Part shown: piece by piece, positions 1 to 64,000 of the stretch
How positions within the stretch are numbered: position 1 is the stretch's first letter
Layout of the letters: the number at the start of each line of letters is the position of its first letter
Source: Candidatus Hydrogenedentota bacterium
Lineage (GTDB): Bacteria; Hydrogenedentota; Hydrogenedentia; Hydrogenedentales; JAEUWI01
Assembly: GCA_016791475.1 (NCBI GenBank)
Contig: JAEUWI010000005.1
Span: forward strand, 62,001-126,000
Reading direction: 5' to 3'
Length of the DNA stretch: 64,000 nucleotides
Made by a program: the position numbers and the translations under genes
Notes under the pieces: model-generated
Told to the model about the DNA's origin: nothing
What the model saw: the letters and a program-made list of their open reading frames with translations, nothing else
Databases searched by the model: none

Positions 1-1441
1 ACATCGGGTCGTCGCCCAGGATCTCTTCAATGCTGCGCTCGGTGTCGGTGCTGACGAGCGTTCCACGTTCGAAATCCCAGACAAGCGCCGTGCCGGCATC
101 CTTGTTGGAGACGTCGATGATGTTTTCAACTTCATGAAACACTTCCGACGGATACGTATTGAATACGGTGGTGCGTCCGCCGATGTTGTCGAATTCTTCC
201 ACCGAGAAGCCGGGGGGCGACTGGCGATCATAGCCGCCGCCGTTGAACGGCGTCATGCTGAGCGTATAAGTCGCGTTGATCACGCCCGATCCGGTTTCGA
301 GAGTCTTCCACAGGTTGTTAATCTCGAACCAACCATCCCGCTCGGTGTTCTCCGGATTCTCAAAGTAGGCGGTGAAGGCGCTGAAAAGGGGAACGCGGGG
401 TGTCGCTTCGTCGTTGTCCACGTCCGCCCAGGCGACTACATGCGCGCTTGCAACCTGGATCGACGGAAGACCCGTGCCCGGACGCGTGCGGGTGCGCGCC
501 TCACCCGTAAGATCAAAAAACAGGTCCTGGCTACCACGAGGATAGAGCCACGAGATGGCCGAGATGTCGTCCGGCGCGAGATCGGCCCCGCCGCCTTCAA
601 GTCCGCCGCCCTCGGCGGTCACTTCGAAGATAAACGGGAACATCGTCGGCGTAACGCCGATGCGGCGCTGCACACCCGCGATGCTGTGCACCATGGCCGT
701 CGTTTCAATCAGGCTGGCGTCGCTCTCGGTGAGGTTGTTGAGGGGCGTGTGGCCCATGCCAAAGAAGTGGCCCATTTCGTGAACAAGCACGCTCTGGAGG
801 TCCCCGAGCGGCTCTTCACCCAGGACTTGAGGACGCACCGTATCCGCGACGATAATCACGTCGTTGTCGACAATGTTTCCGGCGCTTACGAGGTAGGATT
901 CGCTCGGCGTATCGATAATCACATCGTCGACGGCGTGTATATAGACGTTGACACCCAGCACGCCGGCGGGCAGGGCGAAAATGACATCGGCGGGATCGGG
1001 CTCCACGTTCTCGTCGGGAAGTCCATCGCCATCCAGATCCACCGTGCTCGTAACCTGCATCACAATGGTATTCTGCAAATCCGCGGTGCCGCCGGCGATG
1101 ACCGGATCCTGAAACAGGCCAATCTCGTCTACGGACGCGTAGCTCTGCGGAACACGCTCCCATACGGCGAAGGACTCGCGGACAATCTCCAGCTCCGCCT
1201 CGGTGAAACCGCTCCGACCATTTTCGATCAGGACGGGCACACCCTCGGTCTCTTCCACGCGGCCATTGTTGTTGGCATCGAAGTCGTTCACCCGATGCTT
1301 CTTGATACGAAGCACATCGAATGAATCGAAACTACCCAGCGGGAAGATAGCCCAGGTATTGGTGGCAAGTAACAGGCCGCCGGCCAGTATCGCCATTCCT
1401 AAGTGTCGTCTACGCGAGATCACGTATCCATTTCCTTTCAT
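1..1441 (-). CDS. Secreted matrixin-like zinc metalloprotease (C-terminus beyond window)
   Basis: The reading frame is open from an ATG with an upstream GGGAAGG-type ribosome site to the left edge, so about 480 residues are visible and the C-terminus is missing. Residues 8-32 form a signal peptide ending near NTWA. Next comes an EF-hand-like loop (DANNNGRVEETE, about residues 50-61) and a DLDGDGLPDE calcium-type segment. The zinc motif HEMGHFFGMGH lies at about 221-231, matching HExxHxxGxxH of metzincins. A following TAMVHS is a candidate Met-turn. This supports an exported, calcium-stabilised, zinc-dependent endopeptidase acting outside the cell. It lies about 87 bp downstream of the giant surface-protein gene on the same strand, so co-transcription and processing of that protein are possible but inferred. 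The exact peptidase family cannot be fixed by eye. Confidence 0.85.
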   Translation of the reverse strand, partial: MKGNGYVISRRRHLGMAILAGGLLLATNTWAIFPLGSFDSFDVLRIKKHRVNDFDANNNGRVEETEGVPVLIENGRSGFTEAELEIVRESFAVWERVPQSYASVDEIGLFQDPVIAGGTADLQNTIVMQVTSTVDLDGDGLPDENVEPDPADVIFALPAGVLGVNVYIHAVDDVIIDTPSESYLVSAGNIVDNDVIIVADTVRPQVLGEEPLGDLQSVLVHEMGHFFGMGHTPLNNLTESDASLIETTAMVHSIAGVQRRIGVTPTMFPFIFEVTAEGGGLEGGGADLAPDDISAISWLYPRGSQDLFFDLTGEARTRTRPGTGLPSIQVASAHVVAWADVDNDEATPRVPLFSAFTAYFENPENTERDGWFEINNLWKTLETGSGVINATYTLSMTPFNGGGYDRQSPPGFSVEEFDNIGGRTTVFNTYPSEVFHEVENIIDVSNKDAGTALVWDFERGTLVSTDTERSIEEILGDDPM

Positions 1442-1528
1442 GCCAGCTACTTCCTTCCCCGAGGGGCTGAAATCTACTGATCGAATGTATTCAAATGGCC
1501 GCGCGCCGAAACGCGCGGCCTCATGTTC

Positions 1529-4500
1529 CTACACGCGGCTCCGGGCGCTTTTGCGCCGTACGCCGAAGGCCAGGCCCGCGAAGACCAGCGACAAGAGCAC
1601 CACATCACCCAGCGGCGAAGAGGTACCGCCGCCATTCGGACCGCAACTGAAGGGTCCGATGTTCGGCTTGGCCACGGGGTCGCTGACAAACTCGAAGGCG
1701 TTCAGCTTGATCGCTTCCGTGCCGTTCGTATCGTTCGCAACCGTTACGCTCATCACATCCACTTCGGCAAAGCCACCGGTCGGGTAGCCCACGCTGATTT
1801 CCGTACCCTCGCTGTTGACCGCGAGGATCGTCATCAACGTTTCGCCAAAGCGAACGATCATGTCCTCACGGGCTCCGAAGTTCGAACCGATGACCTTCAC
1901 CGGGAAGTCCGACTTCTTGGCCTTCGCCGGCGACACGCGCGTGATGACCGGAGCCACGTCGCCCGTGCCGTTCACCAGCGTGAAGAGATTGGAGCGACTG
2001 GCCTCCTTGCCCGTATCGCTGTTGCGGACAATCAGGATGATGGGCGCCTGGGGCGCATCTTCCGCACGCGTCGTGATGGTCACCGAGATGCTGGTGTCCG
2101 TCGCCTGGTTCACGGTCACGTTGTAACCCGTCAGGATCACTTCCGGCTTCGTGCCGAAGCCCGAACCGTAGATCACGAAGGTGAAGGGGTTGCTCTCCAG
2201 CGTCTGGGCCGGCAGTTCCGTGGTGGACGCCGAGTTGATCACAACCGAGGTCGGGCCCGTGGGCTCCTTCCGCGCGGTGAGGATACCCGAGCGCTTCTTC
2301 TGGTTCGAGTGCGTGCGCACCCAGTTGAAGCCGCTGTTGTCCACTTTCGCGCCCGGCTTGTTCCCGTTCATGAAGTACCGAACCTGTTCGTCCTTGAAGA
2401 TGGACACGAAGCCCACACCGCGGTTACCCCACGGGAATTCCTGGAACTTCTTGTAGTCTTCCCGTTCCGCGCCGGTCAGGCGGAAGAACACATAGGGATC
2501 CGGTTCCGTCGGGGTGTTCGGACCCCACGAAACGATGCCCATGCGGAAGTTGTCGTCCACTTGCATGCCTTCCGACGCCCGGACCACGATGAAGAAGTCG
2601 GACTCGGCATTCTCGCCGTCCCAGGATGCGGGGACCCACTGGCGGTTGCGCGGCAGCTTGCTCACGTTGTCGCCATTGAATCCGGTACCCGGCAGGGAGA
2701 AGGCGAACTTCACCTGCGGCGCGTCGCCGGAGATTCCGGACAACTGGGGTGCGCCATCCAGGCTGAGCGGGATATCGATCGCGGGATCGAAGTGGCCGTT
2801 GCGGTTCTCCGGATTGAAATCGTTGTCCCGGTAAATCGCCACGCCACTCAGGCGCTGGTCAAGGTTCATCGGCAGTAGATCGGTCACCACGTCGAAGTCG
2901 GCGCTGTTCGATTCGTTATAGAACTCGACCACCACCTGTTCGAGGAAGGTCGGATTCTGAACGATCTTCCACGCGCCGTCCCGCGGCTCGCCACTCAGCA
3001 GCGTCAGCGCGGTTGCCGAGTTGCCGGTGATCTCATAGGCCTCGTAGCGCGAGTCTATCAGGTAGTCTCCGACAAAGGTGTTCGCAGTCCAGCTCGCGCC
3101 GGCCACGGTGAACACGCCCTCGGTACCCAGACCCGTCGAGCCTTCCGCCCGCACGCCGTCGGCCTGGTTGGTCGACGCATCCAGGCCGATGGTCGCCACG
3201 GGCGCGCCACCGATATTCAGCGTCGAGGTCAGGCTCGTGAGATCTTTGATCTTCAGCGGCACGTTGGTCGTCACCACGTCGTGACCCACGAAGTCCTGCA
3301 CCGGATCTTCTTCCGGACTGCTCTTCGTAAGCGCGCCCGCACTCGCCTGGCCCGTGGGCACGAAGCGGATACCCGCGTCGCGCTGGCCCTCCGCGCGGCC
3401 CGGCAGCGACGCCGGAATCACCACGCGGAATTGCTCGTTGGCGCTCGCGTCTTCGGACAACTTCACCGTCACGAAGAGTTCGTCACCGGGCTGGGCCGCT
3501 TCCAGATCCAGCGCCTTGGCGGCGAGCTGGCCGCCCTTGCCGAGCTCGAGACGGAACTTCTCGGGCAGGGTGAAGTCGATCTCGGGGAACTCATCCACCG
3601 CGATATCAAGGACGCTGTCTTCCTCGTCCGTGCCGCTCACGAAGTACTCCGTGGAGTCCAGCAGAGCCTGGGTATTCGGCAGGGTGCTGCCGCTCCGTTC
3701 GTACTCTTCTTTCAGGCGGTGGCGCAGACCGGCGCCGGCGCTGGTCGGACGGGCCAGGAAGTCGAACCAGTCGAAGACCACCACGTTGTTCAGGTTGGGG
3801 TTGCGTGCTTCATAGGCCGGCTGCCACGTATCCACGAGCCAGTCCGCCCATTCGCGCGCCAGATCAGCCTCCGAATCCGTGGTCTGCCCGGCGGGGAGCG
3901 GCGGTGCCGTCACCACGACGAAGAGCATGTCCGGATTGGCTTCGAAGATAGCTTCGAGGGGTTCATAGACCTCGCCGGAGCCGTCGGTGTAGATGCTGCC
4001 GCTGCCGGCGCCGTCCGGATGCTGGAATACGGCCTTGTAGTTCTCCAGCGTCATCGCTTCGCTGAAGGGGTTGCCCGGCGCGGTACCCGCGCCCTCCAAC
4101 TGGTTCGTGAAGGCATCGCTGCTGAACATGACGATCCGGTTGAAACCGTTCGCGGTGTCGCGCTCGCGGATTCCATCGAAGTAGTCATTGAACCACAAGA
4201 GCCAGTGACGGATGTCGGTATAGTTACCCGGCGTGGGCTCCATCGAATCGGGACGACCCGAGTCCGCGGATACATCGGAGAGCTCGCGGATGTCGTTGCG
4301 CTCGTCGATGTATTCCTTCTCCACAAGGGCGTCGTTCAGACCGCCGCTGGTCAGCCACTGGCTGCCTGCGCCGTGATGGATATACACGAGATCGTCCGTT
4401 ACGCCGTCGCTACCGCCGCCGCCGCCGCCGCCGCCACCGCCGCCGCCCGAGCCGGTGCCACCGCCCGAGAAGCCTTCGCAGACGAACACATAGTCGATGT

Positions 4501-7500
4501 CGAAGGTTGTGCCTTCCTCATCGTTGTGCGGCACGGGCCACAGGGACGCCAGATTCATCTTCAGCACCCAGGCCTTGTCCACATCGTCGATCAGTTCGTC
4601 GCCGTTCATGTCGTCCGGCGTGCCGTTGCCGTCGAGGTCGACGAACTCGGGCGCGGACGACCACTTGGCGTTGTTCAGGGGCACGATTTCTTCCGTGCTC
4701 AGGAACGCGCCGCCATCGGAGTACGAACGGAAGTCCGACTCATTCAGATAGGTGCCGCCGGACAGAATGCCCGACTGGCCGGTGTCGCTGTCCTGCCAGA
4801 GCAGAACGCCGGAATCCAGATTGATGCCGGCCTGATCCAGCGGATAGAGATCCGACGGATCGAAGTCCGGACCCCAGAAGGCCAGGTTGATTTCGGAGAT
4901 GAAGGTCTCCGAAGACGCATTCACGGCCGCGTCCGCGGTGCCGACGGCGTTGATGCCAATCACCGGGGTGTGGTTGTTGTTGATGTCCGTACGCTGAGCC
5001 AGAATACGGGCTTTCGCATCCTCGTCGTTCCAGTCCGACAAGTGCGGATACTGTCCGGGTATCAACTCCTGCGGCCAGGACGCATAGTCCGGCAGCGTGG
5101 GCTGCAACGGAAGCTGCGCGATGGCGGACGAGCGGGGGATGTCCGACGGCTCGCCCGAGCCGAAGGGCGCGGTTTCGAAGGGATACTGGCGATCGATATC
5201 GTCCGGCGCCGTATTGATTACCTCCGACTGACCGCCGATATCGAAGGTCAGCGTGAAGAAGAAGGTCGCCCGTTGCACGTCGATCCCGTGGAGGTTCTCG
5301 AAACGCGTCTGCTGGATACCAAAGGGATCCATCCAACGGTCAAAGTAGGTCTGGCTGGTTTCCTCCGAGGAGAAACCATAGCAGATCGAAGAACCGAAGG
5401 GTATCGAGAAGAAGATGTCCGAGAAGCGCGCGTACTCCGAGTTGGTCCCGTAGGTCATCTGCAGATCGTGCACATCCAGGCCGACGCGGATCGGCTTGGC
5501 GGACTTCGCGTTCATGGTCCGCTCGTTCCACCAGGGCTCGTCGAAGCCCCAGCGGGAGTCATCCTGCCACAGCGTGTAGACCTGGTTGCCTTCGCCCGCC
5601 ACCGGGCCGAGGGCCGGAATCATGCTGCTGACATAAATACCGCCTTCGAAGGTCTGGTTGGTCGTGTCGTAACGGCGCGGCTCCACGAAGGCGCGGAAAT
5701 CGGCGCCCGGCTGGATCCCCTGGCCGTCGGCCAGACCCTGCGACACATCCTTGAATCCACTGTCCGTGCGGATTACCACGAAGTAGTCCGGGCTGCTTTC
5801 GCTGGTCGGCAGGTCCGTATCCGGATCTTCAATCGTGAAGTTCGCGTCCGGAACAGCCTCGATACGACCGACACCATCGGCGCCGTTGCGGCGTTCGAAG
5901 CCGTGATTCAGACTGAGCTTCCACCACGGATCACCACCTCCGGGCGGGAAGGGGATGTATTCCCATTCCAAGTCGGCGGCGTACAGCGGCTCCATGGGAT
6001 AGTCGCCGTTGTAGGTCACACCAACGCCGTCCGCATTCGCGGTGGGCGGATCGAAGACCGCGTTGTTGTTCTCGTCCACCCAGAGCCAGGCGCCACTGAA
6101 GGTGAGATCCGGCGCTATGGCGATTTCATCGTTGCCCGTCTCCGGGATACTCAGCGACTGGTTGTTCAGGCCGACACGCGGATCGAACCCGCCGTTGCCG
6201 GGGGTACCGAAGGGATCGGCGCCGATATCCGTCATGATCAGGTTGATCTGCTGGATAACCGGCTGCTCTTGATCTTCGTCACCGTCGGTAAGGCGAACGC
6301 CGCCCGTCTCCGGATCGAAGAAGTCAAAGTGCTCCGAGGCGGTCGAATGGATGTTGATGTTGAGTACGTTGACCCATTCCTCGACCGCGACCAGGCGCCG
6401 CATTTCCAGGGTCTCGCCGCCCAGCACACTGAGGATGCGATCCGGCGTGTTCCACCGGGGCCGGGTAAATTCGGCCGTCGGGATCTGGTAGAAGATGGGA
6501 TTCGCCCAGGAATTGATATTCGGGGCGTCCAGCGCGCCATCGTTCGAACCGCGCGCGTCATAGACGCCGAAGCTGGACGAATAGGCCGGGTCTTCTTCCA
6601 GGATTTCTCCGTCGAGGAAGTTTGGCGTGTAATCGTCAATGGGCGCACCCTCGGCGTCCGTCGGTATGCTGCCGGTTTCATCCGGCACGATCATTTCCGC
6701 ATCCAGCACGGTGGTCGCCAGCGTGAGCTGGGAGCGCCAGGTCGCCGAGGTGCGCACCGCGATGATGAAGGAGTTGCCGTCGATCGTGTTGTCGCCGGTG
6801 GGTCCAGCGGGGACCAGTACTTCCGGATCTTCCGGCGTGCCCGTACCCACGAAGTCGAGGGTATAGGTCAGGTTGCCACCGGTCGTGTCGAGCGTGGCGA
6901 TGCCGCCGCCGGACGCGTCCCACGTGGCCATCAGGAAGTCGTTCTCCACGTTGAGGTTATTATTGTCCTCATCGTCGTCGGAGAAGTTCTCGTAGAAGAT
7001 ACCGAACTCGAGGAGGTCCGAAGGCTGGGGACCACCCGCGTTGATGTAGCCCAGATCGGCCGACGCAACGTCGCTGCCGTGGATCTGGTAGACCAGGCTG
7101 CGCAGAATGCGCTGGGCCGGAGTCTCTTCGTCGGTGCTCAGAACCACATTGAGCACGGGGACCCAGTCCGTGAGGGGAAGGAGGCCTTCTCCGTCGCGGA
7201 TCAAGTTGGTCACTTCAAAGCTCGCCGTGGGCTCTTCTCCCTCGCCTTCGCCTTCGCCTTCACCCTCGCCTTCACCTTCGCCTTCGCCTTCACCCTCGCC
7301 CTCGCCGCCGGCGCAGCCCGCACCCGTGCAGGGACGTACGCGGATATAGTTGGTCAGTTCGATGCTGCGGGTGATCTCTTCGCCCGACACCCGGTCGCGG
7401 AAGGTCACCTGAAGCGTGATCGTGTAGTCGCCCGGCGCGAGATAGCGGTGTTCCGGATTTTCTTCGTCCGAAGAGGATCCGTCGCCGAAGTTCCAGGCGA

Positions 7501-10500
7501 AGGCAATCGCCTCGTAGTCCGGCCCCGTCTCACTCAGGTTCGTGAACACCACGTCCAGACCGTCGGCCAGGACCCCTTCCGGATCCGGGGTGATGAAACC
7601 GTCCAGCGGCGTCGCAATCGCGTCCGCGAAGGGATACTCCACGATCTCGATTACGTTCACCCGAGTGACCGTGTCTTCCACGCCATTCGCGTCGGTCACC
7701 GTGACAGATACGGTGTAGGTTCCCTCGTCTGTATACGTGTACTCCTGATCATAGCATGTCTGGGAGGGGTTCGCTGGATCAGGCGCGTTTGGGGTAGGAT
7801 CGCCATTTTCCAGAGTTGTACCATCGCCAAATTGCCATACGATTTTGGTCACCGTACCCGTGGTGCACATCGTAAAGATGACCGGCTCGCCCACGGTCTG
7901 GCGATGGCGATCAATCGTAAAGTCCACTTCTGGCGCTTCGCTGGACGTGATTACGCCCGTTCGGCCAGAGACGTTCGGGTTGGTTCGAATCCAGTGACGC
8001 ACGTTGCGGTCGTCCTGACTGTGATCCTCTTCCGTCGTCGGCTCGACGCGGTTGCGGTCCTTGTTGTAGGTCCAGTAGCGGACTTCCGGGCGCTCCTTGA
8101 AGAAGGTAATGAAGCCGAGGCCACGGGCGCCCCACGGGAATTCGGAGAAGATGTCGAATTCGTCTTCGCGCTGACCGCTCGTGCCACCCAGATCCGGGCT
8201 GAAGTTGTCGGGATCGGGTTCGGAAGGAGTATTCGGACCCCACGAAACGATGGCCGCGCGAAAATCATCGCCGAGACTCATGTTGCGCGAACTGCGAACA
8301 ACCACGAAGAAGTCGGAGCCGAACTCCGGATCGCTGTTGGCCAGGCCGAAGCTCTGAGGAATGACCTGGCGGAGTCGCGGCTGCGACGCATAAGGCACCG
8401 ATTCCCGACCGGTCAGATCGTCGGTACCGGGCGATGAGAAGACAAACTTCACCTGGCGTTCCGGCTCACCGACCTGCCCGATGAACTTCGGTTCATCATC
8501 CAAAGTCAGCGGAAGGTCGATATACTCCATATCGCCCGTGTCTGGATTCAGGAAAGGCGGATCGTACACGCCGTTCGTGTTGTTCGGGTGCATATCGTTG
8601 TCGCGATAAAGGGAGACGCCGCTTATAAGATCATTAAGCGGATCTTCCGTTGCCAGTGGTAGCAGGTCGCGTTGAATATCGAAGTCACCGTCGTTTCCTG
8701 TGTCATAAAATTCCACAATCACCTGTTCCAGGAAGGACGGATTGCGTACGATCATCCACGCGCTGCCATTGGCGGGCACGCCCGCGCGAAGGGTGAGGGT
8801 GGCGCCGTTGACTCCGGTGATTTCATACGCCTCGATCCGGTCAGGCTCGATGCGACTGTCGCCGTTGTCGTCGTTGTCCTCGTACATGGCAATGAGCCAA
8901 TCCCCGACGTTTTCCGCAGTGCCCGCGAAGCCAGTCGCGGTGAATGTATTCGGCCCGGCGGTACCGGTTGCGCCGCTTGCGATGAGGTTCTCGCGACGGT
9001 TGGCCGACGCGTCGATGCCGAGCACGGCCGCCGGCAGGCTGCCGGGCTCGATCGTGGCCGGGAAGGTCGACGGCACGGAGGGTCCGTTCAGGCCGGTGGA
9101 AATAATCCGCGCCGGCACATCGATCGCGAGCATGTCGTGTCTGAAGAAGTCATACGTTCCTTCGTCGGGGTGAACCTTTTCGAAGGAACCGACGCTCGGA
9201 TAGGTCCGGGGCGAGATTTCGATGCCGGCGATCTGCTCGGCGGCGGGGGTGCGGGCGGGCAGCCGCGCGGGAATGACCGCGCGAAATTCTTCGAAGGCAC
9301 TGATTGTATCGGAGGTTCGAATGACCACAAAGAGGTCGTCGCCCTGATTGCCACCCGGAGTAAGGGCCTTGGTCTGGGGCAGACTTAGATCCAGAAGCGT
9401 CGGCTGGCTCGCCCAGAAGCTGGGCCAGTTGCTGACAAAATCCTTGTCTGCCGACTTGCCGGCTACGCTGGCCTTTCGACCGTCATCGTCGCCCGAGTCG
9501 CCGCCGGTGTCACCTCCCGCGTCGCCACCGGTATCGGTGCCGGTATCATCCGTCCCACCGACGGAACCGTTGGGTGCACCGCTGCGGATGTCGGACTGGG
9601 GTACGTTCCACAGTTCCGCCAGTTCGAATGTCAGCACCCAGGCGCGGTCACTGAGACCGTCAAAGCGGGCCTGATCCCCCGCAGACAAGGTGGCGCGGAA
9701 AGCCGCGACTTCGGCTTCGTCGTACTGGTCTCCCAGGAAGACGATCCCGTCACCGCTGAGGTCGTCGGCGGCATATGCCCCCGTGTTGGGGTCCAGTTTG
9801 CCATAGAGATTAATCGGCTCCGGTTCCACACTCCACTGAAGGCTGCCGGGTTCCACCGGTACGATACGGTCAATGAAACCTGGGTTGGAGGTACCTTCGG
9901 TGATCGCGGGCCCGTCAAAAACACCGTTTCCGTTGTCTTCGTACACCAGGACGCCCGACGTAAAGAGGGTGCCGTCTTCGTCCAGACCCGCCAGATCGAG
10001 GGAGGTGAATTCCGGGCCCCAGAAGGCTACCGTCAAGGCGTTCACCGACAGATTCGGGAAACTGTTGACGTTCAGGTCGTCCGCCCCCACCAGGTTTACA
10101 CCCAGCATTGCGGTCGGCTGGGAATTGTACGAGGCATACTGCTTGAGCCAGCGCGCGGCGCGAACGCCCTGATCGGCGGGAAGAACATCGCGATCAAGAC
10201 CGGCCGGCCAGTTGCTCACACCGGGATACTCGCCCCGAACCAAGGTATCGTTTACGATCATCCACTTGCCGCGACGAACGCGCTGATTAACCGGCACACC
10301 GGTCGGGTGCTCGCGGATGGTCAGTTCCTGGCCGGTGGTCCTGAATCGGTCGAGTAGCAGAAGGTGACCGTCTTCGAGAGTCAGCGCGTTGCCCGCGTTG
10401 CTTACAATGCGGCAGCGAGCGCCGTTCTCGTCAACGAGCCACATGCCCGCGACGTCGCCGATCGCGCCGTACTGGGCGTCATTCGCCTCGAAGACGTAGA

Positions 10501-13500
10501 CGTCGTCGGAGTAGGTGAATTCGGAATTCGGCGACGTGGGATTGCGATAGTTCTCGTTCGCCATGGCGCCTTCGGACTGAAGGTACACTTCACCCGAGTT
10601 GCCGGCATTCACAAATCCATCGCTGAAGATCGGCCAGTTTTCATAACGCGGCAGCGTGGGCTGCTGCGGAGGATTGGGGAAGAATACCGAACGCGGATCG
10701 TTCAATTGCGCGTCCACGGCGTCGCCCGCCAGCTTGAAGGGCACGGTCTCAAAGGCGTACTGGGAAGAAGTCAGGGTGTCGTCCGCCAGCAATCCCGTGG
10801 CGCTCAGCACTGAGTGACCGGTCGATTCAATGCCGTCCGTAATATCCGGGAAACCTCCGGGGCTATGGTATTCGTCGAAGCGCGATTCCAGTATGCCCAA
10901 GCTTGTCAGGGAGCTGCCATCGAAGTCGCCGGTGATCAGATCGGCGCCCGCCAAGGCCGGATCCAGCCAGAGGCTGTCATGAGAGCGAATCTGCTGATTC
11001 AAGAAGCTCGGGAAGGGCGAGGTGAACCAATCGGTCTCACCCAGGAAGCCCGCCTGTCCGATCTGGATAAAGGTCTCTTTGGCGTACAGGTTCGACGTGC
11101 TGTAGGTCAGCACCAAATCGTGTACCTCGAAGCCGCTGCGCTGTGGTTTGGCGGTGTTGCGATCAGTGTAGCGTTCGGGCCACCAGGGCTCCACGTCAAA
11201 GGTATCGCTGAGGGTCGGGCAGGGGTATACATCCGGCGGACAGATATAGTCCACGCGAACGTCGTCCTGGACGTAATTCGGGGTGTTGGCAAAACTGGTC
11301 AGGCCGTTCGGGTCGATCACGTCGCCGGAGGGTGTGTTAAGCACATTCACCTGGCTGTCGAACCAGATACCGCCGTCCCAGTGACCATTCTCCACCGGCG
11401 CGGAAGAAGTGGAGCCGGGGCGACCGGTCTGCCAGCGACGGGGCTCGATAAAGGCCCGCATATCGGCGCCGATCGCGAGTCCGGTACCATCGCCCGGCAC
11501 GCCGGAGATGTCCGTGAATCCACTGTCTGCGCGCATCGTTACAAAGTAGTCCGCACGGGGACGTTCGGTCGGCGCGTAGGGATCCGGGATCGATTCGACC
11601 GCGCCGTCGTCGGGGTTGCCAAAGGCACCCTGACGGTCAATGCCGGCCAGGGTCATGCGGAGTTTCCACCAGGGATCGCCACCGCCGGGGGGGAAGGGCA
11701 CGTATTCCCATTCCAGTAGACCGGGCTCGACAGCTTCAGCCGCGCCGAAGTCAAAGGGCTCCATCGGATGATCGGTAAAGGACACACCGACCGTTCCCGT
11801 GTTGGCGGGAACGTCCAGGAGGCCGTTTCCATTTGCGTCTTCGTAGACCCACACACCGTTGAAGGCGTAGTCCACGTTGCGCGCACTTGAGGGACTCGGA
11901 CCGCTGGTGGCGGTGAGGGTCTCCAAGCCTTCGGTCGGATCGAATCCACCGTTTCCGGGGGGGCCAAAGGGATCGCCGCCGACGTCGGTCACGACGAGAT
12001 TGACCTCGCGCAGGCCCACACGGTCCTGCGGCTCTATAAAGCCGAACTGGGTCGCATGGGCGTTAATAGCGACGATCGGCACCCACGTTTCAATCGCGAA
12101 CAGTTCACGAAGATCCAGCCATTCACCCGTCACCGCGTTGACGATGCTGTCGCCCACGTCCCATCGGGGGCGGACCTGTTCGCCATAGGGCGTATACATG
12201 TTGATGGAATGGGCCGAGCGGTTGTAGGAACGATCACCAGGTTCAGCAAAGAAGTCATCCCAGCCGGACTGGTCCCACACTTCGAAGCTGGCGGAATAGC
12301 CCACTTCCTCGGAAATGGGGCCTTCCGTGAAGTCCGGAAGGTTGTCGAGCAGCGCTCCGTCCGAGCCTATCGGGCGGGAGCCGACTTCCTGGCCCTCGTC
12401 ATAGGCCGCGTTGTCGGAGTAAGGCTGCATACGTGCCCCATACACAATCACTCCGAGTGAGGTTCCCGAGGTCCATTCACTGGAGAGGCGTACCATGACC
12501 AAGTAGCCATTGTCCGGCGATGGCCCCGTTATGGGCCACTCGTTGAACGGAAACTTCGGGTTGCTCCCGGTTATCGCGGGGAAGTCCAGGAAGGGGCTGT
12601 TGGGAAGATAGCCCGGATCGTTCGGGTCAAACACAAAGTTCAGGTCGTAGTAATTGTCGTTGATCCGGTAGTTGCGGCCATTCGGACCCGCAACCAGATT
12701 GCCCCCGAAATTATTCGAACCAGCCCACACGGGCATCTCGTACGGAAAGCCGTGAGCATCCCACGTAATCATGGGCGAGGTCGGGTCAAAACTCGGGTTT
12801 TCAAAATCTATGCCATCCCAGACACCGTCCGGACCGCCGTCTCCGGAATCGCGGAAGATGGCGAACTCAAGAAAATCCGATTCTTCGGGGTTAATGGAGG
12901 TGGGGTAGGGTTCATCATCCGGGTGCAATTCGCGAGTTACGCGGAACTGGAGGTTGGTCAGAGCCCGCGGTGCGTAGGCATCTTCGCCATAGTTCATGTT
13001 GAAGCGAAACAGCGGAACCCAGTTGTTCAGTGGTAGTAGGCCCGCATTGTCGTTCGCCCCTACAACAGACTCGATTTCGAGCGTCGCCGCAGGCGGGGTT
13101 TCGCCGGCGGCCGTGGCCACGGCCGTGGCCACGAAGTTGAAGCCATTGGGCGGGCAAAGCACGTTGTTCTCGAACACAAGCTGGATGCCAACGTTGTAGA
13201 TACCCTCTTCAAGGGGCAGAATTCCCTGATCCCCGTTGGTGCGCAATTCCCCATTGTTCAGCGTGGCGCTGACAGGTACCTGCTGGGCGAATACCGGCTG
13301 GTTGAGATCGTCCAACTCCTGGCTTTCAATCCGCCAATTCACGGCGATGAGACCGGTAAGGTCGGTCGATCCATTCAGGGTGGAATTATTGCTGAAGGTG
13401 AATTCCGCAGGAGCCGGACGTGATGCGGGCGACACGGCAACAATGTGGACCACGTCCGCGCAGTTTACCTGCTTCTCGTCGCCCGTGGCGCCGGCGGTGG

Positions 13501-13879
13501 TGAATTCCGCCAGCGCGAGCGCCGACGCGCCTGCCGCCAGCTTGATCTCCGGTGTACCGGGCAGCTCCGACGGCGCCTGCTCCACCGAGAGATTGATTTC
13601 CGGCAGGTTGGGATTCTTCCCTGCGGCGCGTATCGGCTCTATGATCAGCGCGGGTTCGCTTGTCTCCGTTTCCGGGGAGAGGGCCGCCTGGTTTTCGGGC
13701 GACGGATTCTGCGCGGGTTCGGGGACGCGCTGCGGCGTGGCTACCGTGGCCACCGCGGTGGCCGCCGGGTTGCCGGTCGCCTCCACGGCGCCGGGGCCGT
13801 CGTACTGCCACACCGATACCCCGAATACCAATAGACCCGTTAGGGTTAAGCCTGCCAAGGCGCCGTGCATCTTGCTCAC
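1529..13879 (-). CDS. Giant (4,116 aa) duplicated surface protein with PKD, SGNH-like and IPT/TIG domains
   Basis: The start chosen is GTG preceded by GGAGGAG at normal spacing; in-frame codons further upstream lack a site. Residues 4-25 are a hydrophobic export/anchor segment. Two large homologous halves (about 280-1960 and 2215-3860) share repeated blocks such as PFPPGGGDPWWKL, SWGPNTP and FLEQVxVEFY. Between them lie two PKD domains (about 1980-2180, WxFGDG motifs) and a Glu-Gly repeat linker (about 2189-2214). The second half also carries a poly-Gly linker (about 3140-3156) and an SGNH/GDSL-like domain (about 3161-3413, starting VYIHHGAG). Two IPT/TIG domains (about 3875-4066) precede a tail with Cys-Gly-Pro at about 4078, a hydrophobic helix and RRKSAR, which looks like a C-terminal sorting signal. 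Function is unknown; adhesion or structural display is inferred. The sole visible promoter is 244 bp upstream. Confidence 0.85.
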   Translation of the reverse strand: MSKMHGALAGLTLTGLLVFGVSVWQYDGPGAVEATGNPAATAVATVATPQRVPEPAQNPSPENQAALSPETETSEPALIIEPIRAAGKNPNLPEINLSVEQAPSELPGTPEIKLAAGASALALAEFTTAGATGDEKQVNCADVVHIVAVSPASRPAPAEFTFSNNSTLNGSTDLTGLIAVNWRIESQELDDLNQPVFAQQVPVSATLNNGELRTNGDQGILPLEEGIYNVGIQLVFENNVLCPPNGFNFVATAVATAAGETPPAATLEIESVVGANDNAGLLPLNNWVPLFRFNMNYGEDAYAPRALTNLQFRVTRELHPDDEPYPTSINPEESDFLEFAIFRDSGDGGPDGVWDGIDFENPSFDPTSPMITWDAHGFPYEMPVWAGSNNFGGNLVAGPNGRNYRINDNYYDLNFVFDPNDPGYLPNSPFLDFPAITGSNPKFPFNEWPITGPSPDNGYLVMVRLSSEWTSGTSLGVIVYGARMQPYSDNAAYDEGQEVGSRPIGSDGALLDNLPDFTEGPISEEVGYSASFEVWDQSGWDDFFAEPGDRSYNRSAHSINMYTPYGEQVRPRWDVGDSIVNAVTGEWLDLRELFAIETWVPIVAINAHATQFGFIEPQDRVGLREVNLVVTDVGGDPFGPPGNGGFDPTEGLETLTATSGPSPSSARNVDYAFNGVWVYEDANGNGLLDVPANTGTVGVSFTDHPMEPFDFGAAEAVEPGLLEWEYVPFPPGGGDPWWKLRMTLAGIDRQGAFGNPDDGAVESIPDPYAPTERPRADYFVTMRADSGFTDISGVPGDGTGLAIGADMRAFIEPRRWQTGRPGSTSSAPVENGHWDGGIWFDSQVNVLNTPSGDVIDPNGLTSFANTPNYVQDDVRVDYICPPDVYPCPTLSDTFDVEPWWPERYTDRNTAKPQRSGFEVHDLVLTYSTSNLYAKETFIQIGQAGFLGETDWFTSPFPSFLNQQIRSHDSLWLDPALAGADLITGDFDGSSLTSLGILESRFDEYHSPGGFPDITDGIESTGHSVLSATGLLADDTLTSSQYAFETVPFKLAGDAVDAQLNDPRSVFFPNPPQQPTLPRYENWPIFSDGFVNAGNSGEVYLQSEGAMANENYRNPTSPNSEFTYSDDVYVFEANDAQYGAIGDVAGMWLVDENGARCRIVSNAGNALTLEDGHLLLLDRFRTTGQELTIREHPTGVPVNQRVRRGKWMIVNDTLVRGEYPGVSNWPAGLDRDVLPADQGVRAARWLKQYASYNSQPTAMLGVNLVGADDLNVNSFPNLSVNALTVAFWGPEFTSLDLAGLDEDGTLFTSGVLVYEDNGNGVFDGPAITEGTSNPGFIDRIVPVEPGSLQWSVEPEPINLYGKLDPNTGAYAADDLSGDGIVFLGDQYDEAEVAAFRATLSAGDQARFDGLSDRAWVLTFELAELWNVPQSDIRSGAPNGSVGGTDDTGTDTGGDAGGDTGGDSGDDDGRKASVAGKSADKDFVSNWPSFWASQPTLLDLSLPQTKALTPGGNQGDDLFVVIRTSDTISAFEEFRAVIPARLPARTPAAEQIAGIEISPRTYPSVGSFEKVHPDEGTYDFFRHDMLAIDVPARIISTGLNGPSVPSTFPATIEPGSLPAAVLGIDASANRRENLIASGATGTAGPNTFTATGFAGTAENVGDWLIAMYEDNDDNGDSRIEPDRIEAYEITGVNGATLTLRAGVPANGSAWMIVRNPSFLEQVIVEFYDTGNDGDFDIQRDLLPLATEDPLNDLISGVSLYRDNDMHPNNTNGVYDPPFLNPDTGDMEYIDLPLTLDDEPKFIGQVGEPERQVKFVFSSPGTDDLTGRESVPYASQPRLRQVIPQSFGLANSDPEFGSDFFVVVRSSRNMSLGDDFRAAIVSWGPNTPSEPDPDNFSPDLGGTSGQREDEFDIFSEFPWGARGLGFITFFKERPEVRYWTYNKDRNRVEPTTEEDHSQDDRNVRHWIRTNPNVSGRTGVITSSEAPEVDFTIDRHRQTVGEPVIFTMCTTGTVTKIVWQFGDGTTLENGDPTPNAPDPANPSQTCYDQEYTYTDEGTYTVSVTVTDANGVEDTVTRVNVIEIVEYPFADAIATPLDGFITPDPEGVLADGLDVVFTNLSETGPDYEAIAFAWNFGDGSSSDEENPEHRYLAPGDYTITLQVTFRDRVSGEEITRSIELTNYIRVRPCTGAGCAGGEGEGEGEGEGEGEGEGEGEGEGEEPTASFEVTNLIRDGEGLLPLTDWVPVLNVVLSTDEETPAQRILRSLVYQIHGSDVASADLGYINAGGPQPSDLLEFGIFYENFSDDDEDNNNLNVENDFLMATWDASGGGIATLDTTGGNLTYTLDFVGTGTPEDPEVLVPAGPTGDNTIDGNSFIIAVRTSATWRSQLTLATTVLDAEMIVPDETGSIPTDAEGAPIDDYTPNFLDGEILEEDPAYSSSFGVYDARGSNDGALDAPNINSWANPIFYQIPTAEFTRPRWNTPDRILSVLGGETLEMRRLVAVEEWVNVLNINIHSTASEHFDFFDPETGGVRLTDGDEDQEQPVIQQINLIMTDIGADPFGTPGNGGFDPRVGLNNQSLSIPETGNDEIAIAPDLTFSGAWLWVDENNNAVFDPPTANADGVGVTYNGDYPMEPLYAADLEWEYIPFPPGGGDPWWKLSLNHGFERRNGADGVGRIEAVPDANFTIEDPDTDLPTSESSPDYFVVIRTDSGFKDVSQGLADGQGIQPGADFRAFVEPRRYDTTNQTFEGGIYVSSMIPALGPVAGEGNQVYTLWQDDSRWGFDEPWWNERTMNAKSAKPIRVGLDVHDLQMTYGTNSEYARFSDIFFSIPFGSSICYGFSSEETSQTYFDRWMDPFGIQQTRFENLHGIDVQRATFFFTLTFDIGGQSEVINTAPDDIDRQYPFETAPFGSGEPSDIPRSSAIAQLPLQPTLPDYASWPQELIPGQYPHLSDWNDEDAKARILAQRTDINNNHTPVIGINAVGTADAAVNASSETFISEINLAFWGPDFDPSDLYPLDQAGINLDSGVLLWQDSDTGQSGILSGGTYLNESDFRSYSDGGAFLSTEEIVPLNNAKWSSAPEFVDLDGNGTPDDMNGDELIDDVDKAWVLKMNLASLWPVPHNDEEGTTFDIDYVFVCEGFSGGGTGSGGGGGGGGGGGGSDGVTDDLVYIHHGAGSQWLTSGGLNDALVEKEYIDERNDIRELSDVSADSGRPDSMEPTPGNYTDIRHWLLWFNDYFDGIRERDTANGFNRIVMFSSDAFTNQLEGAGTAPGNPFSEAMTLENYKAVFQHPDGAGSGSIYTDGSGEVYEPLEAIFEANPDMLFVVVTAPPLPAGQTTDSEADLAREWADWLVDTWQPAYEARNPNLNNVVVFDWFDFLARPTSAGAGLRHRLKEEYERSGSTLPNTQALLDSTEYFVSGTDEEDSVLDIAVDEFPEIDFTLPEKFRLELGKGGQLAAKALDLEAAQPGDELFVTVKLSEDASANEQFRVVIPASLPGRAEGQRDAGIRFVPTGQASAGALTKSSPEEDPVQDFVGHDVVTTNVPLKIKDLTSLTSTLNIGGAPVATIGLDASTNQADGVRAEGSTGLGTEGVFTVAGASWTANTFVGDYLIDSRYEAYEITGNSATALTLLSGEPRDGAWKIVQNPTFLEQVVVEFYNESNSADFDVVTDLLPMNLDQRLSGVAIYRDNDFNPENRNGHFDPAIDIPLSLDGAPQLSGISGDAPQVKFAFSLPGTGFNGDNVSKLPRNRQWVPASWDGENAESDFFIVVRASEGMQVDDNFRMGIVSWGPNTPTEPDPYVFFRLTGAEREDYKKFQEFPWGNRGVGFVSIFKDEQVRYFMNGNKPGAKVDNSGFNWVRTHSNQKKRSGILTARKEPTGPTSVVINSASTTELPAQTLESNPFTFVIYGSGFGTKPEVILTGYNVTVNQATDTSISVTITTRAEDAPQAPIILIVRNSDTGKEASRSNLFTLVNGTGDVAPVITRVSPAKAKKSDFPVKVIGSNFGAREDMIVRFGETLMTILAVNSEGTEISVGYPTGGFAEVDVMSVTVANDTNGTEAIKLNAFEFVSDPVAKPNIGPFSCGPNGGGTSSPLGDVVLLSLVFAGLAFGVRRKSARSRV

Positions 13880-14129
13880 GTTTGAACTCTCCTCCGGCGG
13901 AAAATAAGACTTCCCCTCACAGCGCGGTGCCATGGGGGTAAAACTTCGATTGAATGTAGAGGGTAGCACCCGGGCCCGTCAACGCACCCGAAAAACACAC
14001 TCCCCCGATTCGGGCAATGTCTTCCGGAAAGCCGCCAGCCCGGAAAAGGGTCGCAAAAACACCCATCCACCGGCACGACGGCGTCAAACGTTGCAAAACC
14101 ATAAATGTCCCCAATTTTGTTTCCCGTTG

Positions 14130-14158
14130 TTTATAGCATAGGCGACGCAGCGTGTCAA
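14130..14158 (-). promoter_or_regulatory. Sigma70-type promoter for the giant surface protein
   Basis: Read on the minus strand there is a consensus -35 TTGACA, a 17-base spacer and a -10 TATAAA. Transcription would start near 14123, giving an unusually long leader of about 244 nt before the GTG start. No obvious riboswitch fold was recognised in the leader. The region from 13880 to 14250 otherwise contains no supported gene. Confidence 0.7.
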
Positions 14159-14251
14159 TAGTAAAACCCGCTGCAATTCCCGATACGCCTATAAGTTATG
14201 GCCTGTTACCCGGTTAGGGTTCCGGCGATATTCATGCTATTTGTCAACTAA

Positions 14252-16126
14252 TTACTGGGCCGGGCTCGCCGGGGCGTTTCCGCCCGCCGACGGACGAATT
14301 CCCGACACCGACGCCGTCACCGTCTCCACAAAGGACTGGTTGATTCGAAACACGCCCGATCGCGTCGCCGTCCGGGCAAAACGCTGCTGGTCGATATTCG
14401 GCACCACCGCCCCGATGGTCAGTGGGCCCAGCGTCACCGGCGCTCCTCCCGCCTCCTCCGGCGCCAGCGTCACCGAGAAGGTGAAGCGCGGCGCCTCAAA
14501 CCCATAAACCGTCGGATCCGACTCCAGACCCTCCTCCGCTCCCAGGAACCGCAACTCGGAAACCGCCTTCAACAGGTTATCGGCATCCGTCTGGTTTGGC
14601 ATGAATCGATTCTCGGGCGATACCACCAGCCACCGATTATGCAATTTTTCGAGCTGATAATCCACCCCGTCGAACTGGAAATTCATTTTCTCCGCCCGGG
14701 CCACGGGAAAGCGCAGCAGGGAGCGCATGCGGAAGGCCTGCGCATCCGTCAGAAGAAAGCCGATTCGCTCCCCCTCGATCCCCGCGATTTCCCCGCCGCT
14801 CGTGAGCGCCAGGTACTGTCCGGGCTCCGCCGCGTTCGGCGTCAGGCGAATATCCACCGGGGTTTCGGAGCCGGCCAGGTATATTTTCAACTGGACTTCG
14901 GGCGTCTCCAGGCCGTTCTCGGCGGGTGTCCCCGGAAAGAAGCGGGAGGCCTCCAGCATCTTCAGCGCGCTTATATAACTGGAAACGTACTGGTCGTCCG
15001 TATCGTCGAGGGCCGGCTCGGTCACTTTCCAGATGCCCTTCTCGTCCTTCGCCAGCGTATAGGTGTGACCCCGGCCGCTGTACTCCAGCCGGGTGATGTC
15101 CTTGGCCGCCTGGGTCATCAGGCGCCGCTCCCGGAGGGCATTGGCCGACTGGGGAAAGAGGGTGAGGATGTGCCCGTCCATCATGAAGACCCCGGACTCG
15201 CCCACACGCTGGACATAGACCCCCCCGTCTTCGCCGACCATGCCGGTATTTCCGAAGAGGAAGGTCTGGGGGTGCCCCTCTTTGGCGTCGATCACGGTTA
15301 TCCGCGCCGAAGCCGGATCCAGCCCGTAGTCGGCCAGCGACTCGGGATTGTCGATGAAGTTCCGGCCGCGGGCAAATTGAATTTCCTGGACGATCTCGTT
15401 GACCTTTTCCTGGTTGGCCGCCGTGGACACGGGCGACACCTGCACCCAGGGCTGATCGCCCGCGGGCCGTTCCATGACGATGATCGCCTCCGACTCCTCG
15501 CCGAGGGGCGGGGGATTCTCGAACTTCTTCTGATCTTCGGCCGTCATGATGCGGGCAAACTCAAAGCGCACGATGGGCGCTTCGCGATCATCCACGATGA
15601 AGGCGTCGCGCAGTTGTTCCAGCGGTCGATCCAACTCGAAAACGGAATTCTTGTCCACCAGGAAAACCGGCCCCTCGTCGAGTCGGGCATAGCGATAGGT
15701 CTGGGTGGGCTCCAGGTACCCAAAACGCAAGGTCCGGGGCGCGCCTCCCGATTCGAGGGTCACGGTGAGGCGTGGAATGGCCAGACCAAATCCCTCCAGG
15801 TCCAGGGCCTCCGGCGAAAGATAGCGCTCGCTTCGCAGGCCCGCGGCGTTATTCGCCACCCGGTTCCAGAGCTCGTCCAATGCCTTGATCTGCGGGTTGG
15901 GCACGACAATGGACCACGCGCCGGGGGCCGTCTGCTCGCCCGTCGTCGGCTGCTCGTCCAGGCGGTGCACCGTCAGCTTCTTGATGGCTTCCGGCCCGAA
16001 ATCGAAAACCTTCTTGGCCTCCTGGACGGTCTGGGCCTCCCGCTTCCCGGCCCACTGCAGGCCAAAGTAGAGGCCGATCAGGAGCACCAGCACGATTCCC
16101 AGTTGCACGGTATGACGAAATTTCAT
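14252..16126 (-). CDS. DUF4340 membrane-anchored protein of GldG-type ABC operon
   Basis: The 624-residue product starts at an ATG whose ATGA overlaps the stop of the preceding gliding-type gene; in-frame sequence further upstream lies wholly inside that gene and is rejected. An N-terminal transmembrane helix (about residues 6-26, IVLVLLIGLYFGL) is followed by repeated beta-rich modules typical of DUF4340, such as AIKKLTVHRL and the FxxDNPESLADYGLDPASARITV region. Family members almost always follow GldG-like genes in this order. The protein is probably held in the inner membrane with its bulk outside the cytoplasm, working with the ABC transporter encoded upstream. Biochemical activity is unknown. 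It is the last gene of a four-gene operon. Confidence 0.85.
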   Translation of the reverse strand: MKFRHTVQLGIVLVLLIGLYFGLQWAGKREAQTVQEAKKVFDFGPEAIKKLTVHRLDEQPTTGEQTAPGAWSIVVPNPQIKALDELWNRVANNAAGLRSERYLSPEALDLEGFGLAIPRLTVTLESGGAPRTLRFGYLEPTQTYRYARLDEGPVFLVDKNSVFELDRPLEQLRDAFIVDDREAPIVRFEFARIMTAEDQKKFENPPPLGEESEAIIVMERPAGDQPWVQVSPVSTAANQEKVNEIVQEIQFARGRNFIDNPESLADYGLDPASARITVIDAKEGHPQTFLFGNTGMVGEDGGVYVQRVGESGVFMMDGHILTLFPQSANALRERRLMTQAAKDITRLEYSGRGHTYTLAKDEKGIWKVTEPALDDTDDQYVSSYISALKMLEASRFFPGTPAENGLETPEVQLKIYLAGSETPVDIRLTPNAAEPGQYLALTSGGEIAGIEGERIGFLLTDAQAFRMRSLLRFPVARAEKMNFQFDGVDYQLEKLHNRWLVVSPENRFMPNQTDADNLLKAVSELRFLGAEEGLESDPTVYGFEAPRFTFSVTLAPEEAGGAPVTLGPLTIGAVVPNIDQQRFARTATRSGVFRINQSFVETVTASVSGIRPSAGGNAPASPAQ

Positions 16127-17799
16127 CGGTATTTTCTCCGCAGGAGGAAGGCGGCCAGGCCGGCGCCGACGATAAGCTGGGCCGTGAGCAACGTGCTCAC
16201 CCAGACGATGGCCCGCTGCTCGCCCTCGTTGAGCACGATGGGGGGATCCGTCTTGCCCGAGGGCCGGATCGCGATCAGATCTTCGCGCTCCGTCAGCCAC
16301 GCCATGGTATTCATCAGAAGATTCAGGCTGCCCTGGGTCTCCGTAATCAACTGGCCGTTCGTGGCGAAGTCGGAATCACCGATCACCACCACCCGGCTCG
16401 TCACCGGTTGGCCCGTATCGTCCACCGCGGCAGTCTTGCGCACAGCCGAAACCGCGATCGAAAGGGGACCGCCCTTTTCGTCGCTTCCCTTTGCCGCCTC
16501 GCCCTTTTTCTCCAGGCTCTCCAGGTTGGTCTCGCCCCAGTACTCCGGCGTGCTCCGGATGATCTCGGTCACCGCCACGCCCTCGGGCGCCTTGGCGCTG
16601 GCCCCCACGGAGCGTGCGGTATCAATGAGCAGCGTGCGATCAAAGCCGCCCGTGATGGGGTGCTCCTTGCGAAACGAGCCGTTGTATTCCATGAAGCCCG
16701 CGTCCACGGCCTCAAAGGGCTTGTCGTCATTGCGGAGCTCGAGCTGCCAGGGTTTCTCGCGGCCCTGGGCCATGAGCATGTCGCTGCCCACGACAATGCC
16801 GAAGCGCTCCTCAAGCCACGGGCGCAATTGCTCGCCCTGGCCCTGGCCCGGCGTTACCGATTTCCAGGGTTCCAGCAGCATCAGCAGACGCCCGCCCTTC
16901 TCGAGGTAGGCGTCGATCGCCTTTATCTCCACGGGATGGAGATCGCCCCGGGGGTTGTTTATCACCAGTACGTCGATCTGCTGCGGAATATCCGGCGCGC
17001 TGATTTTTATGGAGACCCGGCCCACGTTGTACGACTCGCCCGTAAGCAGATTGCCCAGCACCGAACCGCCCTTCTGGGGATCCTCGTCGCCCAGATCCCG
17101 CTCCTGGTGACCCGTGAGGAAACCCACATGCAGTTCCTTGCTCCGCAGCACATTGATAAGGGCGTTGGTGAAATCGCGCTCCTCCAATCGGGGGCTCCCG
17201 CCGGAGAATGTAATCACACGCTGACGGTTGCCCGCCTTCACCACGATGGTCCCCTGGGGGGAGACGTGGGTCAGGCCCATGGACTGGAGGCGCGGCATCT
17301 CCACCTGCGGATCGATTTCTTCCACCTTGATCAGGTCCGTGTAGGCCTGGCATTGCTCCAGAAAGCGGAGGGTCTTCTGGCGCGCGATCCACACCAGCTC
17401 GTCGTCCACACTCAGGAAAAGGCACATCACCTGCACCTCCTGATTCATGGTCTGAAGGACCTGAACCGTCTGGGGGGCCAGTTCGCGCCGCCCCTCCTGG
17501 GTCAAGTCCCAGGAGGCATCCCAGCCGGAAATGAACACGTACAGTGTGATGCAGATGCCGAGGAAGAACACGGTCGAAAGCGCGGCGTTCACCCCGCCGG
17601 CCGCCCAGCCCTCCCAGCCGGCGCTGCCCGCCAGCCCGAGCACCGCCATGACCAGCCAGACCAGGCCCAGACCCAGCCCGAGCAGAAGCGCGCCCCACGC
17701 CACCGCCATGTAGGACGCCTGCTGCCACACCAGAAGGTTGACGGCCGCCGCCAGGCAGAGCAGGGCCGCAATCCCGGTAAAGGTTCGTAATGATTTCAA
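16123..17799 (-). CDS. GldG-like ABC-system membrane protein
   Basis: The start is TTG with GGAGAGG ten bases upstream, four bases after the permease stop. The 558-residue product has about three N-terminal transmembrane segments, a long soluble part and one C-terminal helix (TLLTAQLIVGAGLAAFLLRR). The soluble part has features of the GldG/IFT52-like family: VKVEEIDPQ-like early region, VITFSGGSPRLEERDFTNALI, FLTGHQERDL, and VLVINNPRGDLHPVEIKAIDAYLEKG. In Bacteroidetes GldA, GldF and GldG form an ABC complex linked to gliding; in other phyla the same set occurs without gliding and its substrate is unknown. The order here, ATPase-permease-GldG-DUF4340, is the usual one. Function beyond membership in the complex is inference. 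Confidence 0.87.
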   Translation of the reverse strand: MKSLRTFTGIAALLCLAAAVNLLVWQQASYMAVAWGALLLGLGLGLVWLVMAVLGLAGSAGWEGWAAGGVNAALSTVFFLGICITLYVFISGWDASWDLTQEGRRELAPQTVQVLQTMNQEVQVMCLFLSVDDELVWIARQKTLRFLEQCQAYTDLIKVEEIDPQVEMPRLQSMGLTHVSPQGTIVVKAGNRQRVITFSGGSPRLEERDFTNALINVLRSKELHVGFLTGHQERDLGDEDPQKGGSVLGNLLTGESYNVGRVSIKISAPDIPQQIDVLVINNPRGDLHPVEIKAIDAYLEKGGRLLMLLEPWKSVTPGQGQGEQLRPWLEERFGIVVGSDMLMAQGREKPWQLELRNDDKPFEAVDAGFMEYNGSFRKEHPITGGFDRTLLIDTARSVGASAKAPEGVAVTEIIRSTPEYWGETNLESLEKKGEAAKGSDEKGGPLSIAVSAVRKTAAVDDTGQPVTSRVVVIGDSDFATNGQLITETQGSLNLLMNTMAWLTEREDLIAIRPSGKTDPPIVLNEGEQRAIVWVSTLLTAQLIVGAGLAAFLLRRKYR

Positions 17800-17803
17800 G
17801 GGT

Positions 17804-18637
17804 TCAGCCTCTCCAATTCCGGCTTTCCAGCGCGCGGAAGGTCAAAAACAGGAAGAACGCGCTGAAAAGCACGTAATAGGCAATGTCCAGCGGCTGCACG
17901 ACACCCAGCGCCATGTCGCGCGCATGGGCGTCAATGGGCAACTCCATCACGAGGCCGCGAAAGATTCGGTAGAAGAACGCAATGACGGTGCGCAGTCCCG
18001 CCGGCCAGCCTTCGGGTGTTGGACTCTCCGCGGGCATGTCCTCGCCCAGATTTCCCAGAATAAACAGGATGAGCGTTGCGCCAAAGGTGATGGTGCCGGA
18101 CATAATCTGGGTCCTGGTGACCGACGAGACGAAAAGGCCCAGGCTGATGCAGGCCGCACCCATCAGAAACACGGTAAGCACGCCAAAGACCAGAACCGGC
18201 GGCTCCACATTGTCCACAAACCACCCCATGATGCCGAGATTGACGCCGACGACGAGCATCATGACGCCCAGCACGCCCAGGGCGGCCAGGTACTTGCCGA
18301 AGATGATTTCCCGGTCGCGCAGGGGCTGGGTGAGCAGAAACTCGATCGTACCGCGGTGGCGTTCTTCGGCCAGCAGGCGCATGGTAAGCAGGGGCGCCAG
18401 AAACATGATCAACATGCCGCAGAACACCAGATAGGGGCTGAGAAAAGTCTCCTCAAAATCCGGCACCGCCGTATAGGCGTACATGGTCGGGTTCTGGGTG
18501 ATATCCGAGTGGGTGATAAAGGAAATGGAAAAAGACAGGCCCGCGATGACCGCAAACATGCCCACGACCACATAGCCCACCGGGGTGAGGAAAAAGGATT
18601 TAAACTCGCGCTTGCAGACCGCCCACGTGTTTCTCAT
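17804..18637 (-). CDS. ABC-2 type permease (GldF-like)
   Basis: The ATG overlaps the ATPase stop in an ATGA, and the sequence upstream of it in frame belongs to the ATPase gene. The 277-residue product opens with MRNTWAVCKREFKSFFLTPVGY-type sequence, characteristic of ABC-2 permeases, and has about six hydrophobic segments. The RLLAEERHRGTIEFLLTQPLRDREIIFGKYLAAL stretch is the conserved cytoplasmic loop between helices 2 and 3 that contacts the ATPase. It forms the membrane channel or motor of the complex with the ATPase encoded immediately upstream. Substrate unknown. Confidence 0.9.
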   Translation of the reverse strand: MRNTWAVCKREFKSFFLTPVGYVVVGMFAVIAGLSFSISFITHSDITQNPTMYAYTAVPDFEETFLSPYLVFCGMLIMFLAPLLTMRLLAEERHRGTIEFLLTQPLRDREIIFGKYLAALGVLGVMMLVVGVNLGIMGWFVDNVEPPVLVFGVLTVFLMGAACISLGLFVSSVTRTQIMSGTITFGATLILFILGNLGEDMPAESPTPEGWPAGLRTVIAFFYRIFRGLVMELPIDAHARDMALGVVQPLDIAYYVLFSAFFLFLTFRALESRNWRG

Positions 18638-19374
18638 GCGCTCACTCCCGCCGGCAGGGCCGCGCGATCGGCGGCAACCACCTTGATAAACAGCTCTTCG
18701 AGGCGCTTGCCGCCCTCGTCCAGATTGTCCAGCTTCGTCTCCGCCACCACGTGGCCCTGATTGATGATGATGGCCCGCTCGCACAGCATGGCCACCTCCG
18801 GAAGAATGTGGGTGCTGATCAGCACCGTGTGCTTCTCCCGCAGGCCCTTGATCATCTGGCGAATCTCCACAATCTGGGCCGGGTCCAGGCCCACCGTGGG
18901 CTCATCCAGGATCAGCACCGGCGGACTCCCTATCAAGGCCTGGGCCAGGCCAACGCGCTGCTTGTAGCCCTTCGAAAGATTGCCGATGATCCGATTCTCC
19001 ATATGGCTCAGGCCGCAGCGCGACAGCGCCTCGCTCACTTCGCCCTTCCGCGCCTTGACCTCCACGCCCTTCAGCTCGGCCACATAGCGCAGGAAACTCG
19101 AAACCACCATCTCATCGTAGAGCGGCACCCGCTCGGGAAGATAGCCGATCCGCCGCTTCACCTCCAGCGGATTGGCATGGACCTCAAAGCCCGCGATCCG
19201 TGCCTCGCCCTTCGTGGCGGGCATGAAAGCGGTCAAGATCCGCATGGTCGTGCTCTTGCCCGCGCCATTGGGTCCCAGAAATCCGATGATCTCTCCGGCA
19301 TCCACGTGAAACGAAACGTCCTGCACGGCGGCAATGGGGCCGTAGTACTTGGTGAGGCCCTGAACGTCAATCAT
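18634..19374 (-). CDS. ABC transporter ATP-binding protein (GldA-like)
   Basis: The 246-residue protein has all ABC ATPase motifs: Walker A GPNGAGKST at 34-42, a Q-loop region GYLPERVPLYDEM, signature LSKGYKQRVGLA, Walker B VLILDEPTVGLDP and a switch His in STHILPE. The family is the ABC-2 exporter/GldA group, as shown by YLPE and SKGYKQRV. A GGAGAA site precedes the ATG. It is the first gene of the operon and is followed by the permease with a 4-base overlap. The 310 bases between this start and the next plus-strand gene hold the divergent control region, in which I see no clear promoter consensus. Confidence 0.93.
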   Translation of the reverse strand: MIDVQGLTKYYGPIAAVQDVSFHVDAGEIIGFLGPNGAGKSTTMRILTAFMPATKGEARIAGFEVHANPLEVKRRIGYLPERVPLYDEMVVSSFLRYVAELKGVEVKARKGEVSEALSRCGLSHMENRIIGNLSKGYKQRVGLAQALIGSPPVLILDEPTVGLDPAQIVEIRQMIKGLREKHTVLISTHILPEVAMLCERAIIINQGHVVAETKLDNLDEGGKRLEELFIKVVAADRAALPAGVSA

Positions 19375-19685
19375 TACGGTTCTCCGTCAAAGTGACAACA
19401 TTTTGCCAAATGCCGATACTTGAAAAGTGTGCAATCTGCGAACTACTCGCTCAATGCCTAGACTATTATTTACGGCTACCCGGTAAATTCCGCAGGGAGG
19501 ACCAGGTAATTTATGCCGAACAATGCGCTCCATTTTGGACCAAGGCGACATGTTCAGCTGGCTGCGAGCCACCTAGTGTATGGCGCTTCAGGAATTTAAA
19601 TCAAATCAACGCGGGACAAATCCCGTTGGCATGGTTAATGCTCCCATGAAGAAGCATGAAGTAGTTGCAGAAAGGCAGGCAAACC

Positions 19686-19883
19686 ATGGTAGTTCAATGT
19701 TGCGTGTGCAAAAAGATCCGAATCGATGGTGTGTGGCGGGTTTCCGACCCCAGCGCTCCACGCTTCGAGGAAGTCAGCCACGGCTATTGCCCTTCCTGCG
19801 CCGATGACGCCTTCCGGGAAGTCCGGGAGTACCACCGGCACAATTTTCGCGGCTTCGCTTCCGCCAAGGCGGCCAACTCGTGA
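19686..19883 (+). CDS. Small CxxC zinc-binding protein
   Basis: A 65-residue product begins MVVQCCVCKKIR and has a second cysteine pair CPSC after a SHGY sequence, so four cysteines can form one zinc knuckle. The ATG is preceded by AAAGGCAGG at good spacing; a TTG seven codons upstream is also in frame but lacks a site. Short proteins of the form CxxC-K-x-I-x..W...SHGxCPxC occur in many bacteria, often near signalling genes, without assigned function. No partner is evident here: it ends 30 bases before the 3' end of the convergent PLP-enzyme gene. Confidence 0.7.
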   Translation: MVVQCCVCKKIRIDGVWRVSDPSAPRFEEVSHGYCPSCADDAFREVREYHRHNFRGFASAKAANS

Positions 19884-19912
19884 TCCCCGGTTTCGAGCAT
19901 AGTATCACGCCT

Positions 19913-21007
19913 TCACCCCTCCGGGGGCTGGGGCGCTTCCTGAAAGTAACGATGAAAGCCCTCGGGAAGTTGATAGTAGTCAAGATTTTTTATGGCATCC
20001 GCCTGGGACTGGCTGTTGTAGGTGTTCCAGAAGAGGATCGTCTCGTTCTCCAGCGCGCCTGACGCGCCATCGGCCAGCAGGCAGGCCAGCGCCTTTCCCG
20101 TATAGGTCCCCTCCAGGGCGCCCCCCTCCAGATCATCGAGCCGCCGCAGCGCCGCCGTACCCGCTTCCGTAGGTCGCGCATAGCCCTCCCCCAGAAACTC
20201 GTCCCGCAAGGTAAACCGCGACTCAGGAAAAGGAATGGCCGGAAAATCGCGGTCGGCCCGGCGGAGCAGCCCCAGGGTCCGGGCATAAAGTCTCCGCGCC
20301 TTCTCCGGCGTCGTGTAGGGCGCGGTGGTCACGCGCACGGCGACCACCCGACTGCGCAGTCCCGCGGCCGCCAGGCCGAGCAGCAGGCCCACGCAGGTGC
20401 CCATCGTGCCGGAGGCCACATAGATGCGATCCGGCTCGGGAATGAGCCCCGCCTCCACCTGGGCGCGCAATTCAAAGGCCGCGTTCACGAAGCCCACGAC
20501 CCCGAGGGGCGCGCTGCCCCCGGCGGGGATGACAAAGGGCCGACCTTTCCCGGCGGAAAACCGGGAAGCGATTTCCTGGAGCGTGGCGGCGGACACCATC
20601 TTGCGGCCACCGAAGAGCCGGAGCTCTGCGCCGGCCGCCAGGCCCCGGAGCAGGTTGCGCCGAACATTCGGGGAATTCTGCTGGGGAACCATCATGGAGA
20701 TGGCTTCCATGCCCAGTTGGCGGGCATAGATGGCCGTGGCCAGGGCGTGGTTTGAGCCCGCGGCGCCAAAGGTCAGCACTGAAGTGGCCCCAAGCGCCGT
20801 GGCGCGCGCGAGCAGGAACTCCAGCTTGCGCACCTTGTTGCCGCCGTAGGCCTCGCCGGAAATATCGTCGCGCTTGACGCAAAGCCTTGCGATACCCGCA
20901 TCGGCCCCAAGCCGCTCCCAGCGATCCACGGGGGTGGGCAGCGAGGCCAGGGCGACACGGGGCAGGGATTCCCCCAGTCGGGGATAACGATGAAACAGGG
21001 GCGGCAC
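19913..21007 (-). CDS. PLP-dependent D-cysteine desulfhydrase / ACC deaminase family enzyme
   Basis: The 364-residue product belongs to the fold type II PLP family. AYGGNKVRKLEF carries the Schiff-base lysine (K58 in this numbering), followed by TFGAAGSNHALATA, a phosphate/substrate loop, and YVASGTMGTCVGLLLGL, the PLP phosphate site. Family members degrade D-cysteine to pyruvate, sulfide and ammonia or open the ACC ring; the sequence alone does not decide between them. The start is set at a GTG just after CGGAG, because the in-frame sequence upstream translates a heptamer repeat array. It is convergent with the small CxxC gene and appears monocistronic. Confidence 0.82.
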   Translation of the reverse strand: MPPLFHRYPRLGESLPRVALASLPTPVDRWERLGADAGIARLCVKRDDISGEAYGGNKVRKLEFLLARATALGATSVLTFGAAGSNHALATAIYARQLGMEAISMMVPQQNSPNVRRNLLRGLAAGAELRLFGGRKMVSAATLQEIASRFSAGKGRPFVIPAGGSAPLGVVGFVNAAFELRAQVEAGLIPEPDRIYVASGTMGTCVGLLLGLAAAGLRSRVVAVRVTTAPYTTPEKARRLYARTLGLLRRADRDFPAIPFPESRFTLRDEFLGEGYARPTEAGTAALRRLDDLEGGALEGTYTGKALACLLADGASGALENETILFWNTYNSQSQADAIKNLDYYQLPEGFHRYFQEAPQPPEG

Positions 21008-21020
21008 GGGGACACTCCGT

Positions 21021-21055
21021 GAATTGGGAATTAAGAATTGCGATTTAGGAATTGA
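21021..21055 (+). repeat. Degenerate heptamer array (GAATTGN type)
   Basis: Five consecutive 7-base units read gaattgg, gaattaa, gaattgc, gatttag, gaattga. The same unit type occurs at the end of the polyphosphate kinase gene and at the end of the hydantoinase gene. It sits directly upstream of the PLP-enzyme start and would be translated if that gene were started at a more distal codon. Confidence 0.7.
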
Positions 21056-21171
21056 ATGGGTTGGAACTTTCGCCACGCGGCGAGGCCGTAGAGTAACCCG
21101 TGGCCCCCCTTCGCCGCCACTTCCCGACGGTGGGCCTGGCTACGGTGAAGCCGGTCCCACTTCACCATCCA

Positions 21172-22113
21172 CTATTCCTCGATCTTCACCCGCGGGTGGG
21201 CCTTGAAAAAGGCCCAGATAAACTCCGAGGCGTTGAGCGCATAGCTCGTGGGGCCAACGAGTGCCTCGTCGTAGTTTTCCGTACTGCCGGGCCAGGTGTG
21301 GCCCCCGCCCGTAACGGTACACAGCGCGACCTCAATGCCTGTTTCGCAGGTGGTATAGGTGCTGAGGCGGATCTCGCCATTCTCTCCTTCGACCGGGGGC
21401 ACGATAGACTCCACGGGGTCTCCGCCACACCCGCCGTAGCCCGCCCAGTGCGCCGCGTTCTCCTCCGCCGAAAGATAGATGGGGCTGCGGGGCCCATCTT
21501 GAGCGCCGCCAAGATACGGTACGATGGGATCTTCGGTACCGTGGATCAACAAGACTGAAACAGGCGCCTCCGGCTCGCACTCGTCGGCATTGACCTTCTC
21601 CAGACTGCCCATGACGGGCGCGATGGCGGCGAAGACGTCCCCGTGGCGGCAGCCCATAAGCTGGGTCATCATGCCGCCGTTGGAGGCGCCGGTAAGATAG
21701 ATCCGGTCGGGGTCGATGTTGTAGCGCTCCTGCAGACGCTCCGCCAGTTCGAGAATGAATTTCTCGTCATTGACAAATTTCACCCCGCCGGTGTTTCCAT
21801 CGGCGTCGGAATTCCACGAAACGAGGATGCCGTCGGGGTAGGCCACGATGAAACCCTCGCGATCGGCGATGGCGTCGAATCCGGTAAGGGCCTGCATGCG
21901 CCGTCCCGTGTCCGTAAACTGATGGAGGGCAATCACCAGTGACGTGGGCGCCTCGGGATCGAGGGTCTCGGGCACATGGAGGACATACTCGCGGATGCGC
22001 GTGCCCACGAGGAGGTAATCGTGTTGTGTGAAATCAACAAAGGCCAGGATGAAGGCCAGCAGGCCCGCGATTATGCTGATCAGGCCTTGAAAGGCGGCTG
22101 TGAGGGTGGTCAT
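21172..22113 (-). CDS. PHB depolymerase / feruloyl esterase-type alpha/beta hydrolase
   Basis: This 313-residue protein has an N-terminal hydrophobic segment (about 9-26, LISIIAGLLAFILAF) that exports or anchors it. The LpqC/PHB-depolymerase esterase pattern is clear: HQFTDTG oxyanion region, nucleophile S144 in GASNGG, D195 in GTEDPIVPY and H272 in GGGHTWPG. The conserved cysteine pairs around CRHGDV and YGGCGGDP are also typical. It should cleave ester bonds in short polyesters or esterified plant polymers outside the cytoplasm; the substrate cannot be deduced. It stands alone, with about 100 bases to the next minus-strand gene upstream. Confidence 0.87.
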   Translation of the reverse strand: MTTLTAAFQGLISIIAGLLAFILAFVDFTQHDYLLVGTRIREYVLHVPETLDPEAPTSLVIALHQFTDTGRRMQALTGFDAIADREGFIVAYPDGILVSWNSDADGNTGGVKFVNDEKFILELAERLQERYNIDPDRIYLTGASNGGMMTQLMGCRHGDVFAAIAPVMGSLEKVNADECEPEAPVSVLLIHGTEDPIVPYLGGAQDGPRSPIYLSAEENAAHWAGYGGCGGDPVESIVPPVEGENGEIRLSTYTTCETGIEVALCTVTGGGHTWPGSTENYDEALVGPTSYALNASEFIWAFFKAHPRVKIEE

Positions 22114-22231
22114 GGTATTGGGGAGCCCCGAAATAACGCGTTAACCGACTACAATGATACCGCGCAAGTCCGTCCGCGTCACAGGTTCGGAGAAATCTCA
22201 CGGTGATGCCGGACCGGCGATGGCTCGCAGT

Positions 22232-22657
22232 TCAGTCTTCGAGTTCGATGTCGTTGTCGGCGCACCATTCCCGCAGGGCGGCCTCGGTTCGCGCCTGTTC
22301 ATAGGCCCGCCACTCGGCCACCTTGTCCCGCATTTCGAGGAGATCCTTGAAGCGCCGAAAGGCGCCCCGGCTGGAAAAGTAGTCGTAGACCCTGTCCAAA
22401 TCATCGGGCAGGAACTCGGCGACGAAATCGATGGCCACCTGGCGACCCAGCCGGAGGTCATCTTGTTTCGGCACCTCGACCCAATCGGGACCATGCACAT
22501 CGACGCCTCTATCTTCGGCATCGTCGATCTCCGTCAAGTCCAGGTCACCATGGTTGCACAGGGTTTCACCCGTATGCCGGTTGAGGATGGTGTATACATC
22601 GGCATACACCCCTGAATTCTGATAGTAGGCTTGATCGACAGCGCTGAATTTTAGCAT
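22232..22657 (-). CDS. UPF0158 family protein
   Basis: The 141-residue product starts at an ATG with a strong GAGGAG site. The C-terminal half carries the UPF0158 hallmark FSSRGAFRRFKDLLEM, followed by WRAYEQARTEAALREWCADNDIEL. Members are small soluble proteins of unknown function. A central FVAEFLPDDLDRVYDYF leads into the hallmark. It lies between the esterase and the exported isomerase gene on the same strand, 56 bases after the latter ends, but no functional link is apparent. Confidence 0.8.
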   Translation of the reverse strand: MLKFSAVDQAYYQNSGVYADVYTILNRHTGETLCNHGDLDLTEIDDAEDRGVDVHGPDWVEVPKQDDLRLGRQVAIDFVAEFLPDDLDRVYDYFSSRGAFRRFKDLLEMRDKVAEWRAYEQARTEAALREWCADNDIELED

Positions 22658-22713
22658 GGCCGACTCCTCGCGCGGGCGGCGGACGCGTCCGCCGCCCGCC
22701 CATGAGATTGGAT

Positions 22714-23652
22714 TTAACCGCGCAGCTTGATCAGGAGCTTGTTGGCGGCGGCAATGCCGTCGCTTTCGCTCATGATGTTGCCTTCGTATTCAATGCCGAT
22801 AAAGCCGTTGTAGCCGTGCTTGTCAACGCAAATTTCGATCATCTTCTCGAAATCCACCATCTTGTTGTCCTTGTCCGTGTGGAGGCCGGTGACCGGATCG
22901 AAGTCATAGCACTTGGCGGACAGGGCCTTGGCGTAGGGCATGAGCTTGTCGATGCCCTCGTAGATGTCCTGCTCGGGCGGGAAATTGCCGAAGTCGGGCA
23001 GGGTGCCGAAGCGGGGATGGTTCACCGCGGCCATGAGGAGGTCCATGGCGTGCGGATAGGACGAGGGCCCGCCGTGGTTTTCGATGATGACGTTGATGTT
23101 CTTCTTCTCGCCGTATTCACAAAGGGCGTGGAAGCCGGGCACGGAACGCTTCACGAAGGCGTCCAGCTTGGCTTCGTCCTTTTCGGTGCCTTTTTCCGAG
23201 CCGGCCCAGTTCATGCGGATGGAGTGGCAACCGAAATCGGCGGCGTAGTCGATCCATTCCGAGTGGCGCTTCACGGCGTCGGCGCACTCTTCGGGCGTGG
23301 CCCCGCCGATGCTGCCCTGGCCGTCAATCATGATGAGCTTGATGGCGACGTTGTGGGCTGCGGCGTTCTTCGCCAGCTCGTCTCGATAGGCCTTGTCGGT
23401 CTTGGGCAGCATGCCGCTGACCAGTTCTATGGCCTCGATGTCCCAGGTTTCCCGGGTCATTTTGGGCATGTCGAGCATGGGGATTTTCCCCTCGCCCTCG
23501 CCGATGGTGCGGTGGAGCGACCAGCCGGCCAGCGAGATGCCGTACTCGCGTTTGCCCTTGGGCTTGGCGTGTGCGCCAGAGGCGACGGCCAGGGCGGCGG
23601 CGCTGGCGGCGGTCGTCTTGATAAAGGTTCGGCGTGACGTAGGTGTGCTCAT
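22714..23652 (-). CDS. Tat-exported xylose-isomerase-like TIM-barrel protein (hydroxypyruvate isomerase-like)
   Basis: The ATG with CACGGAG upstream begins MSTPTSRRTFIK, a twin-arginine signal, followed by a hydrophobic Ala-rich region and a cleavage site near GAHA. The mature part is a sugar phosphate isomerase/epimerase (AP-endonuclease 2-like) barrel: WDIEAIELVSG, IKLIMIDGQG, IRMNWAG, INVIIENHGG, LPDFGNF and IGIEYEG place the usual metal-ligand glutamates, Asp and His. Such exported barrels are common in planctomycete-like bacteria and may act on sugars in the periplasm; the substrate is unknown. The in-frame region upstream of the ATG has no good site and is excluded. Length is 312 residues. 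Confidence 0.85.
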   Translation of the reverse strand: MSTPTSRRTFIKTTAASAAALAVASGAHAKPKGKREYGISLAGWSLHRTIGEGEGKIPMLDMPKMTRETWDIEAIELVSGMLPKTDKAYRDELAKNAAAHNVAIKLIMIDGQGSIGGATPEECADAVKRHSEWIDYAADFGCHSIRMNWAGSEKGTEKDEAKLDAFVKRSVPGFHALCEYGEKKNINVIIENHGGPSSYPHAMDLLMAAVNHPRFGTLPDFGNFPPEQDIYEGIDKLMPYAKALSAKCYDFDPVTGLHTDKDNKMVDFEKMIEICVDKHGYNGFIGIEYEGNIMSESDGIAAANKLLIKLRG

Positions 23653-23770
23653 GAGAACAGGCTCCGTGGTTTTGGGCTGGGCGCGCGCGACGGCGCGCGG
23701 CATCGTTTGGCATTGAGTCTAGCAAGGCGAGGGCGGCTTGTCCAGTCTGGTGGGAATCGGGCGAATACTG

Positions 23771-23805
23771 TATAATTTCAGATGAAGAGGCAGGCTGCGC
23801 CTGCC
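23771..23805 (+). promoter_or_regulatory. parDE promoter (-10) and palindromic operator candidate
   Basis: A perfect -10 TATAAT (23771-23776) lies 52 bases before the antitoxin ATG; the -35 is weak. About 12 bases downstream is a perfect 7+3+7 palindrome, GGCAGGC TGC GCCTGCC (23789-23805). ParD-type antitoxins usually repress their own promoter through such a site. A near copy of the palindrome lies inside the polyphosphate kinase coding region near 57796, so it could instead be a dispersed repeat. Confidence 0.55.
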
Positions 23806-23827
23806 ACATAGAAGCTGGAGACTCCCA

Positions 23828-24082
23828 ATGGAAATTGCGTTACCGAAAGGACTGGCAGATTTCGTACGTGAGCAGATCGATTCGGGCCTGTATGAATCGC
23901 CTGACGAAGTCTATCGAGATGGCTTGCGTCTCTTGAAAGAACGAAGGGACGGGGAGGCGCTCAAGCTGGAGCGGCTGCGCAGGGAATTGACCGTAGGGCT
24001 GGAGCAGTTGGACCGTGGCGAGGGTCTTCCGTTTGACGTCCAAGACATTATCGCTCTCGGCAAACAGAAACGGCAGGCTTGA
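23828..24082 (+). CDS. parD: ParD-like antitoxin
   Basis: The 84-residue product matches the ParD/CopG ribbon-helix-helix antitoxins: MEIALPKGLADFVREQIDSGLY, then SPDEVYRDGLRLL, followed by a charged C-terminal tail that in this family wraps the toxin. The N-terminal part would bind the palindrome upstream and the C-terminal part would neutralise the toxin. Its stop overlaps the toxin start in TTGA, so the two are translationally coupled. The ATG follows a weak GGAG (in CTGGAGACTCCC). Confidence 0.88.
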   Translation: MEIALPKGLADFVREQIDSGLYESPDEVYRDGLRLLKERRDGEALKLERLRRELTVGLEQLDRGEGLPFDVQDIIALGKQKRQA

Positions 24083-24381
24083 AAGATCCTGTAGATATTT
24101 CGCCTGCGGCGCGTCACGATCTTGCCGAGATTTGGGAGTACATTAGTCGCGACAATGAGGACGCGGCCACAAGTCTCCTTCAGTCGATCTACAGGCAATG
24201 TGTCGCACTTGCGGCGATGCCGGGATTGGGAAAAGCCCGGAACGCTGATCTCGGAGAGGGTATGCGAAGCTACCCCGTAGGTCGCTATGTAATTTACTTT
24301 CGGATGCGCAAGTCCAAACTGGAGCTTGTTCGCGTGATACACAGCGCGAGGGACTTGACCGAAATGTTCGAGCCCGATTGA
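24079..24381 (+). CDS. parE: ParE/RelE superfamily toxin
   Basis: The 100-residue product starts at TTG overlapping the antitoxin stop. It has the ParE pattern SPAARHDLAEIWEYISRDNEDAA, then MPGLGKARNADLGEGMRSYPVGRYVIYFRM and ELVRVIHSARDLTEMF. ParE toxins poison DNA gyrase; RelE relatives cleave mRNA. The VGRYVIYFR and VIHSARD motifs favour ParE. A strong bidirectional terminator lies four bases after the stop, isolating the pair from the next gene. Confidence 0.9.
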   Translation: MKDPVDISPAARHDLAEIWEYISRDNEDAATSLLQSIYRQCVALAAMPGLGKARNADLGEGMRSYPVGRYVIYFRMRKSKLELVRVIHSARDLTEMFEPD

Positions 24382-24385
24382 TAAA

Positions 24386-24415
24386 AAAAGCCCCCGGAAT
24401 CATCCGGGGGCTTTT
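24386..24415. terminator. Bidirectional rho-independent terminator
   Basis: A perfect 12-bp stem (AAAAGCCCCCGG with CCGGGGGCTTTT) and a 6-base loop is flanked by A and T runs on both sides. It lies between the convergent toxin gene and the minus-strand unknown gene and can serve both. Confidence 0.93.
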
Positions 24416-24439
24416 CTGGTAACCTCGTGAGGGCAGGGC

Positions 24440-25060
24440 CTACGAAAGCTCGGGGTACAGCCGGTCGCGCTCGCTGTGAAAGAGCATGGCGGCCTGCTGG
24501 CGTTTTTCATTGCGGTACACGCTGACAATATCGTTGATGCGGATGGTGGCCAGGCCGTCGGGATCGCCTTCCATGGTAATCAGGGCGATCTGGACGTAGC
24601 CGTCCTTGATGTTGCGAACAAAACCGGCCACATGGCGAAAATCGCGGAAGGTGGCAATTTTGCAGTTCACCATCTCATGGAGCGCCTGGGCCCGTTCAAG
24701 TTCGGTGACGAAACAATCCGAGACTTCGGCGAGCAAGGGCTCCGAGTCTTCAATGCCGTGGCCGCACTCCCGAAGGATTTCGATGCGGCGCAGCAGGCGG
24801 GTGTCTTCGGCGATCTGGATCACATCGCGAATGAGAAACGAATTGTTACCGTCCTCTTCGCCCGTGTATCGGATTTCTTCCATGGTGCAGGTGTCGGGCC
24901 CAATGCTGCGCACAAAGCCGATGATGCTCTCGTCCAGATTGTGAGAATTGGCGAAGACCTGAAGGAGGGTGCGATTGTCCCGGGCACGGACAAGGATCTG
25001 GCGAAAGGTGTCATTCTTGTTGGCGTTGCCGAGTATTTCTCGGAGGAGGTCTTCACTCAT
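24440..25060 (-). CDS. Unknown protein with two tandem homologous modules
   Basis: I do not recognise this 206-residue family. It contains two related modules of about 80 residues: the first has IIGFVRSIGPDTCTMEEI followed by FLIRDVIQIAEDTRLL, the second has VAGFVRNIKDGYVQIALI followed by IRINDIVSVYRNEKRQ. The pattern of short beta strands and a repeated (I/R)xxD(V/I) turn suggests two small beta-barrel, perhaps Sm- or SH3-like, units. No signal or membrane segment is seen, so it should be cytoplasmic. The ATG chosen has AAAGGA nine bases upstream; a TTG two codons earlier is also possible. About 415 bases with no gene follow upstream. Confidence 0.75.
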   Translation of the reverse strand: MSEDLLREILGNANKNDTFRQILVRARDNRTLLQVFANSHNLDESIIGFVRSIGPDTCTMEEIRYTGEEDGNNSFLIRDVIQIAEDTRLLRRIEILRECGHGIEDSEPLLAEVSDCFVTELERAQALHEMVNCKIATFRDFRHVAGFVRNIKDGYVQIALITMEGDPDGLATIRINDIVSVYRNEKRQQAAMLFHSERDRLYPELS

Positions 25061-25375
25061 GTTCAAGATTCCTTTCTTGACGCGGGGCGGGGATCCGGCT
25101 CGTCTTGAGTCTGCAAAGGAACTGCGCTGGGGGCGCGGGATGCGCCGGAGAAGCGATGGCGCCAGGGGAAAAGCTGGGCAGAGTTGGCACCGGAACCGCC
25201 TCAGAACGACCTCATTGTACCTGAGAGATTGGGCAAAAAGCCAAGTGAAAACGGCGAAATATTGGCGGAATACGCGGGATAGATCAAATATTATGACTGG
25301 TTTATGGAGTCGTTAAGAAATCGTCATAGACGAAGGGTTATTTGACAGTTTTGTCACTAGTTGGCGGGAGGGGGG

Positions 25376-25465
25376 CTTATGGGTCTTACAGGTCTTATGG
25401 GCTTCATAGAGCAAATGGAGCTATAGAACGCCATGCTGACCCGTACGACCCATAAGACCCATGAT
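25376..25465. repeat. Inverted pair of degenerate nonamer arrays (CTTATGGGT type)
   Basis: The left arm reads in 9-base units cttatgggt, cttacaggt, cttatgggc, ttcatagag. After a 27-base spacer the right arm (25439-25465) has the inverted units acccgtacg, acccataag, acccatgat. It lies just downstream of fumC. The rest of the 25061-25479 gap holds no gene that I can support. Confidence 0.7.
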
Positions 25466-25479
25466 TCCCCTCTTATCTG

Positions 25480-26874
25480 TCAATTATCCGAAGGCCCGAT
25501 CATCTTGCTCGGGTCCACCGCCTTGTCGAACTCGTCGCCCGTGAGGAAGCCGAGATTGATGCACTCTTCGCGCAGGGTCGTGCCATTGCGGTGAGCGGTC
25601 TTGGCGATCTTGGCGGCGTTATCGTAGCCGATGTGACGGTTGAGCGCGGTCACGAGCATGAGGGAGTTGTTCAGGTGGGCCTGAATATTTCGGCGGTTCG
25701 GCTCGATGCCCACGGCGCAGTTTTCGCGGAAGGAATCGGCGGCGTCGGCCAGCAGGCGGATGGACTGGAGCACGTTATAGATGATGACGGGCTTGAAGAC
25801 ATTCAGCTCGAAATTGCCCGAAGCGCCCGCGACCGCCACGGCGGCGTCGTTGCCGATGACCTGGGCGGCCACCATGGTCATGGCTTCGCACTGGGTCGGG
25901 TTGACCTTGCCGGGCATGATGGAGGAGCCGGGCTCGTTTTCGGGCAACATGATCTCGCTGATGCCGCAGCGCGGGCCGCTGCCGAGCCAGCGGATATCGT
26001 TGGCGATTTTCATGAAGCTGCACGCGATGGTCTTGAGGGCGCCGGAGGTCATAACCATGGCGTCGTGGGCCGCAAGGGCCTCGAATTTGTTCGGCGCGGT
26101 GGTGAAGGGGAGGCCGGTAATCTCCGCGATCTGGGCGGCGACTTTTTCGTCGTAGCCCCTCTTCGTGTTTAGACCGGTGCCGACCGCGGTGCCGCCCAGG
26201 GCCAGCTCGGCGAGCAGGGGCAGGGTCTGGTTGACGCGGGCCGCGCCATTGGCCACCTGGTGGGCGTACCCGGAGAATTCCTGGCCGAGCGTGAGGGGCG
26301 TGGCATCCATCAGGTGGGTGCGGCCGATCTTGATAATGTCTTCAAAAGTCTCAGACTTGGCGGCGAGCACTTCCTGTAGATCCTGCAGCGCGGGAATGAG
26401 CCGGTTCTGGATCTGCTCCACCGCCGCGATGCTCATGGCCGTGGGGAAGGTGTCGTTGGAGGACTGGGACATGTTCACGTGGTCGTTGGGGTGCACGGGC
26501 TTCTGGCTGCCGAGCACGCCGCCCAGCATTTCGATGGCGCGGTTGGCAATGACCTCGTTTGCGTTCATGTTGGTCTGGGTACCGCTGCCGGTTTGCCAGA
26601 TCACGAGGGGAAAGTGATCATCCAGCGTGCCGTCGATGACTTCATCCGCCGCCGCACAGATGGCCTTGCAGAGGTCGTCGGCCAGCAGGCCCAGTTGGTT
26701 GTTGGTGAGGGCGGCCGCCTTTTTCAGGATGCCCAGGGCGCGGATCAATTCGCGGGGCATGGTCTCGCCGCCGATCTTGAAGTTCACGATGGAGCGGGCC
26801 GTCTGGCAGCCGTAGTAGCGGTCCACAGGCACTTGCATCTCGCCCATGGTATCTTTTTCGATGCGGTATTCCAT
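25480..26874 (-). CDS. fumC: Fumarate hydratase class II
   Basis: The 464-residue protein interconverts fumarate and L-malate in the TCA cycle. It starts [16 protein letters not shown] after GAGGGA. Class II fumarase features are [17 protein letters not shown], the substrate-site [42 protein letters not shown] and the superfamily signature [16 protein letters not shown] that carries the mobile SS loop. Length equals the family norm and no iron-sulfur cysteines are needed. The gene stands alone, flanked on both sides by inverted nonamer arrays. In-frame sequence before the ATG is not conserved in type and has no ribosome site. Confidence 0.96.
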
Positions 26875-26979
26875 TGGTGTTCCCTCTTCCGCCGGGGTGC
26901 GGGGTTGGTGAAGTCGGCGGGCCTTGATCATACGCCGGGGGCGGGCGGCGGTGCAACGAAGCTGACGGCGGGCGAGCCT

Positions 26980-27057
26980 CTATCAGACCGATCTGACGGA
27001 TCAGACCGATCTGATCAGTTCTCCCGATCCGTCTAATCTGTCTGATCGGTCCGATAG
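26980..27057. repeat. Inverted pair of degenerate nonamer arrays (CGATCAGAC type)
   Basis: Left units ctatcagac, cgatctgac, ggatcagac, cgatctgat are followed after a short spacer by inverted units (27022-27057) gatcc-, gtctaatct, gtctgatcg, gtccgatag. The architecture equals the array downstream of fumC but the unit sequence differs. It lies between fumC and the divergent PHP gene. Confidence 0.7.
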
Positions 27058-27123
27058 TCGCACCCCGCGTGTTTTCTGCTACCATGGCCCCATCACATCA
27101 CCCCAAGCTCAGGAGTACCCGCC

Positions 27124-28005
27124 ATGCGCCAGCCCATGACCCGCCGTCAGTTCTTCATTTTCGGCGCAGCCTCGGCCGCCGCCCTTTCCGCGCGCGCGCA
27201 GGAGCCCCCCGCGCCCTTCACCATTCGCCAGGACTGGCACATGCACACCTGGCGCGCGGGAGCGAAGAAGGACATGATCGTGAAGGACATGATAGCTGCC
27301 AATGCGGCCCATGGCCTGACGCTCATGGGCATCTCGGAACACATCGACCGGGAAGATGAACGGGAAGAGTTCAAGAAAAAGCTGACGGCGAACCGGGAAG
27401 AGGCCCTGGCGGCAGCCAGCGCGGCGGGCGCGATGAAGGTCATGATCGGCACGGAGTCGACCATGATCAATCCGAAACTCAGTGCGGCGGACGCCGAAAT
27501 TGCGGCCATGCTGGACTACCGCCTCATTTCCTGCAATCACTACCACCTGAAACATGTGGAGAATCCCGAGCCGACGGCGGACGCCTATGCGAACCACTAT
27601 CTGGACATGCTCTGGGGCGCGACGGAGCTGGGCTACGCGGACACTATCGGCCACCCCTTTTACCATCAGAAGCTGAGCAAGATTTTCGATCACGACGGCC
27701 TGATGGCGATCTTAAAGGCCTACAATCACGAGCGGCTCTCGGCGGTGCTGAAAAAGGCCGCCGAGGTAAACATGGCCTTCGAACTGCAACCACGCCATGT
27801 GGACCACGCGCTGGATTGGTTCCGCGAATTACTCCAGGAGGCGCGCCTCCACGGCACGAAGTTCACCATCGGCACGGACGCCCACGATATCCCCAGCCTG
27901 GGGTATCCCGACAATGACAGTGGCCGCACCTGCGGGATGATCCTGGCCGACCTGGGGCTGAGAGACGAGGATTTGAAGACGGAACCGATCACGTACACGG
28001 GTTGA
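27124..28005 (+). CDS. Exported PHP-domain metal-dependent hydrolase
   Basis: The 293-residue product follows AGGAG and begins with MTRRQFFIFGAASAAALSARA, a Tat-like signal. The PHP motifs are in order: HMHT, GISEHID, GTESTMI, CNHYHL, IGHPFYH, FELQPRH and GTDAHD, giving the metal-binding His, Asp and Glu set of histidinol-phosphatase-like phosphoesterases. It probably hydrolyses a phosphate ester or related substrate outside the cytoplasm; the substrate is unknown. There are 212 bases between its stop and the next gene, which hold a riboswitch belonging to that gene. Confidence 0.85.
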   Translation: MRQPMTRRQFFIFGAASAAALSARAQEPPAPFTIRQDWHMHTWRAGAKKDMIVKDMIAANAAHGLTLMGISEHIDREDEREEFKKKLTANREEALAAASAAGAMKVMIGTESTMINPKLSAADAEIAAMLDYRLISCNHYHLKHVENPEPTADAYANHYLDMLWGATELGYADTIGHPFYHQKLSKIFDHDGLMAILKAYNHERLSAVLKKAAEVNMAFELQPRHVDHALDWFRELLQEARLHGTKFTIGTDAHDIPSLGYPDNDSGRTCGMILADLGLRDEDLKTEPITYTG

Positions 28006-28078
28006 GTCGAGCCGCGGCTTGCGAAGTCGCCCGAATTCCGAATTCGCCCGGAGATGTGGCATAATAACGGACCTTCAC

Positions 28079-28192
28079 AAGCAGCGCCGTGACTGGCGAC
28101 GAAGCGTGGAATCAACCACGGGGAAACGGGCTGCTTTACGTTGTTTTGCCGCGCGCCTGGGCCTGGAGGAGTGCACGATTGCACCCCGCCAG
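28079..28192 (+). ncRNA. ZTP (pfl) riboswitch
   Basis: The leader contains the conserved ZTP aptamer blocks: CGTGACTGGCG at the 5' side, a GTGG...CCAC hairpin followed by GGGGAAACGG, a variable connector, and the 3' block CCGCGCGCCTGGGC. A hairpin directly after (28163-28192, CTGG/CCAG with inner GTGCA/TGCAC) may be the expression platform; the CGCCA before the ribosome site could also pair with TGGCG of the aptamer. ZTP riboswitches sense ZTP/ZMP, made when 10-formyl-THF is short and AICAR builds up. The downstream gene uses exactly those substrates. A weak -10 (CATAAT) lies at 28060. Confidence 0.92.
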
Positions 28193-28217
28193 ACTTAAAC
28201 GCCAAAGGAGCATACCC

Positions 28218-29336
28218 ATGGCCGAACACGATTTGAAGCAGATGTACCGCACGCGAACGGAGGGAGAATTCCCCGACACCTTTGCCCTGCTGGGCCGCAG
28301 CTATGAGAAGGTGGAAAACCTTCGCTACGGCACGAACCCCCACCAGCCCGCGGCCTTCTACCGCCCCGCCGACGGTGCGGGCGTTGTCCTCGGTCGCTAC
28401 GAGATCCTCAAGACCGGCAAGAGCGGCCTCTCCCAGACGAACCTGGAAGACATGCAGCACGCCATCGGCATCTTGAAGTACATGCAGCGCCCGGCCTGCG
28501 CCGTGATGAAGCATTGCAACCCCAGCGGCGTGGCCATCGAAGTGAACGGCCAGAGCCTCGCGCAGGTCTATGAGCGGGCCCGCGACGCCGACGCCCAGGC
28601 GGCCTTCGGCAGCGTGGTGGTCTTCAACGTCGAAGTGGACGAAGCCACCGCCGCCGCCATCATGGAAACGATTGTAGAAGGCGTCGCAGCGCCCTCTTTC
28701 TCCGAAGCCGCCCTCGCCGCCTTCAACGACGCGGATCGCTTCAAGCGGAACAAGGAAATCCGCATCATCAAGGTGCCCGAGTTCTCCGCCCTGCCGAAGT
28801 ATATCGACGACGTGGCGCGCGGCTACGAAATGAAGGTGTTTGACGACGGCAGCATTGTCCTCGCCCAACCCTACCTCTCCCGCGTGAAGAGCGCGGCGGA
28901 CCTGGTACCGGCTTACAACGATCACCCCAAGCAGGGCCGCGCGGATATTGCCCGCAAGCCCACCGAGCGCGAGCTGGACGACCTCCTCTTCGCGTGGTAC
29001 GTGAACATCCACGTACGCAGCAACGGCGTGGTGATTGCCAGGAACGGTCAGACCCTGGCCGTTGGCACCGGTGAACAGGATCGCGTCGGCGCGGTGCAGC
29101 AGGCCATCATCAAGGCGGGCCAGAAGTACAAGGGCGAAGAGACGCTCGACGGCGCGGTCATGTCTTCCGACGGCTTCTTCCCCTTCCGCGACGCCGTGGA
29201 CGCGGTGACCGCGGCGGGCATCACGGCCATCGTGCAGCCCGGCGGCAGCGTGAACGACTACGACGCGATCACAGCCTGCAACGAAGCGGGCGCGACGATG
29301 GTCTTCAGCCTGGAGCGCTGCTTCTCGCACCATTGA
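28218..29336 (+). CDS. purH: Stand-alone AICAR transformylase domain (PurH C-terminal half)
   Basis: The 372-residue product catalyses formyl transfer from 10-formyl-tetrahydrofolate to AICAR in purine synthesis. The AICARFT domain is complete: LRYGTNPHQPAAFY, catalytic KHCNPSG, AFGSVVVFN, GTGEQDRVGAVQQA, AVMSSDGFFPFRD and IVQPGGSVND. The usual N-terminal IMP cyclohydrolase (MGS-like) domain of about 150-200 residues is absent: the ATG with AAAGGAG upstream is the natural start and the upstream region is the riboswitch. IMP cyclohydrolase must therefore be supplied elsewhere, or this is a second copy. Regulation by the ZTP riboswitch fits its role. Naming as purH covers only this half. Confidence 0.9.
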   Translation: MAEHDLKQMYRTRTEGEFPDTFALLGRSYEKVENLRYGTNPHQPAAFYRPADGAGVVLGRYEILKTGKSGLSQTNLEDMQHAIGILKYMQRPACAVMKHCNPSGVAIEVNGQSLAQVYERARDADAQAAFGSVVVFNVEVDEATAAAIMETIVEGVAAPSFSEAALAAFNDADRFKRNKEIRIIKVPEFSALPKYIDDVARGYEMKVFDDGSIVLAQPYLSRVKSAADLVPAYNDHPKQGRADIARKPTERELDDLLFAWYVNIHVRSNGVVIARNGQTLAVGTGEQDRVGAVQQAIIKAGQKYKGEETLDGAVMSSDGFFPFRDAVDAVTAAGITAIVQPGGSVNDYDAITACNEAGATMVFSLERCFSHH

Positions 29337-29428
29337 CCGCGACGGAACGGTCCAACAGGCAATCGTGCCTTTGATAACAGAAACAGCCTCGGCGAGCGGA
29401 TTGCTCCCGGGTTTCCGTAGTGATTCTG

Positions 29429-29760
29429 GGACTGTCCCGCGTTTTGCAAGCGCGGGGCGGTCCCGAATGGCACTAACTTCACGGGATTGACCTTGAACAA
29501 TCGAGGCCAACGGCGGGTGCCACCCATACACGGAGGAGCTTGCGACGGAGTTTATGGGTGCGGCGCCTGCAAGCGAGTCAAGTTCGTCGCGAGGCAACGA
29601 AAAAGCAGCCGCCAAGCTGGTATTCATGAGTGGCCAGGCAAAGCCTATGTCCCATCACCCACAAGCTGATGGCCGCCTGAGGCGGCCCGCGTGTGGGTGG
29701 CACCCTTGGAATCCTTTTTCTGCTCGGAAACCCTTAAGTTAGTGCCATTCGGGACGGTCC
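29429..29760. repeat. Nested inverted-repeat element (MITE/REPIN-like)
   Basis: Perfect 19-base inverted ends (29461-29479 and 29736-29754, TCCCGAATGGCACTAACTT) enclose a second inverted pair (29515-29532 and 29692-29708, GGGTGCCACCCA core). Each inner end forms its own hairpin, including GGCCGCC TGA GGCGGCC near 29673. A separate hairpin with GGGAC/GTCCC ends and an inner CCCGCG/CGCGGG stem lies at 29429-29465. No protein is encoded. It ends immediately before the stop of the zinc-ribbon gene. Confidence 0.75.
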
Positions 29761-29764
29761 CGGC

Positions 29765-30184
29765 CTACTTCCCGAAGTGGCGCTTGAAGTAGGACGCGTC
29801 ATCCAGGCACTTCAGATCGACCCGGGTGAACTTTTCCGCTTCTTTGTCGGAAATGGGATCCAGGCCCCGGGCGCCGCGCTGGGTCTCCATGCGCTCCATG
29901 GGCTCATCCATCTCCTCGTCGCCGCTGTCGAAATCCGAGCCGCCTTCATGAAAGGGAAGGATGCCCGCTTCGAGAAATTCGGTGATCACCTGAGCGAGGT
30001 GCTGGGTGCGCTCTTCCCGGCTGCCCTCTTCGAGAATGCGCCGGTTGATGGGGATGATCTTGTCGCGAAAGAGGACGGCGAGTTCGTGGCAGTTGGGGCA
30101 GGGCATGACGGCCACCACATCTTTGGGAACGCGCGAAGTGATGATGCGGTGGGCTTTGCAATGAGGGCAGACGACCGTATCCAT
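29765..30184 (-). CDS. Unknown zinc-ribbon protein
   Basis: The 139-residue product starts MDTVVCPHCKAH and has a second pair CPNC about 25 residues later, so the N-terminus is a four-cysteine zinc ribbon. The remainder is a helical stretch (KIIPINRRILEEGSREERTQHLAQVITEFLEAGILP) and an acidic, low-complexity region ending in a conserved-looking DLKCLDDASYFKRHFGK. I do not recognise a function; nucleic-acid or protein binding is possible. A GTG four codons upstream is an alternative start and neither has a strong ribosome site. Its 3' end abuts the inverted-repeat element. The following 30185-30392 stretch shows no gene. Confidence 0.72.
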   Translation of the reverse strand: MDTVVCPHCKAHRIITSRVPKDVVAVMPCPNCHELAVLFRDKIIPINRRILEEGSREERTQHLAQVITEFLEAGILPFHEGGSDFDSGDEEMDEPMERMETQRGARGLDPISDKEAEKFTRVDLKCLDDASYFKRHFGK

Positions 30185-30392
30185 GAGCCAGCACACTTTC
30201 TATTCGTCTTGCGCCCGTCGGGCTCATCCCAACGCGCACTCCAGCGCGGGCAGGTCGGCCACGGGAACGCTGCATTCCGTAAGGACCCCTGGGGCGCGGA
30301 TCATGCATGAAGACTAGCTGGATTTTAGAGAATTTACGGTGCGGCTGTCAAACCGGAATAAGCGGCGGCCGCGAATTCTGCGAAAAAGCGGG

Positions 30393-32411
30393 TCACAATC
30401 CCCCGGTCATGGCGGCCCGGGCCGCCGCCGGATCCGTGGGGATGTTCACCACGCAGCGGAAGCCCAGGGTCAGCGCTTTCTGCGCGTAGGCGCTCGTGCC
30501 CCGCATGGTCCAGGGCCGGGGCGGCTCGTTGGCGTTGCCGCCGCGAATGACCATCATGGTCTGGAAGGTGGGTGACTCACCCTCCCCCAGGGGGGACTGT
30601 GCGCTGCGGGTCCACTCGGACACGTTGCCGACCATGTCGTAGCAACCGAAGCCCGAAAGATCGCTCTTGAACTCGCCCACGGGCGCCGTCCAGAAGGGCG
30701 TCGCCGGATCAAAACGGACGTTGGCATCTTCGGGTTCCGGGTCGCCCTCCCAGGGATAACTGCTGCCGACGGGCGAATCGCCATAGGCCGCCCGTGCCCA
30801 CTGGGCCTCGGTGGGGAGGTCGCTGCGATTCCAGGCCGCATAGGCCAGGGCGTCGACGCAGGTGACATTGCTGATGGGATGACGGGCAAGCTCGCTCTCC
30901 CGATCTTTGAACTCCGGCGGAAGGGACCAGTAGAGGGACTCGTCCACCACAAAGCGCTTGTATTGCTCCACCGTCACCTCGTGGGCATCGATGAGGAAGC
31001 CCCCCACGTCGACGGGGCCGCCGTCGAGCGTTATCGGGCCCGGCGGAACGAAAACCATTTCATCGCGGATGAGCAGCGGCGCAAGATAACACTGGGTAGC
31101 TTGGCCGGCGAGTTGCAGGGCGGCCGTCGAGTCGGTGGCGGCGCGCGCCGCGCTCCAGAATTCGTCGCCCAGTTCGGCGGCCCGGTTCAAGCCGGGGCGG
31201 GCGGTGCTTCGGGCCAGGGGCTGGAGTTGCTCCATGAGGGCACTATAGTCGTCCATGGTCGGAGCGCCGAGGGAAACACTCCCCGCGACCTCCACGGTGG
31301 GCGCGGGCTCGGCCAGGATCTTTTTGCGGCGTTCATCGGCCCGGGCGATACCCCAGAGGGCGAAGAGCACGGCGCCCGCCACGAGAAGTCCACCGGCGAT
31401 CTTCCGGAGCGAGTAACTGCCGGCGGCGCGGTGGATGACGCTGGTCTTGCCGCCGGAGATGCCGGACTTGTTGATGTACTGCCGGAGGGGCTGGAAGGCC
31501 TGGCGCAGTTCGCTCGCACTCTGATAGCGATCCCGGGGGTCGGGTTCCACGCACTTGGCCACGATCTTGTCCAAGGCGGGGGGCACATCCTTCGTCACCT
31601 GTGAAGCGGGCTTGGGCACGCCGGTGGGCACCGTGCCGGTCAGAATTTCATAGAGCATCACGCCCACACTGTAGATATCCGCCCGGGCGTCGACATCGCG
31701 GCTGTTCCGGATCTGCTCCGGGGACATGTAGAAGGGGGTACCCATGACGATGGAGGCATTGGTCAGACGGGTGTTCGCCATGAGCTTGGAAATACCGAAG
31801 TCCATCAGCCGCACGCAGCCATCCTGGCCGATCATCACGTTCTCGGGCTTGATGTCCCGGTGGACCGTGAACTGGTGGGCATACTCCAGCGCGGAGCAAA
31901 GCTCGTCGAACACTTTCAAGGTCTGGGCGATGGGCAGGCGCTGCCCGGGTCCCAGGTTGTCCAGAATCTCGCGAAGGGACATGCCCTGGAGGTATTCCAT
32001 GGAGATATAGAGGATTTTGCCGTCCTCGCCGATGTCGTGAACGCGCACAATGTTGGGGTGGGCCAGGCGTCGGGCGATTTTCGCTTCGTTATAGAAGCGC
32101 TCCAGTACCAGCTTGTCCTGGAGAAACTGGGGCAGCAGGGTCTTGAGGGCCACGTCTTCGCCCAGGGTGTTGTCGTGCACCTTGTAGATACAGCCCATGC
32201 CGCCCTGGCCGATGAGATTGAGCACGGTGTAGCGCCCGGCCACGACCTGGCCGCGGCGGAACTGAAGCTGACTCTTGCCCGGCTGCTGCGCTTCCTGGAT
32301 GGCGGAGCGCGCCTCGATCCGGATCTTCGGGAGGCTGGCGCCGCACTGCTGGCAGCTTTCCTGCTGATCGGGATTCACATGGAAGCAATGGGGGCACTTG
32401 ACTCTGGCCAT
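30393..32411 (-). CDS. Ser/Thr protein kinase with zinc ribbon and SUMF1-like sensor domain
   Basis: The 672-residue membrane protein starts with a zinc ribbon (C6, C9, C20, C23). A complete Hanks-type kinase follows: GQGGMG loop, K90, HRDIKPEN at 184-191, DFG at 204-206 and an activation segment with GTPFYMSPEQ. A transmembrane helix (about 338-355) places the rest outside: a helical stretch and a C-terminal SUMF1/formylglycine-enzyme-like domain (about 455-665; DAHEVTVEQYKRFV, LPTEAQWARAAYG, YDMVGNVSEWT, RGGNANEPP, LGFRCV). In such fusions the SUMF1 fold is thought to sense a ligand rather than act as an oxidase. A sulfatase gene starts divergently 235 bp away, but this protein should not be assumed to mature it. 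Confidence 0.92.
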   Translation of the reverse strand: MARVKCPHCFHVNPDQQESCQQCGASLPKIRIEARSAIQEAQQPGKSQLQFRRGQVVAGRYTVLNLIGQGGMGCIYKVHDNTLGEDVALKTLLPQFLQDKLVLERFYNEAKIARRLAHPNIVRVHDIGEDGKILYISMEYLQGMSLREILDNLGPGQRLPIAQTLKVFDELCSALEYAHQFTVHRDIKPENVMIGQDGCVRLMDFGISKLMANTRLTNASIVMGTPFYMSPEQIRNSRDVDARADIYSVGVMLYEILTGTVPTGVPKPASQVTKDVPPALDKIVAKCVEPDPRDRYQSASELRQAFQPLRQYINKSGISGGKTSVIHRAAGSYSLRKIAGGLLVAGAVLFALWGIARADERRKKILAEPAPTVEVAGSVSLGAPTMDDYSALMEQLQPLARSTARPGLNRAAELGDEFWSAARAATDSTAALQLAGQATQCYLAPLLIRDEMVFVPPGPITLDGGPVDVGGFLIDAHEVTVEQYKRFVVDESLYWSLPPEFKDRESELARHPISNVTCVDALAYAAWNRSDLPTEAQWARAAYGDSPVGSSYPWEGDPEPEDANVRFDPATPFWTAPVGEFKSDLSGFGCYDMVGNVSEWTRSAQSPLGEGESPTFQTMMVIRGGNANEPPRPWTMRGTSAYAQKALTLGFRCVVNIPTDPAAARAAMTGGL

Positions 32412-32536
32412 GGGGCGGGGAAATTCTCCTGATTGGCATAGGGGCGGAAATATCGTTGCTGTGGACCACCGCCGTTATCCTACCGTCTGCCACGGGCAAC
32501 TGCAAGCCGGGCGGCGGCGGGTTGCACCTGTATCTC

Positions 32537-32562
32537 TGCCGGCAGGGATGCCGGCGCTCCCA
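32537..32562 (-). repeat. Single REP-like hairpin (GGGAGC type)
   Basis: On the minus strand GGGAGC is followed by a hairpin with GCCGGC arms around ATCCCT. It matches in layout the paired units at 34922-35000 (GGGAGC plus a GC-rich hairpin with a TTCC or TCC loop). It lies between the divergent kinase and sulfatase genes. Confidence 0.6.
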
Positions 32563-32646
32563 GTATGCCTGGATTTGTTGGAACACATGGTTGACACGGT
32601 ATGATTGTGGTCATGTTGAAGGACCAACGACGAAAGGCCGGACTCG

Positions 32647-34059
32647 ATGCGAATCCCATACTCCCTGCTCCTCCTTCTCGCCCTGGCACCGCTTTGTGCC
32701 TGGGCCGACACCCGGCCCAATATCCTTTTTATCCTCACCGACGACCAGGGCGCGTGGGCCATGGGCAACGAGAACAATCCCGACGCCGACACGCCGGGCA
32801 TGGACCGCCTGGCTGCGGAGGGTGCGAAGTTCTCCAATTTCTATGTGACGACGCCGGTCTGCTCGCCGTCCCGCGCGGGCCTGCTGACGAGCCGCTACGG
32901 ATCGGAGGTGGGCATTACCGACTGGATTTCACCGGCGAAGCGCCCGGACACGCGGGACGAGTCCCGACTGGGTCTGGAGCCGACGCTGCCCACCTGGGTG
33001 CGCGACCTGCGCGACGCCGGTTACAACACCGGACTCGTGGGCAAGTGGCACCAGGGCACACAGGACAGGTTTCTTCCGGTCCATTTCGGGTATGACTTCT
33101 TCTATGGCTTCCGCGAAGGCGGCGCCAAGGTTATCGATCCGATTCTGGAGCACGATGGCGTCGTGGCGGAGGAGAAAGGGCTGACCTCGGACCTCGTAAC
33201 GGCCAGGGCGCTGAGCTTCATGCAACGGGCGGCGGACCGGGACGCACCCTTCATGCTCTCCCTCCATTTTCGCGAGCCCCACGCGCCCTGGACCCCCGTG
33301 GCGGAAGCGGATGCGGACCACGTGAAAGGTCGGGTGCTGACCCTGCCCAACCCCGACGTACCCAACCTGGACCGGGAGAAGATGGAGCAGTCCATGCGCG
33401 ACTACCTGGCCAGTGTGGCGGGGGTGGATCGCAATCTCCGGCGCATCCTCCATCTGCTGGACGAGTACGGGCTGGCGAAGAACACCATTGTGATTTTCAC
33501 GAGCGACCACGGCTACAACGTGGGTCACCATGGCGTGCTCCACAAGGGCAACGCCACCTGGCTCACGAAGGGCGGCGAACCCAGTGGGCGCCGGCCCAAC
33601 ATGTGGGACACCTCGCTGCGCGTTCCGGTTCTCGTGCGCTGGCCGGGCGTGGTCGCGCCCGGCTCGGTGGTGACGGAATGTGTTACCAACCTGGACTGGT
33701 ACCCCACGCTCCTCGCCATGGCGGGCCAATCGCCGAAGGAGGGCGACCTGATTCACGGGCGCAATTTCCTGCCCCTGCTGAAGGGCGAGTCCATCCCCTG
33801 GAGCAACGAATTCTACGGCGAATACGCCATGCACCACGGCGCAGACGCGGACATGCGCATGTATCGCACGCCGGAATGGAAGCTCATGCGCGACTTTAGA
33901 CGCCCCGGCATGGACGAACTTTACGACCTGAAAAACGACCCCGGCGAGACGAAGAACCTCATTGATGACCCGACTTATGAGACGATTCGTTGTGAACTGA
34001 GCGAAAAGCTGAATGCGCGGCATGCCGCGATTGCCGCGACCGCATTGAACGGGAATTGA
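32647..34059 (+). CDS. Secreted type I sulfatase
   Basis: The 470-residue product has a signal peptide (MRIPYSLLLLLALAPLCAWA) and the arylsulfatase fold. Key sites are TDDQ metal ligands at about 31-34, the formylglycine motif C72-S-P-S-R inside TPVCSPSRAGLLTSRYG, GKWHQG, and TSDHGYNVGHHG with the second metal Asp and His. The cysteine must be converted to formylglycine by a maturase that is not in this window. Such enzymes desulfate polysaccharides in the periplasm or outside. GAAAGG precedes the ATG. The next gene starts four bases after the stop, so the two are probably co-transcribed. Confidence 0.92.
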   Translation: MRIPYSLLLLLALAPLCAWADTRPNILFILTDDQGAWAMGNENNPDADTPGMDRLAAEGAKFSNFYVTTPVCSPSRAGLLTSRYGSEVGITDWISPAKRPDTRDESRLGLEPTLPTWVRDLRDAGYNTGLVGKWHQGTQDRFLPVHFGYDFFYGFREGGAKVIDPILEHDGVVAEEKGLTSDLVTARALSFMQRAADRDAPFMLSLHFREPHAPWTPVAEADADHVKGRVLTLPNPDVPNLDREKMEQSMRDYLASVAGVDRNLRRILHLLDEYGLAKNTIVIFTSDHGYNVGHHGVLHKGNATWLTKGGEPSGRRPNMWDTSLRVPVLVRWPGVVAPGSVVTECVTNLDWYPTLLAMAGQSPKEGDLIHGRNFLPLLKGESIPWSNEFYGEYAMHHGADADMRMYRTPEWKLMRDFRRPGMDELYDLKNDPGETKNLIDDPTYETIRCELSEKLNARHAAIAATALNGN

Positions 34060-34063
34060 GCGC

Positions 34064-34888
34064 GTGGCCGTGCAACTGTTGAGCAATTCCGAAGTCCCTC
34101 ATGGGGAGGTCCACCATACCTTCAGGAATGTCTCGTGGAAGAGCCTGGCGATGGTGGTCATTGTGACGGCCGCGATTACGGGCTACACCGCCATTCCCAA
34201 GGGCGAACCCACGAGCCCCATCTACATCGCCATTCCCGGGCTGGTGACGGTCTTCTTCGGCGTGCTCCTGAGCCTCCGCTTCTTTCAGTGCCGCAGTCCA
34301 CGCAACTGGCTGGTAAAGCTGACCGAAGCGGGCGTCTATGTGAACCTCCAGTCCGAAATCACCACGCCGGCCGCGGCGGGCGTGGCGGAGGTGCTCTTCA
34401 TCCCGCGCGACACTGTGGAGAGCATCACCCGCGTTCGCGAGCTGCGCGTCCTGCCCCACCGGGGCGGTCAGTACAAGACCCACTACGCCTATTTCGACAT
34501 TGCCGTGACCGAGCCGCTGCCCGAGGCCCTGCTCCTCGCCCTCGCCCGGATCCGGCGCAACCCGGTGCTCCGGGGCGGCACGGGCATCCGCCGCGACTTC
34601 CACAGCCCGGTCCGGATGGAAAATGGCCAGACCCTGCGCCTGGTCTGGGACTGGATAACACCGCGGGAAGACGACGCCGCGAAGATCTTCGCGGCGGAAT
34701 ACACACTGGGACCGAGGCGGAAGTTCAACGGACCGACCTGGTCCGCGCTGAGCCCGGAAGAGAAGGACCGCTACATCGACACCCTCTGGGAATGGGGTCA
34801 CGTGGAGGACGCCGTCCACCTGAGCACCCTCGTCCGCAGTACGAGTGCGAGGACGGCGGCCCGATACCTGGCGGACCGGCTGGGGTAG
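34064..34888 (+). CDS. Unknown membrane protein
   Basis: I do not recognise this 274-residue protein. Two transmembrane helices are visible (about 27-43, MVVIVTAAITGYTAIP, and 52-72, YIAIPGLVTVFFGVLLSLRFF), followed by a soluble domain with beta strands and motifs such as NWLVKLTEAGVYVNLQ, FIPRDTVESITRVRELRVLPHRG and a C-terminal helix pair. The layout resembles bacterial PH-like membrane proteins, but I cannot confirm it. GTG is used at the start, four bases after the sulfatase stop; a second GTG two codons later is possible. Co-transcription with the sulfatase is likely. Confidence 0.7.
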   Translation: MAVQLLSNSEVPHGEVHHTFRNVSWKSLAMVVIVTAAITGYTAIPKGEPTSPIYIAIPGLVTVFFGVLLSLRFFQCRSPRNWLVKLTEAGVYVNLQSEITTPAAAGVAEVLFIPRDTVESITRVRELRVLPHRGGQYKTHYAYFDIAVTEPLPEALLLALARIRRNPVLRGGTGIRRDFHSPVRMENGQTLRLVWDWITPREDDAAKIFAAEYTLGPRRKFNGPTWSALSPEEKDRYIDTLWEWGHVEDAVHLSTLVRSTSARTAARYLADRLG

Positions 34889-34921
34889 GTTCGCGTGAGA
34901 CGTTGTGAAAATACGGTCCAG

Positions 34922-35000
34922 CGGGAGCACGGACTTTCCAGTCCGTGATTATCGTGCGACTCCGTCGCACGATACGCGGGTAGGAAAACCCGCGCTCCCG
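34922..35000. repeat. REPIN-like cloverleaf of two inverted GGGAGC REP units
   Basis: An outer 7-bp stem (CGGGAGC with GCTCCCG) encloses three perfect hairpins: ACGGACT/AGTCCGT, ATCGTGCGAC/GTCGCACGAT and GCGGGT/ACCCGC. The first and third hairpins with their GGGAGC tags are the same repeat unit in opposite orientation; the middle hairpin is the spacer. Another hairpin (35018-35048, GACAACTC/GAGTTGTC) follows. The rest of the 34889-35162 gap shows no gene. Confidence 0.75.
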
Positions 35001-35162
35001 ATCGGCGACAGCTTGAGGAGACAACTCCCAACCTCTGAGAGTTGTCCCGCGCGGCCACATCCTCGCCCTCTGGAACCGGCCCCTCACGGGATGGCATAGT
35101 ATGCATGCGGTGCCGTGCGCCGCGGGCATCGGTTTTTCCGGGGGACGAACAGCGAAGTTTTC

Positions 35163-36086
35163 ATGATCCGTTTTATTCTTAAACGCCTGCTTACCTTTAT
35201 CCCGGTGCTGCTGGCCATCATCACGTTGACCTTCTTTATGGTGCGCATCGCGCCGGGGGGGCCTTTTGACGATGAACGCCGGGTGCCGGAGGAGACCATG
35301 CGCCAGTTGGAGGCGGCTTACAACCTTGACGCACCCCTCTACCGCCAGTATCTCGATTACCTTGGCGGAGTGCTCCAGGGTGATCTGGGGCCCTCCTTCA
35401 AGAAGCCGAGCCGCACGGTGCGCGAGTGGATCCTGCTGCGCATTCCCGTTTCTCTGGAGCTGGGGGCCTACGGCCTGATCGTGGCCCTGTGCATCGGGCT
35501 GCCCGCCGGAATCATCGCGGCGACTCGACCCAATTCTCTCCGCGACTACGCGCCCATGTCCTTCGCGATGGCGGGCATCTGCCTGCCCAATTTCGTGCTC
35601 GGGCCATTGCTGGTACTCATCTTTGCCCTCTGGCTCGACTGGATGCCCGTGGCGGGCTGGGACCTGCCATCGGAAAAAATTTTACCATCCCTCACGCTCG
35701 GCGCGGTCTATGCCGCCTATGTGGCCCGGCTCACGCGCGGGGGCATGCTCGAAGTGATGGGGCAGGACTATATCCGCACCGCCCGCGCCAAGGGCTTGAG
35801 CGAAGTCGCCGTGGTGCTGAGGCACGGCCTGCGCGGCGGCATATTGCCCGTCGTGTCCTACCTGGGTCCGGCCACGGCGGGCCTCCTCACGGGCTCGTTC
35901 GTGGTGGAGAAGATCTTCCAGGTGCCCGGCCTCGGCCGCGAGTTCGTGGAGGCGGCCTTCAACCGGGACTACACGATGATCATGGGCACCGTGCTCGTTT
36001 ATGCCACCCTGGTGCTCTTCCTCAATCTTGCGGCGGATGTGATCCACGCTCTCCTCGATCCCCGCGTGCGGATGTCCGCCCGATGA
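35163..36086 (+). CDS. oppB: Oligopeptide/dipeptide ABC transporter permease, OppB/DppB type
   Basis: The 307-residue product begins MIRFILKRLLTFIPVLLAII, the typical OppB start, with FFMVRIAPGGPF following. About six transmembrane helices and the cytoplasmic EAA loop (YIRTARAKGLSEVAVVLRHGLRGGILPVVSYLG) are visible. It forms the pore with OppC for import of peptides or similar solutes. Its stop overlaps the oppC start in ATGA. The ribosome site is weak (GCGAAG). No substrate-binding oppA gene lies next to it, so the substrate is undetermined; nickel, peptide or sugar-peptide importers share this family. Confidence 0.92.
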   Translation: MIRFILKRLLTFIPVLLAIITLTFFMVRIAPGGPFDDERRVPEETMRQLEAAYNLDAPLYRQYLDYLGGVLQGDLGPSFKKPSRTVREWILLRIPVSLELGAYGLIVALCIGLPAGIIAATRPNSLRDYAPMSFAMAGICLPNFVLGPLLVLIFALWLDWMPVAGWDLPSEKILPSLTLGAVYAAYVARLTRGGMLEVMGQDYIRTARAKGLSEVAVVLRHGLRGGILPVVSYLGPATAGLLTGSFVVEKIFQVPGLGREFVEAAFNRDYTMIMGTVLVYATLVLFLNLAADVIHALLDPRVRMSAR

Positions 36087-36964
36087 GCAGCGCGGCAATC
36101 CTGGACAACGCCGAAGCGGGCGTCTCCCTCTGGCAGGATGCCTGGCACCGCCTGCGGAAGAACAAGCTCGCCGTCATCAGCGCGGGTGTCCTCGTTTTTG
36201 TCGTGCTCTGCGCACTTGTCGGACCCTGGCTCTCGCCCTACACCTACGACCAGCAGGACACGGCGCTCTACGCCTCGGCCCCCTCGGCGAGCCATTGGTT
36301 TGGCACGGATCCCCTGGGCCGCGATCTATTGACGCGCACGCTCTATGGCGGCCGCATCTCGCTCCTCGTGGGCCTCGTGGCCACGCTCGTCTCGATGGTC
36401 ATCGGCGTGACCTATGGCGCCATCGCGGGCTTCCTCAGCGGGCGCGTGGATCAGATCATGATGCGTCTGGTCGATGTGCTGTACGCCCTCCCCTTCACCA
36501 TTTTTGTCATCATCCTGATGGTGGTTTTCGGCCGCAACATTTTCCTGCTTTTCATCGCCATTGGCGCGGTGGAGTGGCTTACCATGGCCCGCATCGTTCG
36601 CGGGCAGGTTATTTCCCTGCGGGAGAAAGAGTTCATCGAGGCGGCGCGGGTGATGGGCTTCACCGAGGCCCGGATCATCTTCCAGCACATCATCCCAAAC
36701 ACCCTCGGGCCGATCATCATTTATGTCACCCTCACCGTGCCCCAGGTCATGCTGCTGGAGGCCTTCCTCAGCTTTCTCGGCCTCGGCGTGCAACCCCCCA
36801 TGAGCAGTTGGGGCCTCCTGATTCAGGAGGGCGTGGAGACGATGGAAGAGTTCCCCTGGATGCTCCTCTTCCCCAGCCTTGCGCTCTCGACCACCCTCTT
36901 CGCCCTGAATTTCCTGGGCGACGGTCTGCGGGACGCCCTCGACCCCAAAGCGTCGAAGGACTGA
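36083..36964 (+). CDS. oppC: Oligopeptide/dipeptide ABC transporter permease, OppC/DppC type
   Basis: The 293-residue product has the OppC N-terminal cytoplasmic tail and first helix (WHRLRKNKLAVISAGVLVFVVLCALVGPWLSPY), then the conserved ASHWFGTDPLGRDLLTRTLYGGRISL and the EAA loop EFIEAARVMGFTEARIIFQHIIPNTLGPII. About six helices are present. It pairs with OppB in the membrane. Start and coupling are set by the 4-base overlap with oppB, and oppD starts three bases after its stop. Confidence 0.94.
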   Translation: MSSAAILDNAEAGVSLWQDAWHRLRKNKLAVISAGVLVFVVLCALVGPWLSPYTYDQQDTALYASAPSASHWFGTDPLGRDLLTRTLYGGRISLLVGLVATLVSMVIGVTYGAIAGFLSGRVDQIMMRLVDVLYALPFTIFVIILMVVFGRNIFLLFIAIGAVEWLTMARIVRGQVISLREKEFIEAARVMGFTEARIIFQHIIPNTLGPIIIYVTLTVPQVMLLEAFLSFLGLGVQPPMSSWGLLIQEGVETMEEFPWMLLFPSLALSTTLFALNFLGDGLRDALDPKASKD

Positions 36965-36967
36965 CCC

Positions 36968-37948
36968 ATGAGCCTGCTGGACGTACAAAATCTTCAGACC
37001 GCCTTCCACACCCGCGACGGTGTCATCCGCGCTGTGAATGGAATCTCTTACCGCCTGGAACCCGGCGAAACCCTCGGTATTGTGGGCGAATCGGGCTCGG
37101 GCAAGTCGGTGTCGCAGTACTCTCTTCTCGGACTCCTGCCCGTGCCCCCGGCACGGGTGGAATCCGGCACGGCGCACTTCGAAGGCATCGATCTACTCGC
37201 CGCAACGCCGGCGGCGCTGCGGAAGATACGCGGTGGCCGCATTTCGATGATTTTTCAGGACCCCATGACGGCGCTGAACCCGTACATGCGCGTGGGCAAG
37301 CAACTCATGGAGCCGTTGCTGCTCCATAGCAACATCTCAAAAGCCGAGGCCCGCATGCGGGCGATTCATGCGCTGGGCGAGGTGGGTATTCAGGATGCGG
37401 AAAGCGGCCTGAAGCGCTACCCCCACGAGTTTTCCGGCGGCATGCGCCAGCGCATCATGATTGCGATGGCCCTGATTACGCGGCCCGCCCTGCTAATCGC
37501 CGACGAACCCACCACGGCCCTGGACGTGACCGTGCAGGCCCAAATCCTTGCCCTCATCAAACAGCGCCAGCGCGATCTCGGCATGGCGGTGATCATGATC
37601 ACCCACGACCTCGGCGTCATCGCGGCCACCTGCAATCGCGTACTGGTCATGTATGCCGGGCGCATTGTGGAGTCGGCGACCCGCGAGGTGCTCTTCAGCA
37701 AACCCGCCCACCCCTACACGAAAGCGCTCATGGCTTCCATGCCCGCCCTGCACCAGTCCGGCGATGCGCTCTACACCATTCCCGGCATGCCGCCCGACAT
37801 GGGCCGGGAAATCAAGGGCTGCGCCTTCGCGCCGCGCTGCGAGTTTGCGCAGGACGCGTGCCGCACCGGAGCAATGAAGCTGGCCGAAGCGCAGCCGGGC
37901 CAGGAGACTGCGTGCATTCGCGTGCAGACCGGGGAGGTGGCGTTGTGA
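36968..37948 (+). CDS. oppD: Oligopeptide/dipeptide ABC transporter ATPase, OppD type
   Basis: The 326-residue ATPase has Walker A GESGSGKS, the Q-loop MIFQDPMTALNP, signature FSGGMRQRIMIA, Walker B LLIADEPTTALD and the switch His in MITHDLGVIAA. The C-terminal extension with cysteines (GCAFAPRCEFAQDACR) is the OppD/F Fe-S or cysteine-rich tail. A GAAGGA site precedes the ATG. It powers transport with OppF. The gap of 244 bases to oppF is unusual and is filled by an inverted-repeat element. Confidence 0.95.
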   Translation: MSLLDVQNLQTAFHTRDGVIRAVNGISYRLEPGETLGIVGESGSGKSVSQYSLLGLLPVPPARVESGTAHFEGIDLLAATPAALRKIRGGRISMIFQDPMTALNPYMRVGKQLMEPLLLHSNISKAEARMRAIHALGEVGIQDAESGLKRYPHEFSGGMRQRIMIAMALITRPALLIADEPTTALDVTVQAQILALIKQRQRDLGMAVIMITHDLGVIAATCNRVLVMYAGRIVESATREVLFSKPAHPYTKALMASMPALHQSGDALYTIPGMPPDMGREIKGCAFAPRCEFAQDACRTGAMKLAEAQPGQETACIRVQTGEVAL

Positions 37949-37974
37949 TTCCGCGCACAAAAGAGCACTACGGT

Positions 37975-38157
37975 CGTGCCACGCGATCCGGCAACGCCGG
38001 TTCGTGTGCCATAAGCCTCGTGGACTTGGGACATTGGAGCAGGCCGTGTCCGAGCGGCGGAATTGAGTCTCAACCACTCGCCCAAACACCCCTTTTGTTG
38101 TTCTGGTTTGACCTCGAAACGGGCACACGAACCGGCGTTGCCGGATCGCGTGGCACG
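37975..38157. repeat. REPIN/MITE-like element with perfect 36-bp inverted ends between oppD and oppF
   Basis: The 36 bases at 37975-38010 are the exact reverse complement of 38122-38157. Each arm holds a small hairpin, CCGGC AAC GCCGG. The 111-base interior encodes nothing that I can support. The element sits inside an operon whose other junctions are 4-base overlaps or 3-base gaps. Perfect arm identity suggests recent insertion or selection on the structure. Confidence 0.88.
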
Positions 38158-38192
38158 TTTCCAATTTCTTTTGAATACGCCGAGGCCACATC

Positions 38193-39179
38193 ATGAATAA
38201 CGATTGCCTCCTTCGCATCGACAACCTCAAGACCCACTACCCCATCACTTCGGGTCCCTTCTTCAATCGCAAGGTCGAGTGGCTGCGCGCCGTGGACGGC
38301 GTAAGCCTGGAATTGAAAGAGGGCGAGATCCTGGGCCTCGTGGGCGAATCCGGCTGCGGCAAGTCAACGCTGGCGCGCACGATCATGCAACTCGTCAAGC
38401 CCGTTTCCGGCGCCATTACCTTCAACGGCAAGAACCTTACTTCCTACGGCAAGGAAGAGCTCCGACGCGCCCGGCCCGAATTCCAGATGATCTTCCAGGA
38501 CCCCTATGCATCGCTGAACCCCCGCAAGACGGTCTATGACACGTTGGCCGAACCCATGATCGCCCACGACCTCATCGACCGCGACGGCGTGCCCCATGAA
38601 GTCGGACGCCTCATGGAAAAGGTGGGTCTGGCGAAACGATTTGTGCGCAAGTATCCTCACGAGTTTTCGGGCGGTCAGCGCCAGCGCATCGCCATCGCCC
38701 GGGCGCTCGCATTGAAGCCCCGCCTCATCCTGGCCGACGAACCCGTCTCCGCGCTGGACGTTTCCGTGCAGGCCCAGATCCTGAATCTCTTGCGCGAACT
38801 CTGCATCGAAGAGCGCCTGGCGATGATTCTTATATCCCACGATCTCGCCGTGGTGAAGCACATGGCCCGGCGCATCGCCGTCATGTACCTGGGCAAAATT
38901 GTGGAACAGGGCCCCGCCGCCGAAGTCTTCAACAACCCGCGCCACCCCTACACCCGTGCGCTCCTGGGGGCCATCCTCCGGCCCACCGCCGGGGCCGCCG
39001 CCCAGCTCGAGAACCTGATGCTCCAGGGCGATCCCCCCTCGCCCCTGCACCCGCCCGCGGGCTGCGCCTTCCACCCCCGCTGCCCCTGGGCGACCCCGGC
39101 ATGCAGTCAGGCCACACCGCCGCTGGTGGCCTGTGGCGAGGGGCGCGTTGCGGCCTGCATGCGATTGGACGCGATGTAG
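38193..39179 (+). CDS. oppF: Oligopeptide/dipeptide ABC transporter ATPase, OppF type
   Basis: The 328-residue ATPase starts MNNDCLLRIDNLKTHYPI and has Walker A GESGCGKST, Q-loop MIFQDPYASLNPR, signature FSGGQRQRIAIA, Walker B LILADEPVSALD, switch His LISHDLAVVKH and the cysteine-rich tail GCAFHPRCPWATPAC. It is the second ATPase of the Opp complex. Its stop codon lies within the first bases of a downstream inverted repeat. Translation coupling with oppD is lost because of the inserted element, but co-transcription remains possible. Confidence 0.95.
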   Translation: MNNDCLLRIDNLKTHYPITSGPFFNRKVEWLRAVDGVSLELKEGEILGLVGESGCGKSTLARTIMQLVKPVSGAITFNGKNLTSYGKEELRRARPEFQMIFQDPYASLNPRKTVYDTLAEPMIAHDLIDRDGVPHEVGRLMEKVGLAKRFVRKYPHEFSGGQRQRIAIARALALKPRLILADEPVSALDVSVQAQILNLLRELCIEERLAMILISHDLAVVKHMARRIAVMYLGKIVEQGPAAEVFNNPRHPYTRALLGAILRPTAGAAAQLENLMLQGDPPSPLHPPAGCAFHPRCPWATPACSQATPPLVACGEGRVAACMRLDAM

Positions 39180-39301
39180 GGACAGCGTCGCCCCGTGACC
39201 GAGAGTCGGAAAAAGCACTGCAGGTCCAAGAAAATTCCAGTTCGGCAGATGCCCCGTAGAGAACTTCGAGATTCCGAAACTCGTGGCGACGCTGTCCCTA
39301 C
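39176..39301. repeat. 17-bp inverted repeat at the convergent ends of oppF and a lipoprotein gene
   Basis: GTAGGGACAGCGTCGCC (39176-39192) is repeated in perfect inversion at 39285-39301. The TAG in each arm is the stop codon of the flanking gene. The sequence ACAGCGTCGCCCCGTGAC recurs once more at 56560-56577, so it is a dispersed family. The GTAG start is like the tag of REP sequences recognised by Y1 transposases. Confidence 0.8.
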
Positions 39302-40152
39302 GGTGTCAGCGCCTCGGGCAACTCGCCGCCGAAGTAGATCATGAGATCCCGCCCCTCCGCCTTGGACTTTGCGATGCTCAGCACCCTTCGCTCCGCGTTC
39401 ACCTTTTGTGAATCGGCAAAATCCTGGGCCGCGCTCGCATCGTCAAATACTTCGATCACGATGTTGTCGTAGACGCGATACTTCGTGCGGAGCTCCTGAG
39501 CCAGGGCCACAACATCGTCCCGAGTGCTTCCCGCGGGCACGAGACCCGCCACGCCAATCAGCGTGGACGCCGTGCCGCCCAGCTCCGCAACGGCCTCGGG
39601 ACTGCGCCCCCATTCGTCCACCACGGTAAACTTAAATTCCTCTGCCGGCACGGCGGGCAACTGGGCCGCCGCCAGGTCCTCCAGGGACATTTCCGGCTTC
39701 GCCTCCGTTGCGGCGCCTGGTTCGGGCTGGGGAAGGCGGGCTCGCGCCGGCTCATCGGGCTTGGGCACCACGGGACCGACCGGTTGCTCGCCCCGCAACG
39801 TTGCTTTCAGGTCGCGCACCTCCGCCTCCAGCGCGGTGACCCGATTCACCATGCCCTCTTCGATGAGCTCGCGCAGGAGACGGATCTCCTGTTGCAGGCG
39901 CATCATCTCCATGGCTTCGATGGAGTGGGTGGGCGAAAGCACGGGCATCTTTTCTTCCTGGACCGTCGCCGCATTGGCCCCATCTGAGGCCGGTTCGGCT
40001 TCGCGCAACGTAAAATTCACCTGCTCCGCCGCCCAGTCGATCGCTTCGATACCAGTACGCACCGGCGGCGCTTCCTCGTCCTGAGCCGGAGCGGGACACG
40101 CCGCCACGAGCAAAAGGGCGGTTAGAAGCATATTTCCTGCAAATATTTTCAT
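39298..40152 (-). CDS. Putative lipoprotein with coiled coil
   Basis: The 284-residue product has an N-terminal signal with a lipobox-like LLVAAC (C19), then an acidic region, a coiled coil (about 75-120, MEMMRLQQEIRLLRELIEEGMVNRVTALEAEVRDLKATL), a Pro/Ala/Glu-rich linker and a C-terminal domain (about 170-284). That domain contains KFTVVDEWGRSPEAVAELG, VIEVFDDASAAQDFADSQ and VLSIAKSKAEGRDLMIYFGG. I do not recognise it. Its ATG overlaps the metallophosphoesterase stop in ATGA, so it is the last gene of a four-gene operon. An envelope role is inferred from the signal. Confidence 0.78.
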   Translation of the reverse strand: MKIFAGNMLLTALLLVAACPAPAQDEEAPPVRTGIEAIDWAAEQVNFTLREAEPASDGANAATVQEEKMPVLSPTHSIEAMEMMRLQQEIRLLRELIEEGMVNRVTALEAEVRDLKATLRGEQPVGPVVPKPDEPARARLPQPEPGAATEAKPEMSLEDLAAAQLPAVPAEEFKFTVVDEWGRSPEAVAELGGTASTLIGVAGLVPAGSTRDDVVALAQELRTKYRVYDNIVIEVFDDASAAQDFADSQKVNAERRVLSIAKSKAEGRDLMIYFGGELPEALTP

Positions 40153-41093
40153 CTTTGGTCCTGTTGGTCCATCGGGTATCCATCACCTTCAGTATAACAA
40201 CGATCCCGAAACGGAAATGCATGACAGCACCCCGGCTCCGGTGCGCTCCCATCGCCGAATACCGTCTCGAAGCGGAAGTCGCCTCCGGCGAGGTCCAGTG
40301 TGATCAGCTTCGCGCCCTTTCTTACGTCGTCGCCATAGCCCCCGTAACCCGTGGAGCGACCATAGGCGAAGACCACACCGTCTTCTTCAAACCAGCAGTC
40401 GTTCCGGTGGCTGTGGCCGCAGAAACAGGCCCGCACATTGGCCGCCGACAAAATCAGATCCGCGCCGGTGTCCCCTTCGTCTCCCCAGGCGAGCACCTCC
40501 TCCATGGCGATTCCATGAACGCGCCCCGCGTCGATGGCCCGCTGATAGCGCATGAGGGGGATGTGAAAAAATACGATGGCGGGCAGCACACGTTTCCGCG
40601 TTTCGGCCAGGGCCCTGGACTGTGAGAGCAGCCAAGCCAGATCGCCGGGAAGCCGCCATTTATCGCGGGAGTTGACGAAAAGGAGGTCCCAGGCGGTTTC
40701 ACCAGACGCCCCGCGCACTTCGAGATGACACTCGCCCCGTGGGGTGGACTCGGGGGCCGCGTAGCCCGGCGTGGCGCATATACGCGCCTGGGCCCGGGCA
40801 AAATCGGTGGCGTAATCGTGATTGCCCCAGGTGAATGCCCAGGGCGTCTCCAGCGAGGCCAGGAAATCCAGCTCCCGGGTCATCCACATACCGGCGGTCT
40901 CGGGTCGTGCGTCACCACACCAGATATCGCCCGTCACCGCGAGAAAATGGGGACGGTACCGCGCCACCATCGCACGGACATCCGCGCGGGTCCGCTCGTT
41001 TTCATATTCGCTCACGTCGGCGTGAAAATCGGTCAGTTGGAGGATGCGGAAGGCGCGGCCGTCTCCGGTGAGCGTGGGATTCTCCACCCTCAC
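40149..41093 (-). CDS. Calcineurin-like metallophosphoesterase
   Basis: The start is the GTG that overlaps the stop of the upstream methyltransferase (GTGA), giving 314 residues; longer in-frame sequence would be inside that gene. The metal ligands are in order: DFHAD, VTGDIWCGD, WGNHDYATDF, FFHIPL and CGHSHRND. These define a binuclear phosphoesterase close to the YkuE/YaeI and purple-acid-like groups. No signal peptide is seen. In this operon, between methyltransferases and a lipoprotein, it may act on a phosphorylated glycan or lipid intermediate, but that is inference. Confidence 0.85.
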   Translation of the reverse strand: MRVENPTLTGDGRAFRILQLTDFHADVSEYENERTRADVRAMVARYRPHFLAVTGDIWCGDARPETAGMWMTRELDFLASLETPWAFTWGNHDYATDFARAQARICATPGYAAPESTPRGECHLEVRGASGETAWDLLFVNSRDKWRLPGDLAWLLSQSRALAETRKRVLPAIVFFHIPLMRYQRAIDAGRVHGIAMEEVLAWGDEGDTGADLILSAANVRACFCGHSHRNDCWFEEDGVVFAYGRSTGYGGYGDDVRKGAKLITLDLAGGDFRFETVFGDGSAPEPGCCHAFPFRDRCYTEGDGYPMDQQDQR

Positions 41094-41755
41094 GCGGGCG
41101 AGACCCCGGATGGTGGCGCAATCCGCTTTACAACACACAGCCCGGCGACGTTGACGACCTCGACGAATTCGGTGGACGTTTGCAGCAGTTCCTGATAGAA
41201 GCGGGTGACCCCTTCCCAATCGCCAATGTCGTGGAATGCGATCAGGCCGCCCAGTACGACATGGGGAGACCACAGACTAAAGTCGAGTTGCGATGCTTCG
41301 TAAGAGTGGTCGGCGTCGATAAAGAGAAGTCGTATAGGGCCACTCCAACGTTCCGCGGCCTCCTGCGAGCTGGCCCTGACGGGTATGACGTGGTCCTCCA
41401 CTCCGAAATTGCGGATGTTCTCTTCGAACTTGTGAAAGGTGGTGCCTTGCTCCACCAGGGCTCTCACTTCGTGTTGGGCGTTCTCCTGGTGCTCCGGAGA
41501 CCCGGCGAAGTGGTCCACGGCGTAGACCTTTTCGCGCTGCGCGTTTTTCGAGCCGGTGGCAAGCCAGCAGGTGGACTTGCCCATGAAGCTTCCGATCTCC
41601 ACAATCGCGCCGCAGCCCGGCCCCTCTTCGGCCAGGAGCATGAGGGTATAGCCCTGAATGTCGATGAGGTAGCCGTCGATCGATTTGATGCGTTCGCCCA
41701 GGTTCGCATAGTTGAGCGCGGTTTTCAGTTTGAAGAGAAAGCTGTCGATCTCCAT
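41090..41755 (-). CDS. Class I SAM-dependent methyltransferase (Methyltransf_24 type)
   Basis: The 221-residue product has the SAM-binding IVEIGSFMGKSTCWLATG motif I, YAVDHFAGSPEH, then VIPVRASSQEAAERW and IRLLFIDADHSYEASQLDFSLWSPHVVLGGLIAFHDIGDWEGV. The last two are the metal/acidic site of the cephalosporin-hydroxylase-like or glycan O-methyltransferase group, often found in polysaccharide loci. The stop overlaps the next start in GTGA. A second methyltransferase gene lies 41 bases upstream. Confidence 0.87.
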   Translation of the reverse strand: MEIDSFLFKLKTALNYANLGERIKSIDGYLIDIQGYTLMLLAEEGPGCGAIVEIGSFMGKSTCWLATGSKNAQREKVYAVDHFAGSPEHQENAQHEVRALVEQGTTFHKFEENIRNFGVEDHVIPVRASSQEAAERWSGPIRLLFIDADHSYEASQLDFSLWSPHVVLGGLIAFHDIGDWEGVTRFYQELLQTSTEFVEVVNVAGLCVVKRIAPPSGVSPA

Positions 41756-41796
41756 GCCGGGTTGGGCCCTTTCATTTCACGTCGGTTTCGACCTGC

Positions 41797-42489
41797 TTAA
41801 CTTCTGAGAGAACCGTCTTTTCGGCCCACGAGAAACATCTGTCCGCCCATGAAATAATGGGCCGGGGGAAACATCAGGTAGAGTTTGACCAGCCAGGGCC
41901 AGCGTGGATAGCGGCTCTTGGTGGTATAGGGCAGAAAACGGGTGCGCACTTCCTCCAGCACGAAGCCGTTGGACTGGAGCGATTCGGCCATGCCCTTTTC
42001 GGTGAGGGGCAGGCTGTGATCGGAGTAGTCGTAGAAGCGCTCTTTAACCACGCGGATATTCGGCTGCATCACGATGATCCTGCCGGCCGGCCGCAACACG
42101 CGATACGCTTCCGCCAGACAATCGTACAGGTACTGGCGATCGGGGAGGTGCTCAAACACGTTGCTGACCATGATGCGATCAATGCTGTCATCCGGCACCT
42201 GCTTCAATCCATCGACCAGCTCGGCCACGATGCACTCCACGGAATCCGCCGCATGGCCCGTCACGTCGGGGTTATGATCGATGGCGTATTTCTTCGCCGA
42301 GACGATGTTATTGATGAATTCGCAGGCGCCCGCCCCCAGATCGAGGGTGGTGGAGTCGGCGGGGATGTAGCGGGCGAACCAGTGTTCGCAGAGCACCTGC
42401 CACAGTTCGATGCGGCCGCCCATCTCTTCCTCGCCGAAGCGGGTGCGGTAAATCTTCCGGTCTATGGTCAATGCGTCCTCACACTTCAC
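41797..42489 (-). CDS. Class I SAM-dependent methyltransferase (Methyltransf_11 type)
   Basis: The product of about 230 residues shows motif I TLDLGAGACEFINNI, YAIDHNPDV, IMVSNVFEHLPDRQYLYDCLAEAYRVLRPAGRIIVMQPN and a C-terminal region with RYPRWPWLVKLYLMFPP. The latter pattern is common among O-antigen and lipid-linked glycan methyltransferases. The start is uncertain: GTG at 42489 (VKCEDALTID) and TTG at 42471, which has GAGG six bases upstream, are both possible; sequence further upstream is control region shared with the divergent membrane gene. First gene of the minus-strand operon. Confidence 0.83.
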   Translation of the reverse strand: MKCEDALTIDRKIYRTRFGEEEMGGRIELWQVLCEHWFARYIPADSTTLDLGAGACEFINNIVSAKKYAIDHNPDVTGHAADSVECIVAELVDGLKQVPDDSIDRIMVSNVFEHLPDRQYLYDCLAEAYRVLRPAGRIIVMQPNIRVVKERFYDYSDHSLPLTEKGMAESLQSNGFVLEEVRTRFLPYTTKSRYPRWPWLVKLYLMFPPAHYFMGGQMFLVGRKDGSLRS

Positions 42490-42641
42490 CGTGGCGCTGT
42501 ATCGCGGGCCGCATGCCCGAGCCTGCGGCCCACGGGCGGTATTATACCGGCGCGCCGCACGGGCCGGTAGTTTGTTGACCCCGTAACCGGGCCTGCCCCA
42601 TGATAGCGCCTTTCCACCGTGCCGCACCGGGAATCTGATCC

Positions 42642-44561
42642 ATGACCCTCGAACACTTTCGCAAGCCTTTCACGCAGCGCCCCTGTCTGACGGGGGCCAT
42701 GCTCTGGACGGTCTTCTCGCTGTTGGCAGTCCTCCTGCGCGGCGTGCGCTGGGACGAGAACTACGAGTTCGCTCAGGTGATTTTGGGTCAGATCCCCTAC
42801 CCTGAAGGGCATCCCCTCTTCCAGTACGTCCACGGTTTTTACAGTCTCCAGACCTACAGCCTGGCCGCCCTCATGTATTTCTTCCCCGAGCCCCTGCTCC
42901 CAAATCTGCTGCGGAACTGGGCCTTTCTCGCCGCTTCGACGGTGCCCGTGTATCTGTTGGGCACCCTTTTCGCGCGGCGGCAACTGGTCGGCCACGTGGC
43001 GGTGATTTTCGTGCTGCTGCAGATCCATACCAGCTTCTACAGCACCTACCCCGTGCTCGTCTGGCCCATGATTTTCTCCAACGGCGCCATCGGACTCGGC
43101 TATATGCTGCTGGCCCTCTGGGCCCTGCTGGATCGGCGCTACCGCCTCGCCGGGCTGCTGCTGGGCCTTGCGCCCGCCGTCCACCTCGGCCAGTTTCCGC
43201 CACTTCTGATCATTGGCGCGCTTCAGGTCCTGTGGCTCCTGCGGAAAGGTCAGACCCGCGATGTGCTCACCCTGATTCGGTTTGCCATACCTGGCCTCGC
43301 GGCTTCGGTTCTTTTTGCCCTCTTTTTGCGCGGGTTCGCCGTAGCCCCGCCGGTGGACGGCCCCTATTTCAGTCCCGTAGCGCCGGAGTTGCTGTGGCGC
43401 ACCTTCATGGAGCGCTATGCCGGCCACCGCGCCATCCCCTGGACCACGGGCCACATCGTGCTGGTGGGGGCGGTGCTGCTGGCCGTTGGCCTGTTGGCTG
43501 TCCGCCGCAGCGGCGCCGGGCGTTCGAATACGCCCCAGGGACCGCTGCTGGAGAGTCCCTGGACCTGGGGCCTGCTCTATTGCGCCATCGCTTCGATCCT
43601 GGTTTGGTCCATCATGGCGGTCCACTATGTCATGGGACCCGACATCCCCTATGTGCTCGTGGGCTGGCTGCCCTATCGCCTCATGAACCATGTGGCCCCC
43701 GTTTTGATTCCGCTGCTGGTGGCCATTGGCTATACCCGCGAGGACCGCATGCCCGCTTGGATTAGCGCCGCGTTGCTGGCCGCGCTTCTCACCCCGCTGG
43801 CCGATCTCGCGATGGAGCGCGAAATGATCGCCAAGTATCTCGACAATGGAGAATATCTCTTCTTCTACCTCTTCGGCGGAACGATGGGCACCGGTTTACT
43901 GCTCGCCTGCCGTCAGAGGGCCGTTCCAGCAATGGCGGCTATTGTTGCGTCCGCCGCCGTGCTCGGGCTTCTCGCGGTCTTTCACCAGTATGGCGCCGCA
44001 TGCACGCTGGCGGGCGTGCTCGCGGCCTGCGTGCCCCTTCCCGGCGCGGTCACCCCGCGCGCGCTCCGCTTTGTCGGGGCGGGGCTGGCCTGCCTGATCC
44101 TGCTGGCCCTCGTGGCCCGGGAGGTCGAGGCCCGCAACCATCTCTATCGAAGTGATTTCCATCAAGCGGTGGCCGAGGTCATGGAACGAGAGGGCAAACC
44201 GCAGGGGATGATTCTGGTCCAGCACGATCAGGCGGGGGATCAGATGCAGTTTGGCCATCCGGTCATGGCGGATATGGCCACCATGCTGCATGGCGTCTAC
44301 CGCCCGGCCATCGCGCCCTCCGTCAATGCGATCTTTCAAGACTTCTACGGCGTCTATCTCGATCCCGCGGCGCCCCGGCCCGAGCCGCCTCTGGCGTGGC
44401 ATGAGGTGTGGCCTTCCTTTTCGCTGGAGACCTGGCAGCGGCTCTCGGTGAAATATGGCGTAGAGTATGTGGCCGCGCCGTCCTTCATGCGCCTGCCGCT
44501 GGAGATGCTGGTCCGAGGCGACCAGCGCAATTTCTACCACATCCCACCGGCGGACCATTGA
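42642..44561 (+). CDS. Polytopic membrane protein, GT-C glycosyltransferase-like
   Basis: The 639-residue protein has about ten to twelve transmembrane helices followed by a soluble C-terminal domain from about residue 490. After the first helix comes an acidic loop (VRWDENYEFAQVILGQIPYPEGHPLF) with the D/E-rich placement that GT-C enzymes use for metal and donor binding. A TYPVLVWPMIF helix and VHLGQFPPLLI loop also fit. The soluble end contains HDQAGDQMQFGHPVMADMATMLHGVYRP. GT-C enzymes transfer sugars from polyprenyl phosphate donors outside the inner membrane. The assignment rests on topology, not on a recognised family. It is 31 bases upstream of three sulfatase-like genes on the same strand. 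Confidence 0.7.
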   Translation: MTLEHFRKPFTQRPCLTGAMLWTVFSLLAVLLRGVRWDENYEFAQVILGQIPYPEGHPLFQYVHGFYSLQTYSLAALMYFFPEPLLPNLLRNWAFLAASTVPVYLLGTLFARRQLVGHVAVIFVLLQIHTSFYSTYPVLVWPMIFSNGAIGLGYMLLALWALLDRRYRLAGLLLGLAPAVHLGQFPPLLIIGALQVLWLLRKGQTRDVLTLIRFAIPGLAASVLFALFLRGFAVAPPVDGPYFSPVAPELLWRTFMERYAGHRAIPWTTGHIVLVGAVLLAVGLLAVRRSGAGRSNTPQGPLLESPWTWGLLYCAIASILVWSIMAVHYVMGPDIPYVLVGWLPYRLMNHVAPVLIPLLVAIGYTREDRMPAWISAALLAALLTPLADLAMEREMIAKYLDNGEYLFFYLFGGTMGTGLLLACRQRAVPAMAAIVASAAVLGLLAVFHQYGAACTLAGVLAACVPLPGAVTPRALRFVGAGLACLILLALVAREVEARNHLYRSDFHQAVAEVMEREGKPQGMILVQHDQAGDQMQFGHPVMADMATMLHGVYRPAIAPSVNAIFQDFYGVYLDPAAPRPEPPLAWHEVWPSFSLETWQRLSVKYGVEYVAAPSFMRLPLEMLVRGDQRNFYHIPPADH

Positions 44562-44592
44562 ACTGTAACGCGGACGAAGGCTACCATCGCGC

Positions 44593-46116
44593 ATGCACAC
44601 CACCACACCGCAACATCGCGCCTTGATCGCCCATCCCCTTCTTTTTGGGCTCTTCCCGGTGTTTTCATTGCTCTCGGCCAACCTGGTCTGGGCGGCGCCG
44701 ACGGAAGCCCTGCTGCCTGCCGGTGCGGTCCTGATCATCGGGGGCATCTTGTGGCTCGTTTTGTGGCCCGTGTTGCCCGACCGGCACAAGCGCGGCCTGG
44801 TGGTCTCGCTCTTCTGGCTGCCCTTCTATGCGTATGGCGCCGTGGTGGATTTTATCCGCGCCCAATTCGATTTCCACGACATGCTCAGCCCCGCCCAGAC
44901 TGTCGGGGCCGCAGCGGTCTTGTTGCTCATCGCCGCCGCGCTGCTCTACCTGCTGCGGCGCACTTCCCGGCCCTTTGTACGCGTAACAGCTTTTCTGAAT
45001 CGCCTCTCCACCTTCATGCTGGCGGTCGCGCTGCTTTCCTGCGTTGTCGCGGTGGCCCGGGGCTTCAATACCCGCGCTCAGGCCGCCGCCGTGCCCGTGC
45101 GCCTCAATCCGGAGCAGCGTGCCCAGCTTCCCAATATCTACTTTATCCTCTGCGATGCCTACCCGCGGGCGGATTATCTCCGGGATTATTTTGAGTTCGA
45201 AAATACTCCTTTTCTGGGCCAACTGCGGGAACGGGGTTTCTACGTGGCCGATCGAAGCCGCTCCAACTACTGCCACACCCTGCCGTCCCTGGCCTCCACG
45301 CTGAATCTCGACTTCCTGGACCCGGCCATCGTTCCCCGGCAGTTCAGCGAGAACTATCCCCTCCTCATTCCCCTGGTGCGCGACAACCTCGTGGTGCGCA
45401 CACTGCGGGCCCACGACTACGAGTTCGTCGCCATCGCCTCGGGGCTGTTTCCCACGAAGATGGAGGATGCCGACCGCTTCATCCGCCCCGGCGCCTTCAA
45501 CAACACGGAGTATCAGCAGAACCTTATCGACATGACGCCCGTGCGCTCCATCATGAACCGCATGGACCAGTTGCTGTGGTATCAGCTCGTGCCCTTCACG
45601 CTGGACACGCTCGCGGGCCTGCGCCGGGAGGGACGGCCCATGTTTGTTTTTGCTCACCTCCTGGCGCCCCACCTGCCCCACGCCTACGACAAGGATGGAA
45701 ACTTTGTGGATACCTTTCCGCCGTACAAGGAGGGCTGGCGCACGGTCACAACGTACTTGAACAAGCGCCTGATCGAAGTGGTGGACGAGATCCGAACGAA
45801 CGAGCCCAACTCCATCATTGTCATCCAGGGCGATCACGGCAGCAACACGGCCCTTCAGAGCCCCGAGGAGTACGCGGCTAATCCCTGGCGAGGCGAGTGG
45901 CGCGACTACGTGCGCGATCGCAGCGCCAATCTGCTCTCGGTCTACGTGCCGGAAAGAGATCCCGCGACACTGTTCTATCCCGAGATGACCCCGGTTAATT
46001 TGTTCCGGATTCTTTTCGACACCTTCCTCCAGACGGACTACGGAAAACTCGACGACGTCACCTGGATCACGCCTCAGAACTCGCGGGAGCTGCTGAAAGT
46101 GACGGAGGTTTACTGA
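44593..46116 (+). CDS. Membrane-anchored sulfatase/LTA-synthase-like protein, paralog 1
   Basis: The 507-residue protein has about five N-terminal helices (HPLLFGLFPVFSLLSANLVWA start) and a periplasmic alkaline-phosphatase-superfamily domain. Domain sites: LPNIYFILCDAYPR (metal Asp), RSRSNYCHTLPSLASTLN (candidate nucleophile Thr), FAHLLAPHLPHAYD and IQGDHGSNT (metal Asp/His). A Thr rather than Cys-x-Pro-x-Arg nucleophile indicates a phosphotransferase or phosphodiesterase such as phosphoglycerol or phosphoethanolamine transferases, not a formylglycine sulfatase. It differs from its two neighbours by Cys-His in place of Pro-Asn before the Thr. The next paralog follows after three bases. Confidence 0.85.
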   Translation: MHTTTPQHRALIAHPLLFGLFPVFSLLSANLVWAAPTEALLPAGAVLIIGGILWLVLWPVLPDRHKRGLVVSLFWLPFYAYGAVVDFIRAQFDFHDMLSPAQTVGAAAVLLLIAAALLYLLRRTSRPFVRVTAFLNRLSTFMLAVALLSCVVAVARGFNTRAQAAAVPVRLNPEQRAQLPNIYFILCDAYPRADYLRDYFEFENTPFLGQLRERGFYVADRSRSNYCHTLPSLASTLNLDFLDPAIVPRQFSENYPLLIPLVRDNLVVRTLRAHDYEFVAIASGLFPTKMEDADRFIRPGAFNNTEYQQNLIDMTPVRSIMNRMDQLLWYQLVPFTLDTLAGLRREGRPMFVFAHLLAPHLPHAYDKDGNFVDTFPPYKEGWRTVTTYLNKRLIEVVDEIRTNEPNSIIVIQGDHGSNTALQSPEEYAANPWRGEWRDYVRDRSANLLSVYVPERDPATLFYPEMTPVNLFRILFDTFLQTDYGKLDDVTWITPQNSRELLKVTEVY

Positions 46117-46119
46117 TCC

Positions 46120-47646
46120 ATGAGTTCCTCCCCTTCCCCATCCTCCCGGACCCTGGTTCTTCATCCCATTTTTCTGGGACTTTTCCCCCTCTTTTCGCTC
46201 CTGTCGGCCAACATGGCCTGGGCGGGCCTCGGCGAGGTGCTCCTGCCCGCCGGGGTTGTCCTCGCGGTCGCGGCGGTGTTGTGGATCACCCTGTGGCCCC
46301 TCGTGCCTCAGCCCCACAAGCGGGGTCTGGTGGTCTCGCTGTTCTGGCTGCCTTTCTTCGGCTACAGCACCATCGTGGATTCGCTCCGCGCGCTCCTGGG
46401 CTATCGGGAAATGCTCGGCGTGGGAGCACTGGCGGCGGTGGCCCTCCTCGCGGCGGCGCTCGGGCTCGCATTCATAGCGATGCTGCGCCGGGCCCCCTGG
46501 GAGCTTGTCGGCGCGACGAAATTCCTGAACCGTATTTCGGGGCTGGCTCTCGCGGTGGCCCTGCTTTCCTGCGCCATGAGCTACGCGCGCCAGGCCCCTT
46601 CTCCTTCGATGGAGCCCGCAACGGCGATGGCGGCCGTTCCGCCGGACGCGGATGCGCTGCCCAATATCTACTTCATCGTCTGCGACTCCTATCCCCGGGC
46701 GGACTATCTGAAATCGTATTTCGACATGGACAACACGCCATTCCTGAATGCCCTCCGGGAACGGGGCTTCTACATCGCGGAGCGGAGCCGCTCCAACTAT
46801 CCCAACACCATGCCGTCGCTGTCGTCCACCTTGAATCTCGAGTATCTCGACAACGCCCTGGCCCCCGGCGGCTGGGATGAGTACTACCCGGAACTGATCC
46901 CCCGGATGAAGGACAATCTCGTGGTGCGCACGCTGCGCGCACGGGGCTACGAGTATGTCGCCATCGCCACGGGACTCTTTCCCACGGATATGACCGGGGC
47001 CGACCGCTACATTCACCCGGGCGACAAACCGTATACGGAGTATCAGCAGCGCCTGATAGAAATCACACCCGTCCGGTCCATCTTCAATCGCATGAAAAAA
47101 CCCCACCACCACCGCCTCGCCCCGTTCGTTTTTGACACGCTGGAGGGCCTGCGGCGAAACGAACGGCCCATGTTTGTCTTCGCCCACGTGCTGCTGCCCC
47201 ACCTGCCCCACGGCTACGACGCCGAGGGCAACATACGGCTGGACTATCCGCCCTACAAGGAGGGTTGGCGCCAGATGACGGATCTTGTGAATCGTCGCCT
47301 CACGGAAATCGTGGACAGCATCCAGCGCCACGAGCCCAACTCGATCATCATCATCGAAGGCGATCACGGCCCCCGGACTTCCTGGCAGGACGCAAACACG
47401 ATGGACCTGCTGCCCTGGAAGGGCACCTGGGAAGAGTACATCCGCGATCGCAGCGCCAATCTGAGCACCTATTATTTTCCGGATCGCCAGTATGAGGGAT
47501 TGCTCTACCCGGAGATTACGCCGGTGAACACCTTTCGTGTGATTTTCAACAAGTACTTCGGCGGGAACTACGAGATGCTCGAAGACGTCACCTACCTGTC
47601 CCCCCAGGGAAGTGCGGAGATCATCCGGGTCGACACGGTGCATTGA
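46120..47646 (+). CDS. Membrane-anchored sulfatase/LTA-synthase-like protein, paralog 2
   Basis: The 508-residue protein is collinear with its neighbours: HPIFLGLFPLFSLLSANMAWA, helices to about 160, then LPNIYFIVCDSYPRADYLKSYFD, RSRSNYPNTMPSLSSTLN (candidate nucleophile Thr), FAHVLLPHLPHGYD and IEGDHGPRTSW. Paralog 3 is closer to it than paralog 1 (shared QPHKRGL, YPNT, EGDHGPRT and FPDRQY). It should be a phosphotransferase-like enzyme facing the periplasm. The start ATG lies three bases after the previous stop, so translation is coupled. Confidence 0.85.
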   Translation: MSSSPSPSSRTLVLHPIFLGLFPLFSLLSANMAWAGLGEVLLPAGVVLAVAAVLWITLWPLVPQPHKRGLVVSLFWLPFFGYSTIVDSLRALLGYREMLGVGALAAVALLAAALGLAFIAMLRRAPWELVGATKFLNRISGLALAVALLSCAMSYARQAPSPSMEPATAMAAVPPDADALPNIYFIVCDSYPRADYLKSYFDMDNTPFLNALRERGFYIAERSRSNYPNTMPSLSSTLNLEYLDNALAPGGWDEYYPELIPRMKDNLVVRTLRARGYEYVAIATGLFPTDMTGADRYIHPGDKPYTEYQQRLIEITPVRSIFNRMKKPHHHRLAPFVFDTLEGLRRNERPMFVFAHVLLPHLPHGYDAEGNIRLDYPPYKEGWRQMTDLVNRRLTEIVDSIQRHEPNSIIIIEGDHGPRTSWQDANTMDLLPWKGTWEEYIRDRSANLSTYYFPDRQYEGLLYPEITPVNTFRVIFNKYFGGNYEMLEDVTYLSPQGSAEIIRVDTVH

Positions 47647-47677
47647 TTCGGTGGCCCACACAACGTTACCATCCGCC

Positions 47678-49207
47678 ATGACCGAACAGCCCCCCAACCG
47701 AAGCCGCGCCCTTATCCTGCACCCCTTTTTCTTCGGGCTTTTCCCCCTCTTTTCCCTGCTCTCGGCCAACATGGTCTGGGCGGGCTTTAACGAAGTATGG
47801 CTGCCCGCCGCCGTGGTGATCGCAGCCACGACCCTGCTTTGGCTGGCCCTCTGGCCACTCCTGCCGCAACCGCACAAGCGGGGACTGGCCCTCTCCCTGT
47901 TCTGGCTGCCCTTCTACGGCTATAGCCTCGTGGTCGATACCCTTCGGGACTTCTTCAGCTTCCGCGAACTCCTCAGTCCCGGCGCCGTGGCGGCTATCGC
48001 GGTCGCGACCGCGCTGATCGCCGCAGGCGCGCTCTGGGGACTCCGGAAGTCGCCCTGGTCTTTCAAGGGCGTCACCACGGCCCTGAACCGCATTTCCGCT
48101 TTGATCCTGTTGGTCGCGCTGGCTTCCTGCGCCGTCGCGCTCGTGCGTCAGTCCCAGGCGCAACCTAGCGTGGCCATGCCGGTCCCGGCGGACAAGGCGT
48201 TGGACCCCGCAGCCCTGCCGAACATCTATTTCATCGTGGCGGATTCATATCCCCGGTCGGACTATCTGAAGTCGTATTTCGACATCGACAACACGCCCTT
48301 CCTTGATCAGCTTCGCGCGCGGGGCTTCTACATCGCAGAGCGGAGCCGCTCCAATTATCCCAACACGCTGCCCTCGCTCGCGTCCACCCTCAACATGGAC
48401 TATCTAGACAACGCCATCGCCACGGAAGGCTGGGAGGACGCGCGCTACCCTTCCCTCCTCTCCCAGATTCGGGGCAATAGGGTGGTGCCCATGCTCCGGT
48501 CCGTCGGCTACGAGTTCGTGGCCATCGCCTCCGGCGTCTTCCCCACGGAACTGGGCGAGGCGGACCGCTTTATCCATCCGGGCGGCTGGCGGCCCACGGA
48601 ATATCACCAGCAGTTGATCGACGCCACCCCGATTCGCTCCGTCCTCAACCGGATGAAAAAGAAGCGATTCCACCACCGGGTCCCCTTCGTGTTTGACACG
48701 CTCGAAACCGTGCGGCGGGAAGACAAGCCCATGTTCGTCTTCGCCCACCTCATGGCGCCCCACCTGCCCCACGCCTACGATGTGGACGGCAATGTGCTGC
48801 TGGAGTTTCCGCCCTACAAGCCAGGCTGGCGGCAGATGACAGACTTCGTGAACCGGCGGCTCATTGCGGTGGTGGACGCTATTCAAAAGCACGAACCGAA
48901 CTCCGTCATCATCATCGAGGGTGATCACGGTCCCCGGACCACCTGGCAGAGCACCTTTTCCAACGAACTGCTGCCCTGGGAAGGCCCCTGGGAAGAGTAC
49001 GTCCGCGATCGCTGCGCCAACCTGAGCACCTTCTACTTTCCCGACCGGCAGTATGATGGCCTCCTCTACCCGGAGATCACGCCCGTGAATTCTTTCCGCG
49101 TCATCTTCAACAAGTTTTTCGGTACACAATTCGACCTCCTCGAAGATGTGACGTACCTGTCGCCACAACACAGCACCGAGATTGTGCGCGTGGAAGAAAT
49201 GTATTGA
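47678..49207 (+). CDS. Membrane-anchored sulfatase/LTA-synthase-like protein, paralog 3
   Basis: The 509-residue protein repeats the same plan: HPFFFGLFPLFSLLSANMVWA, about five helices, LPNIYFIVADSYPRSDYLKSYFD, RSRSNYPNTLPSLASTLN with the candidate Thr nucleophile, FAHLMAPHLPHAYD and IEGDHGPRTTW. Note VAD where paralogs 1 and 2 have LCD and VCD; the metal Asp is kept. The ATG at 47678 is chosen because the sequence before it reads through the intergenic spacer. It ends the plus-strand set; no terminator is visible in the 91 bases before the convergent gene. Confidence 0.85.
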   Translation: MTEQPPNRSRALILHPFFFGLFPLFSLLSANMVWAGFNEVWLPAAVVIAATTLLWLALWPLLPQPHKRGLALSLFWLPFYGYSLVVDTLRDFFSFRELLSPGAVAAIAVATALIAAGALWGLRKSPWSFKGVTTALNRISALILLVALASCAVALVRQSQAQPSVAMPVPADKALDPAALPNIYFIVADSYPRSDYLKSYFDIDNTPFLDQLRARGFYIAERSRSNYPNTLPSLASTLNMDYLDNAIATEGWEDARYPSLLSQIRGNRVVPMLRSVGYEFVAIASGVFPTELGEADRFIHPGGWRPTEYHQQLIDATPIRSVLNRMKKKRFHHRVPFVFDTLETVRREDKPMFVFAHLMAPHLPHAYDVDGNVLLEFPPYKPGWRQMTDFVNRRLIAVVDAIQKHEPNSVIIIEGDHGPRTTWQSTFSNELLPWEGPWEEYVRDRCANLSTFYFPDRQYDGLLYPEITPVNSFRVIFNKFFGTQFDLLEDVTYLSPQHSTEIVRVEEMY

Positions 49208-49298
49208 TGTCGCTAAAAATTGCGGGACTGAACTACGGCAATTAATCTCAGGCGCAGATAAGAAGAGTTCGTATGACAGGATGCGATAGGATTCGAGT

Positions 49299-49898
49299 TT
49301 ATTCGGAGGCCGCGCGCTCAACGCTTTCACGCAACTTGGCGTAATTCGACTCTATCGGTCCGAGCTTTCGCAATGAGGAAAGCGCTATTCGCCTTTGAGC
49401 GAAAACCTGTTGATCGAGTACGCGCGCCGACAAGACAAAAAATGTCCATTGCTCCATCTGGGTCGGATCAATGGTGGTCTTGTCTTGATGATGCAAGAGG
49501 CAAAACACGTAAACGTCCGCCGCGCGCCGTGCACATTCAGACACTTCATTGGTGGCTATGTTGTCCGGCCATTTGGGAGCTATATCAAAACTTATCGGCG
49601 AAAGGCGGCGCTGTGCCCATGATTGGCAATAGGCGGCGGATTTCACTTCTACTCGGACACCGTACGGCGTAGCGAGATCGCATGCGTCCCATTCGACTCG
49701 CACACCGCCTTTCAGTTCCAAGGCCTGGCCCACAATGAACTCTGCCAGCAGACCGCGCATTGAATTGCACACTAGATCAGATCCCATCCATCGCCAGAAG
49801 TCTAGGATTTCAAATTGCAGGTCTCCTGCCCCATTTGTGAACCTTTCCTGACCGGTCAATGCGGACACCTGAATGGCTGGAATTTGAGCACCCTTCAC
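49299..49898 (-). CDS. Putative PD-(D/E)XK nuclease-like protein
   Basis: A 199-residue protein with GTG start behind GAGGGAG. The central part has GLLAEFIVGQALEL (E53), VEWDACDLATPYG (D71/D74) and VRVEVKSAAYCQSW (E84-V-K86), the order E...D...ExK of restriction-endonuclease-like folds. A second conserved part reads ADVYVFCLLHH, DPTQMEQWTFFVL and LD. No function has been assigned to such proteins that I know; a nuclease or inactive nuclease-fold role is inferred. Base composition is visibly less GC-rich than neighbours, which hints at acquisition. It is convergent with the third sulfatase-like gene. Confidence 0.65.
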   Translation of the reverse strand: MKGAQIPAIQVSALTGQERFTNGAGDLQFEILDFWRWMGSDLVCNSMRGLLAEFIVGQALELKGGVRVEWDACDLATPYGVRVEVKSAAYCQSWAQRRLSPISFDIAPKWPDNIATNEVSECARRAADVYVFCLLHHQDKTTIDPTQMEQWTFFVLSARVLDQQVFAQRRIALSSLRKLGPIESNYAKLRESVERAASE

Positions 49899-49965
49899 AA
49901 TAACGCTCCCTCTGATTTTCTACCGGATCACGACTCGATTTTCATACGCAGTGTAAGATATGGAA

Positions 49966-49993
49966 CGGCCCGGCGGTTTGCACCACCGGGCCG
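49966..49993 (-). terminator. Terminator-like hairpin after the alpha-mannosidase gene
   Basis: A 12-bp stem with one mismatch (CGGCCCGGTGGT with ACCGCCGGGCCG on the minus strand) and a 4-base loop lies 26 bases after the stop. The U-tract is poor (TTCC), so it may only stabilise the 3' end. Confidence 0.5.
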
Positions 49994-50018
49994 CGATCAT
50001 TCGCTCAATCTCGTTACC

Positions 50019-53000
50019 CTAGAACTGAATCTTCAACGATTTGATCTCGTAGGGCGTGAAGTACAGGGCGGCCGTGTGGCCCTTGAACTTCACGGGCTTG
50101 TCGTTCTCTTCCATCATGTCGCACACCGCAATGGATTTCGGCGGGCGGGCGAAGGACAGAAGCACATCGCCGCGCTGGCCATAAGCCTCGTAGACGCGCA
50201 CGATGAGCGCGTCGGAATCTTCCGCCTTCTTTACGGCGTCGATGATCACGTTGTCCGCGTCCATACTCGCGAAGGAGGCCGCCGCTTCGGCCGCGGCGCC
50301 CGATACCGCGATCAGCGGCACGTTGAGTTCGTAGCCCTGCTGCACGGTGCCATTGCGCCAATCGCCGTTGTGGGGATAGAGGCTGTAAACCATCGTGTGC
50401 TCGCCCTGATCCGCCTGGGGATCGGGGTGCACCGGGGCGCGCAGCAGGGACAGGCGCATGACATTGCCCTTGATGTCATAGCTGTACTTGCAGTCGTTGA
50501 GCAGACTCACGCCGTAGTTGCCTTCGGACAGATCGGCCCAGTGGTGGCCGGTGACCTCGAAGCGCGCGCGCTCGTGCTCTCGGCTCCCGTGGGTCGCCCG
50601 CTCGATGGTGCCGTACTGGATGTCGTAGGTCGCTTTCGAACTCAGGATGTCCACCGGGAAAGCCACCTTCATCAGCACGCGCTTCTCATGCCAGTCCACG
50701 TGGGTCTGCACATCCACCCGCTGGAGCAGGGCGTACAACGTGATGTCCTGCGTGATGGTGCTGTTTTCGGTCTTGCGCACCACGCGCACCACGGCGCGTA
50801 CCGGGCCTTCTTCGATCACCTTGACGGACTCCGCCTTTCCCGGGGCCCACTGCTGTTCCTCGTCGAAGTTGTGGTCCATTTCCCAGGCGTCGTGATCGAA
50901 GGGACGGTCATCGAACAACTGGATGACGTTGCCCTTCTGGCCCTTGGCGAGTACTTCGCGGCCTTCGAGCTTGTCGTAGATACTGGTAAACTCGCCGTTG
51001 CCGTCGAGCTTGATAAGCAGGGTGTCGTTTTCCAGGGCCTTCGTGTTCACGTTCAACTCGGAAGGCTCGGCGGTCGACCCCTTTCCGCTTACAACATGAA
51101 ACACGGCGTGGCCCAGGGGCGGCACATTGGCCGCCTCGAAGAGAATCCGGTCCTTGCCGATCTTCTGGCTGGGCGCCACCACGCCGTCGGGTCCGACCAC
51201 ATGGAAAGCGCCCTTGGGCAGGGCCACTTCGGCCTCCACCACATCGGTGCGAACCCAGGAGAGGGTGTTAAAGATGACCAGCGGGGTGCCGGGGCTTGCT
51301 TCGTTGCTCTTGCCCAGCACTTTGGGCAGCGCGGTCGCGCGCACGTCCAGCACGGTCTGAAGGGCCTTCGCATAGTCCTTCTCGGCGGTTGTGTACACTT
51401 CGGTGATCGACGAGCCGGGGAGGATATCGTGGAACTGATTGGTCAATAGCGTGCGCCAGGCCGTCCAGAGGGTGTCGTTGTCGTACTTGCCGCCGTTGAG
51501 GTGGGCGAGGGACGCGAGGAACTCCGTGTCGTGAAGCGCGATCTCGATCTTCCGGTTGAAGCGCTTCGTGCGGGCCTGGGTCACCTGGCAGGCGCGATGA
51601 AGTTCCAGATACAGCTCGTCGTTATATACGGGCAGGGCCTCGTCCGGGCACTGCTGCGCCATGCGGTCCAAGCTGTCCTGTGTGCGGCCGAATTCGCACT
51701 TGGGCACGCCAATGATGTTCTTCAGGCGTCGCCCGTGCTCGATCATCTCCGGCGTCGCGCCGCCGCCGCCATCGCCCCAGCCGAAGGGGAAGGGCAGCTC
51801 TTCGATCCTGTCGCGCTGCTTGAAAAGCTGCCATTGCTGGATGCAATCGGCGGGCACGGGATTGCCGTTGTAGTTGAGCGGCGGCATGCACGCGCGGATG
51901 CGGGTGCCGTCGATACCCTGCCACTGGAAGAGGCTGTAGGGGAATTTGGTGAACATGCTCCAGTCGATCTTCGTGGTGACAAAAGTGTCGATCTGGCACT
52001 GGCGCAGAATCTGGGGCAGGGACCACGGGTAACCGAAGGCGTCGGGCAGCCACGCGGTGCGCGAACGCATGCCAAATTCCTTCTGGAAGAAGCGGTTGCC
52101 GTAGAGAAACTGGCGGACCAGCGACTCGCCGTTGGGCATGTTGCTGTCCTGTTCGATCCAGGGCGCGCCGCAGGGCTCCCAGCGGCCTTCCTTCACGCGC
52201 TGCTTGATGCCCTTCCACACTTCGGGAAAGTGCTCCTTCACGTACATGTACAGTTCGGGCTGGCTGCACGAGAAGTGGTACTCCGGGTAGCGCTCCATGA
52301 GGCGCAGCACCGTGGAGAAGGTGCGACCGACTTTGCGGCGCGTCTCGCGCAGGGGCCAGAGCCACGCCGTGTCGATGTGGGAGTGGCCCACGAGAATAAG
52401 CTTGCCCATGCCGTGGCTGTTCTCGAAACGCTTGAGCTCTTTCTTGAGCCACGCGCTCGTCTTCGCGCAGGAGGCGTAGTAGGCCGGCGTGCCCACGTGC
52501 TGCAGGTCCACCATGCGGACCGCCTTTGCGATTACGTCAAAGAGCTGGCGCACGGGCGCATAGCCGGGGTCGAGCGCCTTGTAGGCCTTGAAGGGCACCA
52601 GGAGATCCCAATACACGTCCCACGCTTCCTGATGGAGCACCGCCATGTCGGCATATTCGAAGTGGTGCTCGATGTCCATCTTCGTGCTGGGCACGCCTTC
52701 CAGCGCGATCTCGAACTTTTCCCCGGCCTTGGCCTTCTTCGACAGCACGATCTCCTCGTGGAACTTGTCCAGACCCTGGTAGGGCTGGCCGTTGATATAG
52801 GCCAGAGCCTCGCCCGCCGCCGAAAGCATGGGCACGCCCCATTCGAAGTGGCCGCCCGAGTGGCGGATCAGCGCCACGACCTGCTGGCCGGCGAATTCTT
52901 TGGGAATTACCGCCGTCATGCGGAACCAGGTGGTCTGGTCGAAGCCGCCCCAGCGGTCCATGACCTTGAAAGGCTTCCAGCCGGACTTCGGCATGCGCTC

Positions 53001-53141
53001 CGGACCCAGACCCCGGCCGGTCACGCTGGCTTCAACCGGCCCGATGGGCCGGCGGTGGCTGTAGATGGTGGCCTGGATTTCCTTCAGCCGCGCATCAATC
53101 TGCTGGGTTTCAATATTGCGTTCGGCATCAAAATTGGGCAT
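50019..53141 (-). CDS. GH38 alpha-mannosidase
   Basis: The 1,040-residue cytoplasmic-type enzyme hydrolyses alpha-mannosides with retention. It starts MPNFDAERNIETQQ after AAAGGAAG; in-frame sequence upstream covers the intergenic spacer and is excluded. An N-terminal beta-rich region precedes the catalytic domain: LILVGHSHIDTAWLWPLRET (zinc ligands, about residue 256), WLPDAFGYPWSLPQIL with the nucleophile Asp at about 367, LFQWQGIDGTRI, and the alpha-helical FHDILPGSSITEVY. The C-terminal GH38 beta domains follow. No signal peptide is seen. Family length is about 1,000. A role in turnover of mannose-containing glycans is expected. Confidence 0.95.
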   Translation of the reverse strand: MPNFDAERNIETQQIDARLKEIQATIYSHRRPIGPVEASVTGRGLGPERMPKSGWKPFKVMDRWGGFDQTTWFRMTAVIPKEFAGQQVVALIRHSGGHFEWGVPMLSAAGEALAYINGQPYQGLDKFHEEIVLSKKAKAGEKFEIALEGVPSTKMDIEHHFEYADMAVLHQEAWDVYWDLLVPFKAYKALDPGYAPVRQLFDVIAKAVRMVDLQHVGTPAYYASCAKTSAWLKKELKRFENSHGMGKLILVGHSHIDTAWLWPLRETRRKVGRTFSTVLRLMERYPEYHFSCSQPELYMYVKEHFPEVWKGIKQRVKEGRWEPCGAPWIEQDSNMPNGESLVRQFLYGNRFFQKEFGMRSRTAWLPDAFGYPWSLPQILRQCQIDTFVTTKIDWSMFTKFPYSLFQWQGIDGTRIRACMPPLNYNGNPVPADCIQQWQLFKQRDRIEELPFPFGWGDGGGGATPEMIEHGRRLKNIIGVPKCEFGRTQDSLDRMAQQCPDEALPVYNDELYLELHRACQVTQARTKRFNRKIEIALHDTEFLASLAHLNGGKYDNDTLWTAWRTLLTNQFHDILPGSSITEVYTTAEKDYAKALQTVLDVRATALPKVLGKSNEASPGTPLVIFNTLSWVRTDVVEAEVALPKGAFHVVGPDGVVAPSQKIGKDRILFEAANVPPLGHAVFHVVSGKGSTAEPSELNVNTKALENDTLLIKLDGNGEFTSIYDKLEGREVLAKGQKGNVIQLFDDRPFDHDAWEMDHNFDEEQQWAPGKAESVKVIEEGPVRAVVRVVRKTENSTITQDITLYALLQRVDVQTHVDWHEKRVLMKVAFPVDILSSKATYDIQYGTIERATHGSREHERARFEVTGHHWADLSEGNYGVSLLNDCKYSYDIKGNVMRLSLLRAPVHPDPQADQGEHTMVYSLYPHNGDWRNGTVQQGYELNVPLIAVSGAAAEAAASFASMDADNVIIDAVKKAEDSDALIVRVYEAYGQRGDVLLSFARPPKSIAVCDMMEENDKPVKFKGHTAALYFTPYEIKSLKIQF

Positions 53142-53297
53142 GGGAAAGCGCTTCCTTTCGGGGGAAATCGTTGTGAAGTCTGGGAAAGATGGTTGCGCGG
53201 GCGGCGGGTGCGGCACCCGGAACCGGGCGCTATTATACGGGCCCCCAAGCCCCAAAGAAAATGTTTTGCCAAGTTGCGGATATGTCCGCACATGGCA

Positions 53298-53328
53298 AGA
53301 GGGCGGCCTCGATTCGAGGCCGCCCTCT
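53298..53328. terminator. Strong hairpin, likely terminator of the lipoprotein gene
   Basis: A perfect 14-bp stem (AGAGGGCGGCCTCG with CGAGGCCGCCCTCT) and a 3-base loop. It lies 21 bases after the distal stop of the lipoprotein frame, supporting that distal stop as the true gene end. T-richness is limited on both sides. Confidence 0.65.
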
Positions 53329-53348
53329 GCATTTTCCATTACCTGTGG

Positions 53349-53861
53349 TTACTGCTGCTTCGTAGCCTCAGTACCGTCGATAGCCAACTTTGCGCCATCC
53401 CAGGTGCCGGCGTAGGTGGTGCCCATAAGCTCCACCTTGATCACCCCTTCGGCAAGCGTGTACGGAACTTCCGTACCGCCCGGGAAGAGGGACTCCACCG
53501 CGCCACCTTTGAGCGACAACTTGTCGCCCTCAAGAAACGCAAGTTGGATATCCTTTCAGGCCCAGGTCGTACCGGTCAGCGGAGCGGCGGACGCGGAAGG
53601 AGCGGGCGCTTCGGCGGGCGCGGCGCCTTCAGCAGGAGCCGGCGCAGCTTCAGGAGCAGGCGCGGGCTCGGCAGCGGGGGCGGGCTCGGCGGCAGGCGCG
53701 GGCTCGGCGGCGGGCGCAGCGTCCTCTGCATCGCGGTCGGGACGATGTGAACCAGGGAGCGCAGCACCGCCGTCGCCATCAGGGGCGGGGGCGGGGGCAC
53801 TGCAACCGGCCATAACGGTGATCATGACGAGGCTCAACAGGCTCAAAAGAATCTTGCTCAT
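53349..53861 (-). pseudogene. Lipoprotein gene interrupted by an in-frame TGA (codon 102)
   Basis: The start has a GGAAAGGG site and a clear lipoprotein signal with lipobox VMAGC (C20), followed by a Pro-Ala-Glu linker. Codon 102 is TGA, after LTGTTWA. The same frame then continues for 68 more codons (KDIQLAFLEGDKLSLKGG, then EVPYTLAEGVIKVEL, TTYAGTWDGAKLAIDG) to a TAA, with coding character throughout and a hairpin terminator after it. A TGG-to-TGA change giving WAWKDIQ would restore a normal small beta-barrel, LxGTTW-type domain. It may be a decayed gene, a sequencing error, or true readthrough. A small hairpin follows the TGA by about 22 bases but Sec in this family is not expected. Confidence 0.75.
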
Positions 53862-53898
53862 TTATTTACCCTTTCCAATTTTTTGCTGAGTTTGAACA

Positions 53899-53951
53899 CA
53901 CGGATCCGATCCGTGAGGGTAAATCCTATCACGTTGGAAAAATAATTCCAA
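53899..53951 (-). promoter_or_regulatory. Promoter and palindrome upstream of the lipoprotein
   Basis: On the minus strand: -35 TTGGAA (53946-53951), 17-base spacer, -10 TAGGAT (53923-53928). An 8+1+8 perfect palindrome, CACGGATC C GATCCGTG, at 53899-53915 covers the expected start point and is a candidate operator. Confidence 0.55.
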
Positions 53952-53998
53952 GTTGTTGTCCCCCCGGCATTTGACTCGCTTTGGCATACCATAAGTTT

Positions 53999-56476
53999 CT
54001 AAAAAGTTCCATAGGGGTCTAAGTCTACTTTCAACAACACTTTCCGCCCTTTTTGACCCTCCAGAAAGGCCTCGCGCGCGCGGCGCGTGAGGGCGTTAAG
54101 TTTCACCGGACTTCTCGATAGCACCCCCAGATTCCAGCGGTAGTATTTGTTGACACGCTTCACCGCGGCGGGTGCGGGGCCCATCACCTCCATTCCCCGA
54201 AAGGCCTCGTCTCGCGTCAGCTCCCGGACAATTCTGTTCAAGGCCAGCGCACTCCGCTCGGCCAACTCCAGATCCTCGCTCTCCAGGGCAAAATTCACCA
54301 ACCGCCGAAAGGGCGGATACTGGGCGCTCTCGCGGTGACCAATCTCCTGCTGGAAGAAGCCGGGATAGTCGTGGCTCGCCGCCGCCACGATGGCATAGTG
54401 CTTCGGGCGAAAGGTCTGGATGTACACTTCGCCCGCCAGTTCGCCCCGGCCCGCGCGACCCGCCACCTGGGTCAGCAATTGAAAGCCCTGCTCCGCCGCG
54501 CGGAAATCCGGGAGGGTCAGGCCCGTGTCCGCGTTCACCACGCCCACCAGGGTCACCCCGGGAAAGTCATGGCCCTTCGCCAGCATCTGGGTGCCGATGA
54601 GCACATCAATCTCGCGTTTGGCAAAGCGGCCCAATATCTTCGCATGCCCCCCCTTGCCCGAGGTGGTGTCCGCGTCCATCCGCGCCACCCGCGCCTTGGG
54701 AAAGGATCGCATGAGGTAGTCCTCCACCTTTTGCGTGCCCATGCCGAGATAGATAAGCGGATTGAAATGGCACTTGTCGCAGATCTCGGGTTTGGGCCGG
54801 GTCGCATCGCAATAATGACAGCGCAGGCGGCTGCCCTCGCTGTGATAGGTGAGGCTCACGTTGCAGTTCTCACACTCGGCCACCCAGCCACATTGGGGAC
54901 ACAGCACGAAGGGCGCGAAACCACGCCGATTCAACAGCAGGATAACCTGTTCTCCCGCGTCCACCTTCGCGTTGACCGCGTCTTCGAGCGTGCGCGACAG
55001 AATGATCTTGCCCGCGGTCTCTTTTGCTTCCGCGCGCATGTCGATGATGGATACTTTGGGAAGGGAGCCTACGGTGGCGCGCCTGGAGAGCTCGATCCGC
55101 TTCGATTTCCCGATCTCCGAGTTGTAATAGGACTCCACCGAGGGCGTGGCCGATCCCAGCACGCAGACCGCGCCGCTGTTGCGCGCGCGCATGATGGCCA
55201 CATCCCGGGCATGGTAGCGCGGCGTCTCGCCCTGCTTGTAGGAGCTGTCGTGCTCTTCGTCCACGATCACGATGCCCAGATTGGGCAGGGGCGCAAATAT
55301 CGCCGATCGCGCGCCCACTACAATTCGTACCTCGCCGCGTTGCGCGCGCCGCCATTCGTCGTAGCGCTCGCCCAGGCTCAGGCCGCTGTGGAGCACGGCG
55401 ATCGTGTGTTCAAAGCGGGCTACAAAGCGCCCCACGGTCTGGGGCGTCAGCGAGATCTCGGGCACCAGGATGATGGCATCGCGGCCCAGCGCCAGCACCC
55501 GCTCGATGGCCTGCAGGTAAACCTCCGTCTTTCCGGAGCCGGTGATGCCCCGCAGCAGGAAGGTTTGAAAAGTCCCCGCCTCCACCGCGCCGACTATCTC
55601 GTGGTAGGCGGCCTGTTGCTCGTCGTTCAGCGGATATTTCTCCCGCGCCTGGTTCGCGGAGCCGGTCTCGGGCGCGCGATAGAGCTCCCGCGCCTCGATC
55701 CGGAGCAGCCCCTTCTTCTCCAGCGCGCGAATGGTGGAAAGGGGTGCGCCATGCTTGGCGCTCAAATCGCCCAGAGCCGTGGTCGCGCCCGAATGGAGCA
55801 GATCGAGGTAAACCGCCGCCTGCTTCGGCGCACGACGTTGCAGCGCTTCGAGCGCATCGTTGTCCAGCCGGTTTTCCGCGTGCAATGCGGCGTAATGCTC
55901 CTGCTTGATGGATACGCCCGCGTCCTGCAGGACCGGTTCCGCGAGAACGATTCCCCGGCGCACCAGGGCCGCCAGGGTATTGCTCAGGGCCGTGCGACCC
56001 GCCACCGCCGCGAGCTGGCCCTCGGTCAGCGTATCCCGCGAATACAGCGCGGCGATAATCTGTTTCTGGCGCTCGGTAAAACGGCCCGCGTTGATCATAT
56101 CGGGCACGAGCCGGTACCGCATCCTGGTGCCGATCTTCAGGCCGCTCGGCACCGCGCACTGGAGCGCCTCGCCCCAGGAGCAGCAATAGTAATCCGCAAT
56201 CCAGCGGCAGAGCGAGAGCATCTCCGGCGAGAAAACCGGGACCTCGTCCGGCAGATCGATCAGCGCCTTCACCGAAGGCACCGTCGGCTCCCCGACCAGC
56301 TTCACAATAAAACCCGTGTCGACGCGATTGCCCATGGGCACCACGGCCCGCATGCCCAGGGCCGCGCGCCGGCGCAGCGCAATGGGCACGGCATAGCAGA
56401 AGGTCCGGTCGAGCGGCAGGGGCAGCACGACCTCGGCGAATACGTCGCAATCGAGCGATGGGGTGGGATGAGTCAT
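53999..56476 (-). CDS. priA: Primosomal protein N' (replication restart helicase)
   Basis: The 825-residue SF2 helicase restarts stalled forks by recognising branched DNA and loading the replicative helicase. It shows the PriA N-terminal DNA-binding domain (AEVVLPLPLDRTFCYAVP, GMRAVVPMGNR), Walker A GITGSGKTEVYLQAIE, VPEISLTPQT, DEEH in VIVDEEHDSSYKQGE, the eight-cysteine zinc module (CPQCGWVAECENCNVSLTYH onward through CHYC and CDKC), LIGTQMLAKGHDFPGVTLVGV and QVAGRAGRG. Length is slightly above the usual 730-800. No neighbouring gene is linked; 380 bases with hairpins but no gene lie upstream. Confidence 0.97.
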   Translation of the reverse strand: MTHPTPSLDCDVFAEVVLPLPLDRTFCYAVPIALRRRAALGMRAVVPMGNRVDTGFIVKLVGEPTVPSVKALIDLPDEVPVFSPEMLSLCRWIADYYCCSWGEALQCAVPSGLKIGTRMRYRLVPDMINAGRFTERQKQIIAALYSRDTLTEGQLAAVAGRTALSNTLAALVRRGIVLAEPVLQDAGVSIKQEHYAALHAENRLDNDALEALQRRAPKQAAVYLDLLHSGATTALGDLSAKHGAPLSTIRALEKKGLLRIEARELYRAPETGSANQAREKYPLNDEQQAAYHEIVGAVEAGTFQTFLLRGITGSGKTEVYLQAIERVLALGRDAIILVPEISLTPQTVGRFVARFEHTIAVLHSGLSLGERYDEWRRAQRGEVRIVVGARSAIFAPLPNLGIVIVDEEHDSSYKQGETPRYHARDVAIMRARNSGAVCVLGSATPSVESYYNSEIGKSKRIELSRRATVGSLPKVSIIDMRAEAKETAGKIILSRTLEDAVNAKVDAGEQVILLLNRRGFAPFVLCPQCGWVAECENCNVSLTYHSEGSRLRCHYCDATRPKPEICDKCHFNPLIYLGMGTQKVEDYLMRSFPKARVARMDADTTSGKGGHAKILGRFAKREIDVLIGTQMLAKGHDFPGVTLVGVVNADTGLTLPDFRAAEQGFQLLTQVAGRAGRGELAGEVYIQTFRPKHYAIVAAASHDYPGFFQQEIGHRESAQYPPFRRLVNFALESEDLELAERSALALNRIVRELTRDEAFRGMEVMGPAPAAVKRVNKYYRWNLGVLSRSPVKLNALTRRAREAFLEGQKGRKVLLKVDLDPYGTF

Positions 56477-56559
56477 TGGAAGGGCTGGGCCTCGAAGAAA
56501 ACAGCGTCAAGGCGCTCAGTATAAAGCAAGGCTGTGCGGGAAAACAGGCGCGCGCAGGA

Positions 56560-56745
56560 ACAGCGTCGCCCCGTGACAATGGACGACGCTCTGAAAGTAC
56601 TCGAGCGGCTGAACGAGAACCTCGCGACGGTCTTTGCCGACCCGAAAGTTTACCCCCCTGGCCCCCCGTAAACGGGGGAATCCTACTCATCAAAGCAACC
56701 TCCGGTTCCCCCCCGCTTGCGGGGGGGTAGGGGGGGTGTAACCCG
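56560..56745. repeat. Repeat-rich intergenic segment upstream of priA
   Basis: It begins with ACAGCGTCGCCCCGTGAC, shared with 39183-39200. Then come a 30-codon frame (56579-56671) that I do not credit as a gene, a hairpin CCCCCGT/ACGGGGG near 56663-56679, and a hairpin CCCCCCCGC/GCGGGGGGG near 56710-56727. A further GTGAGGC GAA GCCTCAC hairpin is at 56768-56784. The layout looks like clustered REP units. Confidence 0.55.
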
Positions 56746-56804
56746 ACGCCCTTTTCATCCTCTGCCGGTGAGGCGAAGCCTCACGAAAGACTGTCCTTAT
56801 GACC

Positions 56805-56838
56805 AAAAAACCGGTCGCGACAATCGCCGCGACCGGTC
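56805..56838 (-). terminator. Rho-independent terminator of the HNH gene
   Basis: On the minus strand a perfect 10-bp stem (ACCGGTCGCG with CGCGACCGGT), an 8-base loop and a run of six T. It lies 19 bases after the HNH gene stop. Confidence 0.9.
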
Positions 56839-56856
56839 TGAATCTACTCGCTATCG

Positions 56857-57462
56857 TTACTTCGCCACGTCCGTCACCCAGCAGGACGTGTCCACGAAGC
56901 GGTGCCAACTGTTCTTCTCCTGCTTCCGTACGGACACACCGAATCGCGGCAGCCAGCGCGGTGCGGAGGGCTTGCTCAACAGGCGCATGTTCGCCTCTTC
57001 CGGTGTCCGGTTGCTTTTCTTCACATTGCAGCGCGAGCAAGCCAGCACGAGATTCTCCCAGGAGTCCGTCCCCCCCCGCGAACGCGGCAGCACATGGTCC
57101 AGCGTCAACTCGCTTTTTTCCGGCCGCGCCCCGCAATACTGGCACTGGTGCTTGTCGCGGGTGAAGATATTGGTGCGGGAAAAGCGGATCTCGTGGCGGA
57201 TGAAGCCGTTGAAGGCGTCCAGCAGGATCACCTCGGGAAGGAGCACCGGCTGAGACGGCGAATGGACCATGGGAAGGTCGGTGCCGCGCAGGTATTCCTT
57301 GCGGGAATGGACACACCACGCGTCAAATTCGTAGAGGGAATAATCGGCGGGATGCACAACACGGGCGTGGCCCTGGTACAACAGCGCCAGGGCACGGCGC
57401 GCGCTTGCCACATTGATGGCAATCCACGACTTGTTCAGTACAAGTACATGTGCATCCAACAT
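56857..57462 (-). CDS. HNH endonuclease family protein
   Basis: The start ATG has GGAGAAGGGTT directly upstream; longer in-frame sequence overlaps the divergent promoter region. The 201-residue product has an N-terminal domain beginning MLDAHVLVLNKSW and the HNH core: CQYC (C107, C110), LTLDHVLPRSRGG (D122, H123), N137 in WENLVLACSRCN, with C142 and C145 completing a zinc site. This subtype is common as a single chromosomal gene in many phyla and has no settled role; DNA repair or phage restriction are suggested for relatives. A clear terminator follows. It is divergent from the polyphosphate kinase gene. Confidence 0.88.
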   Translation of the reverse strand: MLDAHVLVLNKSWIAINVASARRALALLYQGHARVVHPADYSLYEFDAWCVHSRKEYLRGTDLPMVHSPSQPVLLPEVILLDAFNGFIRHEIRFSRTNIFTRDKHQCQYCGARPEKSELTLDHVLPRSRGGTDSWENLVLACSRCNVKKSNRTPEEANMRLLSKPSAPRWLPRFGVSVRKQEKNSWHRFVDTSCWVTDVAK

Positions 57463-57624
57463 AACCCTTCTCCGGTTACGACAGATCAGCCAAGTGCGCC
57501 ACAGTATAATTAGCCGGCGACGCCAAGTCAACGCGCGGGCCGCCCCAACTATGGTTAGTGTACTGCTATGCTGTCGTTTTGCTTTCACGAGCGCCCCACG
57601 ACGCCCCCGAAGTAGAGGAACTCC

Positions 57625-57756
57625 ATGCATACTTTCCTTGAAGGGGACCGTTCCCCCGCCTCTCAAACGCTTGAACACGATGCCGTACTTGCAAAAAACC
57701 AACGCAAACGCCACTATGACGCCAGGCACAAGAGAAGGAGTGCGCGCCATGGGTGA
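57625..57756 (+). CDS. Possible 43-residue leader ORF overlapping ppk2
   Basis: A short frame starts MHTFLEGDRSPASQTLEHD behind AGAGGAACTCC, a good ribosome site, and ends in a TGA overlapping the polyphosphate kinase start by 8 bases (ATGGGTGA). This is the geometry of a translationally coupled leader peptide. The composition is basic at the end and no family is recognised. It may be chance; the ppk2 gene has its own AAGGAG site. Confidence 0.3.
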   Translation: MHTFLEGDRSPASQTLEHDAVLAKNQRKRHYDARHKRRSARHG

Positions 57757-58600
57757 AAAGGACAAGAAAAAAAAGAAGGGCAGGGAAAAGGTGGAGAGGC
57801 GGGCTGCGCCCGCCGAGCCGCTGAAGGAAATGTCCAGCAAGGACTACGAGAAGGCCCTGGGCGCCCTCCAGATCGAGCTGGTCAAACTTCAAGAATGGAT
57901 CAAGGCCGAAGGCCTCAAGGTGGTGGTCATCTTTGAAGGGCGCGACGCGGCGGGCAAGGGCGGCGCCATCAAGCGCATCACCGAATGCCTCAACCCCCGC
58001 GTGTGCCGTGTGGTCGCCCTGGGCACCCCCACTGAGCGCGAAAAATCCCAGTGGTACTTTCAGCGCTACGTGCCCCACCTGCCCGCCGCGGGTGAAATGG
58101 TGCTTTTCGATCGGAGCTGGTACAACCGCGCGGGCGTAGAGCGCGTCATGGGCTTCTGCACCGACGCCGAGTTGCAGGAGTTCTACCGCTCCTGTCCCGA
58201 GTTTGAGCGTATGCTTGTGCGCTCCGGGATCATCCTCATCAAATATTGGTTCTCCGTGGACGACGAAATCCAGGAAGAGCGGTTCAAGGCGCGTATGAAA
58301 GACCCCACCAAACGCTGGAAGCTCAGCCCCATGGACCTGGCGTCGCGCATGAAGTGGGTGGAGTATTCCCGGGCCAAAGACGACATGTTCAACTACACCG
58401 ACATCAAGCAGGCCCCGTGGTATGTGGTCAACGCCGACGTGAAAATGCGCGCACGCTTGAACTGCATCGCCCATTTGTTAAGCCTGGTGCCCTACCAGGA
58501 CCTCACCCCCGAACCCATCAAGCTGGAGCCCAGGGTTATCGACGACAGCTACGTCCGCCCGCCCATCAGCGAGCAGAATTTCGTCCCGGAGGTGTATTGA
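57749..58600 (+). CDS. ppk2: Polyphosphate kinase 2
   Basis: The 283-residue PPK2 family enzyme transfers phosphate between polyphosphate and nucleotides. Walker A is FEGRDAAGKGG (64-72), Walker B FDRSWYNRAGVERVMGF with D121, and the lid region KYWFSVDDEIQEERFKARMKDPTKRWKLSPMD is present. The KRITECLNPRVCRVVALGTPTEREKSQWYFQRY block is diagnostic. A basic N-terminal tail of about 25 residues precedes the domain. Single-domain PPK2 of this class usually phosphorylates nucleoside diphosphates, but the direction cannot be read from sequence. AAGGAG lies ten bases before the ATG. A heptamer array begins at its stop codon. Confidence 0.94.
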   Translation: MGEKDKKKKKGREKVERRAAPAEPLKEMSSKDYEKALGALQIELVKLQEWIKAEGLKVVVIFEGRDAAGKGGAIKRITECLNPRVCRVVALGTPTEREKSQWYFQRYVPHLPAAGEMVLFDRSWYNRAGVERVMGFCTDAELQEFYRSCPEFERMLVRSGIILIKYWFSVDDEIQEERFKARMKDPTKRWKLSPMDLASRMKWVEYSRAKDDMFNYTDIKQAPWYVVNADVKMRARLNCIAHLLSLVPYQDLTPEPIKLEPRVIDDSYVRPPISEQNFVPEVY

Positions 58601-58710
58601 ATTATGAATTGTGAATTGTGACTTGTGAGTTGAGACTTGAGACTTGAGAAAGACGAAGGATAAGAACTCTGGGCACCATTCAAGGTTTCATTATTCACGA
58701 TTCACGATTC
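58599..58710. repeat. Inverted heptamer arrays at the end of ppk2
   Basis: Seven to eight 7-base units (gaattat, gaattgt, gaattgt, gacttgt, gagttga, gacttga, gacttga, gaaagac) run to 58654; inverted units attattc, acgattc, acgattc lie at 58690-58710. The first unit overlaps the ppk2 stop. Confidence 0.75.
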
Positions 58711-58776
58711 CAAACTCGCCGCCACAGGGCATCTTGGTGCTCGCGGTGCCAGTCGCTTCGGACGCGTTCCGGCCCG

Positions 58777-59545
58777 CTCTTGGCCCCGGAGGGGCCGCGG
58801 AACTTAGCCCAGGGTGGAGCGAGGAACGAGCGGAACCCTGGGATCAACGGCAACAACAATCGCAAGCCCCCGAAGGGGGCGACGGAAGGCCCGCGAGGTT
58901 AGTCCCATATATAGCGTTCGTCGTACGGAATCCCGTGCTTTTCAAGCAATGCGACGAATTCCTCCTTGAAGGTCATCTTCTTATGGTGTTCCGCTTGATT
59001 CGCGATGTAATTGTAGAGAATATCTTTCTGGCTGGCGCTCACCGTAAAGGCTCCGTATCCAGCCTGCCACCAAAAGTTCTCATGTCCCTTCAGATCACGG
59101 TGAAGCCACTTTGAGGAGTTGGCCTTGATATTCCGGAGTACCGCTGACACCGAGGAATCCTGGTGCAGCGCGGCCAGAATATGGACGTGATCCTCCATGC
59201 CATTGATTAGAATCGGAATGCCCTTCTCGCCCTTGATCGCTCCGCCGAGGTAGGAATAGATCCTGTCTCGTATTTCTTCCGTAATCAGCGGCTCCCGGTG
59301 TTTCGTCGAAAAGACCATGTGGAAAAGAAGATTACAGTACGATTGCGACATAATCCAGCCTCCTGATTGTGCAATGCCACCTGTACGTTAGAGTCTGCAC
59401 GGAATGTGAGCATAATACACTATCAGACCGAACTTCCGTCACCCCCTTTGGGGGTTCGTGTTGGGGTTGTGGCGATGATCCCAGGGTTCCGCTCGTACCT
59501 CGCTCCACCCTGGGCTAAGTTCCGCGGCCCCTCCGGGGCCAAGAG
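58777..59545. mobile_element. IS200/IS605-like element with about 110-bp inverted flanks
   Basis: The transposase gene is bracketed by 58777-58886 and 59435-59545, which are near-perfect reverse complements. Both contain a GGCCCC(G)GAGGGGCC hairpin, a CCCAGGGT...ACCCTGGG hairpin and, at the inner edge, a CCCCC(N)AA(N)GGGGG hairpin. Such flanks of hairpins around a Y1 transposase are the subterminal ends that these enzymes cut. The flank sequence differs at only a few positions in the outer 75 bases and more in the inner part. Confidence 0.85.
58899..59351 (-). CDS. tnpA: Y1 (HUH) transposase, IS200/IS605 TnpA family
   Basis: The 150-residue product matches TnpA: NLLFHMVFSTKHREPLI start, the HUH motif H55-V-H57 in GMEDHVHILAAL, SSKWLHRDL, FWWQAGYGAFTVSASQ and the nucleophile tyrosine Y115 in YIANQAEHH. 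It makes and rejoins single-stranded DNA at hairpin-flanked ends. Full length and all catalytic residues are present, so it should be active. It lies centrally within two inverted hairpin-rich flanks and may also mobilise the smaller hairpin elements in this window, which is inference. No tnpB is adjacent. Confidence 0.93.
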   Translation of the reverse strand: MSQSYCNLLFHMVFSTKHREPLITEEIRDRIYSYLGGAIKGEKGIPILINGMEDHVHILAALHQDSSVSAVLRNIKANSSKWLHRDLKGHENFWWQAGYGAFTVSASQKDILYNYIANQAEHHKKMTFKEEFVALLEKHGIPYDERYIWD

Positions 59546-59804
59546 ATGCGCGAGTGCTTTCTAATGCGCCAAGTGCTGCACTCGTTATATCGATATTATT
59601 GTGCCCACGACTGTGCCCACCCGAAAAAGCAAGCGGGGTTCTCGGTCTGTTGCGCGCCACGATTCTCGCTTCCGTACTGGAGTAACATCGACGAAGTATG
59701 GTTTAATCATTTCTCACGACTTCCGCATAAAGTGTTTCTGAAGGAAGTGTCTATCTGTCCATCAAGGAAATGCCCATGGCAGTACGGGGCAAGGGGAAGT
59801 CACA

Positions 59805-60533
59805 ATGATTGAACTGAATTGCCCTGCCTGCGGCAAGCTACTACGAATCCCCGATCAGTTCAGAGGTCAGACGGGGAAGTGCAGCGGATGTGGTGGTGCT
59901 GTATCCGTGCCCGGAATCGCGCCACCGCTCGCACATGTCGCCGTATCCTCTCACAACGAACCAATGACAGAGGACCAACGGGAGTATCTCAAATCCATCG
60001 GGACCCCGTTTGGAAAACTGCACAAACTCACAAGAAGTCAAGCCACTGCGCTCATAGAGGAATCCCAGAAAGACCCTGTGGCCTTAGCGGAACTGCTGAC
60101 GAAGTCGTCAAAGAAGGCTGCCGGGAAGAAAGTTTTCTATGGCTGCCTTTCCTGTGGGGCAATTTCTGCATTTCTAATTTTTCTGGTGCCTACATGTGCG
60201 GTTCTGGTCACGTCTTCACCAACTACGCCTCACACTCCCAAGCAAGCACCGGTTCGCACGATAGTAGCTCCAGAAATCGCGCCAGCCCCCCAGATAACAC
60301 CAAGTCCATCAACCCCCGTTCCTGTACCCCCGCCAGTTCCCCCAAGCAGGCCCATGCATCGTACCGCTCCAGAAGTACAGCAAGAGCAAACAGTCTATAT
60401 CGCGACTTCTGGTAAAGGTAAAAAGTATCACGTGTCCAGTTGTCACACGATCAGAGAAGGCAATAGAGGAGTATCGATTTCCGAGGCAATATCGCTGGGC
60501 TACGGGCCATGTGCCATTTGCGATCCAAGTTAA
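59805..60533 (+). CDS. Membrane protein with zinc ribbon and Ada-like C-terminal metal-binding domain
   Basis: The 242-residue product starts with a zinc ribbon (C6, C9, C26, C29) of the CPACGKxLRIPDQFRGQTGKC type seen in planctomycete proteins. A helical segment (about 52-105) is followed by one transmembrane helix (about 110-136), a long Pro-rich linker and a C-terminal module, VYIATSGKGKKYHVSSCHT and GYGPCAICDPS, resembling the Ada_Zn_binding-like domain found at the ends of competence and nuclease proteins. A GGGGAAG site precedes the ATG. Codon use is more AT-rich than neighbours and it sits beside the transposable element, suggesting transfer. The 260 bases before it show no gene. Function unknown. 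Confidence 0.78.
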   Translation: MIELNCPACGKLLRIPDQFRGQTGKCSGCGGAVSVPGIAPPLAHVAVSSHNEPMTEDQREYLKSIGTPFGKLHKLTRSQATALIEESQKDPVALAELLTKSSKKAAGKKVFYGCLSCGAISAFLIFLVPTCAVLVTSSPTTPHTPKQAPVRTIVAPEIAPAPQITPSPSTPVPVPPPVPPSRPMHRTAPEVQQEQTVYIATSGKGKKYHVSSCHTIREGNRGVSISEAISLGYGPCAICDPS

Positions 60534-60611
60534 CTGGCGAAGCACTCTTAGTGATAAAGTTCACACGCATCGTCTTACTAGACTGGTAACTTGACAACTT
60601 TGCCTTTACGT

Positions 60612-60646
60612 TCAATTCGCAAATCACAATTCCCCATTTACCATTC
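60612..60646 (-). repeat. Heptamer array at the 3' end of the hydantoinase gene
   Basis: On the minus strand five 7-base units gaatggt, aaatggg, gaattgt, gatttgc, gaattga. The stop codon (TGA) and the last codons of the hydantoinase gene lie inside the array. Confidence 0.7.
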
Positions 60647-63600
60647 CAAACCCGCCGCCGCCCGGCGTCTCGATGATTACGATGTCGCCCGGCGCCACGT
60701 CGAAGGTCGCGTGACCCTCCAGCATGATCGGGCCTTCGTCGTTCAGCAGCCAGTTCTGGCCCGGCTGGCCCTTCTCGCCACCCTGCGCGCCGAAGGCCGC
60801 CGTGGTTCGCCGTTCCATCAGGCACGACACCGTTACCGCGTCGCGGAATTCCATCGCGCGGACGAGCCCGTCGCCACCCGGCCATTGTCCCGCGCCGCCC
60901 GAGCCTTTGCGCAATGAGAACGCGTGCAAAATCACAGGATAGCGGCGCTCCAGCACTTCGGGGTCGGTGATGCGCGTGTTCGTCATGTGGCTGTGCACGC
61001 CCGATGCGCCGGGAAATCCCGGCCCCGCCCCTGTGCCGCCGCCAATGGTTTCGTAGTAGCCGAAGTGGGAATTGCCAAAGGTCAGGTTGTTCATGGTGCC
61101 CTGGCTTCCCGCGAGCACGCCCAGCGCGCCATAGAGCGCCTCGCAGATCCGCTGCGAGGTTTCCACGTTGCCACCCACGACTGCGGCGGGCGGTTGGGGT
61201 GCGAGCATGGATCCTTCGGGAATGATTACTTCGATGGGATCGAGACAGCCGCTGTTCAAGGGAATGGGCTTGCCCACCAGCGTGCGGAAAACGTAGAGCA
61301 CCGCGGAAAGTACCACGGCGCTCGGCGCATTCAGATTGCCCTCGAGTTGGGGGGCGGTCCCCGAGAAGTCCACCTTCGCACGGCGGCCATCGATGGTGAT
61401 CGCGCACTGGATTGCGGCGCCGCTGTCGAGACGCTCGGTGAAGGTGTGCACGCCATCGGGCAGGGCCGCGATGCAGTCGCCCATGGTCTCCGCGGCATTC
61501 TGACGCACGTGGTGCATATAGGCCTGGACCACGTCCGTGCCGTACTTCGCGCAGAGCCCCTCGAGAAGCTTTACACCGAGAACGTTGGCCGCGATCTGCG
61601 CGCGGAGATCGCTCAGGCGTTCCTCCAGATTGCGCGCGGGCCAGGGACCGGCCGATAGCGCCTCCACCACCTCCGCCTCGCGAAAGGCGCCTTCGGACAC
61701 GAGCAGGAAGTCATGAAAACGAATGCCTTCTTCATCGATACTCGTCGAGAAGGGCGGCATGGATCCCGGCGCGATCCCGCCGATGTCCGCATGATGGCCG
61801 CGATTCGCCACGAAGAAGATCCGCTCGCCCGATGGGGAAAACACCGGCGTGATCACCGTCATGTCGGGCAGGTGGGAGCCGCCGTGGAAGGGATCGTTGG
61901 TGAGATACACGTCGCCCGGCTTCATCGCATCGCCGCGATCGCGCAGCACCGCCTTCACGCTCTCGCCCATGGCGCCCAGATGCACGGGAATATGGGGCGC
62001 ATTGGCCACCAGCGCGCCGTCGGGCCCGAAGAGCGCACAGGAAAAGTCCAGCCGCTCTTTGATGTTTGCCGAATGGCTCACCCGCTCCAGGCAGGTGCCC
62101 ATTTGCTCGGCGATGGACATGAAGAGATTGTTGAAGACTTCGAGCAGCACGGGATCGGCATTGGTGGAGACACGCCCGGTCCGTGTCGATTCGGAAGCGG
62201 CGAGAATCAAGTTCCCAAACTCGTCCACCGAGGCCGACCAGCCTGGATCCACGATCACGGTGGAGGCCTCCTCCACGATAAAGGCCGGCCCTTCCAGGCA
62301 GTGGCCGGGCAAGAGGCTACCCCGTCGAATCACGGGAGTCTCCAACACCGTCACGCCGCCCGCAGCCGCCTCAAAGGTCACAGGCAGACGCTCCGTCACC
62401 AACAGGTTCACATCGGGTCGCTCCGCAGCGGCGGCGGCCGATTCGGGGTTCGGGCAGAGCAGTGCGGATCGGGGCACGCTGCCGGAACCGCTTTCCGCCA
62501 GCAGGCGCGCGTTGACCACCTCGATGCCGTGGCCCGGCTTGGTGAAGCCGTAGCGCTGCTGGTGCAGTGCCAGAAACGGCTCTTCCAGTTTCTCCCCTTC
62601 CTCCAGTGGCACGTCGATGGCCGCGTCCACACCCGCATAACGCAGCTCCACGCTGCGTGTGAAGTGAATCTGATCCTCCGCCACGCCATCGCCCGCAAGG
62701 GCCAACCGCGCGGCCGACTCCATGTCGCGAAAGCTCCCCGTCATGCGCGCGTACGCGTTTTCATCCAGGGGCGCCAAGAGTGGGCGCGTTTCGGTGTGGC
62801 TGAAACGGGCCAGACCCATGCCGTAGGCACAGAGCACCCCCGCGAGGGGATGAATCACGATGTTGCGAATCCCCAGGGCTTCCGCCACGGCGCAGGCATG
62901 CTGCGCGCCCGCACCGCCAAAGCAGCACAGGGCGTATTCCTGCACATCGTAGCCACGGGCCACGCTGATGGCCTTGATGGGCTTCACCATGTTCTCGTTC
63001 GCGATGCGGATGAAGCCCGCCGCGACCGCTTCCGCCGTGTGGGGACGGCCGGTGGCCTCGCTCATGGCCTGCGCCAGTTCCGACAGTCGCGCGTGGGCCG
63101 CCGCCGCGTCCAGGGGCTGATCCGCCTCCGGACCAAAACAGACAGGAAAATAGCGTGGCTGAATGCGGCCCAGCACCAGATTCGCATCGGTCACCGTGGC
63201 CGGACCACCCCGACCGTAGCACGCCGGACCCGGCTGAGCACCCGCGCTCTCCGGACCCACCGTGCAGCGCCGCCCGTCGAAGGCCAGGATTGATCCGCCG
63301 CCCGCCGCCACCGTCTCCACCCAGAGCATGGGCGCTTTGATGCGCACACCCGCCACCTGTTTCTCGTAAACAAACTCGGGGCTTCCATCCATGCGGCTCA
63401 CGTCCGTCGAGGTGCCGCCCATGTCGAAGCCGATGGCCTTCGGGAAACCCGCCTGGCGACACACCGCCGCGCAGGCCGTCACGCCGCCCGCCGGGCCGGA
63501 CAGAATCGCGTCCTTCCCCGAAAAACGCCCCGCGCTCGCCAATCCCCCATTGGACTGCATGAAGCGCAGGGGTGCGCCCTCGCCCAGGGCCGACTGTGCC

Positions 63601-64000
63601 CGCGCAATATAATCGCGGATGATGGGCGTCAGGTAGGCATCTGCCAGGGTGGTGCTCCCGCGCCCCACGGCCTTGATTTCATTGGCGACTTCATGGCTCA
63701 GGCTGATCTGGGTGAAGCCCCGTTCCTTCGCCATTTCGCCAATGCGAAATTCATGAATCGGGTTCACGTAGCTGTTGATCAGCAGCACCGCGATGCTGTC
63801 GATACCCTCGGCTTGCAGGAGATCCAGCTCCGCGCGAACCGCGTCCCAGTTCAACGGGGTCCGGATCTCGCCATCGGCCAGGATTCGCTCCTCCACCTCC
63901 ACCGTGCAGGCTTCCAACGTCTCCGCCTTCTGAATGTGCAGCGCAAAAAGATCGGGCCGGTCCTGATAGCCGATCTTGAGCAGATCGCGAAAGCCCTTCG
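60624..64000 (-). CDS. Fused hydantoinase A/B (5-oxoprolinase type), N-terminus beyond window
   Basis: The frame is open to the right edge (KGFRDLLKIGYQDRPDLF at the edge), so about 1,125 C-terminal residues are visible. The HyuA part continues with ERILADGEIRTPL, LINSYVNPIHEFRIGEMA, MQSNGGLAS, ILSGPAGGV and GFDMGGTSTDVS, an actin-like ATPase fold. From about 62190 downward comes HyuB: LEVFNNLFMSIAEQMGTCLERVSHSANIKERLDFSCALF, LTNDPFHGGSHLPDMT and the C-terminal TPGGGGFG. Fusion of both in one chain is typical of ATP-dependent 5-oxoprolinases, which open 5-oxoproline to glutamate, though hydantoin or N-carbamoyl substrates are possible. The last residues (GMVNGEL) are encoded by a heptamer repeat. 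Confidence 0.93.
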   Translation of the reverse strand, partial: KGFRDLLKIGYQDRPDLFALHIQKAETLEACTVEVEERILADGEIRTPLNWDAVRAELDLLQAEGIDSIAVLLINSYVNPIHEFRIGEMAKERGFTQISLSHEVANEIKAVGRGSTTLADAYLTPIIRDYIARAQSALGEGAPLRFMQSNGGLASAGRFSGKDAILSGPAGGVTACAAVCRQAGFPKAIGFDMGGTSTDVSRMDGSPEFVYEKQVAGVRIKAPMLWVETVAAGGGSILAFDGRRCTVGPESAGAQPGPACYGRGGPATVTDANLVLGRIQPRYFPVCFGPEADQPLDAAAAHARLSELAQAMSEATGRPHTAEAVAAGFIRIANENMVKPIKAISVARGYDVQEYALCCFGGAGAQHACAVAEALGIRNIVIHPLAGVLCAYGMGLARFSHTETRPLLAPLDENAYARMTGSFRDMESAARLALAGDGVAEDQIHFTRSVELRYAGVDAAIDVPLEEGEKLEEPFLALHQQRYGFTKPGHGIEVVNARLLAESGSGSVPRSALLCPNPESAAAAAERPDVNLLVTERLPVTFEAAAGGVTVLETPVIRRGSLLPGHCLEGPAFIVEEASTVIVDPGWSASVDEFGNLILAASESTRTGRVSTNADPVLLEVFNNLFMSIAEQMGTCLERVSHSANIKERLDFSCALFGPDGALVANAPHIPVHLGAMGESVKAVLRDRGDAMKPGDVYLTNDPFHGGSHLPDMTVITPVFSPSGERIFFVANRGHHADIGGIAPGSMPPFSTSIDEEGIRFHDFLLVSEGAFREAEVVEALSAGPWPARNLEERLSDLRAQIAANVLGVKLLEGLCAKYGTDVVQAYMHHVRQNAAETMGDCIAALPDGVHTFTERLDSGAAIQCAITIDGRRAKVDFSGTAPQLEGNLNAPSAVVLSAVLYVFRTLVGKPIPLNSGCLDPIEVIIPEGSMLAPQPPAAVVGGNVETSQRICEALYGALGVLAGSQGTMNNLTFGNSHFGYYETIGGGTGAGPGFPGASGVHSHMTNTRITDPEVLERRYPVILHAFSLRKGSGGAGQWPGGDGLVRAMEFRDAVTVSCLMERRTTAAFGAQGGEKGQPGQNWLLNDEGPIMLEGHATFDVAPGDIVIIETPGGGGFGMVNGEL

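Follow-up and report, generated by a model that had tools for sequence, protein, structure and literature searches.

A tandem array of three predicted NoeB-like membrane phosphotransferases without a local NoeA in a Hydrogenedentota genome

Three adjacent paralogs, each combining a membrane region with an alkaline-phosphatase-superfamily domain, are encoded behind a GT-C-fold protein in a Candidatus Hydrogenedentota bacterium, and the locus raises the question of which reaction the paralogs catalyze and whether they form one pathway with their neighbours, as an earlier note on this DNA had supposed. The window, that is, the whole 64-kb stretch that was analysed, is part of a 183-kb contig in a 7.7-Mb metagenome-assembled genome. 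The GT-C gene (42642..44561, 639 aa) and the genes for P1 (44593..46116, 507 aa), P2 (46120..47646, 508 aa), and P3 (47678..49207, 509 aa counted from the ATG at 47678) all lie on the plus strand, with successive gaps of 31, 3, and 31 bp. Divergent from them, as described earlier, the minus strand at 40149-42627 carries the class I methyltransferase MT1 (41797..42627, Pfam Methyltransf_11), the methyltransferase MT2 (41090..41755, Pfam Methyltransf_24), and a calcineurin-like phosphoesterase (40149-41273, assigned by Pfam). On the far side of the triplet, a 199-aa ORF of low GC3 (49299..49898) and an alpha-mannosidase-like gene (50019..53339), named by reading of its sequence, are both on the minus strand. 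An oligopeptide-type ABC transporter cluster (35115-39179, plus strand), whose two permeases and two ATPases were named by ORF reading, lies upstream of the region.

The three paralogs are encoded by intact ORFs with pairwise identities of 55.5, 56.0, and 64.6%, far above chance, and all of them exceed the Pfam Sulfatase cut-off (E 9e-7, the value for P1, to 3e-8). In the AF2 model of P2 (pLDDT 92.2, pTM 0.91), five N-terminal helical elements (15-30, 37-58, 65-93, 101-124, and 130-157) precede a catalytic domain at about 163-508, which bears out the five-helix anchor proposed in the earlier note. The threonine nucleophile site and the metal-binding Asp/His set claimed there were also recovered as a coherent, conserved site: Asp189, Thr230, His356, His361, Asp415, and His416 (P2 numbering) are present in P1, P2, and P3, and Thr230 opens helix 230-238 in the model. 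Across 82 relatives, the candidate active-site residues are nearly invariant: D189, N226, H361, D415, and N470 occur in all 82, H356 in 81, H416 in 78, and T230 in 78, with Ser in the other 4. The top Foldseek matches of the P2 model were MCR-1 and EptA, and the model also matched EptC (Z 22.1 over 289 residues at 4.1 A), YejM (Z 21.5), and LtaS (Z 20.3). Because sulfatases were matched at similar Z, about 20, the fold alone names no function; the alkaline-phosphatase fold includes phosphatases, phosphodiesterases, and non-catalytic regulators.

In LtaS, EptA, and YejM, the published active sites combine a Thr nucleophile with ligands that are acidic residues and His; in YejM, the first metal position is Asp (PMC7576196). 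With the EptA/EptC/MCR phosphoethanolamine transferases, the paralogs share the fold, the membrane anchor, the Thr nucleophile, and the Asp-His ligands; the five-helix anchor and the same-fold domain are both present in the P2 model, with the helices matched loosely. In contrast, the first metal position is Glu240 in EptA and Asp189 in 82 of 82 relatives, an equivalence that rests on fold and motif order. LtaS likewise resembles the paralogs in fold and predicted Thr nucleophile, and its Asp475 and His476 have equivalents in them, but Asp stands in place of its Glu255 and there is no sequence-family match. In the paralog-family profile, the His361 and Asp415/His416 motifs align with SHGP and SDHG of EptA. 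The profile comparisons with E. coli OpgB, EptC, and YejM were weak and confined to C-terminal parts (for EptC, only the PHxP to GDHG region, with low probability), leaving the Thr230 region outside the alignment, and we therefore infer the mapping of Thr230 onto these three proteins. One of the paralogs, searched against the sequences in PDB, gave no match, and no NCBIfam family was reached above its cut-off by the paralogs or 81 relatives.

Profile comparison instead placed the paralogs in a widespread family related to rhizobial NoeB. NoeA and NoeB are host-range nodulation proteins, encoded in the nodL-noeA-noeB operon of Sinorhizobium/Ensifer. HHalign joined the paralog family to NoeB at 97.8% (E 1e-12, 287 columns) with the D, T, AHxxxPHxP, and GDHG motifs aligned, and the paralogs are called NoeB-like on this basis. 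NoeB also scored 58.5 bits against the paralog-family profile, which did not report E. coli EptC, OpgB, or YejM. The two share the alkaline-phosphatase fold; the similarity is nevertheless remote, at 16% identity, and no established chemistry for NoeB was found in the accessible literature. A scan of named genomes yielded 298 loci of the family, the best 80 of which came from Hydrogenedentota, Chloroflexota, Planctomycetota, Armatimonadota, KSB1, Zixibacteria, Nitrospinota, an archaeon, and others. Unusual architectures were seen among these loci. In Zixiibacteriota (L129:7998-11174), the NoeB-like enzyme and an O-antigen ligase domain (Wzy_C, E 1.5e-19) form one ORF of 1059 aa, a fusion that supports an acceptor among the envelope glycans. 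In Nitrospinaceae (L134:966-3293), the ORF of the NoeB-like enzyme also encodes a TPR-like repeat region at its C-terminal end. In a low-scoring clade of Hydrogenedentota family f5 (L011:889-2739, L010, and L013), whose host genomes contain no high-scoring NoeA, GDHG is replaced by SGRGAP or STRGAA, and these members are possibly non-catalytic.

The only strongly recurring neighbour of the family is a NoeA-type protein of about 460 aa that starts with SFRDPSGF and possesses a C-terminal methyltransferase domain; by reading of the sequence, its N-terminal stretch shows a D-x4-N ... D pattern like that of a kinase catalytic loop. A plasmid search identified it as a NoeA relative (35% identity over 99%), and noeA adjoins noeB in Ensifer. 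A relation to WbdD was considered and set aside in favour of the NoeA match, as WbdD was matched only weakly, in the methyltransferase part (E 0.07). Counting only loci with enough upstream sequence, the partner adjoins the enzyme in at least 34 of 69, its gene mostly preceding that of the enzyme by 1-60 bp in the same orientation; the count is a lower bound because the simple gene caller missed the partner at L075, where the annotated record contains it. Among 68 Hydrogenedentota genomes, high-scoring NoeB-like genes (>330 bits) were found in 8, and high-scoring NoeA-like genes (>650 bits) in exactly those 8, with both thresholds set post hoc at natural score gaps. The nominal probability of this co-occurrence, 1e-10, overstates the pairing, since the thresholds were chosen after the scores had been viewed and the genomes are related; lower-scoring NoeB-like or NoeA-like members showed no pairing in the same 68 genomes. 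At about forty loci from many phyla, the gene just upstream of NoeA or the enzyme encodes a small membrane protein (about 75 aa) that bears the motif AYLDPGTGS (for example, L074:1410, L113:6479, and L150:5754-5969, with AYLDPGTGSY). Glycan genes were not clearly enriched beside the family: the nearest 110 genes included 6 Glycos_transf_2 and 4 Glycos_transf_1 matches, and 110 distant genes included 3 Glycos_transf_1, with Glycos_transf_2 not among the 25 matches listed.

The source genome possesses a fourth paralog on contig C1, next to its sole NoeA (C1:162748-164112); a pattern search for the AYLDPGTGS protein at this locus did not find it. No NoeA homolog was found within the 64-kb window, and the triplet is thus an orphan array without a local NoeA, which, together with its three-copy tandem form, distinguishes it from rhizobial NoeB and from the family at large, in which an enzyme is usually found beside a NoeA-type protein. 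The C1 arrangement and that of many relatives resemble the Legionella pair Lani_1194/Lani_1195, in which a NoeA homolog with kinase and methyltransferase parts adjoins a NoeB homolog of alkaline-phosphatase fold (PMC9758233). The earlier statement that no described system has this set therefore stands only in part: a NoeB relative is known from nodL-noeA-noeB and NoeA/NoeB-type neighbourhoods have been described, but the array in the window is an orphan, and the consulted passages of PMC9758233 do not deal with NoeB genes in tandem.

In the phylogenetic tree, the triplet is monophyletic (SH-aLRT 98), with P2 and P3 as sisters and P1 outside, and its sister is a single copy in genome G007. Four tandem copies occur at L084, three copies near one another at L104, and tandem pairs at L074, L079, L087, L097, L107, and L122, so that tandem duplication is recurrent in the family. 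The C1 copy is 73-74% identical to its congener orthologs, a smaller divergence than that among P1-P3 (55-65% identity), and the duplications are therefore probably older than the split of the congeners. As part of the best overall explanation, the triplet probably arose by such an old tandem duplication. It is absent from all three congeners (94-95% complete), and both the gain of a ready-made array here and its loss there are possible. Composition lends no support to a recent foreign origin of the triplet, its GC3 being 0.80-0.81.

The GT-C protein gave a model of pLDDT 88 that matched Pmt4, STT3/OST, ArnT, PglB, and DPY19 at Z 15-18, nearly all of its best 50 matches being GT-C enzymes (Z up to 17.8), so that the GT-C topology read earlier from the sequence was borne out. 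The protein has no Pfam match; in its first extracytoplasmic loop, W37, E39, and E42 are invariant and D38 is near-invariant among 22 relatives, and it is predicted to be a glycosyltransferase dependent on a polyprenyl-phosphate sugar as the presumed donor. The earlier note had united this protein, the methyltransferases, the phosphoesterase, and the three paralogs in a single dedicated pathway for the synthesis and decoration of an envelope polymer. The co-directional genes with their short gaps, the confirmed GT-C fold, and the GC3 of the GT-C gene (0.80), which equals that of the triplet, speak for this reading, but the survey of gene order in relatives did not recover a conserved association of the neighbouring genes with the triplet, an outcome that the earlier note had itself named as refuting its view. 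Congeners G001 and G003 keep the methyltransferase, GT-C, and alpha-mannosidase genes in the same order, and both the triplet and the 199-aa ORF are missing from these loci. In them, MT1 lies beside the GT-C gene (tblastn, 75-81%), and the alpha-mannosidase-like gene, 76% identical, follows the GT-C gene directly, after about 60 bp in G003. In G001, both methyltransferases are present (MT2 is kept at one congener locus; tblastn, 63%), and the genome contains no high-scoring NoeB-like gene. No homolog of the phosphoesterase was found at the G001 and G003 loci by tblastn. Genome G002 gives no information on this site, as its contig stops beside the GT-C gene. The 199-aa ORF, which has no Pfam match and no homolog at the congener loci L057/L058, is possibly a recent acquisition. 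The GT-C protein belongs to a separate multi-copy Hydrogenedentota family with relatives in 18 of 40 genomes and five copies in the source genome; most of the genomes with such relatives lack high-scoring NoeB-like genes, and the distribution of the GT-C family shows no tie to the NoeB-like enzymes. On the present data, the pairing of the triplet with the GT-C gene is therefore specific to the source genome, and a single pathway uniting all of these genes is unlikely. It is similarly doubtful that the orphan array, freed from NoeA, was recruited together with the GT-C protein into a lineage-specific envelope decoration in which the paralogs serve three positions or acceptors.

Two other readings concern the chemistry of the paralogs themselves. 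That they are nutritional sulfatases or phosphatases stripping groups off extracellular polysaccharides would accord with the Pfam Sulfatase match, with the sulfatase structures among the matches of the P2 model, and with the presence of a canonical sulfatase in the same window (32647-34059, plus strand). The latter contains the formylglycine motif CSPSR and an SGSH_C domain, whereas the C/S-x-P-x-R motif is absent from P1, P2, and P3, which in addition carry a multi-helix membrane anchor and show a clearly NoeB-related family profile; this reading is accordingly rather improbable. A role as non-catalytic sensors or regulators, as assigned to YejM/LapC, which is annotated in its record as an LPS signal protein of E. 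coli, draws on the common membrane and periplasmic layout, the similar fold, and the Asp shared at the first metal position (PMC7576196). YejM, however, possesses Arg451 (PMC7576196), at the position of LtaS His476, where the paralogs have the widely conserved His416, and every motif is retained in all three copies, which makes a regulatory role very improbable.

P1-P3 are thus most readily explained as NoeB-like inner-membrane phosphotransferases, which probably use Thr230 and a bound metal to take a phospho-group from a lipid and hand it on to a glycan or another lipid on the extracytoplasmic side. In the proposed mechanism, the paralogs would be anchored in the cytoplasmic membrane and expose their catalytic domain on its outer side, and a metal held by Asp189, Thr230, Asp415, and His416 could activate Thr230. 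The activated Thr230 may then attack the phosphodiester of a membrane donor, be it the head group of a phospholipid or a group linked to polyprenyl phosphate, to form a phospho-threonine intermediate. Following this step, the phospho-group would be passed to an acceptor beyond this membrane, for which a glycan or glycolipid of the cell surface is the likeliest candidate. The three copies would probably act on different acceptors or positions, and the neighbouring GT-C protein may share a substrate with the triplet, a pairing seen in the source genome alone.

The occurrence of NoeA/NoeB-related pairs in Hydrogenedentota, Planctomycetota, Armatimonadota, Chloroflexota, and an archaeon extends these proteins beyond rhizobia and suggests that an older, general module for envelope modification was the source of rhizobial noeA/noeB. 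The matched presence of the two genes in 8 of 68 genomes and the AYLDPGTGS protein make this module testable outside symbiosis, and the triplet shows that its NoeB part is able to multiply without a local NoeA.
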